Assembly (NCBI GenBank): GCA_001784175.1 | Contig: MFPR01000004.1 | Coordinates: forward strand, 310,001 to 374,000 | Length of the DNA stretch: 64,000 nt | DNA from: Candidatus Lindowbacteria bacterium RIFCSPLOWO2_12_FULL_62_27 | Lineage (GTDB): Bacteria > Lindowbacteria > 2-12-FULL-62-27 | Direction: 5' to 3' | In this document: positions 1 to 64,000 of the stretch, piece by piece | Layout of the letters: each line of letters starts with the position of its first letter | Position numbering within the stretch: position 1 is the stretch's first letter | Notes under the pieces: generated by a model | Seen by the model: the letters and a program-made list of their open reading frames with translations, nothing else | Told to the model about the DNA's origin: nothing | Databases searched by the model: none | Position numbers and translations under genes: made by a program

Positions 1-386
1 TAGGCGCGGGACCATTCCTTTTTGGACGTGAGCTTGTCGACGCGCTCGACGAGGACACGGCCGTACCAGCTCCGGTCAAAAATTGCGATGTCGCCGCGGG
101 CCGGAAGCTGGAGCCAGAATCGCCACAGGAAGGGCCGGAGCGCCTCCTCCTCGTTCGGCGCTTTGATGTGCCGCACCTTGAACCCGCGCGGATCGAGCCG
201 CCGGACGAGCGTGCCGACGGTCGTGCCCTTGCCGGCGGCCTCCCAGCCTTCAAAGACGATGATGACCGGCGTTCCGGACTCCACGACTTTTCGCTGGAGC
301 ACACCCAACTCGAACTGGAGTTTCTGAAAAATTTCGTGATGCTCTTTTTTGCCAAGTTTTATGTCGAAATTAGATTTTTCAAGCAC
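1..386 (-). CDS. ppk2: Polyphosphate kinase 2 (PPK2) family protein, C-terminus cut by window edge
   Basis: Read on the minus strand from a GTG at 386-384. About 128 residues are present before the window ends. They include a P-loop of the PPK2 type (EGWEAAGKGTTVG, near residue 45) and the Walker B/lid region (DRSWYGRVLVERV, near residue 110). PPK2 enzymes use polyphosphate to phosphorylate nucleoside mono- or diphosphates. An AAGGAG ribosome site lies 7 nt before the start, and the start overlaps the stop of the preceding gene by 8 nt (GTGCTTGA). It is the last visible gene of an operon that also carries a CHAD protein and two thymidylate-kinase-like proteins, which suggests a polyphosphate or nucleotide role. 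The PPK2 subclass cannot be told from this fragment. Confidence 0.9.
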   Translation of the reverse strand, partial: MLEKSNFDIKLGKKEHHEIFQKLQFELGVLQRKVVESGTPVIIVFEGWEAAGKGTTVGTLVRRLDPRGFKVRHIKAPNEEEALRPFLWRFWLQLPARGDIAIFDRSWYGRVLVERVDKLTSKKEWSRA

Positions 387-792
387 GCGATTTTCTCCTT
401 TTCTTGTTCTTGGATTTCCCGGATGCCGGCGCGTCGGCCGGTTTTTCAGCGCCGTCCACAAGCTGATCAACAGCCATGCCAAGTACGACGAGGAGGTCCT
501 CGAGTTTGCGGAGGTCCTTCCGGCGGCCCTTGTGGGGTTTCACGTTCAGGTCGCGGATCTTGCGCAGGATGATGGCAACCGCGCCGGCGTCGACCGCCGT
601 CGCCTCTCCGAGCCGTCCGGCGATCTGCTCCGCCTGGGCCTCGAGCTTGGACACGTAGGCGGCAGCGATTTCCTTGGCGAGAGACCGGATGCGGCGGATT
701 TCGATTTGCAAGGATTTGAGCGCCTCAAAGACGACCTGGGATCCCGGCTCGGCCTGGACCTTGGACTTCGACGACACGCCTGTTCTTCTCAT
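379..792 (-). CDS. Small helical protein of unknown function in the polyphosphate operon
   Basis: 137 aa, not recognised. It is mostly predicted helix, with heptad-like leucine/isoleucine spacing over residues 20-65 and a second helical block at 75-115, and a Lys/Arg-rich tail (KSKNKKRRKSRA). No catalytic motif is visible. The ATG overlaps the stop of the upstream thymidylate-kinase-like gene (ATGA), and its own stop overlaps the ppk2 start, so all three are probably translated together. The basic tail could bind polyanion such as polyphosphate or nucleic acid; that is inference only. Confidence 0.7.
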   Translation of the reverse strand: MRRTGVSSKSKVQAEPGSQVVFEALKSLQIEIRRIRSLAKEIAAAYVSKLEAQAEQIAGRLGEATAVDAGAVAIILRKIRDLNVKPHKGRRKDLRKLEDLLVVLGMAVDQLVDGAEKPADAPASGKSKNKKRRKSRA

Positions 793-1496
793 GACGGGAT
801 CAGCGGCTCAATCTTGGCTTGAAGCTCCATCGAGACCCGCCGGGCCGAGCGGTTGGCATCGACGATGGTGAAACCGTAGATGGAACTCATGCGCATGAAC
901 TCGGATTGAATGAGTTTCTGGTACCGGACGAAACTTTCGAACATGTCGCGGGAGAGGCCGATGTCCATGCCGGACTCCCAGTAGTTGAGGGTGGCATTTT
1001 TGAGGAAGTTTCGTTCGACGAGCTGTTTGGGATTGATCTTGAGATAAAAGACCGCGTCGGGCACGAGCGCCAGACCGTAGAGCGATTCGATCCACTGGCG
1101 GTCCGATCCCCGGACGAGGTCCCGGGCCATCAGCGTGTAGATGTATCGGTCGGCCAGGACCATGTAACCGGCCTTGAGGGCGGGGATCATGATATTTTCG
1201 AGCTGGTCGGCGAAGTCGGTGGCGTAGAAGAGGGAGAGGGTGACGGGATTGAGAACGTTTCCATCGAGGATCTCGCCGAGCTGTTTGCTGACGAGGTTGG
1301 AGCGCTTCAAGCCGATGTCGACGATGGCGTGTCCGCGGGACTCGAGCCACGATTTCAAAAATTCCACCTGCGTCGACCGGCCGGACCCGTCGGGGCCTTC
1401 GATCACGATCAGCATGCCCTTGAGGCTGTCGAGCGGGACACCGGAGAGTCCCTTGCCGTAGAATCGTTTGGACGGCAGGCGCTTTGCGGGGCTCAT
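789..1496 (-). CDS. Thymidylate-kinase-like protein with altered Walker A lysine
   Basis: 235 aa from the ATG at 1496, which overlaps the upstream stop as ATGA; an ATG 15 nt further up (1511) is an alternative. The fold is that of dTMP kinase: a P-loop region (IEGPDGSGRSTQ) and the DRY motif (LADRYIYT). The invariant Walker A lysine is arginine here (GSGRST, residue 40), whereas the next gene upstream, its paralogue, keeps GSGKST. Loss of this lysine usually abolishes or strongly lowers phosphoryl transfer in P-loop kinases. It may therefore be a regulatory or structural partner of its paralogue. True housekeeping Tmk function is doubtful. Confidence 0.8.
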   Translation of the reverse strand: MSPAKRLPSKRFYGKGLSGVPLDSLKGMLIVIEGPDGSGRSTQVEFLKSWLESRGHAIVDIGLKRSNLVSKQLGEILDGNVLNPVTLSLFYATDFADQLENIMIPALKAGYMVLADRYIYTLMARDLVRGSDRQWIESLYGLALVPDAVFYLKINPKQLVERNFLKNATLNYWESGMDIGLSRDMFESFVRYQKLIQSEFMRMSSIYGFTIVDANRSARRVSMELQAKIEPLIPS

Positions 1497-2227
1497 CGTT
1501 TGATTTTCCATTTAAAGACCGGCAGGTCGATTTTCTGAGCGACGATCCGCCGGACTTCCTTCTGCTGGTCCTCGATGCGGCGGGTGGCGTCGATGATCGT
1601 AAAGTTGTAGGGCCGGGCCATCGCGAGGTAGCGGTTGAGGATCCGGGACTGGAAAATTCTAAAGCTTTCATAAATGTCCGTCGAGAGATTCAGGTCCATG
1701 CCGGCTTCATGGTACTTGAGCTTGGGCCGCCCGTCCAGAATTCTCGTCAGGGCGACCTTGAGGGGTGTCTTGAAGAAAAACGTGATGTCGGGCTGGATCG
1801 CGAAACTGTAGAGCCGCGTAATCCAGTCCACGTTGCACCCGCGCACGATGTCGCGGGCGAAGGCCGTGTAGACGTAGCGGTCGCACAACACGATGTAGCC
1901 GGCGCGGAGGAGCGGCAGGACCTGGCTCTCGTAGCGGTCGGCGAAATCGGTGCAGTGGATGAGGCTGAAGGTGGTGGGCGTGAGAAGCTGGAGTTTTTTG
2001 GCCTTGCTGGTGATGTTCTTGACCATCACGGAGGAATTCCACTCGGTCAGAAAGACCTTGAGGTCCTGCATCTCGAGCCAGCGCTTGAGAAGATAGAGCT
2101 GCGTCGACTTGCCGCTGCCGTCGATGCCTTCGACCGCAATCAGTTTGCCTTCGACCGGCCGCTCGCGCAGCAGGGGCCGGGGCGCCGCAACCGGCGGTTT
2201 CGTCGAGGGAGTCTTTGCCATCGCCAT
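1493..2227 (-). CDS. Thymidylate kinase family protein
   Basis: 244 aa. It shows a complete P-loop (VEGIDGSGKSTQ, Lys40) and the DRY motif of dTMP kinases (LCDRYVYTAFARD). Members phosphorylate dTMP to dTDP with ATP; paralogues next to CHAD and PPK2 genes may have a different nucleotide substrate. A roughly 25-residue Pro-rich N-terminus precedes the kinase core. The first ATG (2227) has AAGG 6 nt upstream and lies directly after the CHAD stop (TGA-ATG); a second ATG is two codons on. It is followed by the Lys-to-Arg paralogue with a short overlap. Whether this is the cell's main Tmk cannot be judged here. Confidence 0.85.
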   Translation of the reverse strand: MAMAKTPSTKPPVAAPRPLLRERPVEGKLIAVEGIDGSGKSTQLYLLKRWLEMQDLKVFLTEWNSSVMVKNITSKAKKLQLLTPTTFSLIHCTDFADRYESQVLPLLRAGYIVLCDRYVYTAFARDIVRGCNVDWITRLYSFAIQPDITFFFKTPLKVALTRILDGRPKLKYHEAGMDLNLSTDIYESFRIFQSRILNRYLAMARPYNFTIIDATRRIEDQQKEVRRIVAQKIDLPVFKWKIKR

Positions 2228-3058
2228 TCAACCTTTCCGAACGTGATGCCACGGCAAACGCAATCGCCGGAGCGCGGCGTATCGGGCCGAATCATGCGCC
2301 CGAATCGCCCGGTTTGCCCGGCTCACTGCGTTTGACTTTTCCCTTTCCATCCCTCTCACGGCCTTGCGCAACATGCCGGCCGTTACGAAATCGTCATGGA
2401 GCCCGCCCAGTACCGACTGGAGCTTTTTGATCCGATCCAGCCGGTCCCTCCAAACGAGGGGAAGATAAGGCGACAGGAGTTCAACCGTGTACCGCAGCTT
2501 TTTCACGGAAATGCGAAATCGGTGCATCCGTCGCACGTCCCCGCTGCCGCGGATCCTGCCGTACCGGCGCCTTGCCTGCCGGAAGCGCTCTTCTACCATA
2601 AGCCGGGCCAAAATGGAATCCCAATTTTTGGATGGGCGGGTCGGCCCTTTGCCCGCCGGAAGACGGAAGCCGCGCAGGGGCGACGGGGTCAGAGCGCGCC
2701 GGAACCGCCGGCGCACCCGGTCCAACCGGACCAACAACGCCGGCTCAACCGCCTTGCGGGCGGCTCCCCGCACGGCCCCGGGGAGGGGGCTTTGGCTGGA
2801 CCGCAAAAACCAGAGCGCCACGTCCAGCTCCCGGACACTCCCCGCCTCCCGCGTGATCCGGCGAACGGTCCGCTGCCATCGGCGAAGGCCCTTGTCAGGC
2901 GCGAGCCGGTCAAGGATTCGAAGGGATTCCCGAAGTCGCCGGCTGGCGACACGCAGTTTGTGAACGTCTTCGGGGTCTGTTCCCTCGAGGGCGCGCGGCA
3001 GGCGGCGGCGGACGATCCCGGCGAATTCCATCGCGCGGGCGCGCAATTCGTCGATCAC
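2228..3058 (-). CDS. CHAD domain protein (predicted polyphosphate-binding)
   Basis: 276 aa from GTG at 3058, which has GAGG 7-8 nt upstream and follows the rarA stop closely. The open frame runs 83 codons further into rarA, but that part is out-of-frame shadow. CHAD domains are helical bundles with conserved histidines and many basic residues that bind inorganic polyphosphate. The signature pieces here are VHKLRVASRRLRESLRIL near residue 35, and MHRFRISVKKLRYTVELL with LGGLHDDF in the second half. It is extremely Arg-rich throughout. The neighbouring ppk2 and the nucleotide kinase genes fit a polyphosphate-linked operon. Confidence 0.88.
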   Translation of the reverse strand: MIDELRARAMEFAGIVRRRLPRALEGTDPEDVHKLRVASRRLRESLRILDRLAPDKGLRRWQRTVRRITREAGSVRELDVALWFLRSSQSPLPGAVRGAARKAVEPALLVRLDRVRRRFRRALTPSPLRGFRLPAGKGPTRPSKNWDSILARLMVEERFRQARRRYGRIRGSGDVRRMHRFRISVKKLRYTVELLSPYLPLVWRDRLDRIKKLQSVLGGLHDDFVTAGMLRKAVRGMEREKSNAVSRANRAIRAHDSARYAALRRLRLPWHHVRKG

Positions 3059-3065
3059 CCCGCCC

Positions 3066-4286
3066 TCACTTGTCGCCAATTTTCGGCTCGAAAAACCGGC
3101 GGTCGGCGGGCAGATATTTCTGTTGGCGGGCTTCCTCGGGATGATCGTGCGGATAGATGTATCCTTTGGCCGTATAGGGGTCGCCCCGCAGATGCGGGGG
3201 GACTTCGAGCAGCAGTCCTTTTTCGATTTCGCCGAGCGCGCGGTTGATGCCCTCATAGGCGCTGTTGGATTTGGGCGACCGTGCGACGTACAGGGCCGCC
3301 TCTGCAAGCGGAATGCGGCCTTCCGGCATGCCGATTTTTTCGACGGCGTCGAAGGCCGCCTGGGCCACGACCAGCGCGTGGGGGTTGGCGAGCCCCACGT
3401 CCTCGGCGGCGCAGATGACGATCCGGCGCGCGATGAACCGCGGGTCCTCTCCGGCCGCGATCATCCGGCCGAGCCAGTAGAGGACGGCGTCGCAGGCGCC
3501 GCCGCGCATGCTTTTGATGAAAGCCGAGATCACGTCATAATGATCGTCGCCCGCGCGGTCGTACCGCACCGCAAGGCCGGGGAGTTTGGCGAGAAGTTCC
3601 GGCGTCACCCGCAATTTTTTGTCTCCCTCGAAGGACAGAAGTTCGACGGCGTTCAGAAGCCGGCGGGCGTCCCCGGTGGCGGCGTGGATGAGCTGCGCGC
3701 GTTCGGCCGCCGGGATCGTCATCTCCAGCCCGGCCGTGGTTTTCAAATGCGCCAGCGCCCGCTCCAGCACCACGGAGAGGTCCGGGGCCGTCAGCGGATC
3801 GAATCGAAGGAGGAGCGCGCGGGACACGATGCCTTTGGCGAGGACGAAATTCGGATTTTCGGTCGTGGCCGCGGCGAAATAAAAACCGCCTTCCTCCAGA
3901 AACGGCAGGAACACCTCCTGCTGGGTCTTGCTCAGCCTGTGAATCTCGTCCATGAACACGAAGATCCGCCTGCCGGGACTGAACAGCGACTGCTCGCTTC
4001 GCGCGCCGCCGGCCGATCCACCCGAGGCCTCCTGCAAGAGCGCGCGCAAATCGGCCACGGAAGCCGACGTGCCCGATACGATACGCAGGTCCGCCTCCAG
4101 TTTACGGGCCAGGACGTGGGCCAGCGCGGTCTTGCCGCAGCCGGGCGGGCCGTGGAAAATCAGGGGCGGGATCGTCTGTCGGGAGAGGGCGCGGACCAGC
4201 GGAGCGTCTTCCGCCACCAGATGTTTCTGTCCGACAAAGTCCTCCCACCGGTCCGGCCGAAGAATCCTGGCCAGTGGAGGCGACAC
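3066..4286 (-). CDS. rarA: Replication-associated recombination protein A (RarA/MgsA), AAA+ ATPase
   Basis: 406 aa. It is related to clamp-loader ATPases and to human WRNIP1 and acts at stalled replication forks. Walker A is GPPGCGKTALAH (residues 46-57), Walker B and sensor are FMDEIHRLSKTQQ, and the TTENPNF motif typical of the family follows. The C-terminal part (SKSNSAYEGINRAL, PPHLRGDPYTAKGYIYPHDHPEE) is characteristic of MgsA/RarA. The start is GTG, 2 nt after the stop of the thioredoxin-like gene. There is no strong ribosome site, so translation is probably coupled. Confidence 0.95.
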   Translation of the reverse strand: MSPPLARILRPDRWEDFVGQKHLVAEDAPLVRALSRQTIPPLIFHGPPGCGKTALAHVLARKLEADLRIVSGTSASVADLRALLQEASGGSAGGARSEQSLFSPGRRIFVFMDEIHRLSKTQQEVFLPFLEEGGFYFAAATTENPNFVLAKGIVSRALLLRFDPLTAPDLSVVLERALAHLKTTAGLEMTIPAAERAQLIHAATGDARRLLNAVELLSFEGDKKLRVTPELLAKLPGLAVRYDRAGDDHYDVISAFIKSMRGGACDAVLYWLGRMIAAGEDPRFIARRIVICAAEDVGLANPHALVVAQAAFDAVEKIGMPEGRIPLAEAALYVARSPKSNSAYEGINRALGEIEKGLLLEVPPHLRGDPYTAKGYIYPHDHPEEARQQKYLPADRRFFEPKIGDK

Positions 4287-4288
4287 GG

Positions 4289-4972
4289 CTATCGTTCGTC
4301 GATCAGAGACTTGATGACCTTCTCCACCACGTATCTCGGCTGAATGCCGACGAGCCGTTCGGCGGGTTCGCCTTTTTTGAGGAAGATCATCGTCGGCACG
4401 TTGGAGACGCGGAACTGGGTGGCCAGATCGCGGCTGCCGTCGAAATTGGCGACGAAAAACCGCACCCTGCCCTTGTATTTCTCCGCGATGTCGGCCATTT
4501 CCGGCAGGATGAGCCAGGTCGGCTCGTGGTCGGACTTCCAGAAATTCAGAACGTTCACCACCGGCGAGGCTTCGACCGTGTTTTTGAAATTGTCCTCCGT
4601 CACATACACGATGCCGGCCGGCAATTTTTCGAATTTACTGCCCAGCGTTTTTTCAATGAACGTTTCGAGCCGGTCGCCGATGGCGATGTTGACCCAGCGG
4701 TCCGTCGCCTCGCCCTGGTTGAACAGCACCAGGGCCGGCGCCGCCATCACGCGGTACTCGAAGGCCAAGTCCTTGCCGCGCGCGATGTCGAGGCGGACGA
4801 ATTTGATCCGATCACCGTATTTTTTCGCAAGACGCCGGAATTCGTCGAACTTCATGTTGCAAAGCCCGGAGTCCTTGAGAAAACAGAACACGACCACGGG
4901 CTTGGTGGATTTCAACACCACGGAATCGAAAACTTCCTTCGTCAGGGTCGGAATCTCTTCATTCTCACTCAA
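4289..4972 (-). CDS. Tandem thioredoxin-fold protein lacking CxxC motifs
   Basis: 227 aa from TTG at 4972, chosen because GGGAGG lies 7 nt upstream; the open frame extends to 5086 without a ribosome site. Two thioredoxin-like domains are visible: residues about 1-110 (VVVFCFLKDSGLCNMKFDEF, then the cis-Pro-like VMAAPALVLF) and 115-227 (VVNVLNFWKSDHEPTWL, then VSNVPTMIFLKKG). The first has one cysteine where CxxC would be and the second has none, so ordinary disulfide exchange is unlikely. No signal peptide is seen. It is the first gene of the rarA-CHAD-kinase-ppk2 operon. Confidence 0.8.
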   Translation of the reverse strand: MSENEEIPTLTKEVFDSVVLKSTKPVVVFCFLKDSGLCNMKFDEFRRLAKKYGDRIKFVRLDIARGKDLAFEYRVMAAPALVLFNQGEATDRWVNIAIGDRLETFIEKTLGSKFEKLPAGIVYVTEDNFKNTVEASPVVNVLNFWKSDHEPTWLILPEMADIAEKYKGRVRFFVANFDGSRDLATQFRVSNVPTMIFLKKGEPAERLVGIQPRYVVEKVIKSLIDER

Positions 4973-5231
4973 ACCTGTGCCTCCCGAAAAAAAAGTCCAG
5001 GGTGCCGTAGGAAATCGAGTATTGAACCGCGATGTCCAGGTGGGATTCCCGCGAATGCCACACTGGGCTTCCCTCACCCCCCGCATCTGTTTGGCGAACC
5101 CGAAGGCTCATCGTCAGATGATCGGAAGGGGGCCTGCCGGGCGGCGCCCGACGACGGAATCCCGTCCGATGCTTGTAGGCTCAATGACTGCGAGGACCTG
5201 ACGAGCACCCCAGACGCAATTGTCACCCCCT

Positions 5232-5259
5232 GTTTAACCCAGCGGACGCCGGGCGTCAA
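5232..5259 (-). promoter_or_regulatory. Candidate sigma70-type promoter for the thioredoxin-rarA-ppk2 operon
   Basis: TTGACG (5259-5254), a 16-nt spacer, then TTAAAC (5237-5232), reading toward the thioredoxin-like gene. The stretch 4973-5271 holds no credible gene. The transcript leader would be about 250 nt, which is long. No riboswitch is recognised in it. Confidence 0.35.
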
Positions 5260-5271
5260 GTCCCCGGCGGC

Positions 5272-6591
5272 CTATCTGAAAAACTGGCACACCCGGATGT
5301 CCATGCCGCCCTGAGTGAAGTGGTAGGTCTCCATTTCGGTTCCCCGCATGCATTTGCCAAAGGCCGCCCAAGATTCCTCGTCGGGGCAAAGAATAAAGCC
5401 GAGTAAATTGTGATTTTCCTTTTCAAGTTTAACGGCCAGTTCAAACACTTTTTTTCCGATATTGGAATAAAAAACGCCCGGGGCGGCCCTGTCCTTCAGA
5501 CGGATGCCGTAGGGGGGATTGAGCGGGAGAAAGACATTTCCGAGTTTTTTTTTCATGAAATCCGCAATATCGCCGGTATTCAATTTCAGGAAATTTTCAC
5601 GGAAAACGGATTCTCCCGGTTTGATGAAATCTGAATTGTCGCGATCGCAGGTTTTTTTGAAATTTTCAATGTTTTTCAGCAGGGCGTCGTTGGCCGGCGC
5701 CGAAGGGTCCATGCAAAGAATATTCAAACGATTTTCCGCGGCGAGACGGGAAGCAAGTTTCGAGTTCTCTCTCGCTTTTTTCAACAGAAAAGCGAAATTT
5801 TCCTTTCTGAACAGGGGCATTTTTTGCAGGGCATATTCCCGGTTCAACAGGCAAGGAGCGTGTTGATAATGGTATTCGAGGTATTCAAACACAAACGTTC
5901 CCGTGCCGGAAAACGGGACCCACAACGTGTCGATTGATAAATTCTCCTTATGCCTCCTGGAAAAGTGGAACGCTTTTCGGATGGCGCAAGCGGCGGCGTC
6001 CTCCCGCAAAGGCGCGCTTGCGCTCAGCGCGCCCCGGTATCCTCTTTTGTACAGAGGGGTTCCCGCCAAAGAAATGCTGACGGTGAGTTTGTCCTTATAG
6101 AGCCCGGCATGGAGACATGTGGTCTCCCGGGTATTTTCGCCGCTGACCACTCCGATGCCTCTCGGTTTAAGTATATCCGTCAGAATATCTTTTAACCCGC
6201 TTTCGTGAAAAGCTCCGCTTGCAACGGAGTCCACTTTGATTTTAAGGGACATGGAAGAATCGACATAATAATCCCAGCGGATGGACCGGCACCGCGCCGC
6301 GAAAGCCTCCCGGCCGGGGGAGTTCCCCTCAAACAGAACAAGGCGGAGATCGGAAAGGCAAAGGCTGCGCATCAGCATTTCCGACAGCGCAAAAAAATGA
6401 ATATTCTCAATGCGAATTTCATTTTTGAGAAGGGTGCACTTGCTCTTGAATTTTTGTTCGAACCACAGATGGTTTAAAATACTTTCAATTTCCTCCTGTC
6501 CGATCGTGCCCAGGCCGGCGGGGAAGCAGGCGATCGCGGATTGAGGTTTCCCATAGATATGCCGCTTGATTTGCTTTTCAATATTTTGCAT
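5272..6591 (-). CDS. RlmL-like THUMP/class I rRNA methyltransferase
   Basis: 439 aa from ATG 6591; an in-frame ATG at 6612 is an alternative, and neither has a clear ribosome site. The THUMP region (residues about 1-155) precedes a Rossmann methyltransferase with the catalytic NPPYGIR motif near residue 360 and an SGTGTF glycine motif near 225. Family members methylate guanine N2 of 23S rRNA (RlmL/Trm14 group). Base composition is visibly more AT-rich than both neighbours, with many AAA/TTT codons, which suggests recent acquisition. A 718-aa reading of this frame extends into addB on the other strand; that extension is spurious. Confidence 0.85.
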   Translation of the reverse strand: MQNIEKQIKRHIYGKPQSAIACFPAGLGTIGQEEIESILNHLWFEQKFKSKCTLLKNEIRIENIHFFALSEMLMRSLCLSDLRLVLFEGNSPGREAFAARCRSIRWDYYVDSSMSLKIKVDSVASGAFHESGLKDILTDILKPRGIGVVSGENTRETTCLHAGLYKDKLTVSISLAGTPLYKRGYRGALSASAPLREDAAACAIRKAFHFSRRHKENLSIDTLWVPFSGTGTFVFEYLEYHYQHAPCLLNREYALQKMPLFRKENFAFLLKKARENSKLASRLAAENRLNILCMDPSAPANDALLKNIENFKKTCDRDNSDFIKPGESVFRENFLKLNTGDIADFMKKKLGNVFLPLNPPYGIRLKDRAAPGVFYSNIGKKVFELAVKLEKENHNLLGFILCPDEESWAAFGKCMRGTEMETYHFTQGGMDIRVCQFFR

Positions 6592-6651
6592 CTCCGGCGC
6601 CCGATGTTCCATCCGTGGGGGTGATCGTAGTATGATGGGCCTGAAATCAAC

Positions 6652-9600
6652 ATGGGAACGTTGACGATTTTGCCGACGGCGATGTCGGCCGGGGACTGGA
6701 CAAGGGAGAGGGCGGCGGACCGCGCGGTGTTCGGGTATCCGGCGGTGAGCCACAGCCAGTGGGTTCGCGCGGTCTATCGCGCCGTCCATCCGGCGCGGGC
6801 GTGGTTGCCGGATGGCGAAAGTCTTGCGGTGGTGGCGTGGGTGGTGGACGAGTACTACGCGCAGCGGCCGGCGGCGCCCTTTTCCGGGCTGCGGCATCGG
6901 ATCGGATTTTGGCGGAGCCTTCAGCGGCTGCTGAACGAGTGCCGCATGGCCTGTCTTGGCGTCGAGGAACTCGTGGGCGTTTTGCAGGCGGGCGGGAGCG
7001 GAGGCGCGGGCGCGGACCGGGCCGGACTGATCGGCGATCTGTACGCGGCCTACGATCGGCGCCTGTCGGAGTTGAACGCGACGGACGCGTCGACGGCCGA
7101 ATCGGAACTGGCGGGCCTGATCCGGTCGCACGCGGACCGGATTCCCACTCTGGCGGACGCGGACGAAATCGAAGTGCGCGGGATCTACGACATCAAGCCC
7201 GCCACGTTCGAATGGATCCTGGAACTTGCCCGCCACCGGCCCACGACGGTGTTTCTGCCGCTGCCCAAGGATCATCCTCGGAGCATCCGGTGGCTGGAGT
7301 GGACGTACCGGAAATTCGAGTACCTGGCGGATGAGGCGCCGACAGGCCTGACGGTGCAGTCGGAGGACCTTCAATCGGGCCGCGGGCTTGCAGAACTTCT
7401 GCCGAGGCTCTTTCAGCCGCTGGCGCAACTCAAGGAGCAGAAGATTCCGCCGCTCGCGATGAAGACACCGCTGCGCGTGCTGGAGGCGAACGATTCACGC
7501 GCCGAAATTGTCGAAGTTGCGCGCCGCGTCCGGCGATTGTGCGATGAAGGGACGGATCCGGCCCGGATCGCCGTGATGTTCCGCCGGCCGGACCCGTATC
7601 CGACCGCGCCGGACACGTTCGCGGCGTTTGATGTGCCGGTCGAAATTTCTCCGGACCTCCGGGACGCATGGCATCCGGAGCCGCTCGACCGCGAGGCGCT
7701 CGACCTTGTGGCGCTGGCGGCCGGAGGATTTGAGCGCGAGGACCTCGCGGGGTGGCTGGGCAGGACGCGGGCCCGTCTGCCGGACCCGCTGTGCGATCCC
7801 GACCTGGGCCGCATCCTGCGCGAGGCGCGGATCCTCCGCGGGCCTCCCTCGGCGATCCACCGCCGCCTGAAAGAATATGCCGACAGCCTCGGCGACGAAA
7901 CGGCGCGCGCCTTGATTCGTTCCGTTGACAAGTCTCTTCAGGATGCGCTGGGCGCCGCGAGTTCCCTGGCGGATCCCTCGCGACCGGGGCCGTATGTCAA
8001 AGCCCTCGAGGCCGCGCTGGACGCGCTCGGATGGTTTGGCCCGGAGAGTCCGATCACGGACGGAGACGCGCCGACGCTGCGCGAGCGTCTTCGGCGGCTG
8101 GAGCGGATCCTGGAGGGAATCGACCGGAAATGGGATTCGTCCGTTCTCTACGATCTTTTGTCTGATGCCCTGTCCGGAGGCGGCGCCGGAGAAAGCGGCG
8201 GGGTGAGGCTCCTGTCGATTCTGGACGCCGCCGCGATCGAGATCGACCATTTGTTCATCGTGGGCCTGACGGCCGGCGCGTTTCCATCGGAACCAAAGCA
8301 GGAAGTGTTTTTAAAAGATCATGAGCGGGAGGAGATCAGCGCGGCCTACATCAAACAGCGCCGCGAATCCCTCGGCCCCCGCCTTGCGGCGCACCGGCCG
8401 TTCGACACGGCGAAGGAAGAGCGCCTGCGCGAGAATTTTCTGTTTTTTCTGTGTCTGGCCCAGCCCACAGGCAGCGTGACGCTCTCCTATCCGAGGCTGG
8501 ACCCGCAGGGCAGGCCGGCGACGCCGTCGCCGTATCTCGACGAGATATTCAAGCAATTCGAAGACCCGCGGGCGTTGTTCCTCCCGGCCGGCGTCGGAGA
8601 CGCCGGCACTTGGGGCGCCGGAGGCGCTGACCCGGCCGGCGCCGTGCCGATGACCCGGCCCGAGATGGAGGCGGAGGCGGTCGAGCGGCTGGGCGCGGAA
8701 ACAACTCCGGTGACCGCCGACGACGCCGACCGGATCCGCTGGATTGCGACGCAAATTGATATTGAACGGCGGCGAGAACGGTTCTATCTGGAGCGCAATC
8801 GCGAGCGGCGGAAAGAACTCGCGTTTGAATACACAGGCCGGCTCGCCGGCGCCCGAACCGGATTTTGGCGGAAGGCCGACATCTCGGTCGGCGCGCTGGA
8901 GGCGTTTGCGGGATGTCCGTTCAGGGGATTCGCCCGAACGCTCATCGGACTCGAGAAAATCGACCGGCCGGTGGAAGGGTTGTCCTTCAAGGACCTGGGG
9001 ACGCTCCTGCACCGGTTTCTGGAAATTTTCTGGAAGGAACTCGACCGGATTCATGGGAAAGACCGCGGCGATCTGACAGCCGTGCTGAAGACGGCGAGGT
9101 CCTGCGCCCCCGCCGCGTTCGAGGCGGCGGCCCGCGAGATGGCGCGGCTCGGCGCCGAAGGGCCGTTCTGGGAAAGCCAGAAGGCGGCGCTCCGGTATCT
9201 GATCGACTCGATCGTGGACCTGGAGGAGGACAGCCTGAAAGCGGGACTGTGGCCGTCGGCCATTGAACGGCAGGTCACTCTGGAACTCTCGCCGGACCGT
9301 CGCGCCCGGCCGAAACAACTGATCGGCCGGATTGACCGGCTGGACCGCGCGGCGGACGGAGCAGTCCGGATCATCGACTACAAATTGAGCGACGTCATGT
9401 TCCTTCGCGAGAAGAAGAAGAAACTCGGCATGACGGAGCTGCAACTGCCCGCCTACGCGCAGGCGGTGGCGGCGCAGGACGGGCTGGCCGGCCGCACGCC
9501 GGTCGCGCTGGTCTATGTGTCGCTGCGCCACGCCGCGCAGGCGCTCGAAATCTGGTCGGGCACGGTGGACGAATTGAAACTCCTGTTTCAAGCCGGTCCT

Positions 9601-9741
9601 GTTCTTGAGTCCATCGCCGGCGGCCGGTTCGACGTGACGCCGGAGGACGAAACCCTGTGCGACACCTGTGAATTCAGGCGGGCCTGCCGGGTTCGTGAAG
9701 TGTTGGGAGCGCCGGCGGAGGAAGGCGGTGAGGCCGAATGA
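6652..9741 (+). CDS. addB: AddB-like helicase/nuclease subunit (PD-(D/E)XK)
   Basis: 1029 aa. The C-terminal third is a RecB-family nuclease: IGRIDRLD supplies the acidic residue and IIDYKLSD the D-x-K, followed by LQLPAYAQA. Cysteines at GCPFRGF and at CDTCEFRRAC match the iron-sulfur staple of AddB nucleases. The N-terminal part has no GxxGKT, unlike Bacillus AddB, so motor activity would rest on AddA. The next gene, addA, overlaps by 4 nt (ATGA). The pair processes double-strand breaks for recombination. A TATGAT hexamer lies 15 nt before the ATG. A 9-bp hairpin sits in frame near residue 646. Confidence 0.88.
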   Translation: MGTLTILPTAMSAGDWTRERAADRAVFGYPAVSHSQWVRAVYRAVHPARAWLPDGESLAVVAWVVDEYYAQRPAAPFSGLRHRIGFWRSLQRLLNECRMACLGVEELVGVLQAGGSGGAGADRAGLIGDLYAAYDRRLSELNATDASTAESELAGLIRSHADRIPTLADADEIEVRGIYDIKPATFEWILELARHRPTTVFLPLPKDHPRSIRWLEWTYRKFEYLADEAPTGLTVQSEDLQSGRGLAELLPRLFQPLAQLKEQKIPPLAMKTPLRVLEANDSRAEIVEVARRVRRLCDEGTDPARIAVMFRRPDPYPTAPDTFAAFDVPVEISPDLRDAWHPEPLDREALDLVALAAGGFEREDLAGWLGRTRARLPDPLCDPDLGRILREARILRGPPSAIHRRLKEYADSLGDETARALIRSVDKSLQDALGAASSLADPSRPGPYVKALEAALDALGWFGPESPITDGDAPTLRERLRRLERILEGIDRKWDSSVLYDLLSDALSGGGAGESGGVRLLSILDAAAIEIDHLFIVGLTAGAFPSEPKQEVFLKDHEREEISAAYIKQRRESLGPRLAAHRPFDTAKEERLRENFLFFLCLAQPTGSVTLSYPRLDPQGRPATPSPYLDEIFKQFEDPRALFLPAGVGDAGTWGAGGADPAGAVPMTRPEMEAEAVERLGAETTPVTADDADRIRWIATQIDIERRRERFYLERNRERRKELAFEYTGRLAGARTGFWRKADISVGALEAFAGCPFRGFARTLIGLEKIDRPVEGLSFKDLGTLLHRFLEIFWKELDRIHGKDRGDLTAVLKTARSCAPAAFEAAAREMARLGAEGPFWESQKAALRYLIDSIVDLEEDSLKAGLWPSAIERQVTLELSPDRRARPKQLIGRIDRLDRAADGAVRIIDYKLSDVMFLREKKKKLGMTELQLPAYAQAVAAQDGLAGRTPVALVYVSLRHAAQALEIWSGTVDELKLLFQAGPVLESIAGGRFDVTPEDETLCDTCEFRRACRVREVLGAPAEEGGEAE
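8587..8607 (+). repeat. Hairpin with 9-bp stem inside addB
   Basis: GCCGGCGTC and GACGCCGGC flank a 3-nt loop. It codes for the low-complexity stretch PAGVGDAGTWGAGGADPAG. It looks like an inserted palindrome, but no second copy was seen in the window. Confidence 0.4.
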
Positions 9742-12700
9742 CGAGAGTGCTGAATCCGGAACAGCAGACTGTCCTCGAGTTTCGCAACAGTTTGTGCCTT
9801 TCGGCCGGCGCCGGCAGCGGGAAAACCCGGACACTGGTCGAAAAATATCTGCAGCTTCTGCTGGACGAAGGCCGGCAGCCGCCCGAAATTCTGGCCATCA
9901 CGTTCACCGAAAAGGCGGCCGCCGAGATGCTGGCGCGCATCCGCGAGGCCATTCAAAAACGGATTCACGAGGAAACCGATCCCCAGCGGTGCGGCGATCT
10001 CGAGGACAAGCTCATGAACCTCGGCGCCGGATGGATCTCGACCATCCATTCGTTCGGCGCGCGCCTCCTGCGGGAGCATCCGGCGGAAGCCGGCGTCGAT
10101 CCGGCGTTCGCGCCGCTGCCCGAGCAGGAATCCCAGATCCTCTGGGAGTCGGCGGCGCTGGCGGCCGTGATCGAAATGGCCGACCGCGATCCCGCCGTCG
10201 GGGAACTTGCGCTGCGGCTCGGCCTCCACGGCGGCCGGCGCGGCGCGGGCCTTCTCACGGTCCTGCGCGCGATCAAACTCCAGCTCGACTCCCGCGGCTG
10301 CCGGCCGGAGGATTTCGGCGTGGTGGATTCTGTCGAAGGCCCGACGGCGGCGACACGGAGGTCAGCCGTCCCCGCCCACCGTCCGACAGGGATGTCGGAC
10401 GCTCAGGCGGGGGCGACGCTGATCGAATCTCTGAACAGGCTCTCGGAATTGCCCGGTCCCGGCCCGACCCTGCAGAGGAAACTTCCGGCGTTCCGGCGGC
10501 TCGCGCGCGATCTGGGAGGTGATCCGGGCGGAGCGCCGGTCGCCCCCAGCCGGCTCCTGCGGCTCCTCGCGCGGGCCGGCTGGGACGAGCAGGCGGAACG
10601 GCTCAAGCCGGGCGGGCCGCTGAGAAAGAACGAAAAGGAAATTTTCGCCGCCGTCGAGGCCGCGTCCCGCGATCTGGCCGGGCAGGCCGCCCGGTGGATC
10701 GAGCGCGATCTGGCCGCGACGGTCGTCCGGTTGCTCTCGGCCATGTGGCGGCACGCGGACCGTGAGAAGAGCCGGCGGCGGGCGCTCGATTTTTCCGATC
10801 TTGAAATCAAGACGCTGCATCTGCTCGAAACGCATCCCGAGGTCGTCCGATCGTATCAGGCGCGGTTCAAGCACATCCTCGTCGACGAGTATCAGGACGT
10901 CAATCCCGTTCAAGCCCGGATCGTGCGGGTTTTGGCGGGTGACCGGCCCAACAGCCTGTTTGCGGTGGGCGATCCGAAACAATCGATCTACCGGTTCCGC
11001 GGCGCGGACATCGCGCAGTTCCAGGGATTGTGGCAGGAGATGGAACAGCGGGGCGCCGCGTTTCAGCTCAAGTCCAATTACCGGAGCCATCGGAGGCTGG
11101 TGGAGGCCGTGAACGCCTTTTTCGACCGCCGGATTTTCAAAGGCCGGCCGCCGGTCGAGATGCATCCGGCGCGGACGGAGCCCGCGCCGGCCGCGGGCGC
11201 GTCCCCCGTCGAACGGCCGCGCATCCAGTGGCTCGTTTTTGATTTCGGCGACGCCGGCGCGGCGGGCCGGCGGGAGCTCGAGGCGAAGATTCTCGCGGCC
11301 CGCATCCGGCGGATGGTCGAGGACCGGCTGGCGTACGGCGACGTGGCGCTGCTGTTTCGGGCGACGAGCTCTCTATATTTATATGAAGAGGCGATGCGTG
11401 AAGCCCGGATCCCCTACGAACTCGTCAAATCCGGCACGGCGTTTCGGTCCCAGGAGGCTCTCGACCTGCTCAACGCTCTCACGGTCTTGATCGATCCGTC
11501 GGATACGGTCGGCTGGCTTGGATTTTTGCGCTCGCCGATGGCCGGCCTGTCGGACGATGCCATTCTGTCGTTGGCTGAGACGGGCGACGTGCGGAATTAC
11601 TTTCTGGGCCGTTCGGAGCTTCCCGAACTGTCCGACCGGGACCGCGAGGCGGCCGCACGAACATTGCGGCTGGTCGATCAGGGCCGGAAGATCGAGCGCA
11701 AGATTCGGACGCCGCTGGCGCTCCTCGACTGGATCGTCGCCGAAACCGGATACCTCGCGATCCTGAAGGGCCTGCCGCAGTCCGACGCCCGGCGAAGAAA
11801 TCTCGAGACCCTCCGGTCCGCCGCCGCGCAATACGCGGAACACCGGCCGGACCCCCACGTCGCGTTTCTCGAAGCCGCATGGCGGATGGTCGAACGGAAT
11901 GAACGGGAAAGCGGCATGGACGTGCCGGCCCGGGACGCCGTCAAGCTCATGACGATCCATCAGGCCAAGGGCCTTGAATTTCCGGTCGTGATCCTGCCGG
12001 ACCTTCTGCGGTCCGAATCCGTTCGCACGCCCGATTTTTGCGTCGTGCCGGACAGCGCGCGCCTGACGCTCGCCGCCCGCGTGAAACTGGCGGGGCTGGC
12101 CGAAAAATTTCCGACCCCGCGATGGCGCGCGGCCAAGGAGGAGTTGGTCCTGAGCGAATCGGAGGAACAGAAGCGCCTGCTCTACGTCGCCATGACGCGC
12201 GCCCAGGACCTGCTCGTCCTGCCGGGGCCCGCCACACCCGCGCCGGGCGGCCGGACCGTGTGGGAGATGCTGTACGAGTTTTTGGCGGAGGAGGGGGAAC
12301 ACGTCGAGCGAGTCACGGCGAGTCTTCCGGGCGGGCCCGCCGCGCGCGAAGAAGACACGCCGCTCCTCGACCGGCTCTCCCGCGTGGAACTCCGCCCGGC
12401 GCCGCCGCCCGCGCTCATTCGCGTGCGGACGGTCCGACAAGCCACGGCGATTAAGGAGATCGTCGAAGGCGCGGCCGCGCCGCCCTCGATCTCGCGTACC
12501 CCGGACCCCTACGCCGTGGCACTGGGCATTCTGGCGCACGAAGCGCTGGAAGACGCGGATTTTTTCCTCGATGCGGACCGCCAGACCCGGCGGCTGGACG
12601 AATACTTGCGGGACCGGCAGCCGTGGCTGTTTTTGCCGGCCAAACGCATGGATCAACTTCAAAAAAATATCGCGCGGTTTTTCCAATCGCCCCTCATGGA

Positions 12701-13139
12701 ACGCCTGCGAACGGAACGGCCGACCCTCTACAAGGAATACCCGTTCACGTTCCGGCTTCGGGGCGCGGCGACACGGAGGTCAGCCGTCCCCGCCCACCGT
12801 CCGACAGGGATGTCGGACGCTCAGGCGGGGGCGGAACAGGAAGTCTGGATCCGAGGGAAAATCGACCTCCTGATTCTGGGAAAGGCCGGACCCGAAATTT
12901 ACGACTACAAATACACCGACCCGACGCCGACGTTCGGCCCCTACGAGGGCCAGCTTCTGGCCTATGCCCTCGCGGCCTGCGACGCCTTCGACGCGCCGGC
13001 CGTCACGGTCGGCCTGCAGTTTCTCTCAGGCGCCCAGCCGATCCTCGCGAAAGAAATCAGCCGGGAAGAGGCCGGGCGCGGGATCGAATCCCTGCTCCGC
13101 GTTACTCCTCCTCGTCCCGCTCGCTCAGAAACGTCTTGA
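9738..13139 (+). CDS. addA: AddA-like UvrD/REP helicase-nuclease
   Basis: 1133 aa. Superfamily 1 helicase motifs occur in order: I SAGAGSGKTRTL (residue 23 on), Ia TFTEKAAAEM, II LVDEYQDVN, III GDPKQSIYRFRGAD, V TIHQAKGLEFPVV, VI LLYVAMTRAQD. A C-terminal RecB-type nuclease follows (HEALED, RGKIDLLI, IYDYKYTD). It is the motor and second nuclease of the AddAB break-processing complex. It overlaps addB by 4 nt. Two copies of a 68-bp palindromic element are inserted in frame at residues 204-226 and 1010-1032, the second right next to the nuclease active site. Its last 38 nt overlap the convergent amidase gene. Confidence 0.93.
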   Translation: MTRVLNPEQQTVLEFRNSLCLSAGAGSGKTRTLVEKYLQLLLDEGRQPPEILAITFTEKAAAEMLARIREAIQKRIHEETDPQRCGDLEDKLMNLGAGWISTIHSFGARLLREHPAEAGVDPAFAPLPEQESQILWESAALAAVIEMADRDPAVGELALRLGLHGGRRGAGLLTVLRAIKLQLDSRGCRPEDFGVVDSVEGPTAATRRSAVPAHRPTGMSDAQAGATLIESLNRLSELPGPGPTLQRKLPAFRRLARDLGGDPGGAPVAPSRLLRLLARAGWDEQAERLKPGGPLRKNEKEIFAAVEAASRDLAGQAARWIERDLAATVVRLLSAMWRHADREKSRRRALDFSDLEIKTLHLLETHPEVVRSYQARFKHILVDEYQDVNPVQARIVRVLAGDRPNSLFAVGDPKQSIYRFRGADIAQFQGLWQEMEQRGAAFQLKSNYRSHRRLVEAVNAFFDRRIFKGRPPVEMHPARTEPAPAAGASPVERPRIQWLVFDFGDAGAAGRRELEAKILAARIRRMVEDRLAYGDVALLFRATSSLYLYEEAMREARIPYELVKSGTAFRSQEALDLLNALTVLIDPSDTVGWLGFLRSPMAGLSDDAILSLAETGDVRNYFLGRSELPELSDRDREAAARTLRLVDQGRKIERKIRTPLALLDWIVAETGYLAILKGLPQSDARRRNLETLRSAAAQYAEHRPDPHVAFLEAAWRMVERNERESGMDVPARDAVKLMTIHQAKGLEFPVVILPDLLRSESVRTPDFCVVPDSARLTLAARVKLAGLAEKFPTPRWRAAKEELVLSESEEQKRLLYVAMTRAQDLLVLPGPATPAPGGRTVWEMLYEFLAEEGEHVERVTASLPGGPAAREEDTPLLDRLSRVELRPAPPPALIRVRTVRQATAIKEIVEGAAAPPSISRTPDPYAVALGILAHEALEDADFFLDADRQTRRLDEYLRDRQPWLFLPAKRMDQLQKNIARFFQSPLMERLRTERPTLYKEYPFTFRLRGAATRRSAVPAHRPTGMSDAQAGAEQEVWIRGKIDLLILGKAGPEIYDYKYTDPTPTFGPYEGQLLAYALAACDAFDAPAVTVGLQFLSGAQPILAKEISREEAGRGIESLLRVTPPRPARSETS
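10348..10415 (+). repeat. 68-bp palindromic in-frame element, copy 1 (in addA)
   Basis: Identical over 68 bp to copy 2. Its core hairpin is GTCCGACA-GGGA-TGTCGGAC, inside an outer stem of CCCCGCC with GGCGGGG. It is read as ATRRSAVPAHRPTGMSDAQA (then GA) within AddA, between helicase motifs Ia and II. Confidence 0.92.
12766..12833 (+). repeat. 68-bp palindromic in-frame element, copy 2 (in addA)
   Basis: Perfect 68/68 match to copy 1 and in the same reading frame of the same gene. It lies just before the PD-(D/E)XK core residues of the AddA nuclease domain. Confidence 0.92.
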
Positions 13140-14718
13140 TCCCGTCCGCGATCGCCCATGCGGCGCGGTCCCGGAAATCCGGGTCGAGGATAAGCGCCTC
13201 CTCGGGCGGCCACATGAGGTAGGCGCATTCGATCAGGATGGCGGGCATGTAGGACTGGCGGGTGACGTGGAAGTTCGCGTAGTGGAGTCCGTCGTCCCTC
13301 AGCGGGATGGAGGCTCTCATCGCGGCGTGGACCGCTTCGGCCAGAGGCTGGCTGAAGGGCTGGAAGTAATAGACGCTGAATCCATTTTTTTCAAATGGAT
13401 TGTCCGCCGGCGGAAGCGCGTTGGCATGGATGGAGACGAACAGGTCCGCCGACGCCTGACGCGCGCGCAGGACGCGGTCCGGCAGCGCCAGCGTTTCGCC
13501 GTCCTGCCGGGTCATCACCACATCGGCGCCGTTGGAAACCAGAACATCCCGAAGCGACACCGCCATCCGCCAGTTGGCCGCATGCTCGGTCGTTCCCATC
13601 GGCCCTGTGGCGCCGAGCGGGGGATGGCCGGGATCGAGGCAGACGCGGACGCCCGCGAGATAGTTCGGCGGCGGGGGGGCGGGCGGCGGCACGGAAGTCC
13701 GCCGTCCCCGCCCACCGTCCGACATGGATGTCGGACGCTCAGGCGGGGGCGACGCCGGCGGATCCCTGAGTTCCAGAATCAACCGGAGCCCTTCATACCG
13801 CACATCGTATCCCCACAGCGGCCGGCGAAGTTCCAAGTCCAACTGATAGACGCCCTCCATCGGTTGGCTCCAGCGCGCCAGGCGAATCCATGGATCATCC
13901 GAGGCGTAATGGAGCCAGTCCGTGTTTGAGATGCCGCCATAGATTTTCAGCGACATCGACCGGCCGTCCGGCGCGACCGTCACGCGATAGGGGAGAAGTT
14001 CCTCGAGGCCGGTTTGAAGAAGGGTCGACCGGGTGTTGCGGCGAACTGTCCAGCCGTTGACGAAACTCTGGGGCGACGGCGTCTGTTTGGGCAGCAATTT
14101 GACCGTATGCGCTTCTACCCAGACGGACTCAAGCGCCGACAATCGGACATGCAGGGACTTGTCGATCTGGCCGACGACCGTCACGAGGACGTTTTTCTGC
14201 AATGGAAGTTCAAACCCGGCCTGCTCGTCGCCGCGGTCCGGTCCGGACCGGAGATACGCCGTGTCGGCGGCGATCCGGCCGATCCGGTGCGGTTTCCAGA
14301 CGCGTTCCTCCGGAGGTTTGTGAACCGCCCAGTCGCCCACATTTCCGGCAGGTTTTGCGGCGTTGCCCGGCGCTCCGTTGACGGTGACCTTGCGCGCCAC
14401 CTGCGTTTCGGTCCCGTCCTCCAGCCGGGCGGCGGCGACGATGGTCATCTTGCCGGCCGTGAGCGGAATGACGGCCAGCCACCCGCCCAGACTCGAACGG
14501 ACGATGGGCGAATCAAGGCCGTGGACGGTCACACGAGCATCGGGCGGATGAACCGACCCGAAGACAAACGTCCGCTCGAGGGCCGGCAACGACATTTTTT
14601 CCGGAGGATGGACAATCTGGATTCGGAGCTGGGGCGAGTCCCCTGCCGCAGCCCCAACGGCCACGGCCGCGGGCGCCGCCACCACGCCCAGCAGCCACCC
14701 CCATACCGCGTTGCGCAA
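13102..14718 (-). CDS. N-acetylmuramoyl-L-alanine amidase (Amidase_3), secreted
   Basis: 538 aa. The N-terminal hydrophobic segment (WGWLLGVVAAPAAVAVGAAA) is a signal peptide. The C-terminal 200 residues are a zinc amidase: VCLDPGHPP, then TTEHAAN, SIHANAL and ILIECAYL supply the metal-binding histidines and catalytic glutamates. It cleaves the lactyl-peptide bond of peptidoglycan in the periplasm. The middle part looks like SH3/AMIN-type beta domains. A Pro/Ser-rich linker before the catalytic domain (residues 323-345) is copy 3 of the palindromic element. The 3' end overlaps convergent addA by 38 nt. Confidence 0.92.
   Translation of the reverse strand: MRNAVWGWLLGVVAAPAAVAVGAAAGDSPQLRIQIVHPPEKMSLPALERTFVFGSVHPPDARVTVHGLDSPIVRSSLGGWLAVIPLTAGKMTIVAAARLEDGTETQVARKVTVNGAPGNAAKPAGNVGDWAVHKPPEERVWKPHRIGRIAADTAYLRSGPDRGDEQAGFELPLQKNVLVTVVGQIDKSLHVRLSALESVWVEAHTVKLLPKQTPSPQSFVNGWTVRRNTRSTLLQTGLEELLPYRVTVAPDGRSMSLKIYGGISNTDWLHYASDDPWIRLARWSQPMEGVYQLDLELRRPLWGYDVRYEGLRLILELRDPPASPPPERPTSMSDGGRGRRTSVPPPAPPPPNYLAGVRVCLDPGHPPLGATGPMGTTEHAANWRMAVSLRDVLVSNGADVVMTRQDGETLALPDRVLRARQASADLFVSIHANALPPADNPFEKNGFSVYYFQPFSQPLAEAVHAAMRASIPLRDDGLHYANFHVTRQSYMPAILIECAYLMWPPEEALILDPDFRDRAAWAIADGIKTFLSERDEEE
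13684..13751 (+). repeat. 68-bp palindromic element, copy 3 (in the amidase gene, opposite coding orientation)
   Basis: About 93% identical to copies 1 and 2; the core loop is TGGA instead of GGGA. The gene is on the minus strand, so the complementary strand of the element is translated, giving PERPTSMSDGGRGRRTSV, still without a stop. Confidence 0.9.
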
Positions 14719-14825
14719 AGACCTTCCCCCTTCTCGTGGCGGCTGCCGCCACTTCTACAATCGGTCGTTACCTTATGAGAAGCCTATTGGAAACGATCCC
14801 AACCTCTCGAATCGGAATCCGAAAC

Positions 14826-15086
14826 CTATTTCAGGTGCTTGCTGACGAGCTTGGTCATCTCGAACATGTCGACCCGGCTCTTGCCCAAGACTGCCTTCAT
14901 CGCGGCGTCCGCGTTGATCATCCGCCGCTGCTTGGCGTCCTGCAGTTTGTGTTTCTTGATGTACTTCCACAAATTCTTGGTGATTTCCGTGCGTGGAGCC
15001 GCCTTGCTTCCGACGACCGCCGACAGCGCCGCATCCGGCTGAACCGGCTTCATGAACGCCGCGCTCGGCTTCCTCTTTCCGGCCAT
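14826..15086 (-). CDS. SWIB/MDM2 domain protein
   Basis: 86 aa, consisting of a Lys-rich N-terminus and one SWIB domain (ITKNLWKYIKKHKLQDAKQRRMI, INADAAMKAVLGKSRVDMFEMTKLVSKHL). SWIB domains occur in eukaryotic chromatin remodellers and as small stand-alone basic proteins in Chlamydiae and scattered environmental bacteria. In Chlamydia a SWIB is fused to topoisomerase I. A role in DNA binding or nucleoid structure is likely but unproven. It is a single gene with about 100 nt free on each side, next to the initiator tRNA. Confidence 0.92.
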   Translation of the reverse strand: MAGKRKPSAAFMKPVQPDAALSAVVGSKAAPRTEITKNLWKYIKKHKLQDAKQRRMINADAAMKAVLGKSRVDMFEMTKLVSKHLK

Positions 15087-15144
15087 GTAAACAGCCTCCC
15101 GAACATAAGATTTCCCCGCGCCATCTGGCGCGAGTCAAAAATCG

Positions 15145-15218
<74 letters not shown>

Positions 15219-15353
15219 TCAACGCTACGCTTTATACGTTACGAGGGGGAAATGTCAAGCGGAAACTCGAGAAATGCGGCGGAACACAGCGGATGGACCC
15301 CTTGATTTCCTTGATTCTTTCCGTGTCGTGTGTTTCGATCAGTAACGATACCC

Positions 15354-17288
15354 ATGAGACGAAACAGAAGAGCAGCATCGAGTGCGGCGTTCCTGCTGAT
15401 TTTTTTATGCGGTTCAGTCGTCGCGTCCGACCGCGCCGAAGTCGGCCGGATCCTCAAACTTGTCCGGACGGTGGCGGAAGGCGGTTCCAGCAGGGGCGGG
15501 ATTCGGCCGGCGCTGAGTCCGGCCCTTCTCGATAATCCGCGGCTGGCATTGCCGCACTTGAATGACACGGATTTTCTCCAGCGATTGAAGTGGTATGCGC
15601 CCTTTGCACGGACACGCGAGGATCAAGCCGCAACGGCGATCGGGCTGTGGATCGCAACTCATGCCGAAACCATTGCGGCCGCGCCGGATCAGAAGTCCGA
15701 CGGCGATCGCATCACGCTCGTATGGCCCGGAAGCCTCCTCGTGCTGGAACGGACACCGGACGGCCTGCGGATCGCTGGGACGGCCGAAACGGCCGCGACG
15801 CCACCTCTTGTCCGGCCGCCCCCGGCCGACGGCCCGGCCCGGCGCCAGGCCACGATCGTGTTCACCAACGACATCCACGGGTATCTCTTGCCGTATCCGG
15901 ATCCTTGGTCGAAAGCGGAGACGCGGCCGATCGTGGGGGGTGTCACCTCCATCGCCACGTACGTGCGGCGCTGCCGGGCCATCGCCGCCGCGCAGGACGT
16001 GCCGCTCTTTCTGTTCGACGCCGGCGATCTCTATCAAGGAACGCCCGAGGGGACCCTGACCAAGGGGTCCGTCATGGTCCCGGTCATGAACTCGCTTTCG
16101 TACGACGCCATCGCCATCGGCAATCACGAATACGACCACGGCCGCCAAAACGCCGAGCGGCTCGTCGCGGCCCTCAAGGCGCCGGTCCTCGGCGCAAACG
16201 TGTTCGACTCGACGACGCGAAAACTCGAAAAGGGCCTGAGGCGGCGCCTCGTGCTGGACCGCGGCGGCGTCCGGGTGGGCCTGACGGGAATTCTGACGAC
16301 CCACATGCGAGGCCTGACGTTTGCCAAAAATATTCTGAACCTCGACTTTCGGCCGCACATCCCGACGCTGGCCGGCATCCTGCCCGATCTGCACGCCGCG
16401 AATCCGGATCTGATGATCCTTCTTTCTCACACGGGCTTCCAGGAGGACACAGCGCTGGCGGATGCGGTTCCCGGGATCGACATCATCCTGGGCGGGCATT
16501 CGCATACGGAAGTCGAAACGGCGTGGATCGCCAAGAACAGGACCGTTGTCGTCCAGACGCAGGGCAAGGCGTCGCACATCGGCCGGATGGACGTCCTGAT
16601 CCTGCCGGGCGGGGGCGTCGACACGTTTGTGTGGCAACTGGTTCCGCTCACGGTCAAGGCGTTTCCGCCGGACCGGCGGATCGGCCGGGTGATCGGGGAC
16701 GCGACCCGCGGGGTCACCGCGGAGATGGGCCGTGTCATCGGCCGAAGCGACACGGATATCCCGTACGCCTATCGCAAAGAATCGGCGATGGGCCGGCTTA
16801 CGACCGACCTCCTGAGAGCGTGGGCCGGCGCGGACATCGCCATCCTCGCCGGAGGCGGGATGCGCGCCGGATTCATTCCGGGTCCCATCGCCGTCCGCGA
16901 TTGTTTTCAGGTTTTTCCTTTCGGCAATCCGCTCGCGGTCGCCGATGTGCGGGGCGCTGCGCTCCTGCGCGTGCTGGAACACGGCGTTTCGACGGACCGC
17001 GGGCGCATTCAGGTCTCCGGCGTCACCATCCTCGCCGACACCTCGCTCCCGCGCGGCCGGCGGATCGTGGAGGTCCGGGTGGCCGACGTTCCGATCGACA
17101 CGGATCGAACGTACCGTGTCGTGACGGACGGATTTCTTGCGCAGGGCGGCAGCGGATTTTTTGCGAAGGAGCCCATCGACTGGGACATCCATACGGAGCA
17201 AACGCCCTTTGATCTTCTGCGCGACCACGTCGCGCGGGTCGGCGACGTCCGTGCGCCGGCGGCGGAACGTATCCGGTACCGGCAGTGA
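15354..17288 (+). CDS. 5'-nucleotidase/metallophosphatase (UshA family), periplasmic
   Basis: 644 aa from ATG 15354, giving a typical signal peptide (MRRNRRAASSAAFLLIFLCG); a GTG 24 nt upstream is also open. Metallophosphatase motifs are in order: TNDIHGYL, FDAGDLYQG, GNHEYDHG, LLSHTGF, GGHSHTE. The 5'-nucleotidase C-terminal domain follows, with LAGGGMRAGF and the substrate-binding QVFPFGNPL. It hydrolyses nucleotides or related phosphoesters in the periplasm. About 130 residues between the signal peptide and the phosphatase are not recognised. It stands alone, followed by an independent promoter. Confidence 0.92.
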   Translation: MRRNRRAASSAAFLLIFLCGSVVASDRAEVGRILKLVRTVAEGGSSRGGIRPALSPALLDNPRLALPHLNDTDFLQRLKWYAPFARTREDQAATAIGLWIATHAETIAAAPDQKSDGDRITLVWPGSLLVLERTPDGLRIAGTAETAATPPLVRPPPADGPARRQATIVFTNDIHGYLLPYPDPWSKAETRPIVGGVTSIATYVRRCRAIAAAQDVPLFLFDAGDLYQGTPEGTLTKGSVMVPVMNSLSYDAIAIGNHEYDHGRQNAERLVAALKAPVLGANVFDSTTRKLEKGLRRRLVLDRGGVRVGLTGILTTHMRGLTFAKNILNLDFRPHIPTLAGILPDLHAANPDLMILLSHTGFQEDTALADAVPGIDIILGGHSHTEVETAWIAKNRTVVVQTQGKASHIGRMDVLILPGGGVDTFVWQLVPLTVKAFPPDRRIGRVIGDATRGVTAEMGRVIGRSDTDIPYAYRKESAMGRLTTDLLRAWAGADIAILAGGGMRAGFIPGPIAVRDCFQVFPFGNPLAVADVRGAALLRVLEHGVSTDRGRIQVSGVTILADTSLPRGRRIVEVRVADVPIDTDRTYRVVTDGFLAQGGSGFFAKEPIDWDIHTEQTPFDLLRDHVARVGDVRAPAAERIRYRQ

Positions 17289-17303
17289 AATACGCCCGGT
17301 CAA

Positions 17304-17332
17304 TTGAACGCCGGGCGGAAAACTGCTAGAGT
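17304..17332 (+). promoter_or_regulatory. Promoter giving a probably leaderless mRNA
   Basis: TTGAAC, 17-nt spacer, TAGAGT, with the ATG of the next gene only 8 nt after the -10 box. Transcription should start within 1-2 nt of the ATG, and there is no room for a Shine-Dalgarno site. A 7-bp inverted repeat (CGCCCGG/CCGGGCG, 17293-17317) overlaps the -35 box and could be an operator or the end of the previous transcript. Confidence 0.55.
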
Positions 17333-17340
17333 CACGTCCA

Positions 17341-18444
17341 ATGTGGAAAACCACTGAAGGCAGCACGGGGCGTCTGATCCAGTTTTGTCTCGGATATTTT
17401 ATTTTCTATGTAATCACGGGCGTGACCGTCAAATATTTCACGGGCCCGGCGGCCGGCGGGTTTCCAGGCATGCAGGACGCCGAGTTCCTCGTCTACAGCA
17501 CCTTCGGCGGGTCCATCATCTGCCTTTTGGTGGTCTTCGCCCGAGGGTGGTACCGGACGCAGACGGAGCCTCGGATGGAATTCGCCGGCGTCCGATTTCC
17601 AAGCGCGTATCTCTACATTTTTCCCTCCGGGTTCTGCACGGCCGTCATCATCCCGACGACGACCATGATGTACATGCTGCCGATTTCGGTCATGGTGGCG
17701 ATGGTGATCATGCGCGCGAGCGTGATCGTCATCGGCCGCATCGTCGACGGCATCCAGATCCGGCAGGGGATCCTGAAGAAGAAGGTCTACCAGGAGGAAA
17801 ACACGGCAGCGATCTTCGCCATCACCGCGGCGGGGATACAGATCTTCTTCGTCAAGCCCGGCGACTTCGACTTCCTCCACGCGCCCGTCGCCATGACGAT
17901 CCTCGGGTCCTACCTCACCGCCTACATGTTTCGCATCTACATCATGAACTACTTCAAAAATACCCGGCCGAAAGGGGCGCCGCAGAACAACGAGTGGTTC
18001 TTCGCGATCGAGCAGATCGCAGCCAGCGTGTCGATGGCCCTGATCGCCCTGCCCGTGTTTTTCGCGCCCGAACTGTTCGGCCGCACGCACGCGCAGATTG
18101 AGCTGTTTCGAGGCGCAATCTTCCAACCCCTGCCCGGCTGGCCGTCCGCAGTTCTGGCCGGCACGGCCTTCGGCGGCGTCGCGTTTTTTTCGGTGTTCAT
18201 CTTCATGTTCAAAGGCCGGACCGCCACCTTCGCCAACCTCGTCAACCGGCTCACCTCGCTGGTGGCCGGCACCGCCGCGACCCTCCTCTTCGCGCTGATG
18301 TACGGCGGCAAGCTTCCCAAGATCCAGGACTGGATATCGCTTCTGTACATTGTGATCGCCGTCGTCTACCTCGCGATCGCGGAACGGCGGCGCGTCGCGG
18401 AACTTGCGGCAGCCCAGGAACTGAATTCCGGCGCCCCGAAGTGA
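17341..18444 (+). CDS. Polytopic membrane protein of unknown function
   Basis: 367 aa with about 10 hydrophobic segments spread over the whole length (for example LIQFCLGYFIFYVITGV, IFPSGFCTAVIIPTTTMMYM, AVLAGTAFGGVAFFSVFIFM). The even spacing and small size recall drug/metabolite (EamA-type) transporters, but no diagnostic motif was recognised. The ATG lies 8 nt after a -10 box. The stop overlaps the next gene as GTGA, so the membrane protein and the P-loop protein downstream are probably made together. Confidence 0.8.
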   Translation: MWKTTEGSTGRLIQFCLGYFIFYVITGVTVKYFTGPAAGGFPGMQDAEFLVYSTFGGSIICLLVVFARGWYRTQTEPRMEFAGVRFPSAYLYIFPSGFCTAVIIPTTTMMYMLPISVMVAMVIMRASVIVIGRIVDGIQIRQGILKKKVYQEENTAAIFAITAAGIQIFFVKPGDFDFLHAPVAMTILGSYLTAYMFRIYIMNYFKNTRPKGAPQNNEWFFAIEQIAASVSMALIALPVFFAPELFGRTHAQIELFRGAIFQPLPGWPSAVLAGTAFGGVAFFSVFIFMFKGRTATFANLVNRLTSLVAGTAATLLFALMYGGKLPKIQDWISLLYIVIAVVYLAIAERRRVAELAAAQELNSGAPK

Positions 18445-19406
18445 CGGACCTTCTCGAATCGGTCGTCCTCATCGCGCTGCCGGCCTCCGGCAAGTCCGAG
18501 GTGCGCCGATACATCGATCATCTCCCGCCGGACCGCCGCGCGCGCGATCTTCGGATGGGGCCGAGCGTCCAGTTGGACGATTACCCTTATGTGCACCTTC
18601 TGCGCCGGATCGATGACGAGCTGGTCGCGCTCGGCAAACCCCGTTTCTACTATCACGCGCCCGACCGGCCCTTTCAGGACCCATGGCTGTGGGGAACGCT
18701 GATCGAGCTTCTGAACGAGGATCACGCGGACATGGTCGCCCGGCGAATTCAAACCCCGCCGTCCGCGGCCGCCCATTATTTTCAGCGGATCGATTCCGCT
18801 TCCGAAAAAGCGGGCGCGCGCACGCTGATGAACACCCTCGATCAGAAAACGTCGAATGTCCTGGCCGCGGCGCTCGAAAAGGAAACACGAAAAATGCTGG
18901 ATGAGAAACAGGCCGGGTATCCCGACACGCCGAAAGGCAAAACGCTCGTCATCGAGTTTGCGCGCGGCGGACCCGCCGGCGCCGCCATGCCCCTGCCGGA
19001 TCCCCTCGGCTACCGGTACTCGCTGTCTCGTCTTTCGGAGGGAATCCTCCGAAGCGCCACAGTCCTGTACATCTGGGTGACGCCGGAGGAGTCCCGGCGG
19101 AAAAACGAGGCGCGCACCGACCCGAACGACCCCGGCTCCATCCTCCACCACGGCGTGCCGGCGGAGGTCATGATGAAGGATTACGGATGCGACGACATCG
19201 ACTGGCTGATCCAGACCAGCGACCGGCCCGGCCGCATCGCCCTCCAGGCCCACGGAAAAAGATTCCACCTGCCGGTTGCGCGGTTCGACAACCGGGTGGA
19301 CAAGACATCATTTTTGCGCGCCGACCCCGCCGCCTGGAATCCCGAGGACGTGCGGAAGGTGCATGAAGGATTAAGCGAGGCGTTGAAACAGATGGCGGGA
19401 GGTTGA
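18441..19406 (+). CDS. P-loop NTP-binding protein of unknown function
   Basis: 321 aa, starting with GTG that overlaps the upstream stop. A P-loop stands near the N-terminus (VVLIALPASGKSEVRRYI, residues 8-25), like those of small kinases. The rest is not recognised; it contains acidic and aromatic segments (YHAPDRPFQDPWLWGTLIEL) and ends in ALKQMAGG. No membrane segment is seen. It lies between the membrane protein and the HAD phosphatase (3-nt gap), forming a three-gene unit. Confidence 0.75.
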   Translation: MTDLLESVVLIALPASGKSEVRRYIDHLPPDRRARDLRMGPSVQLDDYPYVHLLRRIDDELVALGKPRFYYHAPDRPFQDPWLWGTLIELLNEDHADMVARRIQTPPSAAAHYFQRIDSASEKAGARTLMNTLDQKTSNVLAAALEKETRKMLDEKQAGYPDTPKGKTLVIEFARGGPAGAAMPLPDPLGYRYSLSRLSEGILRSATVLYIWVTPEESRRKNEARTDPNDPGSILHHGVPAEVMMKDYGCDDIDWLIQTSDRPGRIALQAHGKRFHLPVARFDNRVDKTSFLRADPAAWNPEDVRKVHEGLSEALKQMAGG

Positions 19407-19409
19407 CCC

Positions 19410-19964
19410 GTGCTGAAGAAATTATTTTTTTTCATCCTGCTGATCGCCTACGTCATCGCCTTCGCCGCCAACAAACTCCTCGACAAATCCGTCGGGTTCG
19501 ATTATGACATGACCCTCGCGTATTCGAGGCCGACCTTTGAGGCCGAGAAGAAGGAAGAGCCGTCTGAACGGATCGACTGGACGCTCGTCAACGGCCGGCT
19601 CCTCTCGGCCGAAAAACGAAAACGCGCCGCATGGCTCGTGCCCCTGTCCAAGATCTTCGGATACACGCCGATCGTCGTGACGGCACGCCCGGAAATCAAG
19701 GGCGCCCTCTTCCGCGCGCACGTCCAGCGAGTCTACGGCATCAAGCCGGAAGACGTCTACATGACGAGGGACAAGTCGGCGGTGCTGGCGAAACGCAACG
19801 TGACTGTATTTTTCGGCGACAGCGACGGCGACATCACCGAGGCCCAGGAGGCCGGCATCCGGGCCATCCGGATCCGGCGGGCCGACGACGATCCCTACAA
19901 GGAGAATTACAACCCCGGAAAGTACGGCGAATTCGTTCTGCCGTTTTCAGCGGATCACGACTGA
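19410..19964 (+). CDS. HAD-superfamily phosphatase, class B acid phosphatase (AphA)-like
   Basis: 184 aa. An N-terminal hydrophobic segment (LFFFILLIAYVIAFAANKLL) acts as signal or anchor. HAD motif I is VGFDYDMTLAYS, with the two aspartates two residues apart; motif II is IVVTARPE and motif IV is FFGDSDGDI. The order and spacing match class B non-specific acid phosphatases such as AphA. It probably dephosphorylates small organic phosphates in the periplasm. It is the last gene of the unit, and hsdM converges from the other side 22 nt away. Confidence 0.85.
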   Translation: MLKKLFFFILLIAYVIAFAANKLLDKSVGFDYDMTLAYSRPTFEAEKKEEPSERIDWTLVNGRLLSAEKRKRAAWLVPLSKIFGYTPIVVTARPEIKGALFRAHVQRVYGIKPEDVYMTRDKSAVLAKRNVTVFFGDSDGDITEAQEAGIRAIRIRRADDDPYKENYNPGKYGEFVLPFSADHD

Positions 19965-19986
19965 TTCGGTGGCGCCAGCTTCTGTT

Positions 19987-21525
19987 TTAAGGCCCCCTGA
20001 GTACGCGCAACGCCTCCGCTACCTCGCGACCCCTGGCATCGATGAGAGCCAGTAGTTCCTCCGGCGTGCGGGTGTCTTCGTCGGATTTTGCGTTGGGGTT
20101 GACGGCTTTCAGGTCGTAGGTCTTCTGTTCGATTCCGGCGCGGGTGACGGTCCAGCTTCGGGGGCCGGCGGCGCGGGCGGGCAGGAGCCGAAAGAAGTCT
20201 TCAAATTTATCCAGCGTGAAGGGCGTCTTCTTGCCAACTTTGATGTCGGAGAGGTCGTAATACCAGATGCGTTCGGTGGGCTTGCCCTTGGTGAAAAAGA
20301 GGAGATTGGTTTTGACGCCGGCGCCGGCGGCGGTGAAGACGCCGCCCGGGAGGCTCACGATGCACCAGAGGTCACATTCGTCGAGGAGTTTTCGCTTGGT
20401 CTGGACGAAGGCCGTCTCGTTGGTGCGGAAGAGCACGCCCTCGTCGAGAACGATGCCGCACCGGCCGCCCGGTTTCAGGCTGTCGATGACGTGCTGGAGA
20501 AACAACACCTGCGTGGCGCCCGTCTTGTACGGAAAGCGCGTCTGCGCCTCTTTGCCCTCCTTGCCGCCGAAGGGCGGGTTCATCAGGATCACGTCGAACT
20601 GCGTGGGGGCGTCGGTGAAAAGGCCGCCGTAATTTTCCGCGCCCGTCAGGGTGTTGCCGTGCCAGAGGTGCGGCTCGTCGATGTTGTGGAGCACCAGATT
20701 GGCGAGCGCGATCGGATAAATCGCGTTGTCTTTTTCGCGGCCGTAAAACGTGCGGCGTTTCAACGTCTCAAGCTGGTCCGGCGATTGGATGTTGGCGTTG
20801 TTTTGTCCGGCCATGTGTTCAAAGGCCTGCGCCAGAAATCCGCCTGTGCCGCAGCCAGGATCGTACACGGTCTCGCCGATTTTGGGGTCGATGACCTTGA
20901 CCATCGCCCGGATGATCTCGCGGGGCGTGAAAAACTGGCCGCCGTCGTTGCCCTTTTCACCCATTTTCAAAAGAAGCCCCTCGTAAATCTGCGAGAGGGT
21001 AAACACGTGGGTCGGATCGACGTTTTCGGCGCTGATCTCATGAACCTTGTCGAGAATGTCGAGCAAATTCCGTTCGGTGTCGATCCGCGTCCGTTCCACG
21101 CCCGAAAAAATTTCGGAGATCACTTTTTGCCGGGGCGCCGCGTTCGGCCGGTCCCGGAGGGCTTTGAGACGCAAAATAAGATCGGTGTTGACGAAGCCGA
21201 AGAACGAGCCGAGCGATCCGTTTTGAAGCTCCCGGCGTTTCGGCCCGTCGGGAGCGGCCCAATCGCGCCAGCGGTAGGGTTCCTCGAGCGACGGCCGAAA
21301 TTCCGCGCCGACCGCCTCGGCCTCCTCCATCTCCCGCGCCTCGCGCTCGTCCAGAATCCGCAAAAACAAAATCCATGTCAGCTCCGGCACGTACTGGAGC
21401 GCCCCCGCGCAATTCGACCGGCGCATGACGTCGCAGATCGATTTGACGGCGCCGTTGACCGACTGCTGGGTGGCGAGGCGTTTGCCGTTGCCGTTCGCTT
21501 TATCGCCCTTCCGCTGTCTGGCCAT
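19987..21525 (-). CDS. hsdM: Type I restriction-modification DNA methyltransferase subunit
   Basis: 512 aa. It has the HsdM N-terminal helical domain (residues 15-150), the SAM-binding motif DPGCGTGGF (222-230) and the N6-adenine catalytic motif NPPF (316-319), with the conserved GQFFTPREI before motif I. It methylates adenine within the bipartite site chosen by HsdS. It is the last gene of the operon hsdR - AlbA_2 protein - hsdS - hsdM, and its ATG is 1 nt after the hsdS stop. Confidence 0.96.
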   Translation of the reverse strand: MARQRKGDKANGNGKRLATQQSVNGAVKSICDVMRRSNCAGALQYVPELTWILFLRILDEREAREMEEAEAVGAEFRPSLEEPYRWRDWAAPDGPKRRELQNGSLGSFFGFVNTDLILRLKALRDRPNAAPRQKVISEIFSGVERTRIDTERNLLDILDKVHEISAENVDPTHVFTLSQIYEGLLLKMGEKGNDGGQFFTPREIIRAMVKVIDPKIGETVYDPGCGTGGFLAQAFEHMAGQNNANIQSPDQLETLKRRTFYGREKDNAIYPIALANLVLHNIDEPHLWHGNTLTGAENYGGLFTDAPTQFDVILMNPPFGGKEGKEAQTRFPYKTGATQVLFLQHVIDSLKPGGRCGIVLDEGVLFRTNETAFVQTKRKLLDECDLWCIVSLPGGVFTAAGAGVKTNLLFFTKGKPTERIWYYDLSDIKVGKKTPFTLDKFEDFFRLLPARAAGPRSWTVTRAGIEQKTYDLKAVNPNAKSDEDTRTPEELLALIDARGREVAEALRVLRGP

Positions 21526-21526
21526 A

Positions 21527-22177
21527 TCAGAGTTCTCCGTTGAACGCCCGCCGCAACAACGCCGCCGGCAGGTGGTTGAGCGCGGCGAGTTGCGCCTCGG
21601 CTGCGGCGCGGGCGCGGACGACCGCCGACATCTGCTCGTTCAAAACCGCCGCAATCCGCTTCTGCTCCGCCATCGGCGGGAGGGGGAGTTCCAATTGAGC
21701 CAGATAATTTTCGGGAACTCGCTGCTGACCGACAGATCCGCTAAAATGCGCCGTGGCCTTTTGTAATACCCACGGTTGAAGAATGAATTGATGCACCCAT
21801 TCGGAAATGACCTCCGCCTCCGGACGTAAAACGTGAAATTCTGTGGAACCAAATCCGATACCGTCCGTCAGATTTCGAGCGATGGCATGTTTTCCATTTT
21901 GCATACAAGGGGTGATTTTCTCGAAAAGAACATCGCCTTCTCCAAAATATGTGTATCCCTTCCGAACTTCGACATACCGTTTTAACTCAGGCCGAGAAAT
22001 ACCTTTTCCTCCCTCATCCACAGCGGACATCGGAACGAATGTCGTGATTACATCATCTGATCGTTTGAGTTCAGGCCTTCGAGGATTGATCTCGCACACC
22101 TCCCCCAGCCGCACCCAGCGCCAGCCGGCGGGGAGGGATTTTTCGGAGCGCGGCGGGGCTTGAGTTTGGGCTGTCAT
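21527..22177 (-). CDS. hsdS: Half-size type I restriction specificity subunit
   Basis: 216 aa, about half the usual 400-450. It has one target-recognition domain: LPAGWRWVRLGEVCEINPRRPEL at the front, then VLFEKITPCMQNGKHAI and GSVGQQRVPENYLAQLELPLPP. One conserved C-terminal helix follows (EQKRIAAVLNEQM to LRRAFNGEL). Half-size HsdS proteins can dimerise and recognise palindromic bipartite sites. No second half or decayed remnant is visible nearby. The start overlaps the upstream stop (ATGA). Base composition around 21.7-22.1 kb is more AT-rich than in hsdM, as is common for recognition domains. Confidence 0.93.
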   Translation of the reverse strand: MTAQTQAPPRSEKSLPAGWRWVRLGEVCEINPRRPELKRSDDVITTFVPMSAVDEGGKGISRPELKRYVEVRKGYTYFGEGDVLFEKITPCMQNGKHAIARNLTDGIGFGSTEFHVLRPEAEVISEWVHQFILQPWVLQKATAHFSGSVGQQRVPENYLAQLELPLPPMAEQKRIAAVLNEQMSAVVRARAAAEAQLAALNHLPAALLRRAFNGEL

Positions 22178-24021
22178 TTAGAGGACCGACGATCCGGCAC
22201 GGCCACGTACTTCTGATTTCTGGCCGGCGGGTAGGCGGGGTTCGTATAGGCGAGAAGACCTTCCTTGACCATGGGCGTCAGATAAAAGGCGACGAGATAA
22301 TGGCGGTACTTTCCGGTTTCCAGGGCGATCTCCTCGGACGATCTCGGCGATTGGCAGAAAAGAAGAATCCGGTTCTTCAGGCGTTCCGTTTTGCTAACTG
22401 GTTTTTGCACGTGGGTTTTGCTAACTGGTTTTTGCTGATAGGTTTTGCCAACACCTTGTTGCACATGGGGTTTTCTTAATAGATTTTTCTTTATCGTTTT
22501 TTCTTTATACATTTTCCTCAAAGCGCCCGGAACCTTGTATGTCGCCCATCGGCGCGAACTTTCCTGGATGAGGAGTCCCCGGTTGCGAAGTCTCGTCAGT
22601 AGATCGGTGACATCGGCGCGGTGCAAGCCGGTCAGGGCTTGGACGGAGGCGTTGTTGACGGATTCATCCGCCGTGCGTGCGTGGATGAGCACCATTTGTT
22701 CCTGCTCCGTCAGAGCGCCCATCCCTTCCAATGCAGGTTGACCCTTCGGCGAAGGAAACTTGGCGCATTTGGCCAGCCATGTTCTGTCCTGGTCGGATAG
22801 CAAGTGAACCAGTTTCAGAGTCAGCTTGAATTCGTATCGTTCCGTGTCGCTGGTCAAGGACGGGAGCTTCAGTCCGGCCTTTCTCCAAGTGCGCAGTATT
22901 TTCGGCAGGCCAGTCCCCGCCTCCTCGGCCAGATTCACGTGTCTGAACATCCGCAGGAGGATCGGATTCCTCGGATCGGAACGATCGCCGGTGAGCAAAT
23001 CCTCTTCGGAAACCCGCGACGATCCCGGGTTGCGGAACATAAACTCCTGTGAGGACGCCTTAACCAGAAGCGACGCCTGCTCGGCGTAATCTGCGTGAGC
23101 CAGCAAGTTGACCAGCGCCTCCCGCAAGGCTTCGTGGGCCGGCGTTTCGGACAGGCGGTGCGGGCCCGAAAGTTTGAATGGCGTTTTCAATGGCTCAACC
23201 AAACGCGGGTAGATTTTGAAGAACGCGTCATAGAGGTTGCCCTCCCAGGCGATCCGGTGCTCCCACCGCTGGTCGGATTCAGCCGTCTCCAGCGGCACAA
23301 TGCGAAAATCGATCAGGTGCCGGGGACGCATGCCCATGAACGCCTCCGGCATGCCAAACATCAAAACCGCCGCGCGGGTGATGCCCTCCTGTTCTGTCTC
23401 CCGGTCTTTTCGATACCCGCCTATGGCCGCCAGAAATCGCGCGTCGGTGTAGGCATTCCAGGGACTGGCCTGATTAAACTCGCGAAACCGCTGTCGATAC
23501 GATTTGAACGTTTCCTTGTCCAAATCCTTCCACGAATATCCTTTCAAGATCGCGGAGTCGGCGCTTTCCACGCTGGCGTCGCGGATCATCCGATCGACTT
23601 CCTGTTTGGTGCATCGGTAATCCCCCTCGTTACGCCGGACGAATGTCCCCTTATAGGGATTCCCATTGATGTGAACCGGCCGCTCTTTCGTCGAAGCCGC
23701 GCGAACACGCATGACAATGATGTCTTTCCAGTCAGGCTCGATCTGAATGTCATCCGGGCCACAGACCTCAAGGGAGATTTTCTGCGCATTTCGCATCAGG
23801 TTAAAAACATCCTGTTTCATCTTGGGGGCGTTCTTGATTCCTTCAATATTGAATTTCGATTTTGTTTCGGTCACGCCCAAGAGGAGCAGGCCGCCGCTTG
23901 TATTGGCAAACGCGCCGACCGTCTCCCAAAGACTTTCGGGCAGGCCGCCCTGCGCGGATTTGACCTCGATTTCGAGACTCTCGGTTATTTCGAGCCGTTC
24001 AAGCAATGTGTCGATGTTCAT
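22174..24021 (-). CDS. AlbA_2/Schlafen-like DNA-binding protein with ATPase-like C-terminal region, in the hsd operon
   Basis: 615 aa. Residues 1-130 form an AlbA_2 (Schlafen-type, formerly AAA_4) domain (ESLEIEVKSAQGGLPESLWETV, FANTSGGLLLLGV). Further on come REALVNLLAHADYAE, FRNPGSSRVSEEDLL and EEAGTGLPKILRTW, typical of the C-terminal module found in RecG-like AlbA proteins, then winged-helix segments. Near residue 520 is a run of about three 9-residue repeats (KTYQQKPVS, KTHVQKPVS). It overlaps hsdR and hsdS by 4 nt each. Such genes are often found inside type I loci and may be regulators or accessory defence factors; the role here is unknown. Confidence 0.85.
   Translation of the reverse strand: MNIDTLLERLEITESLEIEVKSAQGGLPESLWETVGAFANTSGGLLLLGVTETKSKFNIEGIKNAPKMKQDVFNLMRNAQKISLEVCGPDDIQIEPDWKDIIVMRVRAASTKERPVHINGNPYKGTFVRRNEGDYRCTKQEVDRMIRDASVESADSAILKGYSWKDLDKETFKSYRQRFREFNQASPWNAYTDARFLAAIGGYRKDRETEQEGITRAAVLMFGMPEAFMGMRPRHLIDFRIVPLETAESDQRWEHRIAWEGNLYDAFFKIYPRLVEPLKTPFKLSGPHRLSETPAHEALREALVNLLAHADYAEQASLLVKASSQEFMFRNPGSSRVSEEDLLTGDRSDPRNPILLRMFRHVNLAEEAGTGLPKILRTWRKAGLKLPSLTSDTERYEFKLTLKLVHLLSDQDRTWLAKCAKFPSPKGQPALEGMGALTEQEQMVLIHARTADESVNNASVQALTGLHRADVTDLLTRLRNRGLLIQESSRRWATYKVPGALRKMYKEKTIKKNLLRKPHVQQGVGKTYQQKPVSKTHVQKPVSKTERLKNRILLFCQSPRSSEEIALETGKYRHYLVAFYLTPMVKEGLLAYTNPAYPPARNQKYVAVPDRRSSK
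22391..22471 (-). repeat. Three tandem 27-bp repeats coding a 9-residue repeat
   Basis: Two units are nearly identical and a third is diverged. They code KTHVQKPVS, KTYQQKPVS and KPHVQQGVG in the linker before the last winged-helix part of the AlbA_2 protein. Copy number may vary between strains. Confidence 0.75.
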
Positions 24022-26387
24022 GCCGCGAACATCAGCTCCTTGGTTTGCCGGAGGACATCCGCGGGGTTCCCGAGGGCCTTGAGCGCCGCGAGACCGCCGG
24101 CGCGGGTGATGTCGGGCGTCTTGAATATCTGGGGATTCTCCAGGGCGTCGGTGCCGCTTAGGACGAACTGTTCGGCGAGGGCTTTGATCGTCGCGGCAGT
24201 CACGTCGGGCAGATTCGCGAGCCAGCCGTCATGTTTGTACGAAAACGCGTCAACACGCTCGCGACGGGTTTTGGGCTGAAGGCCGTATCCGAGTTCGGCC
24301 AGGACATCGTACAGATCAAACTCCAGCATGGATTCCAGCTCCTGCACCAGGAGCGCCGACCGGCCGGCTTCGGGAAGACACGCGAGAAGATCGCGGCGTT
24401 CGGCCGGGGTGATCCAGCGCGACCGAAACATTTCCAGATTGGGCGCGCCGGCGACCAACTTGGCGGCGAGTTGGCGTTTGTATTCCTCGACGGTGACCGG
24501 CATGGCGCGGCCGTCGACTTGGGAGACGATGAATCGCCCCGCGTCGCTGATCCGAACGTCAAAGCCGTGTACCAGAACCTGCGGTTCGGGCGGCGGAGGT
24601 TCGACAGGTCCCTTGTGCGGTCTCGGCGTGAATTTGGTTTTGAAGTCCTGGCCAAAGAGGCGGGTGGCGTTCGTATAATCGTAAACGCGAAACATCAGTT
24701 TGCCGCTCGGTACGTGAATGCGCGTACCCCGGCCGACCATCTGGTAAAAGGCGATGGGCGAGCGGACGTACTTGAAGAACACGATGTTTCGGACGGCGGG
24801 CACGTCCACGCCGGTGGTGAGAAGTTCAACCGTGGTCGCGATGAAATGCGAGCGGGACGCGCCGCGAAGATCGGGGAGGTAATCACCGCCGCCGCTTGCC
24901 GCCGTGCATTTGAAGGCGAACGGCTCGGCGCGCGCCTTGCCGTTTTTGGCGCACCAATCGGCGTACAGATTGTTCAGCGCGACAGCAACATCATCGGCGT
25001 GCCGGTCGCGGACACAGTAGATGATTGCCTTTTGTTCCGGCCCGCCGGTGTCGATCAGATACAGGAACAAATCCTGACACATGGCAATGACGCGGTCGGG
25101 CAGAAGGATTCGGTCCTCGTATTCCGTTTTTTCATACAAATCCTTGATCTGTTCGAGGCTCACAGGCAAGCCGGTTCGGGCGTCGATCGGATTTCGTTTA
25201 ATAATGTCTTCGACGGTGATTCCCGTATCGTCGATGTTGACGCGGCCTTTTTGGATTTCGCAGGCGGCAAGGTAGCCGTCCTCGATGCCCTGGCCCATAT
25301 CGTATTCATAAACCGGGTCACCGAAATATTTGAGGTTGTCAGCGCTGATCGTCAGATCAGCCTTGGTTTCGGGGGTGTCCTCGGTCGTGACAAGCTCGCG
25401 GGGCGTCGCGGTGAGACCGACCTGGACGGCATTCGGATTGCGCTTGAGCACCATGCTCCATTTATTCCATGCGGACCGGTGGCACTCGTCGATGATGATG
25501 TGGCTGAAATAGTCAGCGTCATAGTTTCGGATGAGAAACAGCGCGTTGTCGTCGGGGTTTGACACGTTCAGGGTCTGGTAGGTGGCGATGTGGATTCTCG
25601 CGTTTTTGGCGTGGTTTGTGCCGTCGGGTTCCGCATAAACTTCGGCCGCGTCTGATCCGAACTCGTTTTGAAACGCGCCAAGGGCCTGACTGCGAAGTTC
25701 GTCGCGGTCGCAGACGAAGAGCGCGCGGCGCAGAAGCCCAGCGGTGGCGATGCGCTTGAGGATCTGGACGGCGATGAAGGTTTTTCCTGCGCCGGTGGCA
25801 AGAGAGAGGAGAGCGCGTTTGGGTTCGGCCGTGTGTTCGCCCCGCGCGATTTTTTCAAACACGGCGCGGATGGCGGCGTCCTGATAATACCGGCGCGTGG
25901 CCTCGCCGCCGCTGTAACGGATCAGCAGGGGTTTGGCTGCCGGCTCGTCGAGATTGAATCCCATGTGCTGTTCATACCGGAGGCGAAGATCGCCGGGCGC
26001 AGGGAACTCGGCCAAGGGACGAGGTTGCGACGTCAAGCCGGTGAATTTGTCGTACTCGACAAACAGATGTCCGTTACTGGAAAATGCAAACGGCACGTTG
26101 AGCCGTTTACAGATGGAATAGGATTTGGCCTGCTCAAGGCCGTGGCCCGGCGGCAGATTTTCGGCCTTGGCCTCAATGAGCGCCACGGCAACAGGCTGGG
26201 TATCCGGATTCACTTTGATGCGGAGAACATAATCGACGCGCCCTCGCGGGCGGCGGCGGGGCCGGCCGTCGATGATTTCAACGCCGCCGGCCGTCTCCTC
26301 CCGGCGGATGAGGTCCTCCGTCCAGCCACGTTTGTGGATGGCCGGATCGATCAGTTTGGCGCGCGTATCGGATTCGTTCAGGCTCAT
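24018..26387 (-). CDS. hsdR: Type I restriction endonuclease subunit R
   Basis: 789 aa from ATG 26387, which overlaps the stop of a 40-aa leader gene as ATGA; the longer open frame to 26546 has no support. Nuclease residues Asp52, Glu72 and Lys74 (VDYVL, IEAKAE) are followed by a superfamily 2 translocase: Walker A LATGAGKT (196-203), DECH (300-303), GLTATPRE, and VGRGTRIHVPSGK. The C-terminus is of the EcoEI R type. It cuts unmodified DNA after translocation. All catalytic residues are present, so the system looks functional. Confidence 0.95.
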   Translation of the reverse strand: MSLNESDTRAKLIDPAIHKRGWTEDLIRREETAGGVEIIDGRPRRRPRGRVDYVLRIKVNPDTQPVAVALIEAKAENLPPGHGLEQAKSYSICKRLNVPFAFSSNGHLFVEYDKFTGLTSQPRPLAEFPAPGDLRLRYEQHMGFNLDEPAAKPLLIRYSGGEATRRYYQDAAIRAVFEKIARGEHTAEPKRALLSLATGAGKTFIAVQILKRIATAGLLRRALFVCDRDELRSQALGAFQNEFGSDAAEVYAEPDGTNHAKNARIHIATYQTLNVSNPDDNALFLIRNYDADYFSHIIIDECHRSAWNKWSMVLKRNPNAVQVGLTATPRELVTTEDTPETKADLTISADNLKYFGDPVYEYDMGQGIEDGYLAACEIQKGRVNIDDTGITVEDIIKRNPIDARTGLPVSLEQIKDLYEKTEYEDRILLPDRVIAMCQDLFLYLIDTGGPEQKAIIYCVRDRHADDVAVALNNLYADWCAKNGKARAEPFAFKCTAASGGGDYLPDLRGASRSHFIATTVELLTTGVDVPAVRNIVFFKYVRSPIAFYQMVGRGTRIHVPSGKLMFRVYDYTNATRLFGQDFKTKFTPRPHKGPVEPPPPEPQVLVHGFDVRISDAGRFIVSQVDGRAMPVTVEEYKRQLAAKLVAGAPNLEMFRSRWITPAERRDLLACLPEAGRSALLVQELESMLEFDLYDVLAELGYGLQPKTRRERVDAFSYKHDGWLANLPDVTAATIKALAEQFVLSGTDALENPQIFKTPDITRAGGLAALKALGNPADVLRQTKELMFAA

Positions 26388-26506
26388 GCTTGGCCCGTTT
26401 TGACGATAGACATTGTTTTGCGCTTTGGAGAAATAAAAACCCGGTTGCTGAGCGACGTTCTTTTCCTTCGTAATTCCCGATTCCAAGCGTACTTTTTTTT
26501 TCTCAT
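26384..26506 (-). CDS. 40-aa basic leader peptide gene coupled to hsdR
   Basis: ATG at 26506 with a strong AGGAGG 6 nt upstream. It codes 40 residues rich in Lys/Arg (MRKKKYAWNRELRRKRTSL at the start) and stops in a TGA that overlaps the hsdR ATG. The ribosome site belongs to this small gene, while hsdR itself has none. It therefore likely serves to load ribosomes for hsdR or to regulate it, though it may also be a real small DNA-binding protein. No relatives are recognised. Confidence 0.65.
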   Translation of the reverse strand: MRKKKYAWNRELRRKRTSLSNRVFISPKRKTMSIVKTGQA

Positions 26507-26524
26507 CGCTGTCCTCCTGCAGGC

Positions 26525-26553
26525 ACAGTAATTGTCCGGCGCCCATTTGACAA
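26525..26553 (-). promoter_or_regulatory. Promoter of the hsd operon
   Basis: TTGTCA (26553-26548), 17-nt spacer, TACTGT (26530-26525), about 19 nt before the ATG of the leader gene and upstream of its AGGAGG. Confidence 0.5.
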
Positions 26554-26605
26554 GAATACGATGTTGCCGCAACAATAGTCCATTCGGCGGGAAAGGAAGG
26601 CAGAC

Positions 26606-26854
26606 ATGGAGAATCTCCGAAGGCGCTTCTACAAGTGGAACAAAAGGTTGGTTCAGAAGGATGAAGCCGGCCTGTCGAAACTGCGGATATGGCATCGGCG
26701 GAAGAAGGGCAAACAGTCGCCGAGCATTCTGGTCAAGTGCGGGGACTGTGACAGCAAGTTTGAAATCTATTACGGAGGGGAAGACTTGGAGATCGGCGGG
26801 GTGCTGGCGTCGAAGGTCGAGTGGCGGCGGGTGTTCCTGCCGCTTTTAAAATAG
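26606..26854 (+). CDS. Small conserved-looking protein with CxxC
   Basis: 82 aa, not recognised. It has a strongly basic first half (NLRRRFYKWNKRL, WHRRKKGK) and then KCGDCDSKFEIYYGGEDLEI, where one CxxC pair could bind zinc as a dimer. A good ribosome site (AAGGAAGGC) lies 6-12 nt upstream. It is divergent from the hsd operon and followed by a convergent gene. The amphipathic, ordered second half argues against a chance frame. Confidence 0.65.
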   Translation: MENLRRRFYKWNKRLVQKDEAGLSKLRIWHRRKKGKQSPSILVKCGDCDSKFEIYYGGEDLEIGGVLASKVEWRRVFLPLLK

Positions 26855-26879
26855 CGTCAATGTTCTGAATGAATGGCGG

Positions 26880-28373
26880 TCAGTACGCGCCTCCCGTTTT
26901 GTGAAACGCCGGCATCGACAGGGTTTCCCCGATGGGCAGGATATCCGACGCGGCGGATTTGAGGGCCTGCGGGGCGTCCGACGGGAAGGCGGCAAGGGTG
27001 ACGACGCATCCGGACGCGACGGCCTCGGAGACGGCCGGGGCGAGGGACGCGGTGTGCGAGGCGAGGACAATTTTGCCTGAGCCGGGCGAATAGGCCCGGA
27101 TGTCGGAGGCGAGCGCTTCGAGCCACGGTTCGGGTCCTCCAGGGTCGATCGTCCAGGAACGGACCAGATATCCGAATTCCTCGAGGGCGCGTTTGAAGGC
27201 GGCGGCGTTGGATCCGGCGCGTTCGAGGACATAGGCGACGGCGGCGCCGAGTTTGGCGTTTCCCGTGGCCGCCGCGAGAAATGCCTGAAAATCAATTCGA
27301 AGATTGCGGGCGCGCGCCGGAAAAAAAAGCGAGTGCGTGTCCAGAAGGACGACGACGCGTCCCGGATCGCGCGCGGCCGGCGGCCGGGCGCCATCTTTTT
27401 TCTCGGTCAGTTTGGCGTTGAGCGTATCGAGCCGCCGGCGCAGGCCTTCCGCCTCCTGGTGGACTCTGTTCAGGGAGTCGGCCAGCCGGCGGTTTTCCTC
27501 CGATTTTTCCTTGAGGGCTGATTCCGCCGCCGCGCGGACTTTGAGGTCCGCTTCCAGCTTGGTGACCTTTTCGGACAGTTTCTCGCGCTCATATTCGGCC
27601 TTGCGAAGATCCCGTTCGGAAACGCCGCGATCATGCCGGGCGCGGAGAGCGTCGAGTTCCTGGGTCAGGTTGGCCTTGTCGGTTTGAAGGCGTGAAATTT
27701 CTGCGCGAAGCCCGGAAAGTTTTTCGTCCCGGTCGTGGACATCTTTTTTCAACTGCTCAACCGTCAGTTTCAGTTCCGACAACTGCTGCTTTTCGCGCGC
27801 GTCCACACGAAAGGATTTTGCCAGGAGATGTTTCAGTTCGGCCAGGTCGGATTCCGCCGTTTTGAGGGACTCTTCGACATCGGGCGGAATGCGTTTCGAC
27901 GGCGCCGCCTCCTCGGCACTTTCCTCTTTTCCGGAGTCCGCGCTTTCCCGCGGGATCAGGCTCTTGGCCGCCGACAGGGCCAGCGCCATCGACCGGGCGG
28001 AACGGGCCAGCCCGCCGCGGCCGTCCATCCGAAGCGCGTAGATGATCTGACCGGGCCGGACCCCGGGGCCGAATTTGTCCGGTTTGGAAAGATTGTCTTC
28101 GATTTCGCGGACCGTCATGCGGGAGATATTTTCACGCAAAGTGCCGGTCGCCGCGTCCAGCGCCTGAATGAAGACCCGCTGGTCCTCCCGGTCCGATTCC
28201 AAAAACACGTCCGCGAGCGCGCAGGCCATGTCCCAAGCCGGGACGGATTTCAGCCGGACGCCGGAGAATTCTAATCCGAATCCTTGACAGAGAGACAGAA
28301 GACGGTCGCGAGACAGCGTTTCGTGCAGGACAACGGCGAATTCGTACGACCGGAAGTCGGGCGGCGTCATCAA
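26880..28373 (-). CDS. Coiled-coil protein with putative NYN/PIN-like C-terminal domain
   Basis: 497 aa. Residues 1-130 are a globular region without a recognised family. Residues about 170-335 are a long coiled coil (SELKLTVEQLKKDVHDRDEK and following heptads). The C-terminal 155 residues (VVVLLDTHSLFFPARARNLRI, then ILPIGETL) resemble an NYN/PIN-type RNase fold with an acidic residue after the first strand. RNase activity is plausible but unproven. It is monocistronic, with about 57 nt to the next gene. Confidence 0.6.
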   Translation of the reverse strand: MMTPPDFRSYEFAVVLHETLSRDRLLSLCQGFGLEFSGVRLKSVPAWDMACALADVFLESDREDQRVFIQALDAATGTLRENISRMTVREIEDNLSKPDKFGPGVRPGQIIYALRMDGRGGLARSARSMALALSAAKSLIPRESADSGKEESAEEAAPSKRIPPDVEESLKTAESDLAELKHLLAKSFRVDAREKQQLSELKLTVEQLKKDVHDRDEKLSGLRAEISRLQTDKANLTQELDALRARHDRGVSERDLRKAEYEREKLSEKVTKLEADLKVRAAAESALKEKSEENRRLADSLNRVHQEAEGLRRRLDTLNAKLTEKKDGARPPAARDPGRVVVLLDTHSLFFPARARNLRIDFQAFLAAATGNAKLGAAVAYVLERAGSNAAAFKRALEEFGYLVRSWTIDPGGPEPWLEALASDIRAYSPGSGKIVLASHTASLAPAVSEAVASGCVVTLAAFPSDAPQALKSAASDILPIGETLSMPAFHKTGGAY

Positions 28374-28430
28374 GGGAATTATATCAACAACCCCGTGGTT
28401 GTAAACAGGAAATTTGGCGCACGTTCGACG

Positions 28431-30017
28431 CTACGCGGAATGGGGGGCCCGGACCGCCGAGTGGCGCTTGAACCGCCGGTCATCCGGCCGCGGGAAGTCC
28501 GAACGGAAATGTGCGCCGCGCGATTCGCGGCGCCACAAGGCGCGGTGGACGACGAGGCCCGCCAAAGTCAGCATGTTTTGGAGTTCCATGCCCGCCGGGT
28601 CGCGGAATTGCCGGCCGAGGGAGTAGCGCTGCCAGAAGCGGATGCGGTCCTCGGCCTCCTTGAGGGATTCGGCGTGACGTTCCAGACCCACGTTTCTTGA
28701 CATCAGGGACCGCAGGCTGATCCGGACGTCCTCCACGTCGAGGTCCGGGCCGGCGGCGCCGGCGACCACGTGTTTGAGTCGGCCCGGCGTTCGGCGGCGC
28801 GGTTCATCCAGCGCCGCCTGAATGGCGCGCCGGCCGAACACCAACCCCTCGAGTAGAGAGTTCGACGCCAGCCGGTTCGCGCCATGCACGCCCGTTGAGG
28901 AAACTTCGCCGATCGCGTAGAGACCCGGCACGTCCGTCCGGCCCGACAGGTCCGTTCGAACGCCGCCCATGGTGTAGTGGGCCGCCGGCCGCACCGGAAT
29001 CGGGCGGCGGTGCGGGTCCAGCCCAAACGCCCGAAGGACGCCGCCGATGGTGGGGAACCGTGACGATAGTTTTTTTCTGAGCGGCCGAAGATCGAGGAAG
29101 ACGGAGGTGGCGTTCGTGCGCCGCATTTCTTTGAGGATCGCCCGCGCCACCACATCGCGCGGTGCGAGTTCCGCGTCGGGATGATATCGAGGCATGAACC
29201 GCTCCCCGGCCTCGTTCCGAAGCACCGCGCCTTCGCCGCGGGCCGCCTCGGAGATCAGGAAACGGGGCGCGCCGGCCAGATACAGCGTCGTCGGATGGAA
29301 CTGTACAAACTCCACGTCCGACAACGTCGCGCCCGCCCGGTAGGCTGCCGCCAATCCGTCTCCGGTCGCCACCGGAGGATTCGTGCTCTCGCGGAAGAGT
29401 CGCGCAAAGCCGCCGCTCGCCAGAATGACCGACCGCGCCCACACGCAGGTGAGAACTCCACCGGCGGACAGAAACAGTCCACCGACCGCGCGGCCGCGGT
29501 CCACCAGAATGTCGATCAGAAAATGGTGCGGCATGAGCTGAATGTTGGGCCGGCCGGAAATTTTTTCCAGGAGATATGTCTGAATGACCCGGCCGGTCGC
29601 GTCGCCTGCCGCGTGAAGGACCCGCTCGGCGCTGTGCGCGCCCTCCCTCGTGAACGCCAGTTCCCCGCCGCGGCGGTCGAAGGGCACACCGAGCCGGATC
29701 AGCCACTCGACCGCCGCCGGGCCCTCCGACGTCAGGACGCGGACGCTTGAAAGATCGCAAAGGCCCGCCCCGGCCCGGATCGTGTCCTGCTCGTGCTGCT
29801 CCACGCTGTCCTTGCGCGACAGCGCCGCCGCCACGCCTCCCTGCGCAAAATAGGTGTTCGCTTCCGTCGTGCGGCCTTTGCACGCGATGAAAATTTCCGC
29901 GCGGGCCGGCGCGGAAAGCGCCGCGGTCAGGCCCGCCACGCCGCCGCCGACGATCAGCGCGTCGACCCGGCGTTCGGGAAGAAACGCCGTATCAAACGAG
30001 ATCAGCGCCCGTTTCAC
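28431..30017 (-). CDS. nadB: L-aspartate oxidase
   Basis: 528 aa from GTG 30017, with GGGAG 8 nt upstream and overlapping the preceding stop (GTGA); the open frame extends far upstream, but this is shadow of other genes. The FAD-binding motif is ALIVGGGVAGLTAAL. The family markers are TYFAQGGVAAAL, ERVLHAAGDATGR, FVQFHPTTL, GEVSSTGVHGANRLASNSLLEGLVFG. It oxidises aspartate to iminoaspartate, the first step of de novo NAD synthesis. nadA and nadC are not in the window. It is the last gene of an operon with the YdbH-like, DUF1318 and ICMT-like genes. Confidence 0.95.
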   Translation of the reverse strand: MKRALISFDTAFLPERRVDALIVGGGVAGLTAALSAPARAEIFIACKGRTTEANTYFAQGGVAAALSRKDSVEQHEQDTIRAGAGLCDLSSVRVLTSEGPAAVEWLIRLGVPFDRRGGELAFTREGAHSAERVLHAAGDATGRVIQTYLLEKISGRPNIQLMPHHFLIDILVDRGRAVGGLFLSAGGVLTCVWARSVILASGGFARLFRESTNPPVATGDGLAAAYRAGATLSDVEFVQFHPTTLYLAGAPRFLISEAARGEGAVLRNEAGERFMPRYHPDAELAPRDVVARAILKEMRRTNATSVFLDLRPLRKKLSSRFPTIGGVLRAFGLDPHRRPIPVRPAAHYTMGGVRTDLSGRTDVPGLYAIGEVSSTGVHGANRLASNSLLEGLVFGRRAIQAALDEPRRRTPGRLKHVVAGAAGPDLDVEDVRISLRSLMSRNVGLERHAESLKEAEDRIRFWQRYSLGRQFRDPAGMELQNMLTLAGLVVHRALWRRESRGAHFRSDFPRPDDRRFKRHSAVRAPHSA

Positions 30018-30589
30018 ACCGCCGCTCCCAACCGGCGCCAGATCACGACCGCCATCCCGATCAGCAGGCCCGCCGTGACCCACACCTCCCGGTTCTCCCG
30101 GTACGCCGCCGCCGCCCACCGCCCTCCGCCATACCCGGCGCCGGACCGCGCCCGCGGCGCGATCAGCGGCACACTGCGGGCGTAGCGGTCGAACGCATCC
30201 CCGAACCGACGGCGCAGATTCTCCTCCTCCACCCGCATGCCGGGAACGTAACAGGCGGCATAGAGCAACACGAGCAAGAGAGCGGTCCAGTAGAGCCCGC
30301 TCATCAGAATCAGGCTTGCGCCCAGAAGAAGATTCGAAACATAGATCGGATTTCGGACATACCCGTAGGGACCCGTCGTCGTCAGCGCGTCGTTCTTCAC
30401 CAGAAACCCCGACGACCAGACGCGGCCGGCCAGACCCAGCGCATAGAGAGCCGCGCCCGGCGAAAATGTCCACAACATTTCGGCTGCCGAGGCGCCTCGC
30501 CTGGAAAAGACGATCAGACACAAAAAGAACATCCCGCCCAACTGCTGCCGCAGGTGATGGGGATGCCGGAGCTTCTCGAGGATCTTCAA
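30014..30589 (-). CDS. Isoprenylcysteine carboxyl methyltransferase (ICMT)-like membrane methyltransferase
   Basis: 191 aa with about four to five hydrophobic segments. The ICMT/PEMT signature is clear: LTTTGPYGYVRNPIYVSNLL and then VEEENLRRRFGDAFDRYARS. The bacterial homologues are inner-membrane SAM-dependent methyltransferases of mostly unknown substrate, often lipids. Both ends overlap the neighbours by 4 nt, so it is translated with the DUF1318 lipoprotein gene and nadB. Confidence 0.85.
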   Translation of the reverse strand: MKILEKLRHPHHLRQQLGGMFFLCLIVFSRRGASAAEMLWTFSPGAALYALGLAGRVWSSGFLVKNDALTTTGPYGYVRNPIYVSNLLLGASLILMSGLYWTALLLVLLYAACYVPGMRVEEENLRRRFGDAFDRYARSVPLIAPRARSGAGYGGGRWAAAAYRENREVWVTAGLLIGMAVVIWRRLGAAV

Positions 30590-31305
30590 TGCGATGGCGC
30601 GGGCGTGTCCTTCTCCTCCGGAGGCTCAACCTGCCGCCACGTTCCATCCGGTTCCTGATAGAACCAGCCGGGCTTGAGCCTAGAGAGGCGCGCTTTGACG
30701 AACTGCTCGCGCGATTTGTCGACGGCCTCCGCCAGAACGTCCTTGTCCTTATCGTCCTGTTTGGTCGCCCGCAGGGTTGCGATGGCCACCCCGCGGATGA
30801 GAATCGTGCGGTCGTTGTTCTCATCCGAGATGAATTTCGCCAGCGCCGTCTCGCCGCCGTCCTCGCCGAACACGGCCGACGGCGTTTCGGCGGGCCCGTC
30901 CGGCGCGGCCTCCGAAGGCACCCGGTCGATCAGGCCGTCGCGTCCCAATCCGACGAGTTTCGCGTCGAGGAGCCGGGCCAGGGTCTCGATCCGGTCCTTG
31001 CGGCGCTCGAGGGACGCCTGGACATCGGCCATCTTTTTGAGTTCCGCGTCAATGTTGATCTTCGGTTCCGCCCACGCTTCGACCGGGCCGGGCATCCACC
31101 CATCCTCCGTTCGGGATTTCGACTTGGTCGTCCCGGTATCCTGTTTGTCCTTGCGGGAAGGCACCACGTCAAAATCGAGCCCGCTCTCGATGTTCTCGTA
31201 TGCGGCCTCGACGTCCTTGTCAGGGAAATAAACGTTCACCGTAATCGTCGCGCATGAAAAAAGAAACGGTATCAGTACCAATCCCACCGCCGCTTTCCTG
31301 TTCAT
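30586..31305 (-). CDS. DUF1318 (YdbL-like) lipoprotein
   Basis: 239 aa. The N-terminal signal ends in a lipobox (LIPFLFSC), followed by ATITVNVYFP, the common start of DUF1318 lipoproteins. The C-terminus (LKPGWFYQEPDGTWRQ) matches the YdbL ending. In E. coli, YdbL works with YdbH and YnbE in an intermembrane lipid-transport bridge. Here the gene directly follows a YdbH-like gene (ATGA overlap), so the same role is likely. The middle is low-complexity and acidic. Confidence 0.85.
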   Translation of the reverse strand: MNRKAAVGLVLIPFLFSCATITVNVYFPDKDVEAAYENIESGLDFDVVPSRKDKQDTGTTKSKSRTEDGWMPGPVEAWAEPKINIDAELKKMADVQASLERRKDRIETLARLLDAKLVGLGRDGLIDRVPSEAAPDGPAETPSAVFGEDGGETALAKFISDENNDRTILIRGVAIATLRATKQDDKDKDVLAEAVDKSREQFVKARLSRLKPGWFYQEPDGTWRQVEPPEEKDTPAPSH

Positions 31306-33602
31306 TTTCGTTTTTTACCTCCCACTTCGACTTTCACATCTCCCGCCGAAACGTTCGAAAGAACGTCGACCAAGTCCTTGAGCCGGTACGTGCCGACCAC
31401 TTCGCCGATCCGGACCTTGCGAAGCAGCGTGTGCGCCTCAAGACTCGCCTCATCAAATGAGATCCGGCCCTTCGCGAGGCTGACTTTCAGGTTGCCGTTC
31501 TTGTACGGCACCTGTTTCGGCAGGCGCAGTTTCCGCATTTGGGGCCCGCCGATCCGCTCCAGAAACTTTCCCGACACCATCATCGGCTCGCCCGGCCCTT
31601 CCGTCGCGCGGACATGGACGGTGCCCCGAGCCTCGTTCAGATGATCGCCGCTCGTGAAAAGATCGATCTCGCCCCGCACCGTCCCGGTCAGCGCGTCCCG
31701 CGCGTCCGCAAACGGCGCCAGGACCCGCCGGAGCGACACTCCCTCCACCGACAATTTCGTGTGTTGATGGGGGTGTTTCGAAAAATGAAAAAGCACTTCG
31801 CCGCGAAACGCGCCGTCAAACGCCGAAAGCTTCGCGATGTTCGCGTATATTTTGTCGCCCTTCGACGCCGTGGTGACGGCAATGTCGTCCAGCCGGTAAG
31901 GGCCGAGGTGGAGCGCCTGCGCCGAGGCCCGGCCGGCGGCGGCCTCGTCCAGCACGAGCTGTCCGGTGTCCGGCGTGTATTCGAAGGGAATGTCCACATC
32001 GAGTCCTTCGACTCGAAACGGGAAACCCCGCGTCGACGCCGTCGCCCCCTCAATCCGCAGCCTCCCACGCGTGCGAAACTCTAAATTCGGCTTCACCAAA
32101 AAGTCAACCTCCAGCCCCGCCCGGCCCGATTCGCACTTGAGCGGCACCCGCTTGCCCAGAATCTCGCCGAGCATCTGAATGTCCTTGATCGGCCGGTCCT
32201 TCATCGCGGCCCGGCCTGAAAAAATCCGCCGGTTCCCGCGGCCGCTCACCACGATCGGCACGCCGGCCGCGGGCTCGATCACGCCGGACACGCGATCGGC
32301 CCTCGACCCGACGCCTTCCATCGCCAGCGTCGCGCGCACGGAAATGCCGCCGAGCGGGAGGCGCACCTGGAGGTCGGAGGACGACACGCGGGCCTTCCAT
32401 GCCCATTCCTCCGGCGACGTTTCCGACTTCGTCACCTCCACCTGCACGCCCGCAAGTCCCGAGATCGGCGCGGACTCGCCTGCGGCGTGAAGCAGCGACG
32501 GGATTGAGATCGTTTCGGCCGAGAACGCCAGCCGTGGACGAGCGCCCCACGCGCCCGTCAACACCACCGGAAATCCATCGAATGTCGCGCGAAGCGTCGA
32601 AGACTCCCGCCCGGCGTCCAGCGCGACGGAGTCGACGGCAAGGATGGGAAGACCGCGATGGACACGGGACCAGCGGCCGGACGCCATCCGGATCGCGCGC
32701 GCGAGAGGGGTGACACGATTGTTGGAACAGACCCATTGATCCTCGCCGATTTGAAACCGCATTTCGTCGATGTCGAATCCTGTCCCTGTATCGGCCGCGC
32801 GCCGGATCCGGCGGAATTCGGCGCTGAGCGGTCCCCAGCCGAACGACACGGACCACGGGGATTCCGAAATCGCCGCGCCTGAGGTGTCGGCTGGGACAAC
32901 TCTGATCTTCAATCCCCGAACGTCCGTCGGCGCGCTGTCCGGCATCAGCGCGAGTTTTTTCGGAAGCAGGGCGAGGTTGGTGGTCGCAAGTTCGAGGGCC
33001 GTGCCCTCCTGCAGAACGCGGGCCTGGGCGGCGTCGAGGGACACCGTCGCCATCATCGTCGTGCGCGGACCCGTGGCCCTCAATTCGAATGACTGCGCGG
33101 GAGCGCCTTCGAGAACCGCGCGCGCGTCAAAGGCGAGCGTTTCCGGCTCGGCCAGGATTCCGGCGGCCGAAAGCCGGATCAGGCCGCCCTGCACATCCAC
33201 GCGGTCCACCTCCAGGGCGGTCTTCTCCAGAAACGCCTCCCACCGCACCATCTTTCCCAGAAGTTCCACCCGGTCCAGGTCCACGTCGATCACCGGGTCG
33301 ACCAGCCGCAGGCTCGCGTCGATATGCCGGCCGTGGATCCGCCGGATATCCGCGTCGATCCGGGAAATCCGGACCACGGCCCGGCCCGACGAGTCCTTCA
33401 CCGTCACCCCGTAAATCCGCGCCTGCCGCCGTTTCGGCGTCCCCGATATCTCTTCGACCTCCAGCGTCCCCTCCCGGACGAACTGCCGAAGCTCCTTGAG
33501 AATCTCGCGCTTGACCGCCAGCTTGACGGCCGGATACGAGATCGCGAGGACAACGCCGACAACCGCCAGCACGGCCGCCGCCCCCACCAGCACCCGTTTC
33601 AT
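31302..33602 (-). CDS. YdbH-like AsmA-family intermembrane protein
   Basis: 766 aa from ATG 33602; a 13-residue longer form is open. A single N-terminal membrane anchor (VLVGAAAVLAVVGVVLAISY) is followed by a long beta-rich periplasmic part. The C-terminus has the AsmA/YdbH look (GNLKVSLAKGRISFDEASL, YRLKDLVDVLSN). Such proteins form grooves that carry phospholipids between inner and outer membranes. The adjacent DUF1318 gene supports the YdbH assignment. It is the first gene of the operon ending with nadB. Confidence 0.82.
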   Translation of the reverse strand: MKRVLVGAAAVLAVVGVVLAISYPAVKLAVKREILKELRQFVREGTLEVEEISGTPKRRQARIYGVTVKDSSGRAVVRISRIDADIRRIHGRHIDASLRLVDPVIDVDLDRVELLGKMVRWEAFLEKTALEVDRVDVQGGLIRLSAAGILAEPETLAFDARAVLEGAPAQSFELRATGPRTTMMATVSLDAAQARVLQEGTALELATTNLALLPKKLALMPDSAPTDVRGLKIRVVPADTSGAAISESPWSVSFGWGPLSAEFRRIRRAADTGTGFDIDEMRFQIGEDQWVCSNNRVTPLARAIRMASGRWSRVHRGLPILAVDSVALDAGRESSTLRATFDGFPVVLTGAWGARPRLAFSAETISIPSLLHAAGESAPISGLAGVQVEVTKSETSPEEWAWKARVSSSDLQVRLPLGGISVRATLAMEGVGSRADRVSGVIEPAAGVPIVVSGRGNRRIFSGRAAMKDRPIKDIQMLGEILGKRVPLKCESGRAGLEVDFLVKPNLEFRTRGRLRIEGATASTRGFPFRVEGLDVDIPFEYTPDTGQLVLDEAAAGRASAQALHLGPYRLDDIAVTTASKGDKIYANIAKLSAFDGAFRGEVLFHFSKHPHQHTKLSVEGVSLRRVLAPFADARDALTGTVRGEIDLFTSGDHLNEARGTVHVRATEGPGEPMMVSGKFLERIGGPQMRKLRLPKQVPYKNGNLKVSLAKGRISFDEASLEAHTLLRKVRIGEVVGTYRLKDLVDVLSNVSAGDVKVEVGGKKRK

Positions 33603-33643
33603 CACGCCCCGGACGGTATCTCGCCGCGCCAACGGGAACAAGA

Positions 33644-33671
33644 TTGACAGGCCCGGCGGCTTTGGTAGGAT
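33644..33671 (+). promoter_or_regulatory. Promoter of the aldolase gene
   Basis: TTGACA (perfect -35), 16-nt spacer, TAGGAT. It leaves a leader of about 43 nt that includes a GAGGTGATCC ribosome site directly before the ATG at 33721. It overlaps the start region of the divergent YdbH-like gene. Confidence 0.6.
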
Positions 33672-33720
33672 GAGCGCAAATTTGCACAGGCATCAGAAAA
33701 AAATCCAAATGAGGTGATCC

Positions 33721-34752
33721 ATGGCAACCGTGAAATTATCCAAAGGAAAGCTCGCACGAATGGACCGGCTGTCCAACCGGAAGGGCGTCATCGGCGCCGC
33801 CGCGATGGACCAGCGCGGGTCCCTGCAGAAATCGATCGCCAAGGAAAAGGGCGTCGACACGGCGCAGGTGACCGATCAGATGATGCAGGAGTTCAAAACC
33901 GCCGTCTCGAAAGTCCTGACGCCGCACGCCAGCGCCATCCTGCTCGATCCCGAGTGGGGACTGCCCGCCGCGAAGGCGCGCGCGAAAAACGCGGGACTGC
34001 TGTTGTCCTACGAGAAAAGCGGCTACGACAACACGCAGCCGGGCCGGCTGCCGGACCTCCTGGACGGCGTGTCCGCGAAGGACATCGTCGACATGGGCGC
34101 GGACGCCGTCAAGATTCTGATCTACTACGCGCCGGGCGATGACGCGAAGGTCAACGCCATCAAACACGCCTTCATCCGCCGGATCGGCGCCGAGTGCGAG
34201 TACTGCGAGATCCCGTTTTTCCTCGAATTCGTCACGTACGACCCCAAGGGCGGCGATGAAAAGGGGCTGGACTACGCGAAGCGGAAACCCGAACTCGTCA
34301 TCAAGAGCATGGAGGAATACTCCAAGCCTGAATACAACGTCGACGTGCTGAAAGTTGAAATTCCGATCAACATGAAATTCGTCAAGGGCGCGAAGTCCAA
34401 CAAGTCGGGCGAGTCCGCCTATGACCGGTCGCAGGCGAAGGAAATTTTCCAGCGGTCCTGCAAGTCCGCCAAACGGCCTTTCATTTATTTGAGCGCCGGC
34501 GTCGGCGACGACGAATTCCGCGAGTCGCTGGAGCTGGCGCACGAAGCGGGCGTCCCGTTCAACGGCGTCCTCTGCGGCCGCGCCACCTGGAAGGACGGCG
34601 TGCCGGTCTATGCCAAGCAGGGCGTGAAAGCCTTCGAAGACTGGCTGGCCGACCGCGGCGTCAAAAACATCAGCGCGCTCAACCAAGTGCTCGAAAAGGC
34701 GGCGCACCCCTGGTACGAGATGTACGGCGGCCGCGACAAAGTCGCGGCCTGA
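33721..34752 (+). CDS. Tagatose-1,6-bisphosphate aldolase-like (LacD family, class I)
   Basis: 343 aa. Family markers are MDRLSNRKGVIGAAAMDQRGSL at the front, the ADAVKILIYYAPGD strand with the Schiff-base lysine, FFLEFVTYD, DVLKVEIPINMKFV, and GVPFNGVLCGRATWKDGV. LacD cleaves tagatose-1,6-bisphosphate, and many relatives also accept fructose-1,6-bisphosphate, so this may be a glycolytic aldolase; no lactose genes are nearby. It has its own promoter and a good ribosome site. A small membrane protein gene follows after 14 nt. Confidence 0.9.
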   Translation: MATVKLSKGKLARMDRLSNRKGVIGAAAMDQRGSLQKSIAKEKGVDTAQVTDQMMQEFKTAVSKVLTPHASAILLDPEWGLPAAKARAKNAGLLLSYEKSGYDNTQPGRLPDLLDGVSAKDIVDMGADAVKILIYYAPGDDAKVNAIKHAFIRRIGAECEYCEIPFFLEFVTYDPKGGDEKGLDYAKRKPELVIKSMEEYSKPEYNVDVLKVEIPINMKFVKGAKSNKSGESAYDRSQAKEIFQRSCKSAKRPFIYLSAGVGDDEFRESLELAHEAGVPFNGVLCGRATWKDGVPVYAKQGVKAFEDWLADRGVKNISALNQVLEKAAHPWYEMYGGRDKVAA

Positions 34753-34766
34753 GCCAACCCCTCGCG

Positions 34767-34973
34767 GTGTCTCTGAAAGCCTTTCACCGTTTTTTTATCA
34801 CGGTCGCCATCCTGTTTTGTGTATGGTTTGCGGTGGCGGAGTACCGGGAGTTTACCCGGTCGGGCTCTCGATCCGCCTTCTACGTCAGCGTGTCCGTCGG
34901 CGCCACCGCCGCCACCCTCCTGGCGTATTTCGTCTGGTTTCTGAGAAAATCGAAGAAGTGGCCGATGGCCTGA
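34767..34973 (+). CDS. Small membrane protein
   Basis: 68 aa starting with GTG. Two hydrophobic segments (FFITVAILFCVWFAVAEY and AFYVSVSVGATAATLLAYF) form a helical hairpin with a basic tail (RKSKKWPMA). No family is recognised. It is close behind the aldolase gene and convergent with the GGDEF gene, only 2 nt away. Confidence 0.55.
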   Translation: MSLKAFHRFFITVAILFCVWFAVAEYREFTRSGSRSAFYVSVSVGATAATLLAYFVWFLRKSKKWPMA

Positions 34974-34975
34974 AG

Positions 34976-36199
34976 TTACGCCTTTTCCACCCGGTTCCGC
35001 CCGTTTTCTTTTGCGCGGTACAGCGCCTGGTCCGCTGTGCGCAGGACCTCTTCGGGCGCCGCCGATGGGCTGGCCGCCGACACGCCTGAGCTGACCGTCA
35101 CCGTCACTTTTTTGTCGCGCTTGTTTTTGGCCGCCCCGTTGAGCGAGATCGGCATGTCCGCGAGACGCCGCCGCACTTCCTCCATCTGCGCCGCCGCGTC
35201 GTCCGCCGCGGCGCCCGGAAAGATCACCGAAAATTCCTCGCCGCCGTACCGGTAGACCCGGCCGCCGCTGCCTTCCGAAAGAAGCGCCGCGACCTCGCGA
35301 AGCACGATGTCGCCGGCGGCGTGGCCGTACGTGTCGTTGAATTGCTTGAAATGATCGACATCGACCATCGCGATCGCGTAGTCGCCCCGCAGTGCGCCGA
35401 GCGTCTCGTTCAGCGCCCGGCGGCTGTAGACCTGCGTCAGATCATCGACGTAGGCTTTGGACCACGTAAGAAAGAAATTGGCGTAGATCGCCAGGAGCGC
35501 GGCCGCCGAGGTGAAGACCGCAAACGTCAGCGGCTCCAAGCCGGGCGGCAGGAGAGGGCCCGTCTGGAAAACCGGCCGGAACACGCCGGAAAAATAATAG
35601 CACGGCACCAGCGCCGCCAGGATTTTTTTCATCTCGCCCTCCCGGCCGGAAAAGGGCGCCAGGAGCATGAGCGCGAAGACCGCCAGGTAATAGATCGTCG
35701 GCCCGGCCGGCGCGCCCAAAAATCCCGCGCCCTGCCAGCGGTGGGCGGCGACCCAGGAGGAAACGGTGGGGCCGAACGAGACGGCGAGGAGCGGCGGCAG
35801 GAAGAATCCGAGCGCCAGAGCCATCATTCCGGTTTTCAAGGACGCCGGGACCGTTCGATGAGACACGGCCATCGACAGGGCCGCCAGGAGCGGCAGGACC
35901 AGAAACAAAACGAGCCGCATCTGATCGCCCGACCCGATCGGCGCCGGGCCGCCGGAAAAATAGTAGTGCGCCGGGATCAGCGCCAGGCTCAACACATACA
36001 CCGGCGTGTTGGCGATCCGCGCCGCCCACAGCGCCGACAAAAGGAGCGCGGCGTAGGGAAGATGGTGGAGATACCCGATCGTCACCCAGCCGGCGCCGCT
36101 GTCCTGCCACGCCAGAAGCGCCTTGGCGTTCCATTGGATGAGAAGAGGCAGAGTCAGAACCAGGGCCAGACAGATCCACGGCGCCGCCGATTTTTTCAT
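34976..36199 (-). CDS. Membrane-bound diguanylate cyclase (GGDEF)
   Basis: 407 aa. Residues 1-245 hold about eight transmembrane helices. The C-terminal GGDEF domain is intact (DDLTQVYSRRALNETL, MVDVDHFKQFNDTYGHAAGD, RYGGEEFSVIFPG). The active-site motif is GGEEF, so it should make cyclic di-GMP. The usual inhibitory RxxD site five residues before it is not present. The membrane part may be a sensor. A double-receiver response regulator is encoded 40 nt upstream in the same direction, which suggests a signalling pair. Confidence 0.92.
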   Translation of the reverse strand: MKKSAAPWICLALVLTLPLLIQWNAKALLAWQDSGAGWVTIGYLHHLPYAALLLSALWAARIANTPVYVLSLALIPAHYYFSGGPAPIGSGDQMRLVLFLVLPLLAALSMAVSHRTVPASLKTGMMALALGFFLPPLLAVSFGPTVSSWVAAHRWQGAGFLGAPAGPTIYYLAVFALMLLAPFSGREGEMKKILAALVPCYYFSGVFRPVFQTGPLLPPGLEPLTFAVFTSAAALLAIYANFFLTWSKAYVDDLTQVYSRRALNETLGALRGDYAIAMVDVDHFKQFNDTYGHAAGDIVLREVAALLSEGSGGRVYRYGGEEFSVIFPGAAADDAAAQMEEVRRRLADMPISLNGAAKNKRDKKVTVTVSSGVSAASPSAAPEEVLRTADQALYRAKENGRNRVEKA

Positions 36200-36239
36200 A
36201 TCCCCCTTTTCGGCAGTCCTGCGCGTTTCGGATAGGCTG

Positions 36240-36965
36240 TTATCCGGCGGGAGAACTCTCGATGAATTGCTTGATGGAATTCATGATCCAGCAGCAAAAA
36301 TCGTCCTTCGACATGACCTTCTCGACTTTCATGTCCAGCCACATCGGCTCCTCCTGCAGGTTCATGTCCGACGTCTGCACGATCACCGGCAGGTCCCGCC
36401 AGCGCGCGTCGGCGCGCAGCCTCCGCAGAAATTCCCGGCCGTCCATCACCGGCATGTGAATGTCGAGGAGAATCACGTCCACCCGCAGTTGTTCCAGCGC
36501 CCGGAGGGCCGCCGCGCCGTGTTCGGCCTCGAGGACCCGGTATTGGGGTTCCAGCATTTCCCGCGTCAGGAGCCGGATGTCCTCGGCGTCGTCGACGATC
36601 ATCACCACCGCGTGTTTCCCGCCGCCGATCGCCGAGTCGATCGCCTGCCGGACACGCTCGCCGGAAATGGGCTTGCTCAGATACGCCGAAGCGCCGTAGA
36701 GCAGCGCCTCGCCCTTGCGGTCCGTCACCGACACGAAAATGACCGGCGCCGACGTGAGCTTGCGCGCCTCTACGGCGAACTCGAATCCGTCCATCCGCGA
36801 CATGAGGATGTCGACGACGATGGCGTCCGGCGCCCTGCGCCGGATGAGGTCCAGCCCCGTTTCGCCGGAATCCGCCGACTGCACTTCATAGCCGGCCCTT
36901 GACAGGTAGGTTTGCAGGAATGTCCGGAACACGTCTTCGTCATCGACGATCAGAACGCGCGCCAT
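36240..36965 (-). CDS. Tandem two-receiver response regulator
   Basis: 241 aa from ATG 36965, with AGGAGG 9-10 nt upstream. It is two REC domains joined head to tail with no output domain. The first has VLIVDDED, the phospho-acceptor in AIVVDILMSRMDG and YLSKPI; the second has VMIVDDAED and VILLDIHMPVMDG. Both carry the acidic pair and aspartate needed for phosphorylation. It probably signals through protein contact, perhaps to the adjacent GGDEF protein. No histidine kinase is in the window. Confidence 0.93.
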   Translation of the reverse strand: MARVLIVDDEDVFRTFLQTYLSRAGYEVQSADSGETGLDLIRRRAPDAIVVDILMSRMDGFEFAVEARKLTSAPVIFVSVTDRKGEALLYGASAYLSKPISGERVRQAIDSAIGGGKHAVVMIVDDAEDIRLLTREMLEPQYRVLEAEHGAAALRALEQLRVDVILLDIHMPVMDGREFLRRLRADARWRDLPVIVQTSDMNLQEEPMWLDMKVEKVMSKDDFCCWIMNSIKQFIESSPAG

Positions 36966-37043
36966 AGGCTGGTCCCTCCTCAGGCCCGTCCATACTTTAA
37001 AACAAAGCCGGAGAGATGTCAAAAGGCGGAAGGACCGCGTTCA

Positions 37044-37073
37044 TTGACACCCCCGCCCTGCAGCGTATATAAT
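37044..37073 (+). promoter_or_regulatory. Consensus promoter giving a leaderless mRNA
   Basis: Perfect TTGACA, 18-nt spacer, perfect TATAAT. The ATG of the radical SAM gene begins 9 nt after the -10 box, so the transcript would start at or within 2-3 nt of the start codon. No Shine-Dalgarno site can exist. Confidence 0.75.
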
Positions 37074-37082
37074 TAAACTCCA

Positions 37083-38291
37083 ATGTCCGTCGTATCCGAA
37101 CCGCGATTGCCTTCGACACCCCGCATCCCGGACCAGGCGCAGGCGCAGGATGGCGCCGAACTTCAGGGCGGGCGGCCCTTCGGCGTGAAACCCGAAGTGC
37201 TCTACGGGCTCAAGGAAAGCTCCCGCCTCCGCGCGGTCAAGGACTGGATCAAGCAGCATTCGCTCCCGTACCGGACGGCGATCTTTTTGAAGTCCATACC
37301 GCACGGGATCAAGGGCCTGATCAAGGGCAAGCGCGGGGCGTGGGATCACCTCAAGGCGACGATGTCCTTCGTGACGCGCGCCGACCGCATCGCCGGCCGG
37401 CCGATCAACATCACGATCGAGCCGACCAATCTGTGCAACCTCGAGTGCCCGGTGTGCGAAACCGGCGCAGGGATACTCGCCCGCAAGCAGGGTCACATGA
37501 CACTCGACCAGTTCAAAGTCATCGTGGACCGGATCGCGGAACACACCAACACCCTTCAGTTTTATTTCATGGGTGAACCCTTCATCAACAAGCAGGCCTA
37601 CGAGATGATCCGCTACGCGAAGGACTGCGGGATCCCGTTCATCACGACCTGCACCAACGGCGACATCGTCAATCCCGAGAAGCTCATCGAGTGCGGGATC
37701 GACGAGGTCAATTTCCAGATCGGCGGCATGTCCCAGCCGACCCACGAAACCTACCGCATCAACAGCAACCTCGACCGCGTCCTCCGCAACATGCGCGAGA
37801 CCCTCCGGCTCCGAAACGAGCGGCACGCCAGGATGTGGGTGGTGGGCGGATACATTTTGATGAAGCACAACGAGCACGAGGTGCCGCTCTTTGAGCAGAC
37901 GATGCGCGAGATGGGCGCGAACCACTGGTGGGTCATCGACCCCTGCGTACGCACGATCGATCAGGGCAAACAAATGCTGCCGACCGACAAGGCCCACTGG
38001 TTCTACGATCCGGGCGCGTTTGAGCGCGGCATCTTGCGGCCCAGGATCCTCATGGACAACGAGTGCCCGTGGATTTACCACAACATGGCCGTGCAGGTGA
38101 ACGGCGACGTCGTCCCCTGCTGCCGGGACAACCAGGGCACCGAAATCATGGGCAACCTTCTCGCGCAGAGCCTCGATGAAATCTGGAACGGCGAAAAATA
38201 CGTCCAGCTCCGGAAACGCATCCACGAAGACCAGGGCAAGGTCAAAATCTGCCGGCTCTGCTCGTCCTACGGCGCCAGCCCCCTGAACTGA
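37083..38291 (+). CDS. Radical SAM protein with SPASM domain
   Basis: 402 aa. The radical SAM cluster motif is NLCNLECPVCETG (C-x3-C-x2-C, near residue 118), followed by FYFMGEPF and TTCTNGDIV. The C-terminal SPASM region has VNGDVVPCCRDNQG and KICRLCSSYG, for an auxiliary Fe-S cluster. Substrates of this branch range from peptides to lipids and sugars; none is suggested here. About 90 residues precede the radical SAM core. It has a consensus promoter of leaderless type and is followed, with a CTGA overlap, by a large unrecognised protein. Confidence 0.92.
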   Translation: MSVVSEPRLPSTPRIPDQAQAQDGAELQGGRPFGVKPEVLYGLKESSRLRAVKDWIKQHSLPYRTAIFLKSIPHGIKGLIKGKRGAWDHLKATMSFVTRADRIAGRPINITIEPTNLCNLECPVCETGAGILARKQGHMTLDQFKVIVDRIAEHTNTLQFYFMGEPFINKQAYEMIRYAKDCGIPFITTCTNGDIVNPEKLIECGIDEVNFQIGGMSQPTHETYRINSNLDRVLRNMRETLRLRNERHARMWVVGGYILMKHNEHEVPLFEQTMREMGANHWWVIDPCVRTIDQGKQMLPTDKAHWFYDPGAFERGILRPRILMDNECPWIYHNMAVQVNGDVVPCCRDNQGTEIMGNLLAQSLDEIWNGEKYVQLRKRIHEDQGKVKICRLCSSYGASPLN

Positions 38292-41119
38292 TTTTTCGAA
38301 AAAAAGTATTTATCATCCACGGCCGCGGCGCGCAGAACGGCTTGGGCCGGGAAAGCGGCGGCGATCTGGACACGGTCGCATCGAACGCCTTTTATGCGGT
38401 CTGGGTCCATCATCATCTGAGGGAGATGCTCGGGCGCGCGCCGGTCTACGGGGAGGACTACGCATTTGATTTTGTGAATTACTCGGAAGGCCTGTTTCAC
38501 CTGGTCGTCCACCGCGGCGCGGACCTCTATCTTCCGGACTTTCCGATCGATGCGCTGGTTCCACGGATCCGGATGGTGGTCATTTCAGACCCCGCGGCCA
38601 TCGCCCACCTGAACGAGTTCTCGCGGCTGACCACGGAACTTCGGCGCTGGATGACCGATTATGTCGGCGTCCTTCCGCGGGACATCGTCTCCATTTCCAA
38701 CGAGATATTTCTCAACACCGCCAAGATGGTGGAACATCAGGAGCCGGAGGCGCTCAGGGCCGGCTGTCTCGTCGTTTACCTGTTTTACAATCTCGCGTAT
38801 CTGAGCGTCGCCGATCCATCGAAAGGCGCGGCGGAATTGATCCGCCAGACGGTCCAGCATGCCGTGGGAGACGAGTTCAAGCAACTCAAACAGCGGCTGC
38901 TGGACGTCCTGGAAGCGAAGCACAAGCAGGACCTCATGGACCGGGTCATGGCGAAACGCTATGACCCGGCCGTCGAGCGCGGGTACCTCCTCGCGCTGGT
39001 CCGCGCGGCGGACGAGGATATGTCCACGAAAGGCCGGATCGACCGCACCGAGGAACTCATTCTGCTGGTCGTTGAGATGACGGCCTGTCTTGTCCGGGGC
39101 GCGCGCCTGGAACGGGCGCTGCCTCTGAGCGAATTCGACGCGAAACTTGCGCGCGAGATGAACGACGATCTCGACTATGCAGGCAGGGCACTGCAGAGAT
39201 ATTTTCTGGAGCTTCTGGCAAAGGCCGACGCCATGCAGCCGTTCGGTGATGAGGGGTCAGGGGTCGCGTTCGAAAACCTCAAGACGTGCCTGCGGTCGCT
39301 CGCGGAAATCGCCGCGGAAATCCGCACCCCGGACCTGCCGCCGGCGCGCGAGGGACTCGTGCCCATTCGGCTGATGCTCATGTACGAGGCGACGGGCATC
39401 GCGGTGTCCAACATCGAGATCATCGTCCGGCGGCTCGCCGGCGGCGGCGCGTTTGTTCTGCCGGACGGGACGGAGCACCCCGGTCCGGAGATCCGCCGGG
39501 TGACGGACCGGGACGGTGCCGTGGAGATTTTCTACAGGCCGTCGGACCCGGCCGAGCCGTACCGGCTGAGCGCGACGTACGACGACCTGAGCTGCGTGTA
39601 TTTCCCTTCAGACAGAAATCCCAACGAAGACCCCGCCGGGCCGCACATCGAGGAGAGCATGGACTTCGGCGGGGCGCCGGCCATGGACCGGACGATGAAA
39701 GTCTCTCTCGATTTGATGGACCGGCAGATCAGATTTTTGAGGGACCATGACATCCACATCGCAGCGATCGATGATCACCACCCCTACACGCCGGCCATTC
39801 TCGCCAATCTTGAGGAACACAGGGAGCAGGGGCATATCGGCCATATCCGCCTTTCGAGCCTGCCGCGCGGCCAGGAGCAGCCGAAGGAGGATCAGAAGTG
39901 CGGCGCGGACCTCATTTATGAACAGTACGTCGAAGGCAAACCGTGGGACAATCCGGGCCTGCGAAAACTTCGGGATATCGCGCACGTCCAGGACCTCGCC
40001 TTGGAGCGAAACGATCTCGCCATGGACTTGTCGAGGCTGATCGGGCTCAAACACCGGAAGATCGACATCGTCATGACGCTCGCGCAGAACGTCAAGGACC
40101 TTGAATCGCTCGAAGGGATCATGGCGCGGTTTGGCTGGTCGAAGGAAGTGAGTTCATTTGAAGGAATGCTCTCTCAGGTCATCCCGCGGACCGAAGAGAC
40201 CGTCGGCCACATTGTGCTCGGGGACGGCGACACGGAGGTCAGCCGGACGCGCATTCTGGTGGCGATGTCGCCGTTCAGCGATCCCAAAAAGGGAGAGCCC
40301 CAGGTCAATATGGCAACCGCGAAGGGGTACCTCCTGGGACGAAAAGGGTACCCGGCCGATTATTTCTTCTACTGTTACAACTTTGATTCTCTGCAAATGC
40401 GGCAGGCGAACCCGCAGGACGACCGGCTGGACCTCAGCTTGCTGGCGCAGCGGCTGGGCACGCCGGGGGACGGCGGCCACCGCGGCGCGGCCACCTGCCG
40501 GCCGAGCCTGAACCCGGCGTTTCCGGCGCGTCTGTTTTCGTCCATGAACGAATTGAATTTCCTTCAGTACCTGGGCTGGCTGGGCGCGCGGATCAGTGAA
40601 AGCTGCGGCCTAAGGCTGCTCGATGTTCTGCCGCCGGCGGAACTGGACCTCAGCGATCAGCAGAAAGACTTCCTTGAGGAGATCGTTCGGGATTCACACC
40701 TGTTGGAACTTGCGCGCCCGGGATCGGATTCGGACCGGATCGCTGTCCTGGCCGTCCGGGCGCCGGTGAAATCCCAACGGGCGCCGGTCGGATATCTTCA
40801 GGTGTTTCATCACGTGCGAAAGCGCGGAGACATTCATTACCTGATTTACTGCCGTCCGGGTCTCAGCTCCATCGTCATCCAAAACGTGAACGATCCGGCC
40901 AAACGCCTCAACCCGGGCCGGCTCGCGAAGGACTTCGGCTGGCCGGAAGACGGCGGCACGGACATGGTGGGAATCGCCAGCGGGCGGTTGAACAAGTACA
41001 TCAAACCGGAACTCCGGTGGCTCAAAGGCGACGATTTTTCGCGCCTATGCAGCCTGTTCGCGCTCCTGTTCGATCACCGCACCGACTACAAGGTCAAGGC
41101 GCATTCAAGACCCCTTTAA
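38288..41119 (+). CDS. Large protein of unknown function with DHH-like segment, probable CTG start
   Basis: 943 aa if started at CTG 38288 (overlapping the upstream stop as CTGA). The first ordinary start, TTG 38342, would remove an ordered segment (KVFIIHGRGAQNGLGRESGG) that looks like a true N-terminus. No family is recognised. The segment IAAIDDHHPYTPAILANL near residue 490 recalls DHH phosphoesterases, and QDLALERNDLAMDLSRLIG follows. There is no signal peptide or membrane helix. A 21-nt exact match to the palindromic element lies at 40225-40245. It probably works with the radical SAM protein upstream. Confidence 0.7.
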   Translation: MIFRKKVFIIHGRGAQNGLGRESGGDLDTVASNAFYAVWVHHHLREMLGRAPVYGEDYAFDFVNYSEGLFHLVVHRGADLYLPDFPIDALVPRIRMVVISDPAAIAHLNEFSRLTTELRRWMTDYVGVLPRDIVSISNEIFLNTAKMVEHQEPEALRAGCLVVYLFYNLAYLSVADPSKGAAELIRQTVQHAVGDEFKQLKQRLLDVLEAKHKQDLMDRVMAKRYDPAVERGYLLALVRAADEDMSTKGRIDRTEELILLVVEMTACLVRGARLERALPLSEFDAKLAREMNDDLDYAGRALQRYFLELLAKADAMQPFGDEGSGVAFENLKTCLRSLAEIAAEIRTPDLPPAREGLVPIRLMLMYEATGIAVSNIEIIVRRLAGGGAFVLPDGTEHPGPEIRRVTDRDGAVEIFYRPSDPAEPYRLSATYDDLSCVYFPSDRNPNEDPAGPHIEESMDFGGAPAMDRTMKVSLDLMDRQIRFLRDHDIHIAAIDDHHPYTPAILANLEEHREQGHIGHIRLSSLPRGQEQPKEDQKCGADLIYEQYVEGKPWDNPGLRKLRDIAHVQDLALERNDLAMDLSRLIGLKHRKIDIVMTLAQNVKDLESLEGIMARFGWSKEVSSFEGMLSQVIPRTEETVGHIVLGDGDTEVSRTRILVAMSPFSDPKKGEPQVNMATAKGYLLGRKGYPADYFFYCYNFDSLQMRQANPQDDRLDLSLLAQRLGTPGDGGHRGAATCRPSLNPAFPARLFSSMNELNFLQYLGWLGARISESCGLRLLDVLPPAELDLSDQQKDFLEEIVRDSHLLELARPGSDSDRIAVLAVRAPVKSQRAPVGYLQVFHHVRKRGDIHYLIYCRPGLSSIVIQNVNDPAKRLNPGRLAKDFGWPEDGGTDMVGIASGRLNKYIKPELRWLKGDDFSRLCSLFALLFDHRTDYKVKAHSRPL
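40225..40245 (+). repeat. Partial copy of the 68-bp palindromic element
   Basis: 21 consecutive bases equal the left end of copies 1 and 2; similarity stops at the first outer-stem bases. It is read in another frame (GDTEVSR) inside the large unrecognised gene. Confidence 0.5.
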
Positions 41120-41128
41120 TTTACTCAT

Positions 41129-41539
41129 TCACCGAAAAACGAAAAGCCGAAGGCCGCTTTTTTCGTATTCGGCGATCTCCGAATCGATCGACATCAAGGA
41201 CAGGTTCCGGCAGATGCACTGCCAGGCGAGCATTCGATCAAACGGATCCTTGTTGCTGATCCGGGGGAGCCTATGGAACGTGGCAGCTTCGTGTTTTTCG
41301 AGCGGAATGATTTCGAATCCGGTTTTCTCGACGGCCTCGACAATTCCTTCCAGCGGAATATTTTCGAGATTGAATTTCTTAACGGCATACTTCAATGATA
41401 TTTCCCAAAGGCTGACAGAGCTCACGAAGATTTCATTTCGCGTGTCGCGCAGGATCGCCTTCGCGGCAGGCTTCAATTTACCCGGGTCGAGGACGCTCCA
41501 GATAACAAAATGCGTGTCTAACAGAACCCGGATGGTCAC
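41129..41539 (-). CDS. vapC: VapC-type PIN domain toxin
   Basis: 136 aa from GTG 41539, overlapping the antitoxin stop (GTGA). The PIN domain has its acidic residues in VLLDTHFVIW, SLWEISLK, and DPFDRMLAWQ with LMSIDSEI. PIN toxins of this group cut RNA, often tRNA or rRNA. The long upstream extension of the open frame is shadow of the antitoxin gene. The N-terminus shows the typical LLDTH of the group paired with Phd antitoxins. Confidence 0.92.
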   Translation of the reverse strand: MTIRVLLDTHFVIWSVLDPGKLKPAAKAILRDTRNEIFVSSVSLWEISLKYAVKKFNLENIPLEGIVEAVEKTGFEIIPLEKHEAATFHRLPRISNKDPFDRMLAWQCICRNLSLMSIDSEIAEYEKSGLRLFVFR

Positions 41540-41775
41540 AAGTCGAAGAACTCCCTTTCGCCGACCTTGAAATTTTTTGAAAAGCTGTATTTCGCCTTGC
41601 CCTCCAGAATGCCGAGGCGGCGGGGCTTCCGGGGAAAGTACTTTTTGTAGGGAACGATCACCGCGACCTTTTTCCTGGCGCGGCCGAACGTGACCGTAAT
41701 TTCCCCGCCATTTTCCACGTGGTCGATCACTTCCGCGAAACGGTTTTTGACGTTGGCCGCCGTCCATGTCTTCAT
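41536..41775 (-). CDS. Phd/YefM-type antitoxin
   Basis: 79 aa. The N-terminal fold is that of Phd/YefM DNA-binding antitoxins (MKTWTAANVKNRFAEVIDHV, then ITVTFGRARKKVAVIVPYKKY). The C-terminal tail (FSKNFKVGEREFFDL) should wrap the toxin. It comes before the toxin gene with a 4-nt overlap and probably represses the pair. Confidence 0.9.
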   Translation of the reverse strand: MKTWTAANVKNRFAEVIDHVENGGEITVTFGRARKKVAVIVPYKKYFPRKPRRLGILEGKAKYSFSKNFKVGEREFFDL

Positions 41776-41832
41776 GGCCGTATCCTACCCGCCCCGCCGC
41801 TTAATGTCAAGTTGACATGTTCTGACCGTTTC

Positions 41833-42789
41833 TCAGGCATCTACCAGCGCGCCGAGGTGTTCGGCGACGCTTGCGCCCAGGGCCTGCAAATCGTATCCGC
41901 CCTCGAGCATTGACACGATTTTGACGGGCGCGTCGAGGTCGCGGAGGGTCCGGACGACCCGGCGCGTCATTTCGCCGTAGCATTCGGTGGAGAGTTCCAG
42001 CGCGGCCAGAGGGTCGGCGGCGTGGGCGTCGAATCCGGCGGAGATCAGAAGGAGCGTGGGGTCGAATTTTCGGATCGCCGGAAGAATCCGGTCGTTCAAG
42101 TCCGACAGAATTTCGACGTCGGAGGACCCGGCGGTTTGCGGGCAGTTCAGAGTGAACTGCAGACCCGCGCCTGTCCCGCGCTCCCGGTCCGACCCGCCGC
42201 CCGGATAAAACGGGAATTGATGGAGGGAGCAGTAATAGACCTGATCGGTTTCGTAAAACGCCGCCTGCGTTCCGTTGCCGTGATGCACGTCCCAATCGAG
42301 GATGAACACGCGCGGCGCGAGGGCCAGGGCCGGCAGAGTCAGGGCATGCCGGGCGGCGATGGCGATATTGTTGAACAGGCAGAATCCCATCGACCGGTCC
42401 GGCTCGGCGTGATGGCCGGGCGGCCGGACCGTGCAAAAGGCGGCGGCGTCTTCGGGTTCATCCAACACAAACTCGACTGCCGTGCACCCGGCGCCCGCCG
42501 CCAGGAGCGCCGCCGGCCAGGAACCACGCGAGGTCGGCGTGTCCGCGTCGAGCGGCTCGCCGCGCTCGCAGGCCCGCCGGACCGCGTCGAAGTGATCCCG
42601 CGAATGGACACGAAGGATTTGTTCGGCCGTGGCGGGCGCCGGTTTCTGATGGTCCAGCCGGTACCACAACGCGTAGCGTTCCGACCGCAGCGCGTCCACG
42701 ATCGCTCCAAGCCGGGCCGGCCGCTCCGGGTGGCCGTAGCCGGTTTCGTGCTGGAGAAAAACGGGCGATCCGAAATACGCGGTCCGCAT
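41833..42789 (-). CDS. Histone deacetylase/acetoin utilisation (AcuC/AphA) family amidohydrolase
   Basis: 318 aa. Zinc hydrolase markers of the family: YGHPERPARL, TVRPPGHHAEPDRSMGFCLFN with the catalytic His pair, ILDWDVHHGNGTQ with metal ligands, and SAGFDAHAADPL. The bacterial members deacetylate acetylpolyamines, acetyl-lysine or other amides. The gene follows gspN after 5 nt and is the last of the long minus-strand run; a link with secretion is not obvious. Confidence 0.93.
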   Translation of the reverse strand: MRTAYFGSPVFLQHETGYGHPERPARLGAIVDALRSERYALWYRLDHQKPAPATAEQILRVHSRDHFDAVRRACERGEPLDADTPTSRGSWPAALLAAGAGCTAVEFVLDEPEDAAAFCTVRPPGHHAEPDRSMGFCLFNNIAIAARHALTLPALALAPRVFILDWDVHHGNGTQAAFYETDQVYYCSLHQFPFYPGGGSDRERGTGAGLQFTLNCPQTAGSSDVEILSDLNDRILPAIRKFDPTLLLISAGFDAHAADPLAALELSTECYGEMTRRVVRTLRDLDAPVKIVSMLEGGYDLQALGASVAEHLGALVDA

Positions 42790-42794
42790 GCCGG

Positions 42795-43541
42795 TCAGTC
42801 CGGTTCCGACGTGGAGAGGAAATTCGAAATCGGGATGGACCGGTCCACCGTCATCGTGTTCTGTCCGAACGCGGCCCGGCCTTTCAGCGCCAGGGTCGCT
42901 TTGCGAATCGGATGAGACGGCCGGATTTCGCCGGCGCCTTCAAATCCGCCCTGATCGGTGACCAGCCGGATTTCGGTCAACCGCACCGCGTCGGCCAAGG
43001 GTTCCGCCAGGATGTGTCCTTCGCGAAGGCTCGACCCCAGCATCACCGCCCAGGACGACTGGCCCCAATCGCCGGTCGCCTCGATTTTGATCCGGCCCCC
43101 TTCCAGCAGCCGGCCCGCTTTCGCGTCGATCAGGCAGCTTGCGGAACCCTGGACCGCGATCTCGACGCCGGCCGGGCCTGGAAGAATCTCGTTCAGACGG
43201 AGGTCTGTAATTTCGGCGTCGACATGCACGCTCGTGAGTTTCCAGCCCGAGGCCGTCAGCGCGATCCGCCCGTTGCCCCGCCGGAGCTTCAACCGGACCG
43301 CAGGCGGGAATAAACCGGCCGGATACAGATGGCATTCGTCCAACAGGACCACACGGGTCGGCGAAAGATTCACCCGGACGCCCGACAGGCGCGCGCCCCA
43401 CGGCGCCGCATCGATGGACTCGCATGACACGGCCGGAACGCGTCGCGCCAGCGCGAACCGCAGGGCGGCGTCGTATGGAAATGCGAGGAAGAGGGACGCG
43501 AGGAAGACGGCGGCGGCCCAGGCGAAAATTTTAAAACGCAC
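42795..43541 (-). CDS. gspN: Type II secretion system protein GspN
   Basis: 248 aa from GTG 43541, with AGG 7 nt upstream and starting 11 nt inside gspM. A single N-terminal membrane segment (FAWAAAVFLASLFLAFPY) is followed by beta-rich periplasmic sequence with AFPYDAALRFALARRV, typical of GspN. Its role in the secretion machine is not well defined and the gene is missing from many systems. Confidence 0.82.
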   Translation of the reverse strand: MRFKIFAWAAAVFLASLFLAFPYDAALRFALARRVPAVSCESIDAAPWGARLSGVRVNLSPTRVVLLDECHLYPAGLFPPAVRLKLRRGNGRIALTASGWKLTSVHVDAEITDLRLNEILPGPAGVEIAVQGSASCLIDAKAGRLLEGGRIKIEATGDWGQSSWAVMLGSSLREGHILAEPLADAVRLTEIRLVTDQGGFEGAGEIRPSHPIRKATLALKGRAAFGQNTMTVDRSIPISNFLSTSEPD

Positions 43542-44004
43542 TCGAACCTGCGGCGGGGGACGGGTCCACAAACGTGGCGGAAAAATCAAAACGTTCGACC
43601 GACGCGCCGGACCGCTCCAGCAAAAAGGACGGCACGGTAATGTCGCGCTCGGCCGAAACCTGTTCCAGGAGCGCGGCGATGCGTTCCAGCGGGACGCCCT
43701 CCAAACTGAGCGTGACGGTCGCCGGCTGGCCCGCGCCGGCTTCCCGGCCGGACCATTTGGGCGAGCGGTCTTTCAGGTCCAGCGGCTCGACGATCCGCTG
43801 AAGCCGGACCAGAAGCGGGTCGGCCGGTTTGGGGGTGGGCGGGACGTTGGGCAGTTCGGAAAACAATTTCGAAAAGGCCACAAAGTCCGCCGTCCGGCGG
43901 TCCCGGATCCGCGCCGCCGCGCGGACGTCGAGACCCAGATACAGGAGAAGCGCGCAATAGGCGGCGCCGCACAGCAAAAGCAGTCCCGCGGGTTTCACAT
44001 TCAT
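43531..44004 (-). CDS. gspM: Type II secretion system protein GspM-like
   Basis: 157 aa from ATG 44004, which overlaps the gspL stop (ATGA). It has one N-terminal membrane helix (GLLLLCGAAYCALLLYLGLD), a coiled region and a small ferredoxin-like periplasmic domain. GspM holds GspL at the inner membrane platform. The assignment rests on topology and on position between gspL and gspN. Confidence 0.8.
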   Translation of the reverse strand: MNVKPAGLLLLCGAAYCALLLYLGLDVRAAARIRDRRTADFVAFSKLFSELPNVPPTPKPADPLLVRLQRIVEPLDLKDRSPKWSGREAGAGQPATVTLSLEGVPLERIAALLEQVSAERDITVPSFLLERSGASVERFDFSATFVDPSPAAGSSAF

Positions 44005-45254
44005 GACGCCGCGTGTCCCGCCGCCGGCTTGAGCCGGGCACGGACTTTGAATGCGGTCCGCTTGTCGCTCATCCGCGTTTCGCTCGACACCAGGGCCGCG
44101 TCCGCCAGCGCCGGATCGGCCGAGAGCGTCGCGACCCACTGCGCGACGGCCTGAGGGTCGGCCGCAGTGCCGCGGATTTCAACGCGCACGATGTCGAGGG
44201 AAATCGCGTCGAGACGCAGAGTCGCCGCGGCCGCCTGACTCGACACCCGGTCCACCACCGCAAGCCACGCGTGAAGCGGCACGGAGGTGGCCGCGCGGGC
44301 CGGCGCGGCGAAACGCGCCTTGTCCTGCAGCGCGAGCAGGGGATTGACGCGCAGGGAGTCCGGAACTTTCACGCCAAATCGCGCCTCATATCCGTCGAGC
44401 ATTCTCCCCTGCAATTGATCGGCGAGACGCGTCATGCGGACTTTGGCCAATCCAAGACCCGCAAGCGGCATGAGAAGCGAAATCGCCAGGAGGGCCGCCC
44501 GAAGGATTTTCCATCCGGGCCGGCCGGTTTCCAAACCCGCCGGCAGGTGGATAGACGCAGGTTGGGAAGGATGCGGCGCGATGCCGGGCGAGAGGGTCGC
44601 ATGTTTTCCGGCGATCAGCGCCGGGACGCAGTCCATGAGCGTTTCCATCGCGTCCTGGGTGACCACCGTCCCATATTTGGCGAGAACCGGCTCGATGGAA
44701 CCGCCGGCGTTCAGCCGCAGCAGGGTCGACTTGCGGCCCAGCATGGAAGCGATGCCGGTCGGGATTTCCACCGCGCCCGGGCCACCCGACAGAATCGCCT
44801 TCCAGACCAGCGCGGGTTTTCCGCCCGGCGGCACCCCGATCAACGTGACGCCGGCCGCCGCGTCCAGCGCGATCAGGCCGCCATGCCGGAACCGTTTGTC
44901 CCAGACGAGCGTCGTCAGCAGAAGATCTTCCGGAACGCATCGATCGGCGCCGTCGGACGCCGCAGCGGCGGGCGCGACGGCGGCCCAGACCGTCCGGCGG
45001 CCCCTCGAAAAAAATCCCGGGCGCGGAATCAACAGCCAGACTTTGGCCGATTCGGCCGGCAGCGGAATCCGGTCAAACACCATCTCCCGAATCTGCGCCT
45101 CGCCGATCCGGCGCAGCGCCTTCACCGGCAGCACGAGCGGGACGAGAAATGTCTGGCGGCTTGGCAGCGCCGTCCATTCGCCGTCCGGCCAACGGCTCCT
45201 CCCTTTCGGGGTACGCTCGATTTTCTGGTTCCGTCCCGGAAAATACAATATCAT
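44001..45254 (-). CDS. gspL: Type II secretion system protein GspL
   Basis: 417 aa. An actin-like cytoplasmic part (residues 1-240) precedes a single membrane helix (LRAALLAISLLMPLAGLGLA) and a periplasmic ferredoxin-like domain. GspL links the ATPase GspE to the membrane platform. It follows gspK after 8 nt and overlaps gspM. Sequence conservation is weak, as is normal for GspL. Confidence 0.82.
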   Translation of the reverse strand: MILYFPGRNQKIERTPKGRSRWPDGEWTALPSRQTFLVPLVLPVKALRRIGEAQIREMVFDRIPLPAESAKVWLLIPRPGFFSRGRRTVWAAVAPAAAASDGADRCVPEDLLLTTLVWDKRFRHGGLIALDAAAGVTLIGVPPGGKPALVWKAILSGGPGAVEIPTGIASMLGRKSTLLRLNAGGSIEPVLAKYGTVVTQDAMETLMDCVPALIAGKHATLSPGIAPHPSQPASIHLPAGLETGRPGWKILRAALLAISLLMPLAGLGLAKVRMTRLADQLQGRMLDGYEARFGVKVPDSLRVNPLLALQDKARFAAPARAATSVPLHAWLAVVDRVSSQAAAATLRLDAISLDIVRVEIRGTAADPQAVAQWVATLSADPALADAALVSSETRMSDKRTAFKVRARLKPAAGHAAS

Positions 45255-45262
45255 GGTGTGGG

Positions 45263-46147
45263 TTAAGCGACCCGGCGGACCATCGCCGCGCCCGATTCGG
45301 CTTCGCGCTCGATCACGTACTCGCGCCGCACGTACAGGTGCGCGCCGTTGAAAATCACGATCGCCCGCCAGGCCGTCGGGAGGTCGGTCAGGATCGACTG
45401 GATCGACTGAAGCGCGGCCGCCGGAATCGACCCGGTCGGAAGCTGAAACGTGACGCCCGGATAGCGGCGCATGTCTTCCAGCTTGTTTCGCGCGACGAGT
45501 CCGTACGCGTCTTCGAACAGGTCGAGCATCTCATCCGACGCGGCCGGGACGTAAATTTTTCCGCTCCCGTACGAGGTGAGCAGCGGGCGGATGCGGTCAA
45601 AAGCCGAGACGTCACGGAATCCGCGCACAAAGGAAAGTTCATCCACCGTTTCGAACGGCCCATTCCTCGGGGAGATGTCCTCCCCCAGGTAATCCAGCCG
45701 CTCGGCGCCCGACGCGCGCGGCTCGTCGTCCGCGTCGACCCAGTCGAGCGCGCACGGCAGGGCGCGATGTTCGAATTGCTCGCGCTTGAGGAGCGCGCCG
45801 AACAGCTCCTGGACGGGTCCGCCCACGATGAGGTCGTTGAGCCGGTTGACGTTCAGGCGCGTTTCCAGCGGCTCGACCTCCAGCCGGACGGTGAAATCGT
45901 CGACTGGAAACTCTCGCGGCTCCCTGGACAGCGCCATCAGTTCCGCGGGCTTGAGGGCGGGCAGGCCCGATTCTATTTTTTTCAAGAGGCCCCGCGACTC
46001 GACCAGCCGCACCGCTCTGCGGGACCGGTCAAAGGCCGTGCGCGCGCGAAGATTGAAGTCGCTGACAATGATCACGAGCGCCAGCGTGATCACGAGCGCC
46101 ATCGGCAGGGCCGCGCCGCGTTCAGGAGTGGGTTTCGGCGAACGCAT
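45263..46147 (-). CDS. gspK: Type II secretion minor pseudopilin GspK
   Basis: 294 aa. The N-terminus has a short basic leader and a hydrophobic helix (GAALPMALVITLALVIIVSD). The large domain, typical of GspK, shows EVEPLETRLNVNRLND and DWVDADDEPRASGAE. It caps the pseudopilus tip with GspI and GspJ. The start overlaps the gspJ end by 26 nt. Confidence 0.88.
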   Translation of the reverse strand: MRSPKPTPERGAALPMALVITLALVIIVSDFNLRARTAFDRSRRAVRLVESRGLLKKIESGLPALKPAELMALSREPREFPVDDFTVRLEVEPLETRLNVNRLNDLIVGGPVQELFGALLKREQFEHRALPCALDWVDADDEPRASGAERLDYLGEDISPRNGPFETVDELSFVRGFRDVSAFDRIRPLLTSYGSGKIYVPAASDEMLDLFEDAYGLVARNKLEDMRRYPGVTFQLPTGSIPAAALQSIQSILTDLPTAWRAIVIFNGAHLYVRREYVIEREAESGAAMVRRVA

Positions 46148-46742
46148 TGCTCAACATCAGGCGGAACTCGTCCGCCGGCGCCTCGTCTGTGTTTCCCGGC
46201 GGCGGCGGCCATGACCGCAGCGCCTGGAATTTGAGCCGGATCAGGCTCGTGACCGCCGGAACCTCCTCCGCCGGAACAAAACCCCCGGCGGCCTCCGAGT
46301 ACGCCTCGATCACCGGCCGGCGCAGACCCTCCAGGAGAAATTCCCGGGTTTCCTTTACGCCGATCCCATCTGCAATCGCGTACCGGACCAGCCGGAAGGC
46401 GGGGCGGTCCGGGTCGCGCTCGAACACGTACCGGATGCGCAGCCGGAGATACCGGCCGCCCCAGTCGCCATAGACCAGCACCGAAAATCCGGCCGGCCGG
46501 TCGTCCAAATATTCGTACGTGAAGGGGCTGGCGCTGCGGTCCAGTTCGGCCTGGATCATTTCCCTCAACACGATTTCCTTCCGAAGCCGGTCGGCCGTGA
46601 GTTGGGCCGCGGCGGCGGTGCGGCGGCAGTTGGTGAACACGGCGTAGAGAAGCCCCGCAAGCATGGCCATGAGGAGGGTGGCGATCAGAAGTTCGATCAG
46701 GGTGAACCCGGCCCTGGGGTTCAGCCTGTCAGTCGTAGACAT
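46122..46742 (-). CDS. gspJ: Type II secretion minor pseudopilin GspJ
   Basis: 206 aa. It has the prepilin cleavage signal RAGFTLIELLIATLLMAML, with Glu at +5 after the cleaved Gly. A beta-rich domain follows. It forms the pseudopilus tip with GspI and GspK. The start overlaps the gspI end. Confidence 0.9.
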   Translation of the reverse strand: MSTTDRLNPRAGFTLIELLIATLLMAMLAGLLYAVFTNCRRTAAAAQLTADRLRKEIVLREMIQAELDRSASPFTYEYLDDRPAGFSVLVYGDWGGRYLRLRIRYVFERDPDRPAFRLVRYAIADGIGVKETREFLLEGLRRPVIEAYSEAAGGFVPAEEVPAVTSLIRLKFQALRSWPPPPGNTDEAPADEFRLMLSNAFAETHS

Positions 46743-47040
46743 GAATCTGCACGCCGGTCGTCCGGCCGGCCGGCGTCACTTCCAGGAGGGTGCTCCGGAA
46801 CCGGATCGGGCCGAGCTCGACCTGTTCCGATTTCAGCTCGCGCGCCCACGCGCCGATGTCGCGAAGACCGAGGGTGGGCGCGAGCGCGGCCTGCGCGGCG
46901 ATCGCATGATCCTGCGCGGAATTCAGCATGCGCAGGCTGTGCCGCACGACTTCCAGCAGCGACAGAGTCGCAAGGGACACGAAGGCGAACGCGACCAGAA
47001 GCTCGATCAGGGTGAACCCGTTTCGAACCGGCCTGCTCAT
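46729..47040 (-). CDS. gspI: Type II secretion minor pseudopilin GspI
   Basis: 103 aa from ATG 47040, overlapping the gspH stop. The prepilin signal is NGFTLIELLVAFAFVSLATL. The short length and position between gspH and gspJ identify GspI. A much longer frame upstream is shadow of gspH and gspG. Confidence 0.88.
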   Translation of the reverse strand: MSRPVRNGFTLIELLVAFAFVSLATLSLLEVVRHSLRMLNSAQDHAIAAQAALAPTLGLRDIGAWARELKSEQVELGPIRFRSTLLEVTPAGRTTGVQIHVYD

Positions 47041-47516
47041 TCTCCCGATTCCGTCCGCACGGTGCCCAGACGGTCGATTCTCCAGCGCATGCGATCCTCC
47101 ACCGACGGGCCCGAAAGATGCAGCGTAAAAGGTTCCGTCAGGCCGAGCGTGTTGAAGGCGAATTCGGGTTCGGGCGGCGTTTCGAGTCCCTGCTGTTTGA
47201 CCTCCTCGATCCGGTACTCGGCCAGCGCCAGCCGCGCGATCTCCGTGTCGGCCTGAAGCAACACGAGGTCGCGGGGAGGGGCGATCTTGATCCGCAGCGG
47301 TTTGGCGTCCAGTTGATCGAGCGGGACCAGCGGCGACCGCAGGGCGCGGCGGCCGGCGCGGAGGACAAATTGTTCGATATTCCGCAGGTCCCGTTCCTTT
47401 GGCCCGGCCAGCGCGGCCGACAGGCGCGGCAGCGCCATCGTGAATGTGAGACCCATGAGGGTGAGGACGATCAAAAGCTCGATGAGGGTGAACCCGGCCA
47501 TCCTTTTGAATCTCAC
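47037..47516 (-). CDS. gspH: Type II secretion minor pseudopilin GspH
   Basis: 159 aa. The prepilin signal is MAGFTLIELLIVLTLMGL. A single beta-rich domain follows, with the family-like ending of charged and Gly-rich loops. The start overlaps the gspG stop by 4 nt. Confidence 0.9.
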   Translation of the reverse strand: MRFKRMAGFTLIELLIVLTLMGLTFTMALPRLSAALAGPKERDLRNIEQFVLRAGRRALRSPLVPLDQLDAKPLRIKIAPPRDLVLLQADTEIARLALAEYRIEEVKQQGLETPPEPEFAFNTLGLTEPFTLHLSGPSVEDRMRWRIDRLGTVRTESGE

Positions 47517-47962
47517 TTGGCAGGGGTGCCTTCCAGATTCCAGCTTTCGATGTCCGCGTCGTCGCCTGTGCCGCCCGGCATGCCGTCGGCGCCGTAGCAG
47601 AGAATATCGAAATCAGGATCGTGCAGGCCCGGGGCCACATACACATACTCGTGGCCCCACGGGTCCTTTTGGACCAACTTCTGTTTGAGGTATCCGCCGG
47701 CCTGCCATCGGGACGGAACGGGCTCGGCCGCCGTTTTTTCGACGAGGGCCTTCAGACCCTGCTCCGTGGTCGGCGGCTTGCCGTTATGGACCGTGTACAT
47801 TTCGATCGCCATGCCGAGCGTCTGGATGTCCTGCGTGGCCTTGGTGCGTTTCGCCTGCCCGAGGACGCCGAGGAGTTTCGGCGTAATGAGCACCGCCAGA
47901 AGGCCAATGATCGAAATGACGATCAGCATCTCGATCAGCGTAAATCCTCTCTGTCTCATCAT
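47513..47962 (-). CDS. gspG: Type II secretion major pseudopilin GspG
   Basis: 149 aa from ATG 47962, overlapping the gspF stop (TAATG). The prepilin signal is QRGFTLIEMLIVISIIGLLA. The GspG core is clear: YTVHNGKPPTTEQGLKALV, KDPWGHEYVYV and the calcium-site region DADIESW. It is the main subunit of the pseudopilus that pushes substrates through the secretin. Confidence 0.96.
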   Translation of the reverse strand: MMRQRGFTLIEMLIVISIIGLLAVLITPKLLGVLGQAKRTKATQDIQTLGMAIEMYTVHNGKPPTTEQGLKALVEKTAAEPVPSRWQAGGYLKQKLVQKDPWGHEYVYVAPGLHDPDFDILCYGADGMPGGTGDDADIESWNLEGTPAK

Positions 47963-49140
47963 TACTGGATCGACCTCGACATGTCGACGATCGGGATCAG
48001 GATCGACACGACGATCCCGCCGGCGAACAGGCCCAGGCACAGGATCAGGGCCGGCTCGAGAATGACGGCGAACCGCTCGAGTTCCTGCGCCGCCTCCTCC
48101 TCCAGCGCCGTCGCGGCGGCGGCGCAGACCATCCGGAGCTGGCCGCCCGACTCGCCGGCCGCGAGAAGCTCCGTCGGGATGACGTCGAACATCGGGCGTT
48201 CTCCGACCAGCACGCTGAAACTCCGGCCGTGCCGCAGGCCCTCCCGGACGTATTCGATGTCCTCCCCAATCTCCCGGCTGCCCACCGCGTCCTTCGATAC
48301 GCCGAGGGCCTTCACGAGGTCGAGGCCGCTGTCGAGGAGCGTCGACAGCGCGGCCAGCCAGCGGGACAGTGCGATTTTTCTGAGAGAGGCGATCCGGTAC
48401 AGAGCCCGCTCCTTGAGGCGCGTTCCCTTTTCCGTTTTCAAATAAAAAAATCCAAAGACGAGAATCATCCCGAGCGCCGCCGCCAGCCAGGGGCCCGCCG
48501 ACTGGACAAAGGACGAGACCGCCAGAAGGCCGCGGGTCAGAAGCGGCAGAGGGCGCGTCGAGCCTTCGAAAATGTCCGTCAGTTGCGGCACCACGAACGT
48601 GATGAGAAAACCGATGACGAACATCGAAAACGTGAACACGATCAGCGGATACATCAGGATGCCCTCCATCCGCCGCCGGAACGCGTTCTCCCGCGCGAGC
48701 GACTCCGCCGCACGCGTCAGCGATTCGGCCAGCCGGCCCGATTCCTCGCCGACCCGGATGCCCGCCAGAAGATGCGGCGGAAAAACGCCGGTGGCGGCCG
48801 CCGCGTCCGTCAGCGACTGCCCGCTCTCCACCGCGCCGGACATCGACAGAAGCGCGGAGCGGATCGCGGCCGACCGCGACCGCGACGAGACCGCCTGAAT
48901 CGCCGCCAAAAGCGGCAGGCCGCCCTTGAGGAGCACCGAAAGGCTCGTCAATGTTTCCTGCAGGCGCGACCTCGACACGCGTCGCCGGACGATCGTCTCG
49001 GCCGGCTCCAGATTCAGCACGGACGTAAGGCCGGTCCGGCGGAGCTTCAGCCGCGCGTCCACGATATCTGTGGCCATCACCGACCCGTGCTCCACGCTGC
49101 CCGCCTTGGATACCGCCTCGTACTCGAAAAAGGGACTCAC
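47962..49140 (-). CDS. gspF: Type II secretion inner-membrane platform protein GspF
   Basis: 392 aa with two repeated helical domains and three membrane helices (ILMYPLIVFTFSMFVIGFLI, LAAALGMILVFGFFYL, and near the C-terminus). Markers are ESGQSLTDAAAATGVFPPHL and ESGGQLRMVC. GspF is the polytopic core on which GspE acts. The ATG overlaps the gspE end. Confidence 0.94.
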   Translation of the reverse strand: MSPFFEYEAVSKAGSVEHGSVMATDIVDARLKLRRTGLTSVLNLEPAETIVRRRVSRSRLQETLTSLSVLLKGGLPLLAAIQAVSSRSRSAAIRSALLSMSGAVESGQSLTDAAAATGVFPPHLLAGIRVGEESGRLAESLTRAAESLARENAFRRRMEGILMYPLIVFTFSMFVIGFLITFVVPQLTDIFEGSTRPLPLLTRGLLAVSSFVQSAGPWLAAALGMILVFGFFYLKTEKGTRLKERALYRIASLRKIALSRWLAALSTLLDSGLDLVKALGVSKDAVGSREIGEDIEYVREGLRHGRSFSVLVGERPMFDVIPTELLAAGESGGQLRMVCAAAATALEEEAAQELERFAVILEPALILCLGLFAGGIVVSILIPIVDMSRSIQ

Positions 49141-50612
49141 AGTATTTTTAATATCTCCTCGATCGTCGTTTCGCCGGCGGCGATTTTTTCGATCGCGTTC
49201 GCGCGGAGCGGCTGGTATCCCTCGGAAAGAGCGACCTGCCGGAATCGGCCCTCGTCATAGCCCTTGACGATCTCGTTCTGCAGGGCCGGCGAGACGGTCA
49301 GAATCTCGAACACGCCCGTCCGGCCGTGATAGCCCGTTTTCAAACAGGCGTCACACCCCAACGGCACGCCCACTTCGGACACCACGCCGCGCGCGTCCGG
49401 GAAGACCGAGTAGAGCGAATCCGGCGCGGGGCTCCGGCCCGCACACCTGCAGAGCTTGCGGACCAGCCGCTGCGCCACGACGCCGGTCAGCGCGGAGGCG
49501 ATCAGAAACGGCTGGATGCCCAGATCCATGAGCCGCGCGACCGCGCCGATCGAATCGTTGGTGTGCAGCGTCGACAGAACGCGGTGCCCGGTCAAGGCCG
49601 CGTGGACGGCGAGGTCGGCGGTTTCGGCGTCGCGGATTTCGCCGACCGAAATCGTGTCGGGGTCCTGGCGGAGGATGGACCGGAGGCCGGTGGCGAAGGT
49701 GAATCCGATCCGCGGTTTGATCTCGATCTGGCTGATGCCGTCCAGTTTGTATTCCACCGGGTCCTCCAGCGTGATGATGTTCGTGGCGGGATCGTTCAAC
49801 GTCTGCAAAAACGAGTACAGCGTCGTCGACTTGCCGCTGCCGGTCGGGCCGGTCAAAAGGAGGATTCCGTTGGGCCGGCGCAGCATCTCGGCCAGGCGGT
49901 CCTGATGGGCCTGGGAAAGGCCGAGCTGGGACAGCGACAGGAGCGTGCCCTTGTCCAGAAGCCTCAGCACGACGCGCTCGCCATGGGCCGTCGGCACCAC
50001 GCTCACGCGCACGTCGATCTCGCGGCCGACGTTCCGCAAATTGATCCGGCCGTCCTGCGGCAGAATCTTTTCGGCGATATCCAGCCGCGCCATGATCTTC
50101 ACCCGCGACACCACGGCCGGATGGAGACTCCGCGTGTAGGTGCGGATCGGATGCAGAATGCCGTCGACCCGGAACCGCACCGTCACCTCGTCTTCGCCCG
50201 GCTCGAAATGGATGTCGCTCGCGCGCCGGCCCAGCGCGTCCGCGATCAGCGAGTTCACCATCCGGATGACCGGCGCCTGGACCGTCACGTCGAGGTCCGA
50301 ACGCTCGTCGGTGACCTCCTGCTCCAGTTTCGACAGCTCCTCCGGGTCCATGCCGAGATCCAAATCGGACTCGCCCGACAAGAGCGCCCGCGCGGCGCGT
50401 TCCAGTCCCTCCTCCACCACGCCCGGCGCCAGGGGAACGCATTCGATGGGAGACTGGTAGAGCACCTGCAGGTGGCTGAGGATTTCCGGGTCCGGCATGT
50501 CGACCACGCCGATCCGGACCGGCGGGCCTGATTCGAGCGGCAGAATCCGGTGCTCCTTGAAAAAAGTGAGGTTGGCCATTTCAAACAGCGATTTGATCCG
50601 GCCCGGTTCCAT
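49137..50612 (-). CDS. gspE: Type II secretion ATPase GspE
   Basis: 491 aa. Walker A is GPTGSGKSTTLYSF, the Asp box is ITLEDPVEY, Walker B is SVGEIRDAETADLA, and the His box is STLHTNDS. The zinc region has CRC and CDAC, with only one residue between the first pair where two are usual. It powers pseudopilus assembly from the cytoplasm. It starts 5 nt after gspD. Confidence 0.96.
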   Translation of the reverse strand: MEPGRIKSLFEMANLTFFKEHRILPLESGPPVRIGVVDMPDPEILSHLQVLYQSPIECVPLAPGVVEEGLERAARALLSGESDLDLGMDPEELSKLEQEVTDERSDLDVTVQAPVIRMVNSLIADALGRRASDIHFEPGEDEVTVRFRVDGILHPIRTYTRSLHPAVVSRVKIMARLDIAEKILPQDGRINLRNVGREIDVRVSVVPTAHGERVVLRLLDKGTLLSLSQLGLSQAHQDRLAEMLRRPNGILLLTGPTGSGKSTTLYSFLQTLNDPATNIITLEDPVEYKLDGISQIEIKPRIGFTFATGLRSILRQDPDTISVGEIRDAETADLAVHAALTGHRVLSTLHTNDSIGAVARLMDLGIQPFLIASALTGVVAQRLVRKLCRCAGRSPAPDSLYSVFPDARGVVSEVGVPLGCDACLKTGYHGRTGVFEILTVSPALQNEIVKGYDEGRFRQVALSEGYQPLRANAIEKIAAGETTIEEILKIL

Positions 50613-50617
50613 GAGGC

Positions 50618-53176
50618 TTAAGGCATCTTGCGGGGCTGCAGGGCGGCCTGCGGCTCCCGGAGCGGCGTTTCGCCCTCTTTCTCTCTCGAGACCTTTTCCA
50701 GATCCTCCGCGGTTTCGAGGATGCGCGGCGTGATGAAAATCAGGAGGTTCGTGTTTTTGTCCTCATACACATCCTTCCGAAACAGCGCGCCGATCACGGG
50801 AAGCTTCGAGATCACCGGCACACCGCTGCGGCCGACCGTCTTGCGCTTGCCCAGAATCCCGCCGAGGACGACGGTGTGCCCGCTTTCGACCGTGATCGTC
50901 GTCGACAGATCCCGGGTCGTGCGGGTGGGCGCGCCCAGTTCGGCGACCGACTTGACTTCCTGGATCGACATCGAAAGGTCCAGCGTCACGCGCGGCTTGT
51001 TCACGTGCGGCGTGATGTTCAGGTTCGTCCCGACGTTCTCGAAACTGAAGGTCCGGATGACCGTGCCGACGTCGGTGACCTGGCTGTTCTGAAGGATCGG
51101 CACGACGTCGCCGACGGCGATCCGCGCCTTTTCGTTGTCCTTGACCAGAATGTGCGGCGTGCTGATGACGTCGAAATCCTTGTTGTCGAGAAAGGCATTG
51201 AAGGCCGAAGGCAGGGTCGTCCCCTTTTTGGTGATCCCGATGGTCAATCCCTCCTGGCCGGGCGTGGTGCCGGTGACGACGCCGAGGCCGGACGTGTAAT
51301 TGGACCCGCGGATGTCCCTCGCCGTTTCGGCGAACCACTGGATGCCGATCTTCTTGGTCTGGTCCGCCGAGGCCTCCACCACGTACATTTCGAGCCACAC
51401 CTGGGCCTTGCTCTGGTCGAGTTTCTTGATGATCGTTTCCAGCTCCTCATAGCGCTGGGCGTTGGCGGTGATGATGAGCGAGTTCGACTGCTCATCCGCC
51501 ACGATCCCGATGCGGTCCGCGCCGGTCTGGTCCTTGTAGAGGGTGTTGATCTTGTCGGCGATCTTCAGCGCGTCGGCGTTGCCGATCTTGTAGATGTGCA
51601 TGTTTTCCGCGCGCGGCACGCTCGGCTGGTCGACTTCGCCCACCAGTTTGGTGACCAGCGCGATGAGGTGCGGGGAGGTCGACGAGATGATGACAGACCG
51701 GCGCCGGGGATCGGGAATGATTTTGAAATTCTCCGTCGCGTATTTCGCCGTGCCGACCTGCAAAAGCTCCCCGACGAGCTTGGCGACGGCCTCCTCGGAC
51801 GCATGCTTGAGCGGAAGGACCTTCAGCTCGACCTCATACGGGTAGTCCGTGTCGAACTCCTTGATGAGGTCCTCGATCCGGCGCACGTCCTCCGGCAGCG
51901 CGGCCACCCACAGCATGTTGGTTTCGACGATCGGCATGGTCAGGAAATCCGATTTGCCGAGATACGAGCCCAGGATGGCGTCCATCCGGGCCTTGAGGTC
52001 CGTCACTTTGGCGTATTTGATTTTGTAAAATTTGTACACGACCCGGCCGTACAGTTCCGTAAGGCGGCGGATGAGGTCCATGACCTTCTCGACATTTTCC
52101 CGCGTGTCGGTCAGAAGGATCAGATTCAGTTTCGGCATCACTTGGAAGTTATTGTTGGGCGAGAGGTAGGTTGCGATGACGTTGCGGAATTCGTTGATCG
52201 AAAGGCCGGGATCGACGCGGATGATCTGCGTGATGAGTTCCTGGGACATTCCGGACGCCGCGCCCTCCACCACGGGGAGATTGCCGCGAAGCGCGACGGA
52301 ACTCGGCGCGACTTTCCAGCCCTGGTTCATCTTCACCAGCGTGAATCCCCGCATCGCCAGCACCTGTTGCGCAAGGTCCATGACCTGAGACATCGGAACG
52401 TCCGCGGGGCCGGACATGATCACCTGGCCGCTGACGTTCGGATCGTAGAGGATGTTTTCGCCGGTGAGTTCGCTGATGCCTTTCAGAAAATCTTTCAGGT
52501 CCGCCGTCAGGTTCACCTGCACGGTCGGTTCCCGTTCTTTGGGAGGCTCCGGTTTGGGCGGAATGGCCGGAGCAGGCACGGCAGGCGGCGCGGCGGGCGG
52601 CGCAGCCGGACGCGGAGGCTCGACGCGCGCCGACTCGACCGGCTTGGCCGCGGGCGTTTCGACGGGAACTTCCTTCGCCGTCCCCGCCTGAGTGTCCGCC
52701 ATCCCTGTCGGACGGTGGGCAGGGACGGCTGACGTCCGTGTCGCCGCCGGTTTCGGCGCGGGCGTGGGCGGCGCGGCAGGTTTGGGTTTGGCCGGCGGCG
52801 GCTCCGCCTTCGGGGCTGGAACAGCCGCAGGCCGGGCGCGGGACGGGGACAGGGACGGGGCCTGTCCCATCACCGCCGAGACACGCTGGGCCTGCGAAGA
52901 AGCGGGGAATTTTTTCAGAAGCGCCGCGCCGATGTCCGCCGCCCCGCGCGTGTCCCGCAGGTCTTCCATGTAAATGCGGAACCGGTAGTAGAGGGCCTCC
53001 GGATCGTCTCCGGCCGACTCGAACGCTTTTAACGCTTCTCCGTATCTGCCCTTTTCATACAGCGTGACGCCCTGGCGCAGGGATTTGGCAGGGTCCGCGG
53101 CACACAGCGGCGAAGTCCAGAAGCCGACCAGCGCCAGGGTCAGCGCCGAAATCCGAATCCTAGTCTTTAAATACAA
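50618..53176 (-). CDS. gspD: Type II secretion secretin GspD
   Basis: 852 aa from TTG 53176, chosen because AAGGAG lies 7 nt upstream and the product then begins with a signal peptide (RIRISALTLALVGFWTSPLC); an ATG 21 nt upstream lacks a ribosome site. A TPR-like region (35-95), a Pro/Ala-rich linker (95-240), N0-N3 domains and the secretin domain follow (LDLSMSIQEVKSV, GHTVVLGGIL, PVISKLPVIGALF). The linker contains in-frame copy 4 of the 68-bp palindromic element (residues 144-166). It forms the outer-membrane channel. Confidence 0.95.
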   Translation of the reverse strand: MYLKTRIRISALTLALVGFWTSPLCAADPAKSLRQGVTLYEKGRYGEALKAFESAGDDPEALYYRFRIYMEDLRDTRGAADIGAALLKKFPASSQAQRVSAVMGQAPSLSPSRARPAAVPAPKAEPPPAKPKPAAPPTPAPKPAATRTSAVPAHRPTGMADTQAGTAKEVPVETPAAKPVESARVEPPRPAAPPAAPPAVPAPAIPPKPEPPKEREPTVQVNLTADLKDFLKGISELTGENILYDPNVSGQVIMSGPADVPMSQVMDLAQQVLAMRGFTLVKMNQGWKVAPSSVALRGNLPVVEGAASGMSQELITQIIRVDPGLSINEFRNVIATYLSPNNNFQVMPKLNLILLTDTRENVEKVMDLIRRLTELYGRVVYKFYKIKYAKVTDLKARMDAILGSYLGKSDFLTMPIVETNMLWVAALPEDVRRIEDLIKEFDTDYPYEVELKVLPLKHASEEAVAKLVGELLQVGTAKYATENFKIIPDPRRRSVIISSTSPHLIALVTKLVGEVDQPSVPRAENMHIYKIGNADALKIADKINTLYKDQTGADRIGIVADEQSNSLIITANAQRYEELETIIKKLDQSKAQVWLEMYVVEASADQTKKIGIQWFAETARDIRGSNYTSGLGVVTGTTPGQEGLTIGITKKGTTLPSAFNAFLDNKDFDVISTPHILVKDNEKARIAVGDVVPILQNSQVTDVGTVIRTFSFENVGTNLNITPHVNKPRVTLDLSMSIQEVKSVAELGAPTRTTRDLSTTITVESGHTVVLGGILGKRKTVGRSGVPVISKLPVIGALFRKDVYEDKNTNLLIFITPRILETAEDLEKVSREKEGETPLREPQAALQPRKMP
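52679..52746 (-). repeat. 68-bp palindromic in-frame element, copy 4 (in gspD)
   Basis: About 90% identical to copies 1 and 2. It is translated in the same phase as in addA, as RTSAVPAHRPTGMADTQAGT, within the Pro/Ala linker of GspD. Confidence 0.9.
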
Positions 53177-54086
53177 TGGTAATCTCCTTATCGACACCCT
53201 GGCGCTCCACCGTGAAGGAAACCCGGTCCTTGCCGTGGATCGAACTCCACAGCCCCACCGCCTTGTCCACGCTGTCCATCTTGACGCCGTTCACCCGCTT
53301 CACGATGTCGCCCTCCAGGAAGGTCAGCTTGTCGAAGAAAGGCTTGCCGCGCGGCTTGATGTTCGCCAGCTTGAACCCTTCCACCCGGCCGGCGACCGCG
53401 TGGGGCTGGACGTCGACCCAGGAAAAAATAATGTTCGTGTTGTTGTTGATGGTCCGGTTGATCTCCGAACGCGAAACCGTGACCTGCTCGCCGCCGGAGA
53501 AAGTCGAAGACGCCGGCCGGGCGGCCGCCGGAAGACGCGCGCCGGCTGATGGCGCGAGCAGTGCATCGTTCGAAATGAACTCGCGGGCGCCGGTCGTGAG
53601 ATTTTTCACCCAGATGCGCCCGCGCTCGACCTCCAGAAGTTCCATGTCCTTCCATTTCTCGCCGATCTTGAGCACCTCCACCTCGCGGCTGCCGGTCGAG
53701 AGCTGAACGATGGCGATGGACATCGCGGCTTTTTTCGGGCCGCCCACGAAGGTGCCCAGAAGGTCCACCGGCAGGGCCGACTTGGTTCCGCCCGTTCCGG
53801 CGACAGGAGGCGCGGGCAGGGAAGGAACCGGCTGCGCCGCCTGTGGGACGAACCCGCCGATCGATATCCGCCTCGGCGACGGCGCCGCCCAGCTTTGAGC
53901 CGCCGGAATGGCCGGCAGCGCAGGCAGGCTCGCCCGGTCGAGTTTCCACGCGAGGATTTGGCCGGCCAGGATCGCCGCGCCGGCCGCCGCCACCATCGCG
54001 CCGGCCGGGAGCGACCATTTGTTGGAAAGGATGCGGTCCAGCGTTTCCCGCAATCGGGCGGCGGCGTTTTCTGTGGGTTTGTTCAT
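53160..54086 (-). CDS. gspC: Type II secretion protein GspC with PDZ domain
   Basis: 308 aa from ATG 54086; the longer open frame overlaps rusA and is not supported. It has a membrane helix (AGAMVAAAGAAILAGQILAW), a Pro/Ala linker, the homology region (LLGTFVGGPKKAAMSIAIV), and a C-terminal PDZ domain (LANIKPRGKPFFDKLTFLEG, DIVKRVNGVKMDSVDKAVGL). GspC joins the inner platform to the secretin. First gene of the gsp series, 14 nt after rusA. Confidence 0.93.
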   Translation of the reverse strand: MNKPTENAAARLRETLDRILSNKWSLPAGAMVAAAGAAILAGQILAWKLDRASLPALPAIPAAQSWAAPSPRRISIGGFVPQAAQPVPSLPAPPVAGTGGTKSALPVDLLGTFVGGPKKAAMSIAIVQLSTGSREVEVLKIGEKWKDMELLEVERGRIWVKNLTTGAREFISNDALLAPSAGARLPAAARPASSTFSGGEQVTVSRSEINRTINNNTNIIFSWVDVQPHAVAGRVEGFKLANIKPRGKPFFDKLTFLEGDIVKRVNGVKMDSVDKAVGLWSSIHGKDRVSFTVERQGVDKEITIVFKD

Positions 54087-54100
54087 CGCAAATTCCAATG

Positions 54101-54640
54101 CTAATTCCGCCGTCGTTTCTCTGTCAACCGCACGAAGGCCCGCGCGGCGCCGCGCGCGGCGTCGCCCGAGTCCGCGGGTTCGCCCAGAAGCGCCAGGAGG
54201 CTGCCGCGCGGGAGGGCTTCGCACAAAAACACCTTGGCGTGCGGACGCGGCGCCCGCGCATGGAGCACGTCGCTTCCGCGCACGATCCGCTCGTCACGCT
54301 TCACGATCCCCGCGCGCTCAAGCCCGTCCTGGATCGACTTCACGAGATTGTCCCGGTCGACGGCATGATAATCTTTTCGGTAGAAGAAACACTTGATCTC
54401 AAGCGCGGCGGCCGGATCAAAAGCCGGCACGCGCCAGATCAGCCGCGCACACTGCGCCACCTTCTCTTGATAGGCGAGCGACCGCCTGACTTTTGGGTCG
54501 AGCCACTTGGCGCGCTGGGTGGTCCGGGCCTTGGGGATCGGCTCGCCGGGGACGCAGAAATAATAGATGGGCCGGCCTTGGACGGTCAGAATGGGATTTC
54601 GGAGGCCGTCGAGAAACTCGGGATCGGAAAAATCGGGCAT
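54101..54640 (-). CDS. rusA: RusA-family crossover junction endodeoxyribonuclease
   Basis: 179 aa. The RusA core has YFCVPGEPIPKARTTQRAKW, IKCFFYRKDYHAVDRDNLVK with the metal-binding acidic residues, and SIQDGLERAGIVKRDERIV. RusA resolves Holliday junctions and is often phage-derived, but here it sits in a housekeeping operon between valS and gspC with 4- and 14-nt gaps. An N-terminal 25 residues and an Arg-rich C-terminal 40 residues are extra. No phage genes lie nearby. Confidence 0.9.
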   Translation of the reverse strand: MPDFSDPEFLDGLRNPILTVQGRPIYYFCVPGEPIPKARTTQRAKWLDPKVRRSLAYQEKVAQCARLIWRVPAFDPAAALEIKCFFYRKDYHAVDRDNLVKSIQDGLERAGIVKRDERIVRGSDVLHARAPRPHAKVFLCEALPRGSLLALLGEPADSGDAARGAARAFVRLTEKRRRN

Positions 54641-54644
54641 GGCG

Positions 54645-57338
54645 CTAGATTTGATGCCGGACCATCTGCTCTTTCTCCTGGCGCAGCCGGTCCGTTTTTT
54701 CGCGCATCGTTTCGATGACCTCGTCCGGGGCGTTGTCCAGGAATTCCGAATCCTGAAGGCGCCGCTCGTTCTTGTCGATCAGGGCCGCCACCTCGGCCAG
54801 ACGATCGCGGATCCGGCGGCGCTCCTGTTCGAGGTCCACGAGGTCTCCGACCTGAACGTACAGCGTGAACGGCTGGACGAAACAGGGCGCCGCGCCCGAG
54901 CGGTCCGCAGGCGCGCCGTCGATCACCGAACATTCCGATTTCGCCAGCCGCGAAAAGAGCGGAAAGGCCTGCCGGATCCGGTCCACGGCGGCCGCATCGG
55001 CCTCGGAACCGAAAATCAGGGTCCGCACCGGTTGATTGGGCGCAATCCTGTACAGCGTCCGGATGTTTCTGATTTGCCGGATCATTTCGATCACGGTCGA
55101 GATGTGCGCCTCTCCGCTCTCCGGCGACTCGCCCGATCCCCCGCTCGGCGCCGGAAAACGGGACACCGCAAGAAGACGCCCGGCGTCATCGCCGCGGTGG
55201 GCCGCCGGCAGTTGCGCCCAGATTTCCTCGGTTACAAACGGCATGTACGGATGCAGGAGTTTCAAACTTTCGGCCAGCGCATGGACGAGGCACGAGACCG
55301 TATCGGACCGAGCGGCGCCCGCGACGCCGGCGGTCAGGAAAATCTTGGCGATCTCGATGTACCAGTCGCAAAATTCGCCCCAGATGAAATCGTAGAGCCT
55401 CCGCGCGGCCGCGTCGAATTCGTACCGGTCCAGCGCGCGCCGCACGTCGGCGGTCGCCGCCGACAGCCGGCCCAGGATCCAGCGGTTGCAGAGATCGGCC
55501 AGGGCGTCGCCCGAGGCAGGACGCGGCGGGAGACGAATCTCGAGATCGGCGGGCGCGTTCATCAGAACGAATCGCGCGGCGTTCCACAGCTTGTTGGCGA
55601 AATGCCGGTATCCCTCGAACCGCTGCTCGCTGAGCTTGATGTCCCGGCCCTGCGCGGCCAGGGCCGCAAGCGTGAACCGGACGGCGTCGGTGCCGTACTT
55701 GTCCATCATCACGAGCGGGTCGATGACGTTGCCCTTCGATTTGCTCATCTTTTCCCCGGTCTCGGTGCGGATCAGCGCGTGAATCGGCACGTCCCGGAAC
55801 GGCACGTCCTTCATGAACCGCAGGCCCATCACGATCATCCGCGACACCCAGAACGTCAGAATGTCGAACCCGGTGGACAGGACGGTGGTCGGATAGAATT
55901 TCTGAAGTTCCGGCGTGCGGTCCGGCCAGCCGAGCGTCGAAAAGGGCCAGAGCGCGGACGAGAACCACGTGTCGAGCACGTCCTCGTCCTGCGCGAGATC
56001 TTTGGACCCGCAGTGCGGGCATTGAAGGGGCGGCGTGCGCGACACGAGGATGCCCTCCCGGTCGCGCCCGGCGCACGCCCGGCAATACCACGCCGGAATC
56101 CGGTGACCCCACCAGATCTGCCGGCTGATGCACCAGTCGCGGATGTTTTCCATCCATTGCAGATAATCGTTCACCCAGCGTTCCGGATACAGCTTGATCC
56201 GGCCGTCCTTGACGGCCGCGATCGCGGGCGCCGCGAGAGGTTTCATGCGGATGAACCATTGCTTGGACACATACGGCTCAATCGGCGTCGCGCAACGATA
56301 ACAGTGCCCGACGTTGTGCCGGTGCGGCTCGATCTTGACGAGGAGCCCCTCCGATGTGAGCTGCTCCACCACGCCCTTGCGCGCGACGAAGCGGTCCTGG
56401 CCCGCGTAGGGGCCGGCGTTTGCGTTCAGGCTCGCGTCCGCGTTCAGGATGTTCACCAGTGGAAGATCATGCCGCTGACCGATCAGAAAGTCGTTCGGAT
56501 CGTGGGCCGGCGTGATTTTGACGAGGCCGGTGCCGAAGGACGGATCGACGTAGGAATCGGCGATGATCGGAATTTCCCGGCCGAGGATCGGCAGGCGCAG
56601 CGTCCGGCCGATCTCTCCCCGGTGCCGGTCGTCGTCCGGATGCGCCGCCACCGCCGTGTCGCCCAGCATCGTTTCGGGCCGCGTCGTCGCCACCACGATC
56701 CCGCCGCCGCCGGACACGAAGGGATACTGGATGTGATAGAAAAATCCGTCGATCTCCCGGTACGTGACCTCGATGTCCGACAGCGCCGTCCCGCAGCGCG
56801 GGCACCAGTTCACAATGTAGTCGCCCCGGTAGAGCAAGTCCTCCTCCCAGAGCCGCACGAACACTTCCCGGACGGCGTTCGACAGGCCCTCGTCCATCGT
56901 GAAGCGCGTCCGCGAAAAATCGCAGGAACATCCGAGCCGCCCGAGTTGCTCCAGGATTCGGCCGCCGTATGTTTCCTTCCACTGCCACACCCGCGCCAGG
57001 AATTTTTCGCGGCCCAGGTCCCGGCGCGTCAGGCCCTCCTTCGCGATCTCGCGTTCGACCACGTTCTGCGTCGCAATGCCGGCGTGGTCCGTGCCCGGCA
57101 GCCACAGCACCTCGTATCCGTCCATCCGCTTGTACCGCGCAAGAATGTCCTGCAGGGTGTTGTTGAGCGCGTGGCCCATGTGGAGGCTGCCCGTGACATT
57201 GGGCGGGGGGATCACCATGCAAAACGGCGGTTTGGAGGACGAGGGATCGGCGCGGAAGATCGGCGCGGACTCCCATTTCCGGCGGATGGCCGGCTCGACC
57301 TGCGCCGGCTCGTAGGCCTTGGGAAAACTCGTGTTCAG
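54645..57338 (-). CDS. valS: Valine-tRNA ligase, probable CTG start
   Basis: 897 aa if started at CTG 57338, which overlaps the cimA stop (CTGA). The first ATG (57218) would begin directly at the HIGH region (IPPPNVTGSLHMGHALNN) and lose about 40 conserved residues (TSFPKAYEPAQVEPAIRRKW). The class I signature HMGH and KMSKSKGN are both present. The editing domain (TTRPETMLGDTAVA) and C-terminal coiled coil are intact. It charges tRNA-Val in the cytoplasm. It is essential, so the unusual start deserves attention. Confidence 0.93.
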   Translation of the reverse strand: MNTSFPKAYEPAQVEPAIRRKWESAPIFRADPSSSKPPFCMVIPPPNVTGSLHMGHALNNTLQDILARYKRMDGYEVLWLPGTDHAGIATQNVVEREIAKEGLTRRDLGREKFLARVWQWKETYGGRILEQLGRLGCSCDFSRTRFTMDEGLSNAVREVFVRLWEEDLLYRGDYIVNWCPRCGTALSDIEVTYREIDGFFYHIQYPFVSGGGGIVVATTRPETMLGDTAVAAHPDDDRHRGEIGRTLRLPILGREIPIIADSYVDPSFGTGLVKITPAHDPNDFLIGQRHDLPLVNILNADASLNANAGPYAGQDRFVARKGVVEQLTSEGLLVKIEPHRHNVGHCYRCATPIEPYVSKQWFIRMKPLAAPAIAAVKDGRIKLYPERWVNDYLQWMENIRDWCISRQIWWGHRIPAWYCRACAGRDREGILVSRTPPLQCPHCGSKDLAQDEDVLDTWFSSALWPFSTLGWPDRTPELQKFYPTTVLSTGFDILTFWVSRMIVMGLRFMKDVPFRDVPIHALIRTETGEKMSKSKGNVIDPLVMMDKYGTDAVRFTLAALAAQGRDIKLSEQRFEGYRHFANKLWNAARFVLMNAPADLEIRLPPRPASGDALADLCNRWILGRLSAATADVRRALDRYEFDAAARRLYDFIWGEFCDWYIEIAKIFLTAGVAGAARSDTVSCLVHALAESLKLLHPYMPFVTEEIWAQLPAAHRGDDAGRLLAVSRFPAPSGGSGESPESGEAHISTVIEMIRQIRNIRTLYRIAPNQPVRTLIFGSEADAAAVDRIRQAFPLFSRLAKSECSVIDGAPADRSGAAPCFVQPFTLYVQVGDLVDLEQERRRIRDRLAEVAALIDKNERRLQDSEFLDNAPDEVIETMREKTDRLRQEKEQMVRHQI

Positions 57339-58951
57339 ACGCGGCCGCTTTTTCGGGTCGGACGCTTTTTCCTGGACCGGTAGAGCTTGTGTTCGATGCC
57401 GTCCAGGATGGCCTGCCAGGAGGCTTCGATGACATTTTCGGAAGCGCCGACGACGTTCCAGGAGGTCCGGCCATCGGTGAATTCGATGAGGACCCGGACG
57501 GTGGCGCCCGTGCCGGCCGCCGCGTCCACCACGCGGACCTTGAAATCGGTGAGGTGGACCTCGCGAAGCTCCGGATAGAATTTTTCAAGCGATTTGCGCA
57601 GGGCCTTGTCCATGGCGTTGACCGGGCCGTTGCCGTCGGCCGCCGAGTGTTCGATCTGGTCGCCCACCCGGACCTTGATCGTCGCCTCGCACCGGACGTC
57701 GCCGTTCTGCTCGCGCTCGTTGATCACGCGAAATCCGATCACCTCAAAAAAAGGCGACAGGCCGTCCAGGTTTTTTTTCAACATGAGTTCCAGGCTCCCG
57801 TCGGCCGCCTCGAATTCGAATCCGGCGCTCTCGAGCGTCTTGACCCGGTCGAGGACCGCTTTCACCGCGGGATCGTCCTTCCCGACCTTGAATCCCATCT
57901 CCCGGGCCTTATGAATGATGTTGCTCTTTCCCGAAAGCTCCGACACCAGGATCCGCCGGTGGTTGCCCACGCGGTCCGGATCGACGTGCTCATACATCCG
58001 CGGGTCCTTGCCGACCGCCGACACGTGGGCGCCGCCCTTGTGCGCGAAGGCCGACGCGCCGACGTAGGGCTGGCGGTGGTTGGGCGTGAGATTCGCGAGT
58101 TCCGCGACGTAATGGGAAATTTCGGACAGCGACGTCAGCCGGTCCTCCTTCACGTTCGTCCGGTATCCCATCTTGAGGACCAGGGCCGGGATGATCGAAC
58201 AGAGATTGGCGTTCCCGCAGCGCTCGCCGATGCCGTTCATCGTTCCCTGCACGTGAACGCAGCCTGCCCGGATCGCCTCCAGGGAATTGGCGACGCCGGT
58301 GTCGGCGTCGTTGTGGGCGTGGATTCCGAGCGGCGTCGAAATTTCCCGCCGGACGGCCTCCGCCACCGACCCCACCTCGTGCGGGAGCCGGCCGCCGTTC
58401 GTCTCGCAGAGCACAATACAGTCCGCGCCGCCGGTCGCGGCGGCCCGCACCGTCGCGAGGGCGTATTCGGGATTGGCGAAGTAGGCGTCGAAGAAATGCT
58501 CGGCGTCGTAAATGACCTCGCGGCCCTTCTGTTTCAGAAACCGGACCGACCCCTCGATCTGCTTCAGATTCTGGTCGAGCGTAATGCGCAGCGCGTCGCG
58601 GACATGAAAGTCCCAGCTCTTGCCGAAAATCGTGACGGCGGGCGTTCCGGCCGCGATCAGCGCCCGAAGGTTCGGGTCATCCGCCGGGCGGTACTTGGGA
58701 TGGGCCGTCGAACCGAACGCCGCGATCCGGGCGCGCTTGATCGGGACGCCGCGGATGAGGCTGAAAAATTCGCGGTCCCGGGGGTTGGACCCCGGATATC
58801 CGCCCTCGATGTAGTCGATCCCGAACTCATCGAGCTTCGCGGCGATCCGCAGCCGGTCCTCAAGCGAAAACGAAATCTTCTCAGCCTGCGCCCCGTCCCG
58901 GAGCGTCGTGTCGTATAGAAGAATCTTGGGACTGGCAAACGCCTGTTTCAT
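57335..58951 (-). CDS. cimA: (R)-citramalate synthase
   Basis: 538 aa. TIM-barrel markers: LYDTTLRDGAQAEKISFS, YIEGGYPGSNPRD, CETNGGRLPHEV, GIHAHNDADTGVAN, VQGTMNGIGERCGN. The C-terminal LeuA allosteric domain is present. The enzyme condenses pyruvate and acetyl-CoA to citramalate, opening the threonine-independent route to isoleucine. It is the first gene of the long run to the HDAC gene. A TATGAT hexamer lies 12 nt before the ATG. An Arg/Lys-rich tail ends in the overlap with valS. Confidence 0.94.
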   Translation of the reverse strand: MKQAFASPKILLYDTTLRDGAQAEKISFSLEDRLRIAAKLDEFGIDYIEGGYPGSNPRDREFFSLIRGVPIKRARIAAFGSTAHPKYRPADDPNLRALIAAGTPAVTIFGKSWDFHVRDALRITLDQNLKQIEGSVRFLKQKGREVIYDAEHFFDAYFANPEYALATVRAAATGGADCIVLCETNGGRLPHEVGSVAEAVRREISTPLGIHAHNDADTGVANSLEAIRAGCVHVQGTMNGIGERCGNANLCSIIPALVLKMGYRTNVKEDRLTSLSEISHYVAELANLTPNHRQPYVGASAFAHKGGAHVSAVGKDPRMYEHVDPDRVGNHRRILVSELSGKSNIIHKAREMGFKVGKDDPAVKAVLDRVKTLESAGFEFEAADGSLELMLKKNLDGLSPFFEVIGFRVINEREQNGDVRCEATIKVRVGDQIEHSAADGNGPVNAMDKALRKSLEKFYPELREVHLTDFKVRVVDAAAGTGATVRVLIEFTDGRTSWNVVGASENVIEASWQAILDGIEHKLYRSRKKRPTRKSGRV

Positions 58952-59008
58952 GGGGGGCAGACTATCATACCGGCCGGCGGAAAGTCAGCAGGTGGAGACG
59001 GGCGCAGA

Positions 59009-59045
59009 CCCTCTTTCATCCCCCTTGCAAAGGGGGGAAAGAGGG
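59009..59045. repeat. Perfect-stem hairpin repeat upstream of cimA
   Basis: CCCTCTTTC pairs with GAAAGAGGG, and inside it CCCCCTT pairs with AAGGGGG. Similar GC-rich palindromes are scattered between genes in many bacteria. It may end transcripts or be a REP-type unit. Confidence 0.6.
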
Positions 59046-59187
59046 GGGTGACCCGTTTTGATCGACCGGTTACCGCAGGTGGAATTCGGTCGGTCAACAG
59101 CGGAGAACATAGGCCACGAATAAAACCTTTACCGTATGGTGGATATTTGTGACATTCGAACCCATTCGTGTTATATCTTTTCCGCCT

Positions 59188-59349
59188 TCTACCGACTTTC
59201 AATTACCCACATTCCCCCTCTCCCGCCTCTGGCGGGAGAGGGTCGGGGTGAGGGTGGCCGCACGGCGCGTCGATACCCCCCTCACCCCTACCCTCTCCCC
59301 CCGCTTCGCGTGGGGAGAGGGGGTTTGTGGGTAATTGAAAGTTCTACCG
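59188..59349. mobile_element. MITE-like inverted-repeat element with 7-bp target duplication
   Basis: A 148-bp element (59195-59342) is bounded by perfect 16-bp terminal inverted repeats, ACTTTCAATTACCCAC and its complement. Direct repeats TCTACCG lie directly outside both ends. The interior is also self-complementary (GGGGTGAGGG with CCCTCACCCC, plus two local hairpins rich in CTCTCCC). The interior resembles CCCTCTCCC-type dispersed palindromes common in bacteria. It has no coding capacity. It lies 35 nt before the structured RNA of the Cas9-like locus. Confidence 0.7.
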
Positions 59350-59384
59350 ACCGCTCACACGCAGGTGAAAAAAACAGGTGACAC

Positions 59385-59592
59385 CGCCGGTTGCATGATT
59401 TATGATGCGGCTTCAAGGGTGAAAGAAGCCCAGACGCCGCCCAACAAGCGGCGTCATGTACGGCCCCGACTAGTCCTCGCCGTGCGTAACCACAGCGCCG
59501 GAGAATAGGTGTGGTCGGGCCCGCAGGCGGGTGTCGGCAACCCGCAAAGGGCAAGGGAGCGGCGCGCCGATAAGCCGAACGGAAGCGCCGCA
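59385..59592 (+). ncRNA. Candidate structured guide RNA (omega-RNA/HEARO-like) of the Cas9-like nuclease
   Basis: A gene-free stretch ending 10 nt before the nuclease ATG holds a chain of hairpins. They are GGCTTC/GAAGCC (59409-59430), GACGCCGC/GCGGCGTC with loop CCAACAA (59433-59455), a long arm closed by GGCCCCGAC and GTCGGGCC (59462-59521) with inner CACA/TGTG, GCGGGT/ACCCGC (59527-59545), and GCGGCGC/GCGCCGC (59559-59591). A structured RNA immediately 5' of a RuvC-HNH gene is the arrangement of IscB omega-RNAs, which carry the guide at their 5' end. Family membership is inferred from position and folding only; no sequence match was tested. Confidence 0.65.
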
Positions 59593-59602
59593 AATTGCAC
59601 TT

Positions 59603-62600
59603 ATGGCTACAGAATTGGAACAACGATTGAATGAGTTTTTGGATTCTCTCCGCCTCGGAATAGATTTCGGCGAAGATTATGGCGGCATTGCATTGGTGCA
59701 GGCCAATCGCGTCCTTCACGCCGAAACGTTCGTCGATTTTCATCAGGCGACACTGAAGGATCGACGGAGAAATCGCCGGGGTCGCCGCACCCGACATGCC
59801 AGGAAAATGCGCCTCGCGCGCCTTCGATCATGGATCCTACGCCAAAAACTTCCGGGTGGACAACGCCTCCCGGACCCGTACGGCGTCATGCATTGGCCTT
59901 TCAAAACGAAAAAGGGGCATACGATAAAAACAGGTCTTGCCTCGCGTCAGGACGGCAAGCGGACCATTATCCAGAAATGTAAGATCGGAACTGCCACGCC
60001 CGAGGAGTTTGTATGCTCTCTGACGCTTCTTTTTCAAAAACGCGGATTTGTGTGGGAGGGAAGCGATTTATGCGAACTGAGCGACCAAGAGCTCGCCGAA
60101 GAACTCATGACTGTTCGAATTACCGAAGCAGTCGCCGCGGCGATAAAAGAGGAAATTGAACGCAGAAAAAAAGAGCCGGAAGATAATAAAGAAGGGGAAA
60201 TCGAGAATCTGGAAACGGTGCTTTGCGATGCCGTCAAACGCGCGCGATCGCCACGAACTCCCGAACACCGGAGTATCGTCGAATCGGATCTCAAGGATAT
60301 CGTCGACGGGTGGACGCGCAAAAATTGTCCGCAGATGACGGACATGTGGAAAAAAGAATTATCATGTCTGTTGAACAAGCATGTTCGGCCGGCCAGATTT
60401 GAAAACCGCATTGTCGCCGGATGCTCGTGGTGCGGAAAAATGGTACCACGCAAATCCAAGGTTCGGGAGCTTGCATACAAAGTCGTCGTCAAAAATATTC
60501 GCGTTGAAGATTTCACCTCCCGCCAACCTCTCACTGCGCAGGAGGCCGAATATTTTTCTCAACTGTGGGTCGATAAAGAGGCGAAGCCGCCAGCGCGGAC
60601 GGCGATCGAGAATAAACTCAAAAAACTGAAAGCTAGTCCGAAAATGGCCAACCAATTGTACGAATTGCTTGCGCCATCCGAACCCAAGGGCCATACGAAC
60701 CTCTGTCAACAACATCTCGAGATGGCCGCACGCGGCGCGTTTATGTGCAACAGACACCATGCCATCTGTGAGAATAATAATGGCGACCATCAGACAATCG
60801 ATTCCGTCAAAGAAGGCCGCAAACGCGCCGGGCCTCGAAATCCCTGCCGGGAAGATCGTGATCGCCGAATGATTCGACGACTCGAACAAATCCTTTTTGA
60901 AACGCCGGGCAAGCCCGGCAAGCCCAGTCACAGCATACCACGATTGATTACCATAGAATTTCCAAAACCGAATACTGCTCAAACGGCCGGATGCCCCCAC
61001 TGCAAGGAGAAGTTATCGCTCGATGCTCGCGTCAGATGGAAAATGGCGCGTCCGATGAAACTTGAAGCTTCAAATGATTCCACTCCATTTTTTTGCCCCT
61101 CCTGCGCCGCCGGGATCAAAATCACTTTGTACAAAAAAATGCGTATTAAGGAAAAGGAGATTGTGCAAAAATATTCTCCCAAGGATACGGATGTGCTTGT
61201 GAGGAAAACCGCCGCAGGCGGGTTGAAAAAGTTGAAATATGACATGTATCTCAAGGAAACGGACGGAACATGCGTCTATTGCGGAACATCCATTGGGTCA
61301 GGGCAGATTGATCACATCTTTCCGCAGTCTCGAGGAGGGCCCAATATCGATTACAATCTCATCAGCTGTTGTCGGACATGCAATGGAAACCTGAAAAAAA
61401 ATAAAAGTCCGTGGGAGTGGTTCGGGAACATCGACCAACGCTGGAGAGAGTTTGAAGACCGGGTCAAAAAACTGCCGGCACCTCAACGAAAAAAGGCGAT
61501 TTTGCTTTCAAGAGAATCGGCGTATCCGGAGAATCCAACGGCGCTCGCCCGGGTTGGCGCCCGCACAAAAGAGTTTATCGGACGCATTAAGCAAATGCTT
61601 CTGGCCAACGGTGTGAAGGAAAATGAGATCGCAGATAATTACGAAAAAGACAAAATCGTTATCCAGACCATTGACGGCTGGATGACCAGCCGACTTCGCG
61701 GCTGCTGGAGGACTTTCCCGGACGGTACGGCAAATTTTCCACCCAAAAACGATGCCGATAAAAGAAACCACGCCCAAGATGCCGTATTGATTGCCGCTTG
61801 CCCGCCACACACATGGCGAGAAAGGATATTTACGTGGAAACCGGAAAATCCGTATTTTTCGGTATTACAGAAAATCGCGCCGCGTTGGAAAGACCATCAG
61901 GCGACGATGAAAATCTTGGGACGCTATTTTCCCCGATGGCATAATCAGAATTCTGATATTCAATTCGTCCATCAGCATAAAACTCAAAACGGCACCTCCT
62001 ACACAATGAGAGACACGGTCGAAAGCATCGATGTCGGCACCGACAAAAAGGGGGGCAGCATCGAAAGGATTTACTCCAAAAGTTTCCGGGATTTTTTTAG
62101 CCGGACCTTTAAGTCCCTCGGAATCAAGATGGCAATGAATGAAATCCCGAAACTCAAGAGTCAATGGTTGAATGAAAGGCGGGCTGCTTGGATGAAGAAG
62201 AATCCGGCAACGCCTGTGCCGAACCAGCGGGAACGTGCGTGGGAAGCATCATTTCCAAGACGTCTACAATTCGATATGGGCTATGGCGAAGACGTTGCGG
62301 AGGTCAACCCCAAGAATGGCCCGTCGAGATTTGTTCGCGCCCAGCCTGTCAACGATCGGATTGAAGTTTGGACGAACGACGTCAGACAGGCGCAGATTCG
62401 TACTGTGAAGAATCGGATTCTGTTTCGGCACATCCAGGACAATTCACCGCAGGGACGGACTCTTGAAAGAATTTTCCGGAGAAACGACATGATTCAGTTG
62501 GATGCGGTTCAAAAAAGGGGGAGAAAAGGAATAACTGGAAAAAGTTACGAGGCCGGTGAATATATGGTCGTTAAAATCGAGAAAGGCGGAAAATTTACGG

Positions 62601-62734
62601 CCGTTCCGGCGCACAGGGGGAAAGGCAGAGAAAATCAGCGCCAAGTTTCGCAGCGTGAAATCGCCAAACTGTGCGGGGTTTCGCTTTCTCCGAAAAGGCG
62701 GAAGCCATCCCGCTCAACGAGCGAAAGCGGTTGA
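59603..62734 (+). CDS. Cas9-like RuvC/HNH RNA-guided nuclease, stand-alone
   Basis: 1043 aa from ATG 59603 (24 more codons are open upstream but run into the RNA). RuvC-I LGIDFGED with Asp21; Arg-rich bridge helix 50-79; about 370 residues in the place of Cas9 REC lobes, with CSWC near 290; RuvC-II LITIEFPKP with Glu452; a four-Cys zinc ribbon (CPHC, CPSC); HNH with CVYCG, IDHIFPQSRGG (His571), Asn585 and CRTCNGN; RuvC-III NHAQDAVLI with His723 and Asp726; and a C-terminal 310 residues with FRRNDMIQL and GEYMVVKIE like the Cas9 WED/PI part. All catalytic residues are intact. Only 16 residues precede RuvC-I, too few for an IscB PLMP domain. No cas genes or array are present. GC content is lower than in flanking genes. 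Confidence 0.9.
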   Translation: MATELEQRLNEFLDSLRLGIDFGEDYGGIALVQANRVLHAETFVDFHQATLKDRRRNRRGRRTRHARKMRLARLRSWILRQKLPGGQRLPDPYGVMHWPFKTKKGHTIKTGLASRQDGKRTIIQKCKIGTATPEEFVCSLTLLFQKRGFVWEGSDLCELSDQELAEELMTVRITEAVAAAIKEEIERRKKEPEDNKEGEIENLETVLCDAVKRARSPRTPEHRSIVESDLKDIVDGWTRKNCPQMTDMWKKELSCLLNKHVRPARFENRIVAGCSWCGKMVPRKSKVRELAYKVVVKNIRVEDFTSRQPLTAQEAEYFSQLWVDKEAKPPARTAIENKLKKLKASPKMANQLYELLAPSEPKGHTNLCQQHLEMAARGAFMCNRHHAICENNNGDHQTIDSVKEGRKRAGPRNPCREDRDRRMIRRLEQILFETPGKPGKPSHSIPRLITIEFPKPNTAQTAGCPHCKEKLSLDARVRWKMARPMKLEASNDSTPFFCPSCAAGIKITLYKKMRIKEKEIVQKYSPKDTDVLVRKTAAGGLKKLKYDMYLKETDGTCVYCGTSIGSGQIDHIFPQSRGGPNIDYNLISCCRTCNGNLKKNKSPWEWFGNIDQRWREFEDRVKKLPAPQRKKAILLSRESAYPENPTALARVGARTKEFIGRIKQMLLANGVKENEIADNYEKDKIVIQTIDGWMTSRLRGCWRTFPDGTANFPPKNDADKRNHAQDAVLIAACPPHTWRERIFTWKPENPYFSVLQKIAPRWKDHQATMKILGRYFPRWHNQNSDIQFVHQHKTQNGTSYTMRDTVESIDVGTDKKGGSIERIYSKSFRDFFSRTFKSLGIKMAMNEIPKLKSQWLNERRAAWMKKNPATPVPNQRERAWEASFPRRLQFDMGYGEDVAEVNPKNGPSRFVRAQPVNDRIEVWTNDVRQAQIRTVKNRILFRHIQDNSPQGRTLERIFRRNDMIQLDAVQKRGRKGITGKSYEAGEYMVVKIEKGGKFTAVPAHRGKGRENQRQVSQREIAKLCGVSLSPKRRKPSRSTSESG

Positions 62735-62907
62735 CAAACTTGTTTTTCAACCGTCGGATCCGAACGACGCGCGGCACCCATCAAGTTGACATCCCCGGCG
62801 TCCGTACGGATACTCAATTATCAGTTCAGACATACTCCCCGTCTTCCCATCGGGTCCTTCAGGATAGCCGAGACCAGGATGCCGGGTAGATTCTTTTTGG
62901 AGGTCGG

Positions 62908-63144
62908 ATGCCGACGGTCTTAAGAAAGGGGCCGTATCGTTTTTTCTTTTTTGCCGGTGATCGCGGCGAGCCGCCGCACGTTCACGTTGAGCGTGACAAC
63001 AAGGTCGCCAAGTTTTGGCTGGAACCGGTTCGGTTGTGCGGGAGCGGGGGATTCTCACGGGCTGAAATTCGCCGGATACTCAAGTTGGTGTTCGCTTATG
63101 CGAGTGAATTGAAGGAGGCGTGGCATGCGTACTTCAACGGTTAG
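62908..63144 (+). CDS. DUF4160 protein
   Basis: 78 aa with GGAGG 6 nt upstream. It shows the DUF4160 pattern: GPYRFFFFAGDRGEPPHVHVER near the front and AEIRRILKLVFAYASELKEAWHAYF at the end. DUF4160 genes are commonly paired with DUF2442 genes, as here, and the pair is suspected to be a toxin-antitoxin-like module; function is unproven. It overlaps the next gene by 20 nt. The 173 nt before it, after the Cas9-like gene, hold no gene. Confidence 0.88.
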   Translation: MPTVLRKGPYRFFFFAGDRGEPPHVHVERDNKVAKFWLEPVRLCGSGGFSRAEIRRILKLVFAYASELKEAWHAYFNG

Positions 63145-63454
63145 GACGGAAACGCCGCTTGCGGAAGACGTGACGCTGACGGCCGACACGATCCATGTCG
63201 ATTTGAGCGACGGCAGAACCATCTCCGCGCCGCTGGCGTGGTTTCCGAGGCTTCTAAACGCGTCGCAAAAGGAAAGAGACAACTGGCGGCTGATCGGCAA
63301 GGGACAGGGCCTGCATTGGGAAGACATCGACGAGGATATCAGCGTTGGGAATCTCCTGATGGGTCAGGCATCCGGCGAAAGTCAGCAGTCTTTCGAGAAG
63401 TGGCTCTCGGCAAGGAAACCCCGCCGTTCAACCTCACACGGACAGCGACGCTGA
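63125..63454 (+). CDS. DUF2442 protein
   Basis: 109 aa with AAGGAGG 6 nt upstream, inside the end of the DUF4160 gene. Family features are VTLTADTIHVDLSDGRTISAPL, WFPRLLNASQKERDNWRLI and GLHWEDIDEDISVGNLLMG. Partner of the DUF4160 protein; members of DUF2442 resemble small DNA-binding proteins. The C-terminal 25 residues are basic and probably disordered. Confidence 0.88.
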   Translation: MRTSTVRTETPLAEDVTLTADTIHVDLSDGRTISAPLAWFPRLLNASQKERDNWRLIGKGQGLHWEDIDEDISVGNLLMGQASGESQQSFEKWLSARKPRRSTSHGQRR

Positions 63455-63473
63455 ATACAAAAAAGTGAATATC

Positions 63474-63502
63474 TTGAAATCCCGTCAACCGGACGGTAAA
63501 CT
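63474..63502 (+). promoter_or_regulatory. Promoter before the small winged-helix gene
   Basis: TTGAAA, 17-nt spacer, TAAACT, followed by a leader of about 40 nt with GGAGG 7 nt before the ATG at 63550. Confidence 0.55.
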
Positions 63503-63549
63503 CGAGTCGTGAAAAGAAAACGATTCCGCTCGACATCGGAGGTGGCCGT

Positions 63550-63834
63550 ATGAAAAAGGAAATGACGGTTGAAATTCCGTTCGGGGACGAAGGATATTCC
63601 GTTTTGAGCCACTTGAGAAATCTTTTCGTCCATCCGCTGGGCGAAGGCATGCCTCATAACGACCTTTCACTTTCCACAACTACCGGCATTCGAATTCCGC
63701 GGCTACGGAAGATTCTGGCAGTGTTTGAAAAAAGTGGATTTGTCAGTATCGAGCGGTCAGGGAACTACCGATGGTTTATATGGATTGAGGGGGAGGGCCT
63801 TCAAGTGTGTGAGAAAATGATGAAGGCGGGATAG
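63550..63834 (+). CDS. Small winged-helix DNA-binding protein
   Basis: 94 aa. The helix-turn-helix pattern is seen in DLSLSTTTGIRIPRLRKILAVF, followed by a two-strand wing (GFVSIERSGNYRWFIWIEGEG). The MTVEIPFGDEGYSVLSHLRN front resembles the N-terminal winged helix of Mrr-like restriction proteins. It lies just upstream of a truncated possible effector gene, so it may be its regulator. It has its own promoter. Confidence 0.7.
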   Translation: MKKEMTVEIPFGDEGYSVLSHLRNLFVHPLGEGMPHNDLSLSTTTGIRIPRLRKILAVFEKSGFVSIERSGNYRWFIWIEGEGLQVCEKMMKAG

Positions 63835-63845
63835 GCGGAACGAAG

Positions 63846-64000
63846 TTGGTAAAGACTGTTTTTATCGCGCACGACTATTATGAAATAGGGGGCCGAAAAA
63901 GGAAGTACCGGCGTCTTATATCAACAGCCCTCAAACATACCGGCTTTCGTCCCACCTATGCCGATCACGCCATCCAAAACGTTTCAATATTGAAGGAAAT
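63846..64000 (+). CDS. Truncated gene, possible TIR-like or related effector (N-terminus only)
   Basis: 51 codons from TTG 63846 with GGCGG about 6 nt upstream; it runs off the window. The start VKTVFIAHDYYEIGGRKRKY, then RRLISTALKHTGFRPTYADH, has the strand-loop-helix-strand order of TIR-like nucleotide-binding domains. This is a weak resemblance and the rest is needed for any assignment. Confidence 0.5.
   Translation, partial: MVKTVFIAHDYYEIGGRKRKYRRLISTALKHTGFRPTYADHAIQNVSILKE

What the first reader, a model, noticed from the sequence alone, without database searches (positions are those of the whole stretch)
59385..62734. Cas9-sized RuvC/HNH nuclease without CRISPR, preceded by a structured RNA
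The sequence shows a full split-RuvC, bridge helix and HNH protein of 1043 aa with intact catalytic residues, and a roughly 200-nt hairpin-rich stretch ending 10 nt before its ATG. No cas1, cas2, array, direct repeats or anti-repeat were seen in the window. IscB loci have this RNA-then-nuclease layout, but IscB is typically 400-500 aa with an N-terminal PLMP domain. This protein has only 16 residues before RuvC-I and a REC-sized insertion of about 370 aa. It may be an omega-RNA-guided Cas9 relative, an intermediate between IscB and Cas9, or a Cas9 using an array elsewhere.
Basis: partly seen in the sequence, partly recalled or inferred. Interest (0 to 1): 0.95.

Follow-up and report, generated by a model that had tools for sequence, protein, structure and literature searches.

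The report
Ordinary type II-D CRISPR-Cas9d system
The Cas9-like gene that seemed to lack a CRISPR array belongs to a complete type II-D CRISPR-Cas system: its cas1, cas2, cas4 and array lie just past the window's end, and the structured RNA in front of it is almost certainly its tracrRNA.

Summary
The protein and the structured RNA are real, but "without CRISPR" is an effect of the window's edge. The 1043-aa protein scores 452 bits on NCBI's Cas9d model (cut-off 375) and groups with solved Cas9d proteins, apart from other Cas9s and IscB. In the host genome, cas1 begins 309 bases past the window end, followed by cas2, cas4 and a four-repeat array. The last 14 bases of the 37-nt repeat recur exactly at 59412-59425; that 14-mer occurs five times in the 4.39-Mb genome, in the four repeats and here. 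A promoter-like site would start transcription at that match, and every repeat carries a promoter-like site on the minus strand, so the RNA would pair with the crRNA over 14 bp: a tracrRNA, not an omega RNA. Cas9d, tracrRNA, cas1-cas2-cas4 and array are the published make-up of subtype II-D. One side result is worth keeping: a related genome shares the adaptation genes (89-93% identical), repeat, tracr promoter and anti-repeat, but has a Cas9d only 29% identical with an unalignable tracr scaffold, as if the effector had been swapped with a breakpoint inside the tracrRNA.

The parts
59369..59431 (+). 63-nt block (tracrRNA promoter, anti-repeat and first scaffold bases) shared with the related locus L012
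   Evidence: 95% DNA identity to L012:9397-9459, with no alignable DNA on either side until the wHTH gene
59378..59406 (+). predicted tracrRNA promoter GTGACA-N17-TATGAT; predicted start of transcription about 59412
   Evidence: the only sigma-70-like site found in 58952-59700 (0.4 expected from shuffles); identical in L012. Prediction only
59412..59425 (+). tracrRNA anti-repeat UUCAAGGGUGAAAG
   Evidence: 14 of 14 with the 3' end of the CRISPR repeat; five copies in the genome = 4 repeats + this one; pairs with the minus-strand repeat at -22.7 kcal/mol
59426..59592 (+). tracrRNA scaffold (hairpins); the 3' end is not known, between about 59556 and 59600
   Evidence: fold z = -3.23 for 59412-59602; a GCCC...GGGC stem encloses several hairpins in the crRNA:tracrRNA co-fold
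59603..62734 (+). cas9d, 1043 aa, intact RuvC and HNH catalytic residues, zinc-ribbon motifs
   Evidence: NF049971 CRISPR_Cas9d 452.3 bits, cut-off 375; residues and motifs; tree
62908..63144 (+). DUF4160 gene between cas9d and cas1
   Evidence: PF13711 63.3 bits
63125..63454 (+). DUF2442 gene
   Evidence: PF10387 72 bits; 72% identical to the copy in L012
63550..63834 (+). 94-aa protein, probably winged-helix, no Pfam family
   Evidence: 86% identical in L012; no family found; 'winged helix' is my reading of the sequence
63846..64000 (+). start of a CAP12/Pycsar-TIR-like gene, cut by the window end (ends at window-equivalent 64292). Past it: cas1 64309-65487, cas2 65492-65827, cas4 65824-66414, array 66516-66769 (in L010, subtract 55999)
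   Evidence: PF10137 26.1 bits, cut-off 24.7; Cas1, Cas2 and Cas4 families; array

Best explanation
It is a complete type II-D CRISPR-Cas locus read only up to its middle. Order: tracrRNA, cas9d, small accessory genes, cas1, cas2, cas4, CRISPR array. The structured RNA at about 59412-59592 is the tracrRNA. It starts with a 14-nt anti-repeat and continues into a folded scaffold. The array is read on the minus strand from a promoter inside each repeat, giving spacer-CUUUCACCCUUGAA... RNAs that pair with the anti-repeat. The duplex can be trimmed by RNase III, which the genome encodes. Cas9d holds the duplex and cuts DNA matching the spacer next to a PAM, with RuvC and HNH each cutting one strand. 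Shown here: the genes, array, repeat:anti-repeat match, promoter-like sites, intact catalytic residues. Inferred from known type II biology: transcription, processing, PAM use, cleavage, defence.
For: NCBIfam Cas9d above its curated cut-off; generic Cas9 (80.6 of 100) and IscB (56.4 of 175) below theirs. Tree: window with solved Cas9d, SH-aLRT 97; all four Cas9d rows together, 98, in the tree without IscB. PDB search: best hits are chains including 8zq9 (Cas9d) and 9lgi (type II-D Cas9), E 1e-18 to 1e-21; the best non-II-D Cas9 4e-6. cas1, cas2, cas4 and array. Repeat 14-mer in the genome only in the 4 repeats and in the RNA; 1 of 3000 shuffles of the intergenic region reached a 14-nt match. 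Promoter 59378-59406 places the start at the anti-repeat. Minus-strand promoter in all four repeats and in both intact repeats of L012, as in type II-C arrays read toward the variable end (PMC5052741, PMC10309648). Same layout, repeat and anti-repeat in a second genus. Published II-D make-up: PMC12669027, PMC9755519.
Against: No RNA data; the array is short (3 spacers) and no spacer seed matched a viral contig, so the PAM and activity are unknown. PMC11706934 says II-D systems lack cas1, cas2 and cas4 and span about 600-970 aa, but PMC12669027 and PMC9755519 report adaptation genes and sizes up to about 1050 aa.
Confidence: 0.95

Rival explanations
1. An omega-RNA-guided, IscB-like system: the RNA at 59385-59592 holds its own guide and the nearby array is unrelated.
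For: The layout RNA-then-nuclease and the deep-branching protein are those expected for IscB; PF14239 RRXRR matches just above its cut-off, but PMC9755519 reports that family in Cas9d as well.
Against: The predicted start of transcription leaves no room for a 5' guide; the RNA begins with the array's anti-repeat. NF040563 IscB 56 bits against a cut-off of 175; no HEARO match; no IscB gene in the genome at E <= 1e-40; 16 residues before RuvC-I leave no room for a PLMP domain; IscB is separated from all Cas9 and Cas9d rows with support 100.
Confidence: 0.02
2. The array is read on the plus strand, so the RNA shares a same-sense motif with the repeat and is not an anti-repeat; some other tracrRNA serves the system.
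For: In L012 the degenerate repeat lies at the end far from cas4, which puts the leader on the cas4 side; in many arrays transcription runs from the leader.
Against: Promoter-like sites sit on the minus strand of every intact repeat, and type II-C arrays are read from repeat promoters toward the variable end, which fits the leader being near cas4. The 5' part of the repeat has no match in the RNA that would serve as an anti-repeat in the other sense.
Confidence: 0.03
3. A decayed or inactive system.
For: Only three spacers, none traced to a virus.
Against: Intact catalytic residues, all four repeats identical, and spacers different from those of the related locus although the adaptation genes are about 90% identical, so acquisition went on after they parted.
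Confidence: 0.1

Closest known systems
Subtype II-D CRISPR-Cas (Cas9d; PMC12669027, PMC9755519)
   Same: Cas9d effector, tracrRNA next to cas9, array, cas1-cas2-cas4 module; zinc ribbons in REC, beside RuvC-II and in HNH
   Different: At 1043 aa it is at the upper end of the published range (about 600-1050 aa); repeat-embedded promoters as known from II-C; an accessory wHTH plus TIR-like pair lies between cas9d and cas1
Cas9d MG34-1 (747 aa; PMC11706934) and related solved chains such as PDB 8zq9 and 9k32 (NbaCas9)
   Same: closest solved relatives; 39% identity over 232 aligned columns for 9k32; shared RPxRFxNRI..CxxCG ribbon in REC
   Different: about 300 aa longer; this genome also has cas1, cas2 and cas4, which PMC11706934 says II-D lacks
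IscB / HEARO with omega RNA
   Same: RuvC and HNH nuclease with a structured RNA just upstream
   Different: fails the IscB model cut-off, has no PLMP domain, no HEARO RNA match, and has a CRISPR array with a matching anti-repeat
Type II-C Cas9 of Neisseria meningitidis and Flavobacterium
   Same: promoters inside repeats, crRNA:tracrRNA guide
   Different: effector outside the II-C clade; has cas4; Cas1 scores far lower on the type II Cas1 model (73 bits) than on type I-G, I-C and I-D models (153-169)

Membership tests
Subtype II-D / Cas9d | effector groups with Cas9d in sequence models and tree | tested here: met
   NF049971 452.3 bits, cut-off 375; clade with PDB Cas9d, SH-aLRT 97-98
Subtype II-D / Cas9d | adaptation module cas1, cas2, cas4 | tested here: met
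   PF01867 234.8 bits, PF09827 55.4, TIGR00372 96.0, contiguous with the locus
Subtype II-D / Cas9d | Cas1 inside the II-D branch of the Cas1 tree | not tested
   no reference set of II-D Cas1 at hand; the Cas1 is not of the usual type II kind (73 bits on TIGR03639, cut-off 120)
Subtype II-D / Cas9d | CRISPR array next to the effector | tested here: met
   four identical 37-nt repeats with 34-37-nt spacers, about 3.8 kb after cas9d
Subtype II-D / Cas9d | tracrRNA with an anti-repeat | tested here: met
   59412-59425 pairs with the repeat over 14 bp; promoter in place. Transcription itself not testable here
Subtype II-D / Cas9d | zinc ribbons in REC and near RuvC-II, zinc finger CX(2,4)CX(27,31)CX(2,4)[C/H] in HNH | tested here: met
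   C274/C277 (REC); C464/C467 and C498/C501 (by RuvC-II); C557/C560-X29-C590/C593 (HNH) (definition in PMC9755519)
IscB / OMEGA | IscB model above cut-off | tested here: not met
   NF040563 56.4 bits, cut-off 175
IscB / OMEGA | HEARO / omega RNA upstream | tested here: not met
   no RF02033 match at E <= 10 in 58960-59700
IscB / OMEGA | N-terminal PLMP domain | tested here: not met
   only 16 residues before RuvC-I; the RRXRR match starts at profile position 48
IscB / OMEGA | no CRISPR array or anti-repeat; guide encoded in the RNA | tested here: not met
   array and anti-repeat found; predicted start leaves no guide segment
Type II-C Cas9 | TIGR01865 Cas9 model above cut-off, II-C clade | tested here: not met
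   80.6 bits, cut-off 100; outside the clade of 14 other Cas9s

The most novel reading that the evidence does not exclude
Two related groundwater bacteria carry the same II-D locus (about 88% DNA identity over accessory genes, cas1-cas2-cas4 and array, identical repeat), but the 4.1-kb stretch from just behind the anti-repeat to the end of cas9d has been exchanged for an unrelated Cas9d and tracrRNA scaffold. The tracrRNA would thus be a natural chimera: promoter and anti-repeat stay with the array, the scaffold travels with Cas9.
Probability: 0.7. Interest if true: 0.4.

Novelty: new member of a known kind. Interest (0 to 1): 0.2.

Why it matters
It removes a false candidate for a CRISPR-free, Cas9-sized omega system. 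It adds a complete II-D locus, with adaptation genes, from a poorly sampled bacterial phylum, and a pair of loci that suggests how Cas9 and its scaffold may be exchanged without breaking the match to the array. Such pairs could show which parts of a tracrRNA belong to the array and which to Cas9.

Tried and rejected
Omega RNA (rejected: anti-repeat, no HEARO match). The mir-like Rfam matches at 59203-59335 are far below their gathering scores and fall on a palindromic, purine/pyrimidine-rich intergenic stretch; ignored. Viral relatives of the protein: none. Protospacers: 20-nt PAM-side stretches of all three spacers, no exact match in viral contigs. The AlphaFold model from 16 sequences had mean pLDDT 56 and pTM 0.38; its Foldseek hits are all Cas9s, but TM-scores of 0.1-0.25 carry no weight. 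The only genome-contig scan found one relative, which is the contig already held as L012. The distant Cas9d hits G189 (L044/L017) and G146 are a Cas9 outside the Cas9d clade with an array and cas1-cas2, and a fragment cut by a contig end.

Full report
What is there. The ORF at 59603-62734 (+) encodes 1043 aa with all RuvC and HNH catalytic residues (D21, E452, D570/H571, N594, H723/D726). Upstream, 59412-59602 folds at -88.6 kcal/mol, below all 200 dinucleotide shuffles (z = -3.23).

The missing CRISPR parts are just outside the window. The window is bases 310001-374000 of a 507,730-base contig in a 4.39-Mb genome. A Cas1 search found a gene 309 bases past the window's end. The fetched DNA (L010) shows cas1 (8310-9488), cas2 (9493-9828), cas4 (9825-10415) and four copies of ATTGTAGTCCCGCTCAAAAAAAATTCAAGGGTGAAAG with three different spacers (10517-10770); family models confirm the three genes.

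The structured RNA is the tracrRNA. The last 14 bases of the repeat, TTCAAGGGTGAAAG, recur exactly at 59412-59425. In the whole genome the 14-mer occurs five times, all on one strand: the four repeats and this place. In 3000 shuffles of the intergenic region one reached a 14-nt match. The single promoter-like site in the region, GTGACA-N17-TATGAT at 59378-59406, would start transcription at the anti-repeat. On the minus strand each repeat holds TTGAAT-N16-TACAAT, a promoter-like site that would drive crRNAs of the form spacer-CUUUCACCCUUGAA (also in L012). This arrangement is known from type II-C arrays, which are read from repeat promoters toward the variable end (PMC5052741, PMC10309648). 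It also agrees with the position of the degenerate repeat in L012. The co-fold has a perfect 14-bp duplex (-22.7 kcal/mol) followed by a closing stem and hairpins. The genome encodes RNase III. Promoters and transcripts are predictions; no RNA data were available.

Family. The protein passes NCBI's Cas9d model (452 bits, cut-off 375) and fails generic Cas9 and IscB. Its best solved relatives include Cas9d (8zq9), type II-D Cas9 (9lgi) and NbaCas9 (9k32). In trees it joins 8zq9 and 9k32 with SH-aLRT 97 when IscB is included, and all four Cas9d rows form one group (98) in the tree without IscB. Branches are long, the PDB rows are partial, and the trees are quick ones. With IscB included, L012's place relative to the other Cas9d is not resolved. 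Zinc ribbons lie in REC, near RuvC-II and in HNH as described for Cas9d (PMC9755519). The 2025 classification gives II-D a Cas9d, tracrRNA and cas1-cas2-cas4 (PMC12669027), which is this locus. PMC11706934 states that II-D lacks adaptation genes; this locus, like those in PMC12669027, has them.

A side result. G001, another genus of the same family, has the same locus (L012, = JACQOF010000085.1, a groundwater MAG). Protein identities are cas1 91.8%, cas2 92.8%, cas4 88.8%, TIR-like 86.5% and Cas9d 28.7%. For comparison a housekeeping protein, ValS, is 75% identical, so the module probably moved between lineages. At DNA level the loci share a 63-nt block (promoter and anti-repeat, 59369-59431), then nothing alignable for 4.1 kb (scaffold and cas9d, plus the DUF4160/DUF2442 genes in the window's locus), then about 88% to the end of the array. 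In the tree with IscB the window's Cas9d is nearer to the solved Cas9d proteins than to L012's, which favours replacement over fast divergence in place. Replacement of Cas9 in an otherwise conserved locus has a precedent in type II-C of Flavobacterium (PMC10309648). The breakpoint inside the tracrRNA is my inference from two loci.

Verdict. A complete, ordinary type II-D system, cut by the window's edge. New member of a known kind.

Noticed in passing
L011 (G000:C6:42000-61999), 9460-17700: A second CRISPR system in the same genome: a 569-aa Cas4/Cas1 fusion (670 bits on cas4g_cas1g), an unusually long 1541-aa Cas12b (960 bits) and a 9-repeat array.
   Followed up: partly
window 63550-64292 (past the end) and L012:12662-13409: A 94-aa unnamed protein and a CAP12/Pycsar-TIR-like protein sit between cas9d and cas1 in both loci (86% identical); possibly an accessory defence pair carried with the II-D locus.
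   Followed up: partly
window 62908-63454: DUF4160 and DUF2442 genes overlap each other after cas9d; in L012 the DUF2442 gene lies in another place, after the TIR-like gene.
   Followed up: no
G001:C122 (L013) 1178-5874: The related genome also has a separate type II-C locus (Cas9 1001 aa, 685 bits on TIGR01865) with cas1, cas2 and its own array.
   Followed up: no
window 59203-59335 and 58999-59055: Palindromic CCCTCTCCC-rich stem-loop elements in the intergenic region; a copy of the second (83% identical) lies right after the CRISPR array (L010:10792-10837).
   Followed up: no
window 4990-5219 (-): 6S RNA by Rfam (58.2 bits, gathering score 46.4).
   Followed up: no

What the first reader, a model, noticed from the sequence alone, without database searches (positions are those of the whole stretch)
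59385..59592. Multi-hairpin non-coding RNA candidate
Five stems of 6-9 bp follow each other with short linkers, far more than chance in a gene-free stretch. The last stem (GCGGCGC/GCGCCGC) closes 11 nt before the ATG. If it is an omega-RNA, the guide should lie at its 5' end, around 59350-59400, next to the MITE-like element, and would then match the DNA flanking the original insertion.
Basis: partly seen in the sequence, partly recalled or inferred. Interest (0 to 1): 0.85.

Follow-up and report, generated by a model that had tools for sequence, protein, structure and literature searches.

The report
TracrRNA of a type II-D CRISPR-Cas9d locus
The structured stretch in front of the nuclease gene is the helper RNA (tracrRNA) of a compact CRISPR-Cas9 immune system, not a transposon's guide RNA; a relative keeps its first 14 letters and promoter but carries a different RNA body and a different nuclease.

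Summary
The hairpins are real (z -3.2, 0 of 200 shuffles) and belong to a non-coding RNA, but it is not an omega-RNA. The gene behind it (59603-62734) is Cas9d: NCBIfam CRISPR_Cas9d 452 bits (cut-off 375), IscB only 56 (cut-off 175). Beyond the window's end lie cas1, cas2, cas4 and a CRISPR array of four identical 37-nt repeats. The first 14 nt of the repeat, read from the minus strand, are exactly complementary to 59412-59425, the only such site in the window (2,000 shuffles: at most 11 nt). A sigma-70 promoter (59378-59406) puts the predicted start on that anti-repeat, so the supposed 5' guide region is promoter. A relative in another genus shares promoter plus anti-repeat (95% over 63 nt), the identical repeat and cas1/2/4 (89-93% aa), but its Cas9d is only 28% identical and its tracrRNA body does not align. 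Effector and tracrRNA body were apparently exchanged together, with the junction just after the anti-repeat. The RNA is a new member of a known kind (II-D tracrRNA); the split inside the tracrRNA is the unusual part. No transcript data exist; covariation could not be tested because the only related body is not homologous.

The parts
59378..59406 (+). sigma-70 promoter of the tracrRNA: GTGACA (59378-59383), 17 nt, TATGAT (59401-59406); predicted start about 59413
   Evidence: the only promoter-like site in 59000-59800, 10 of 12 consensus letters; identical hexamers and spacing in the relative; shared block
59369..59431 (+). conserved head (promoter, anti-repeat and AAGCCC), 95% identical to L009:9397-9459 of another genus; similarity ends at 59431
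59412..59425 (+). anti-repeat TTCAAGGGTGAAAG, exactly complementary to the first 14 nt of the CRISPR repeat read on the minus strand (CTTTCACCCTTGAA)
   Evidence: (only 14-nt match in the window; none of 2,000 shuffles above 11 nt), cofold
59412..59596 (+). predicted tracrRNA; the 3' end is uncertain and no intrinsic terminator was found before cas9d
59428..59552 (+). tracrRNA body: GCCC (59428-59431) / GGGC (59549-59552) encloses hairpins 59433-59455, 59461-59523 and 59527-59545
   Evidence: minimum free energy and centroid
59559..59591 (+). terminal hairpin GCGGCGC/GCGCCGC of the tracrRNA, 11 nt before the cas9d start
59603..62734 (+). cas9d, 1043 aa, RuvC and HNH motifs intact (D21, E452, H571, N594, H723, D726)
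62908..63454 (+). DUF4160 and DUF2442 gene pair between cas9d and cas1; a DUF2442 relative lies in the related locus in different order. Probably passenger genes (inference)

Best explanation
The stretch is the tracrRNA gene of a complete type II-D CRISPR-Cas locus: tracrRNA, cas9d, two or more small genes, cas1, cas2, cas4, array. Transcription starts at about 59413 from the promoter at 59378-59406, so the RNA begins with the anti-repeat. The anti-repeat pairs over 14 bp with the 5' end of the repeat in each crRNA, next to the guide. The hairpin body 59428-59591 is the scaffold held by Cas9d, and the duplex with the guide directs Cas9d to DNA matching a spacer. The repeats carry promoter-like motifs on the minus strand (TTGAAT-16-TACAAT), so crRNAs are probably started one by one inside the array, as in type II-C. 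No terminator separates tracrRNA from cas9d, so the tracrRNA probably doubles as the 5' leader of the cas9d mRNA unless it is processed out. Shown by sequence: Cas9d identity, cas1/2/4, array, exact anti-repeat, conserved promoter. Inferred: transcription start, processing, guide loading, cleavage and immunity.
For: Cas9d 452 bits against cut-off 375, over the full model. Cas1, Cas2 and Cas4 hits. Four identical 37-nt repeats with spacers of 35, 34 and 37 nt. Exact 14-nt anti-repeat, unique in the window. Its partner is the guide-proximal end of the repeat, the type II geometry. Conserved sigma-70 promoter directly before it in two genera. Excess folding of the RNA. A relative in another genus (G001 contig C51) has the same head, repeat and overall gene order. 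Published II-D loci have tracrRNA and a cas1-cas2-cas4 module (PMC12669027; PMC9755519).
Against: No transcript data. Covariation could not be tested, because the only relative's body does not align and no closer relative was found in GTDB species genomes, IMG/VR, phages or plasmids. The body of the relative folds only weakly better than chance (z -1.5). No protospacer was found for the spacers (one weak hit).
Confidence: 0.95

Rival explanations
1. Omega-RNA (HEARO RNA) of an IscB-type transposon protein, with its guide at the 5' end next to the MITE-like element.
For: Same position and strand as an omega-RNA, directly before a RuvC/HNH protein with an RRXRR match. Cas9 is thought to derive from IscB (PMC11706934), so the arrangement may be inherited.
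Against: No HEARO match. IscB model 56 bits, cut-off 175. The proposed guide region is a conserved promoter. A matching CRISPR array is present.
Confidence: 0.01
2. A 5' leader of the cas9d mRNA that only regulates translation (riboswitch or autoregulatory leader) and is not loaded into Cas9d.
For: No terminator and no second promoter between 59412 and the ATG. In the relative the likely ribosome-binding GGAGGG lies inside the terminal hairpin.
Against: The exact anti-repeat and its position at the predicted start have no role in such a leader. No riboswitch family match above the gathering score; the Na+ riboswitch match has E 4.7. A leader role in addition to the tracrRNA role is not excluded.
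Confidence: 0.02
3. The tracrRNA is read from the minus strand and the array from the plus strand.
For: The repeat match itself does not give the strand. The minus strand folds equally well. The flank beside cas4 is conserved like a leader.
Against: No minus-strand promoter was found. The anti-repeat would pair with the guide-distal end of the repeat, against type II geometry. The promoter motif in every repeat points along the minus strand. In type II-C acquisition occurs at the last-transcribed repeat (PMC12080349), so a leader-like flank beside cas4 fits minus-strand transcription.
Confidence: 0.02

Closest known systems
Type II-D tracrRNA / Cas9d systems (Cas9d-MG34-1, MG102; PMC9755519, PMC11706934)
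   Same: Cas9d effector with RuvC, HNH and zinc-ribbon-like cysteine pairs, array and intergenic tracrRNA; large folded tracrRNA in which one helix encloses others after the repeat:anti-repeat helix
   Different: Protein is longer (1043 aa against 747). P1 is 14 bp against 17 in the MG34-1 sgRNA. cas1-cas2-cas4 are present, whereas one paper calls them lacking and the 2025 classification calls them shared. Details of the body fold were not comparable
Type II-C systems with repeat-embedded promoters (Neisseria meningitidis, Campylobacter jejuni; PMC12080349, PMC13187072)
   Same: Every repeat ends in TACAAT with a TTGAAT 16 nt before it. The end transcribed last lies next to the conserved, leader-like flank. 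In the relative the first-transcribed repeat has lost its tracrRNA-pairing half, in line with the mutated first repeats reported for II-C
   Different: Effector is Cas9d, cas4 is present, Cas1 scores better against I-C, I-D and I-G Cas1 models than against type II Cas1, and a T8 tract follows the pairing part of the repeat
IscB omega-RNA (HEARO, Rfam)
   Same: Position directly before the nuclease gene, same strand, multi-hairpin RNA
   Different: No family match, anti-repeat in place of a guide, CRISPR array present, protein not IscB

Membership tests
Type II-D CRISPR-Cas | Cas9d effector | tested here: met
   NF049971 452 bits, cut-off 375
Type II-D CRISPR-Cas | cas1, cas2, cas4 adaptation module (PMC12669027) | tested here: met
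Type II-D CRISPR-Cas | Cas1 within the monophyletic II-D Cas1 branch | not tested
   no II-D Cas1 reference set at hand
Type II-D CRISPR-Cas | CRISPR array nearby | tested here: met
   4 repeats at G000:C4:376516-376769
tracrRNA | anti-repeat complementary to the guide-proximal end of the repeat | tested here: met
   14 of 14 nt
tracrRNA | own promoter, transcribed | tested here: inconclusive
   conserved promoter found; transcription not testable here
tracrRNA | structured 3' body, conserved by covariation | tested here: inconclusive
   excess folding; the only relative's body does not align
tracrRNA | bound by Cas9d and needed for cleavage | not testable with these tools
   needs a cleavage assay
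IscB / omega-RNA | HEARO covariance model match | tested here: not met
IscB / omega-RNA | IscB protein model above cut-off | tested here: not met
   56 bits, cut-off 175
IscB / omega-RNA | N-terminal PLMP domain (own knowledge) | tested here: not met
   only 16 residues precede RuvC-I; the RRXRR model matches from position 48 on
IscB / omega-RNA | guide at the 5' end derived from the insertion flank | tested here: not met
   that region is a promoter conserved at two different genomic sites

The most novel reading that the evidence does not exclude
Two sister loci keep promoter, anti-repeat, CRISPR repeat, leader-like flank and cas1-cas2-cas4 (DNA 88-95% alike) but carry Cas9d proteins only 28% identical and tracrRNA bodies with no detectable similarity. 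The tracrRNA would thus be naturally split into a fixed 'address' half, bound to the array, and an exchangeable 'scaffold' half, which travels with the effector gene. The exchange junction lies within the RNA, just after the anti-repeat.
Probability: 0.75. Interest if true: 0.55.

Novelty: new member of a known kind. Interest (0 to 1): 0.4.

Why it matters
It corrects an omega-RNA call and adds a complete II-D locus, with tracrRNA, adaptation genes and array, from a sparsely sampled phylum (three genomes held). The sister locus suggests how Cas9 effectors can be replaced without losing stored spacers: swap the gene together with the RNA body and leave the anti-repeat. That bears on the finding that Cas9 and its dual RNA co-evolve and are exchangeable only between close relatives (PMC3936727). 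It also gives a natural pair for testing whether one array can serve two very different Cas9d proteins.

Tried and rejected
HEARO and every other Rfam family: nothing in the stretch above threshold; the microRNA-like hits lie in the GC-rich MITE palindrome and are chance. Relatives for covariation: scans of GTDB species genomes, IMG/VR, phages and plasmids gave only the one sister locus. Spacer targets: none credible (the 87% hit of the GC-rich spacer to a Streptomyces phage has E 0.1). AlphaFold model of Cas9d from two sequences: mean pLDDT 31, discarded. A terminator after the tracrRNA: none found. A published description of repeat-embedded promoters in type II-D: no paper found in the held library.

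Full report
What was checked. The finding names 59385-59592 as five or more stems before a gene. All the stems are there. The stretch folds better than shuffled copies (z -3.19, 0 of 200); trimmed to 59412-59596 it scores z -3.26 (0 of 200). Other pieces of this GC-rich window reach such values about one time in twenty, so folding by itself would not settle the matter.

What the neighbouring gene is. The open frame 59603-62734 (1043 aa) has RuvC and HNH motifs and scores 452 bits against NCBIfam's Cas9d model (cut-off 375), but only 56 against IscB (cut-off 175) and 81 against general Cas9 (cut-off 100). The best matches among solved structures are HNH-nuclease proteins mostly of about 750 aa, two of them of exactly the length of the published Cas9d-MG34-1, 747 aa (PMC11706934). 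The RRXRR model is matched only from position 48, and just 16 residues precede RuvC-I, so the N-terminal domain typical of IscB is missing.

The CRISPR locus. The window ends at 64000, but its contig continues. In window numbering, cas1 lies at 64309-65487, cas2 at 65492-65827, cas4 at 65824-66414 and a CRISPR array at 66516-66769. The array has four identical 37-nt repeats and three spacers of 35, 34 and 37 nt. Read on the minus strand the repeat is CTTTCACCCTTGAATTTTTTTTGAGCGGGACTACAAT.

The anti-repeat. TTCAAGGGTGAAAG at 59412-59425 is the exact complement of the first 14 nt of that repeat. It is the only 14-nt match in the window, the next best being 11 nt, and none of 2,000 shuffles of the upstream region exceeded 11 nt. 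Pairing with the guide-proximal end of the repeat is the type II geometry. Joint folding gives 14 bp of crRNA:tracrRNA helix followed by the multi-hairpin body.

The promoter. The only promoter-like site in 59000-59800 is GTGACA-17-TATGAT at 59378-59406. Its start point is predicted at about 59413 (seven bases after the -10 element, own knowledge), so the RNA begins with the anti-repeat. No intrinsic terminator separates the RNA from cas9d.

The sister locus. The window's phylum holds three genomes in the collection. One, of another genus of the same family (G001, contig C51), carries the same kind of locus; the third has neither head nor repeat. Between the two loci, cas1/2/4 are 92, 93 and 89% identical in protein and the cas1-to-array DNA is 88% identical. 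The repeat is identical. The head 59369-59431 is 95% identical over 63 nt and ends sharply. The two Cas9d proteins, however, are 28% identical, no DNA similarity is detectable between the genes even with sensitive settings, and the tracrRNA bodies do not align. Core genes of the two genomes are about 67-81% identical in DNA. The locus sits at different places: next to cimA/valS here, while in G001 those genes lie on another contig. In the third genome about 2 kb of other DNA lies between cimA and the gene that follows the array here, judged from its sequence to be lysC. The simplest reading is a mobile locus in which effector gene and tracrRNA body were replaced together and the anti-repeat stayed. 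Rapid divergence of Cas9d alone is an unlikely explanation for 28% beside 92% for Cas1.

How crRNAs are probably made. Every intact repeat carries TTGAAT-16-TACAAT on the minus strand, in both genomes. This is the arrangement reported for type II-C, where each repeat has a promoter and acquisition occurs at the last repeat (PMC12080349; PMC13187072). It fits here: the conserved, leader-like flank lies between cas4 and the array, next to the last-transcribed repeat. In G001 the first-transcribed repeat has lost its tracrRNA-pairing half, in line with the mutated first repeats which that literature describes. RNase III is present in all three genomes, so duplex processing is possible. These are inferences from sequence.

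Against the omega-RNA reading. No HEARO match; the protein is not IscB; the proposed guide region is a promoter conserved at two different genomic sites; and the guides are in the array. The nearby palindrome 59196-59341 is an unrelated small mobile repeat with a 9-bp target duplication, a 99% copy elsewhere and dozens of diverged copies. In position and strand the tracrRNA does sit where an omega-RNA would, which may reflect descent, but that was not tested.

Limits. There are no RNA data. No protospacer or PAM was found. The effector exchange rests on a single pair of genomes, the sister one a metagenome assembly; both loci lie on single contigs with coherent gene order, which argues against an assembly artefact but does not exclude it.

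Noticed in passing
window 59196-59341; flanks 59187-59195 and 59342-59350: 146-bp MITE-like element with inverted ends CTTTCAATTACCCAC and a 9-bp target duplication TTCTACCGA; a 99% copy at G000:C6:21050-21195 has its own duplication GTTCACAGA, and dozens of diverged partial copies exist.
   Followed up: partly
L006 4517-4770 (G000:C4:376516-376769) and L009 15996-16153: Each CRISPR repeat holds a minus-strand promoter motif and, after the tracrRNA-pairing part, a run of eight T; each crRNA could be its own small transcription unit.
   Followed up: partly
L030 5460-12005 (G000:C6): A second CRISPR effector in the same genome: Cas12b (1510 aa, 960 bits) behind a Cas4-Cas1 fusion and a HerA-like ATPase gene.
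   Followed up: no
L011 1157-5830 (G001:C122): The sister genome has a second, different Cas9 with cas1 and an array with another repeat.
   Followed up: no
window 62908-63454 and 63530-64279 (the latter runs past the window end): DUF4160/DUF2442 pair and a further block between cas9d and cas1; the sister locus holds related blocks in a different order.
   Followed up: partly
L009 9530-9567: In the sister locus the likely ribosome-binding GGAGGG of cas9d is inside the last tracrRNA hairpin, so RNA folding could affect cas9d translation.
   Followed up: no
window 4990-5219 (minus): 6S RNA, 58 bits.
   Followed up: no
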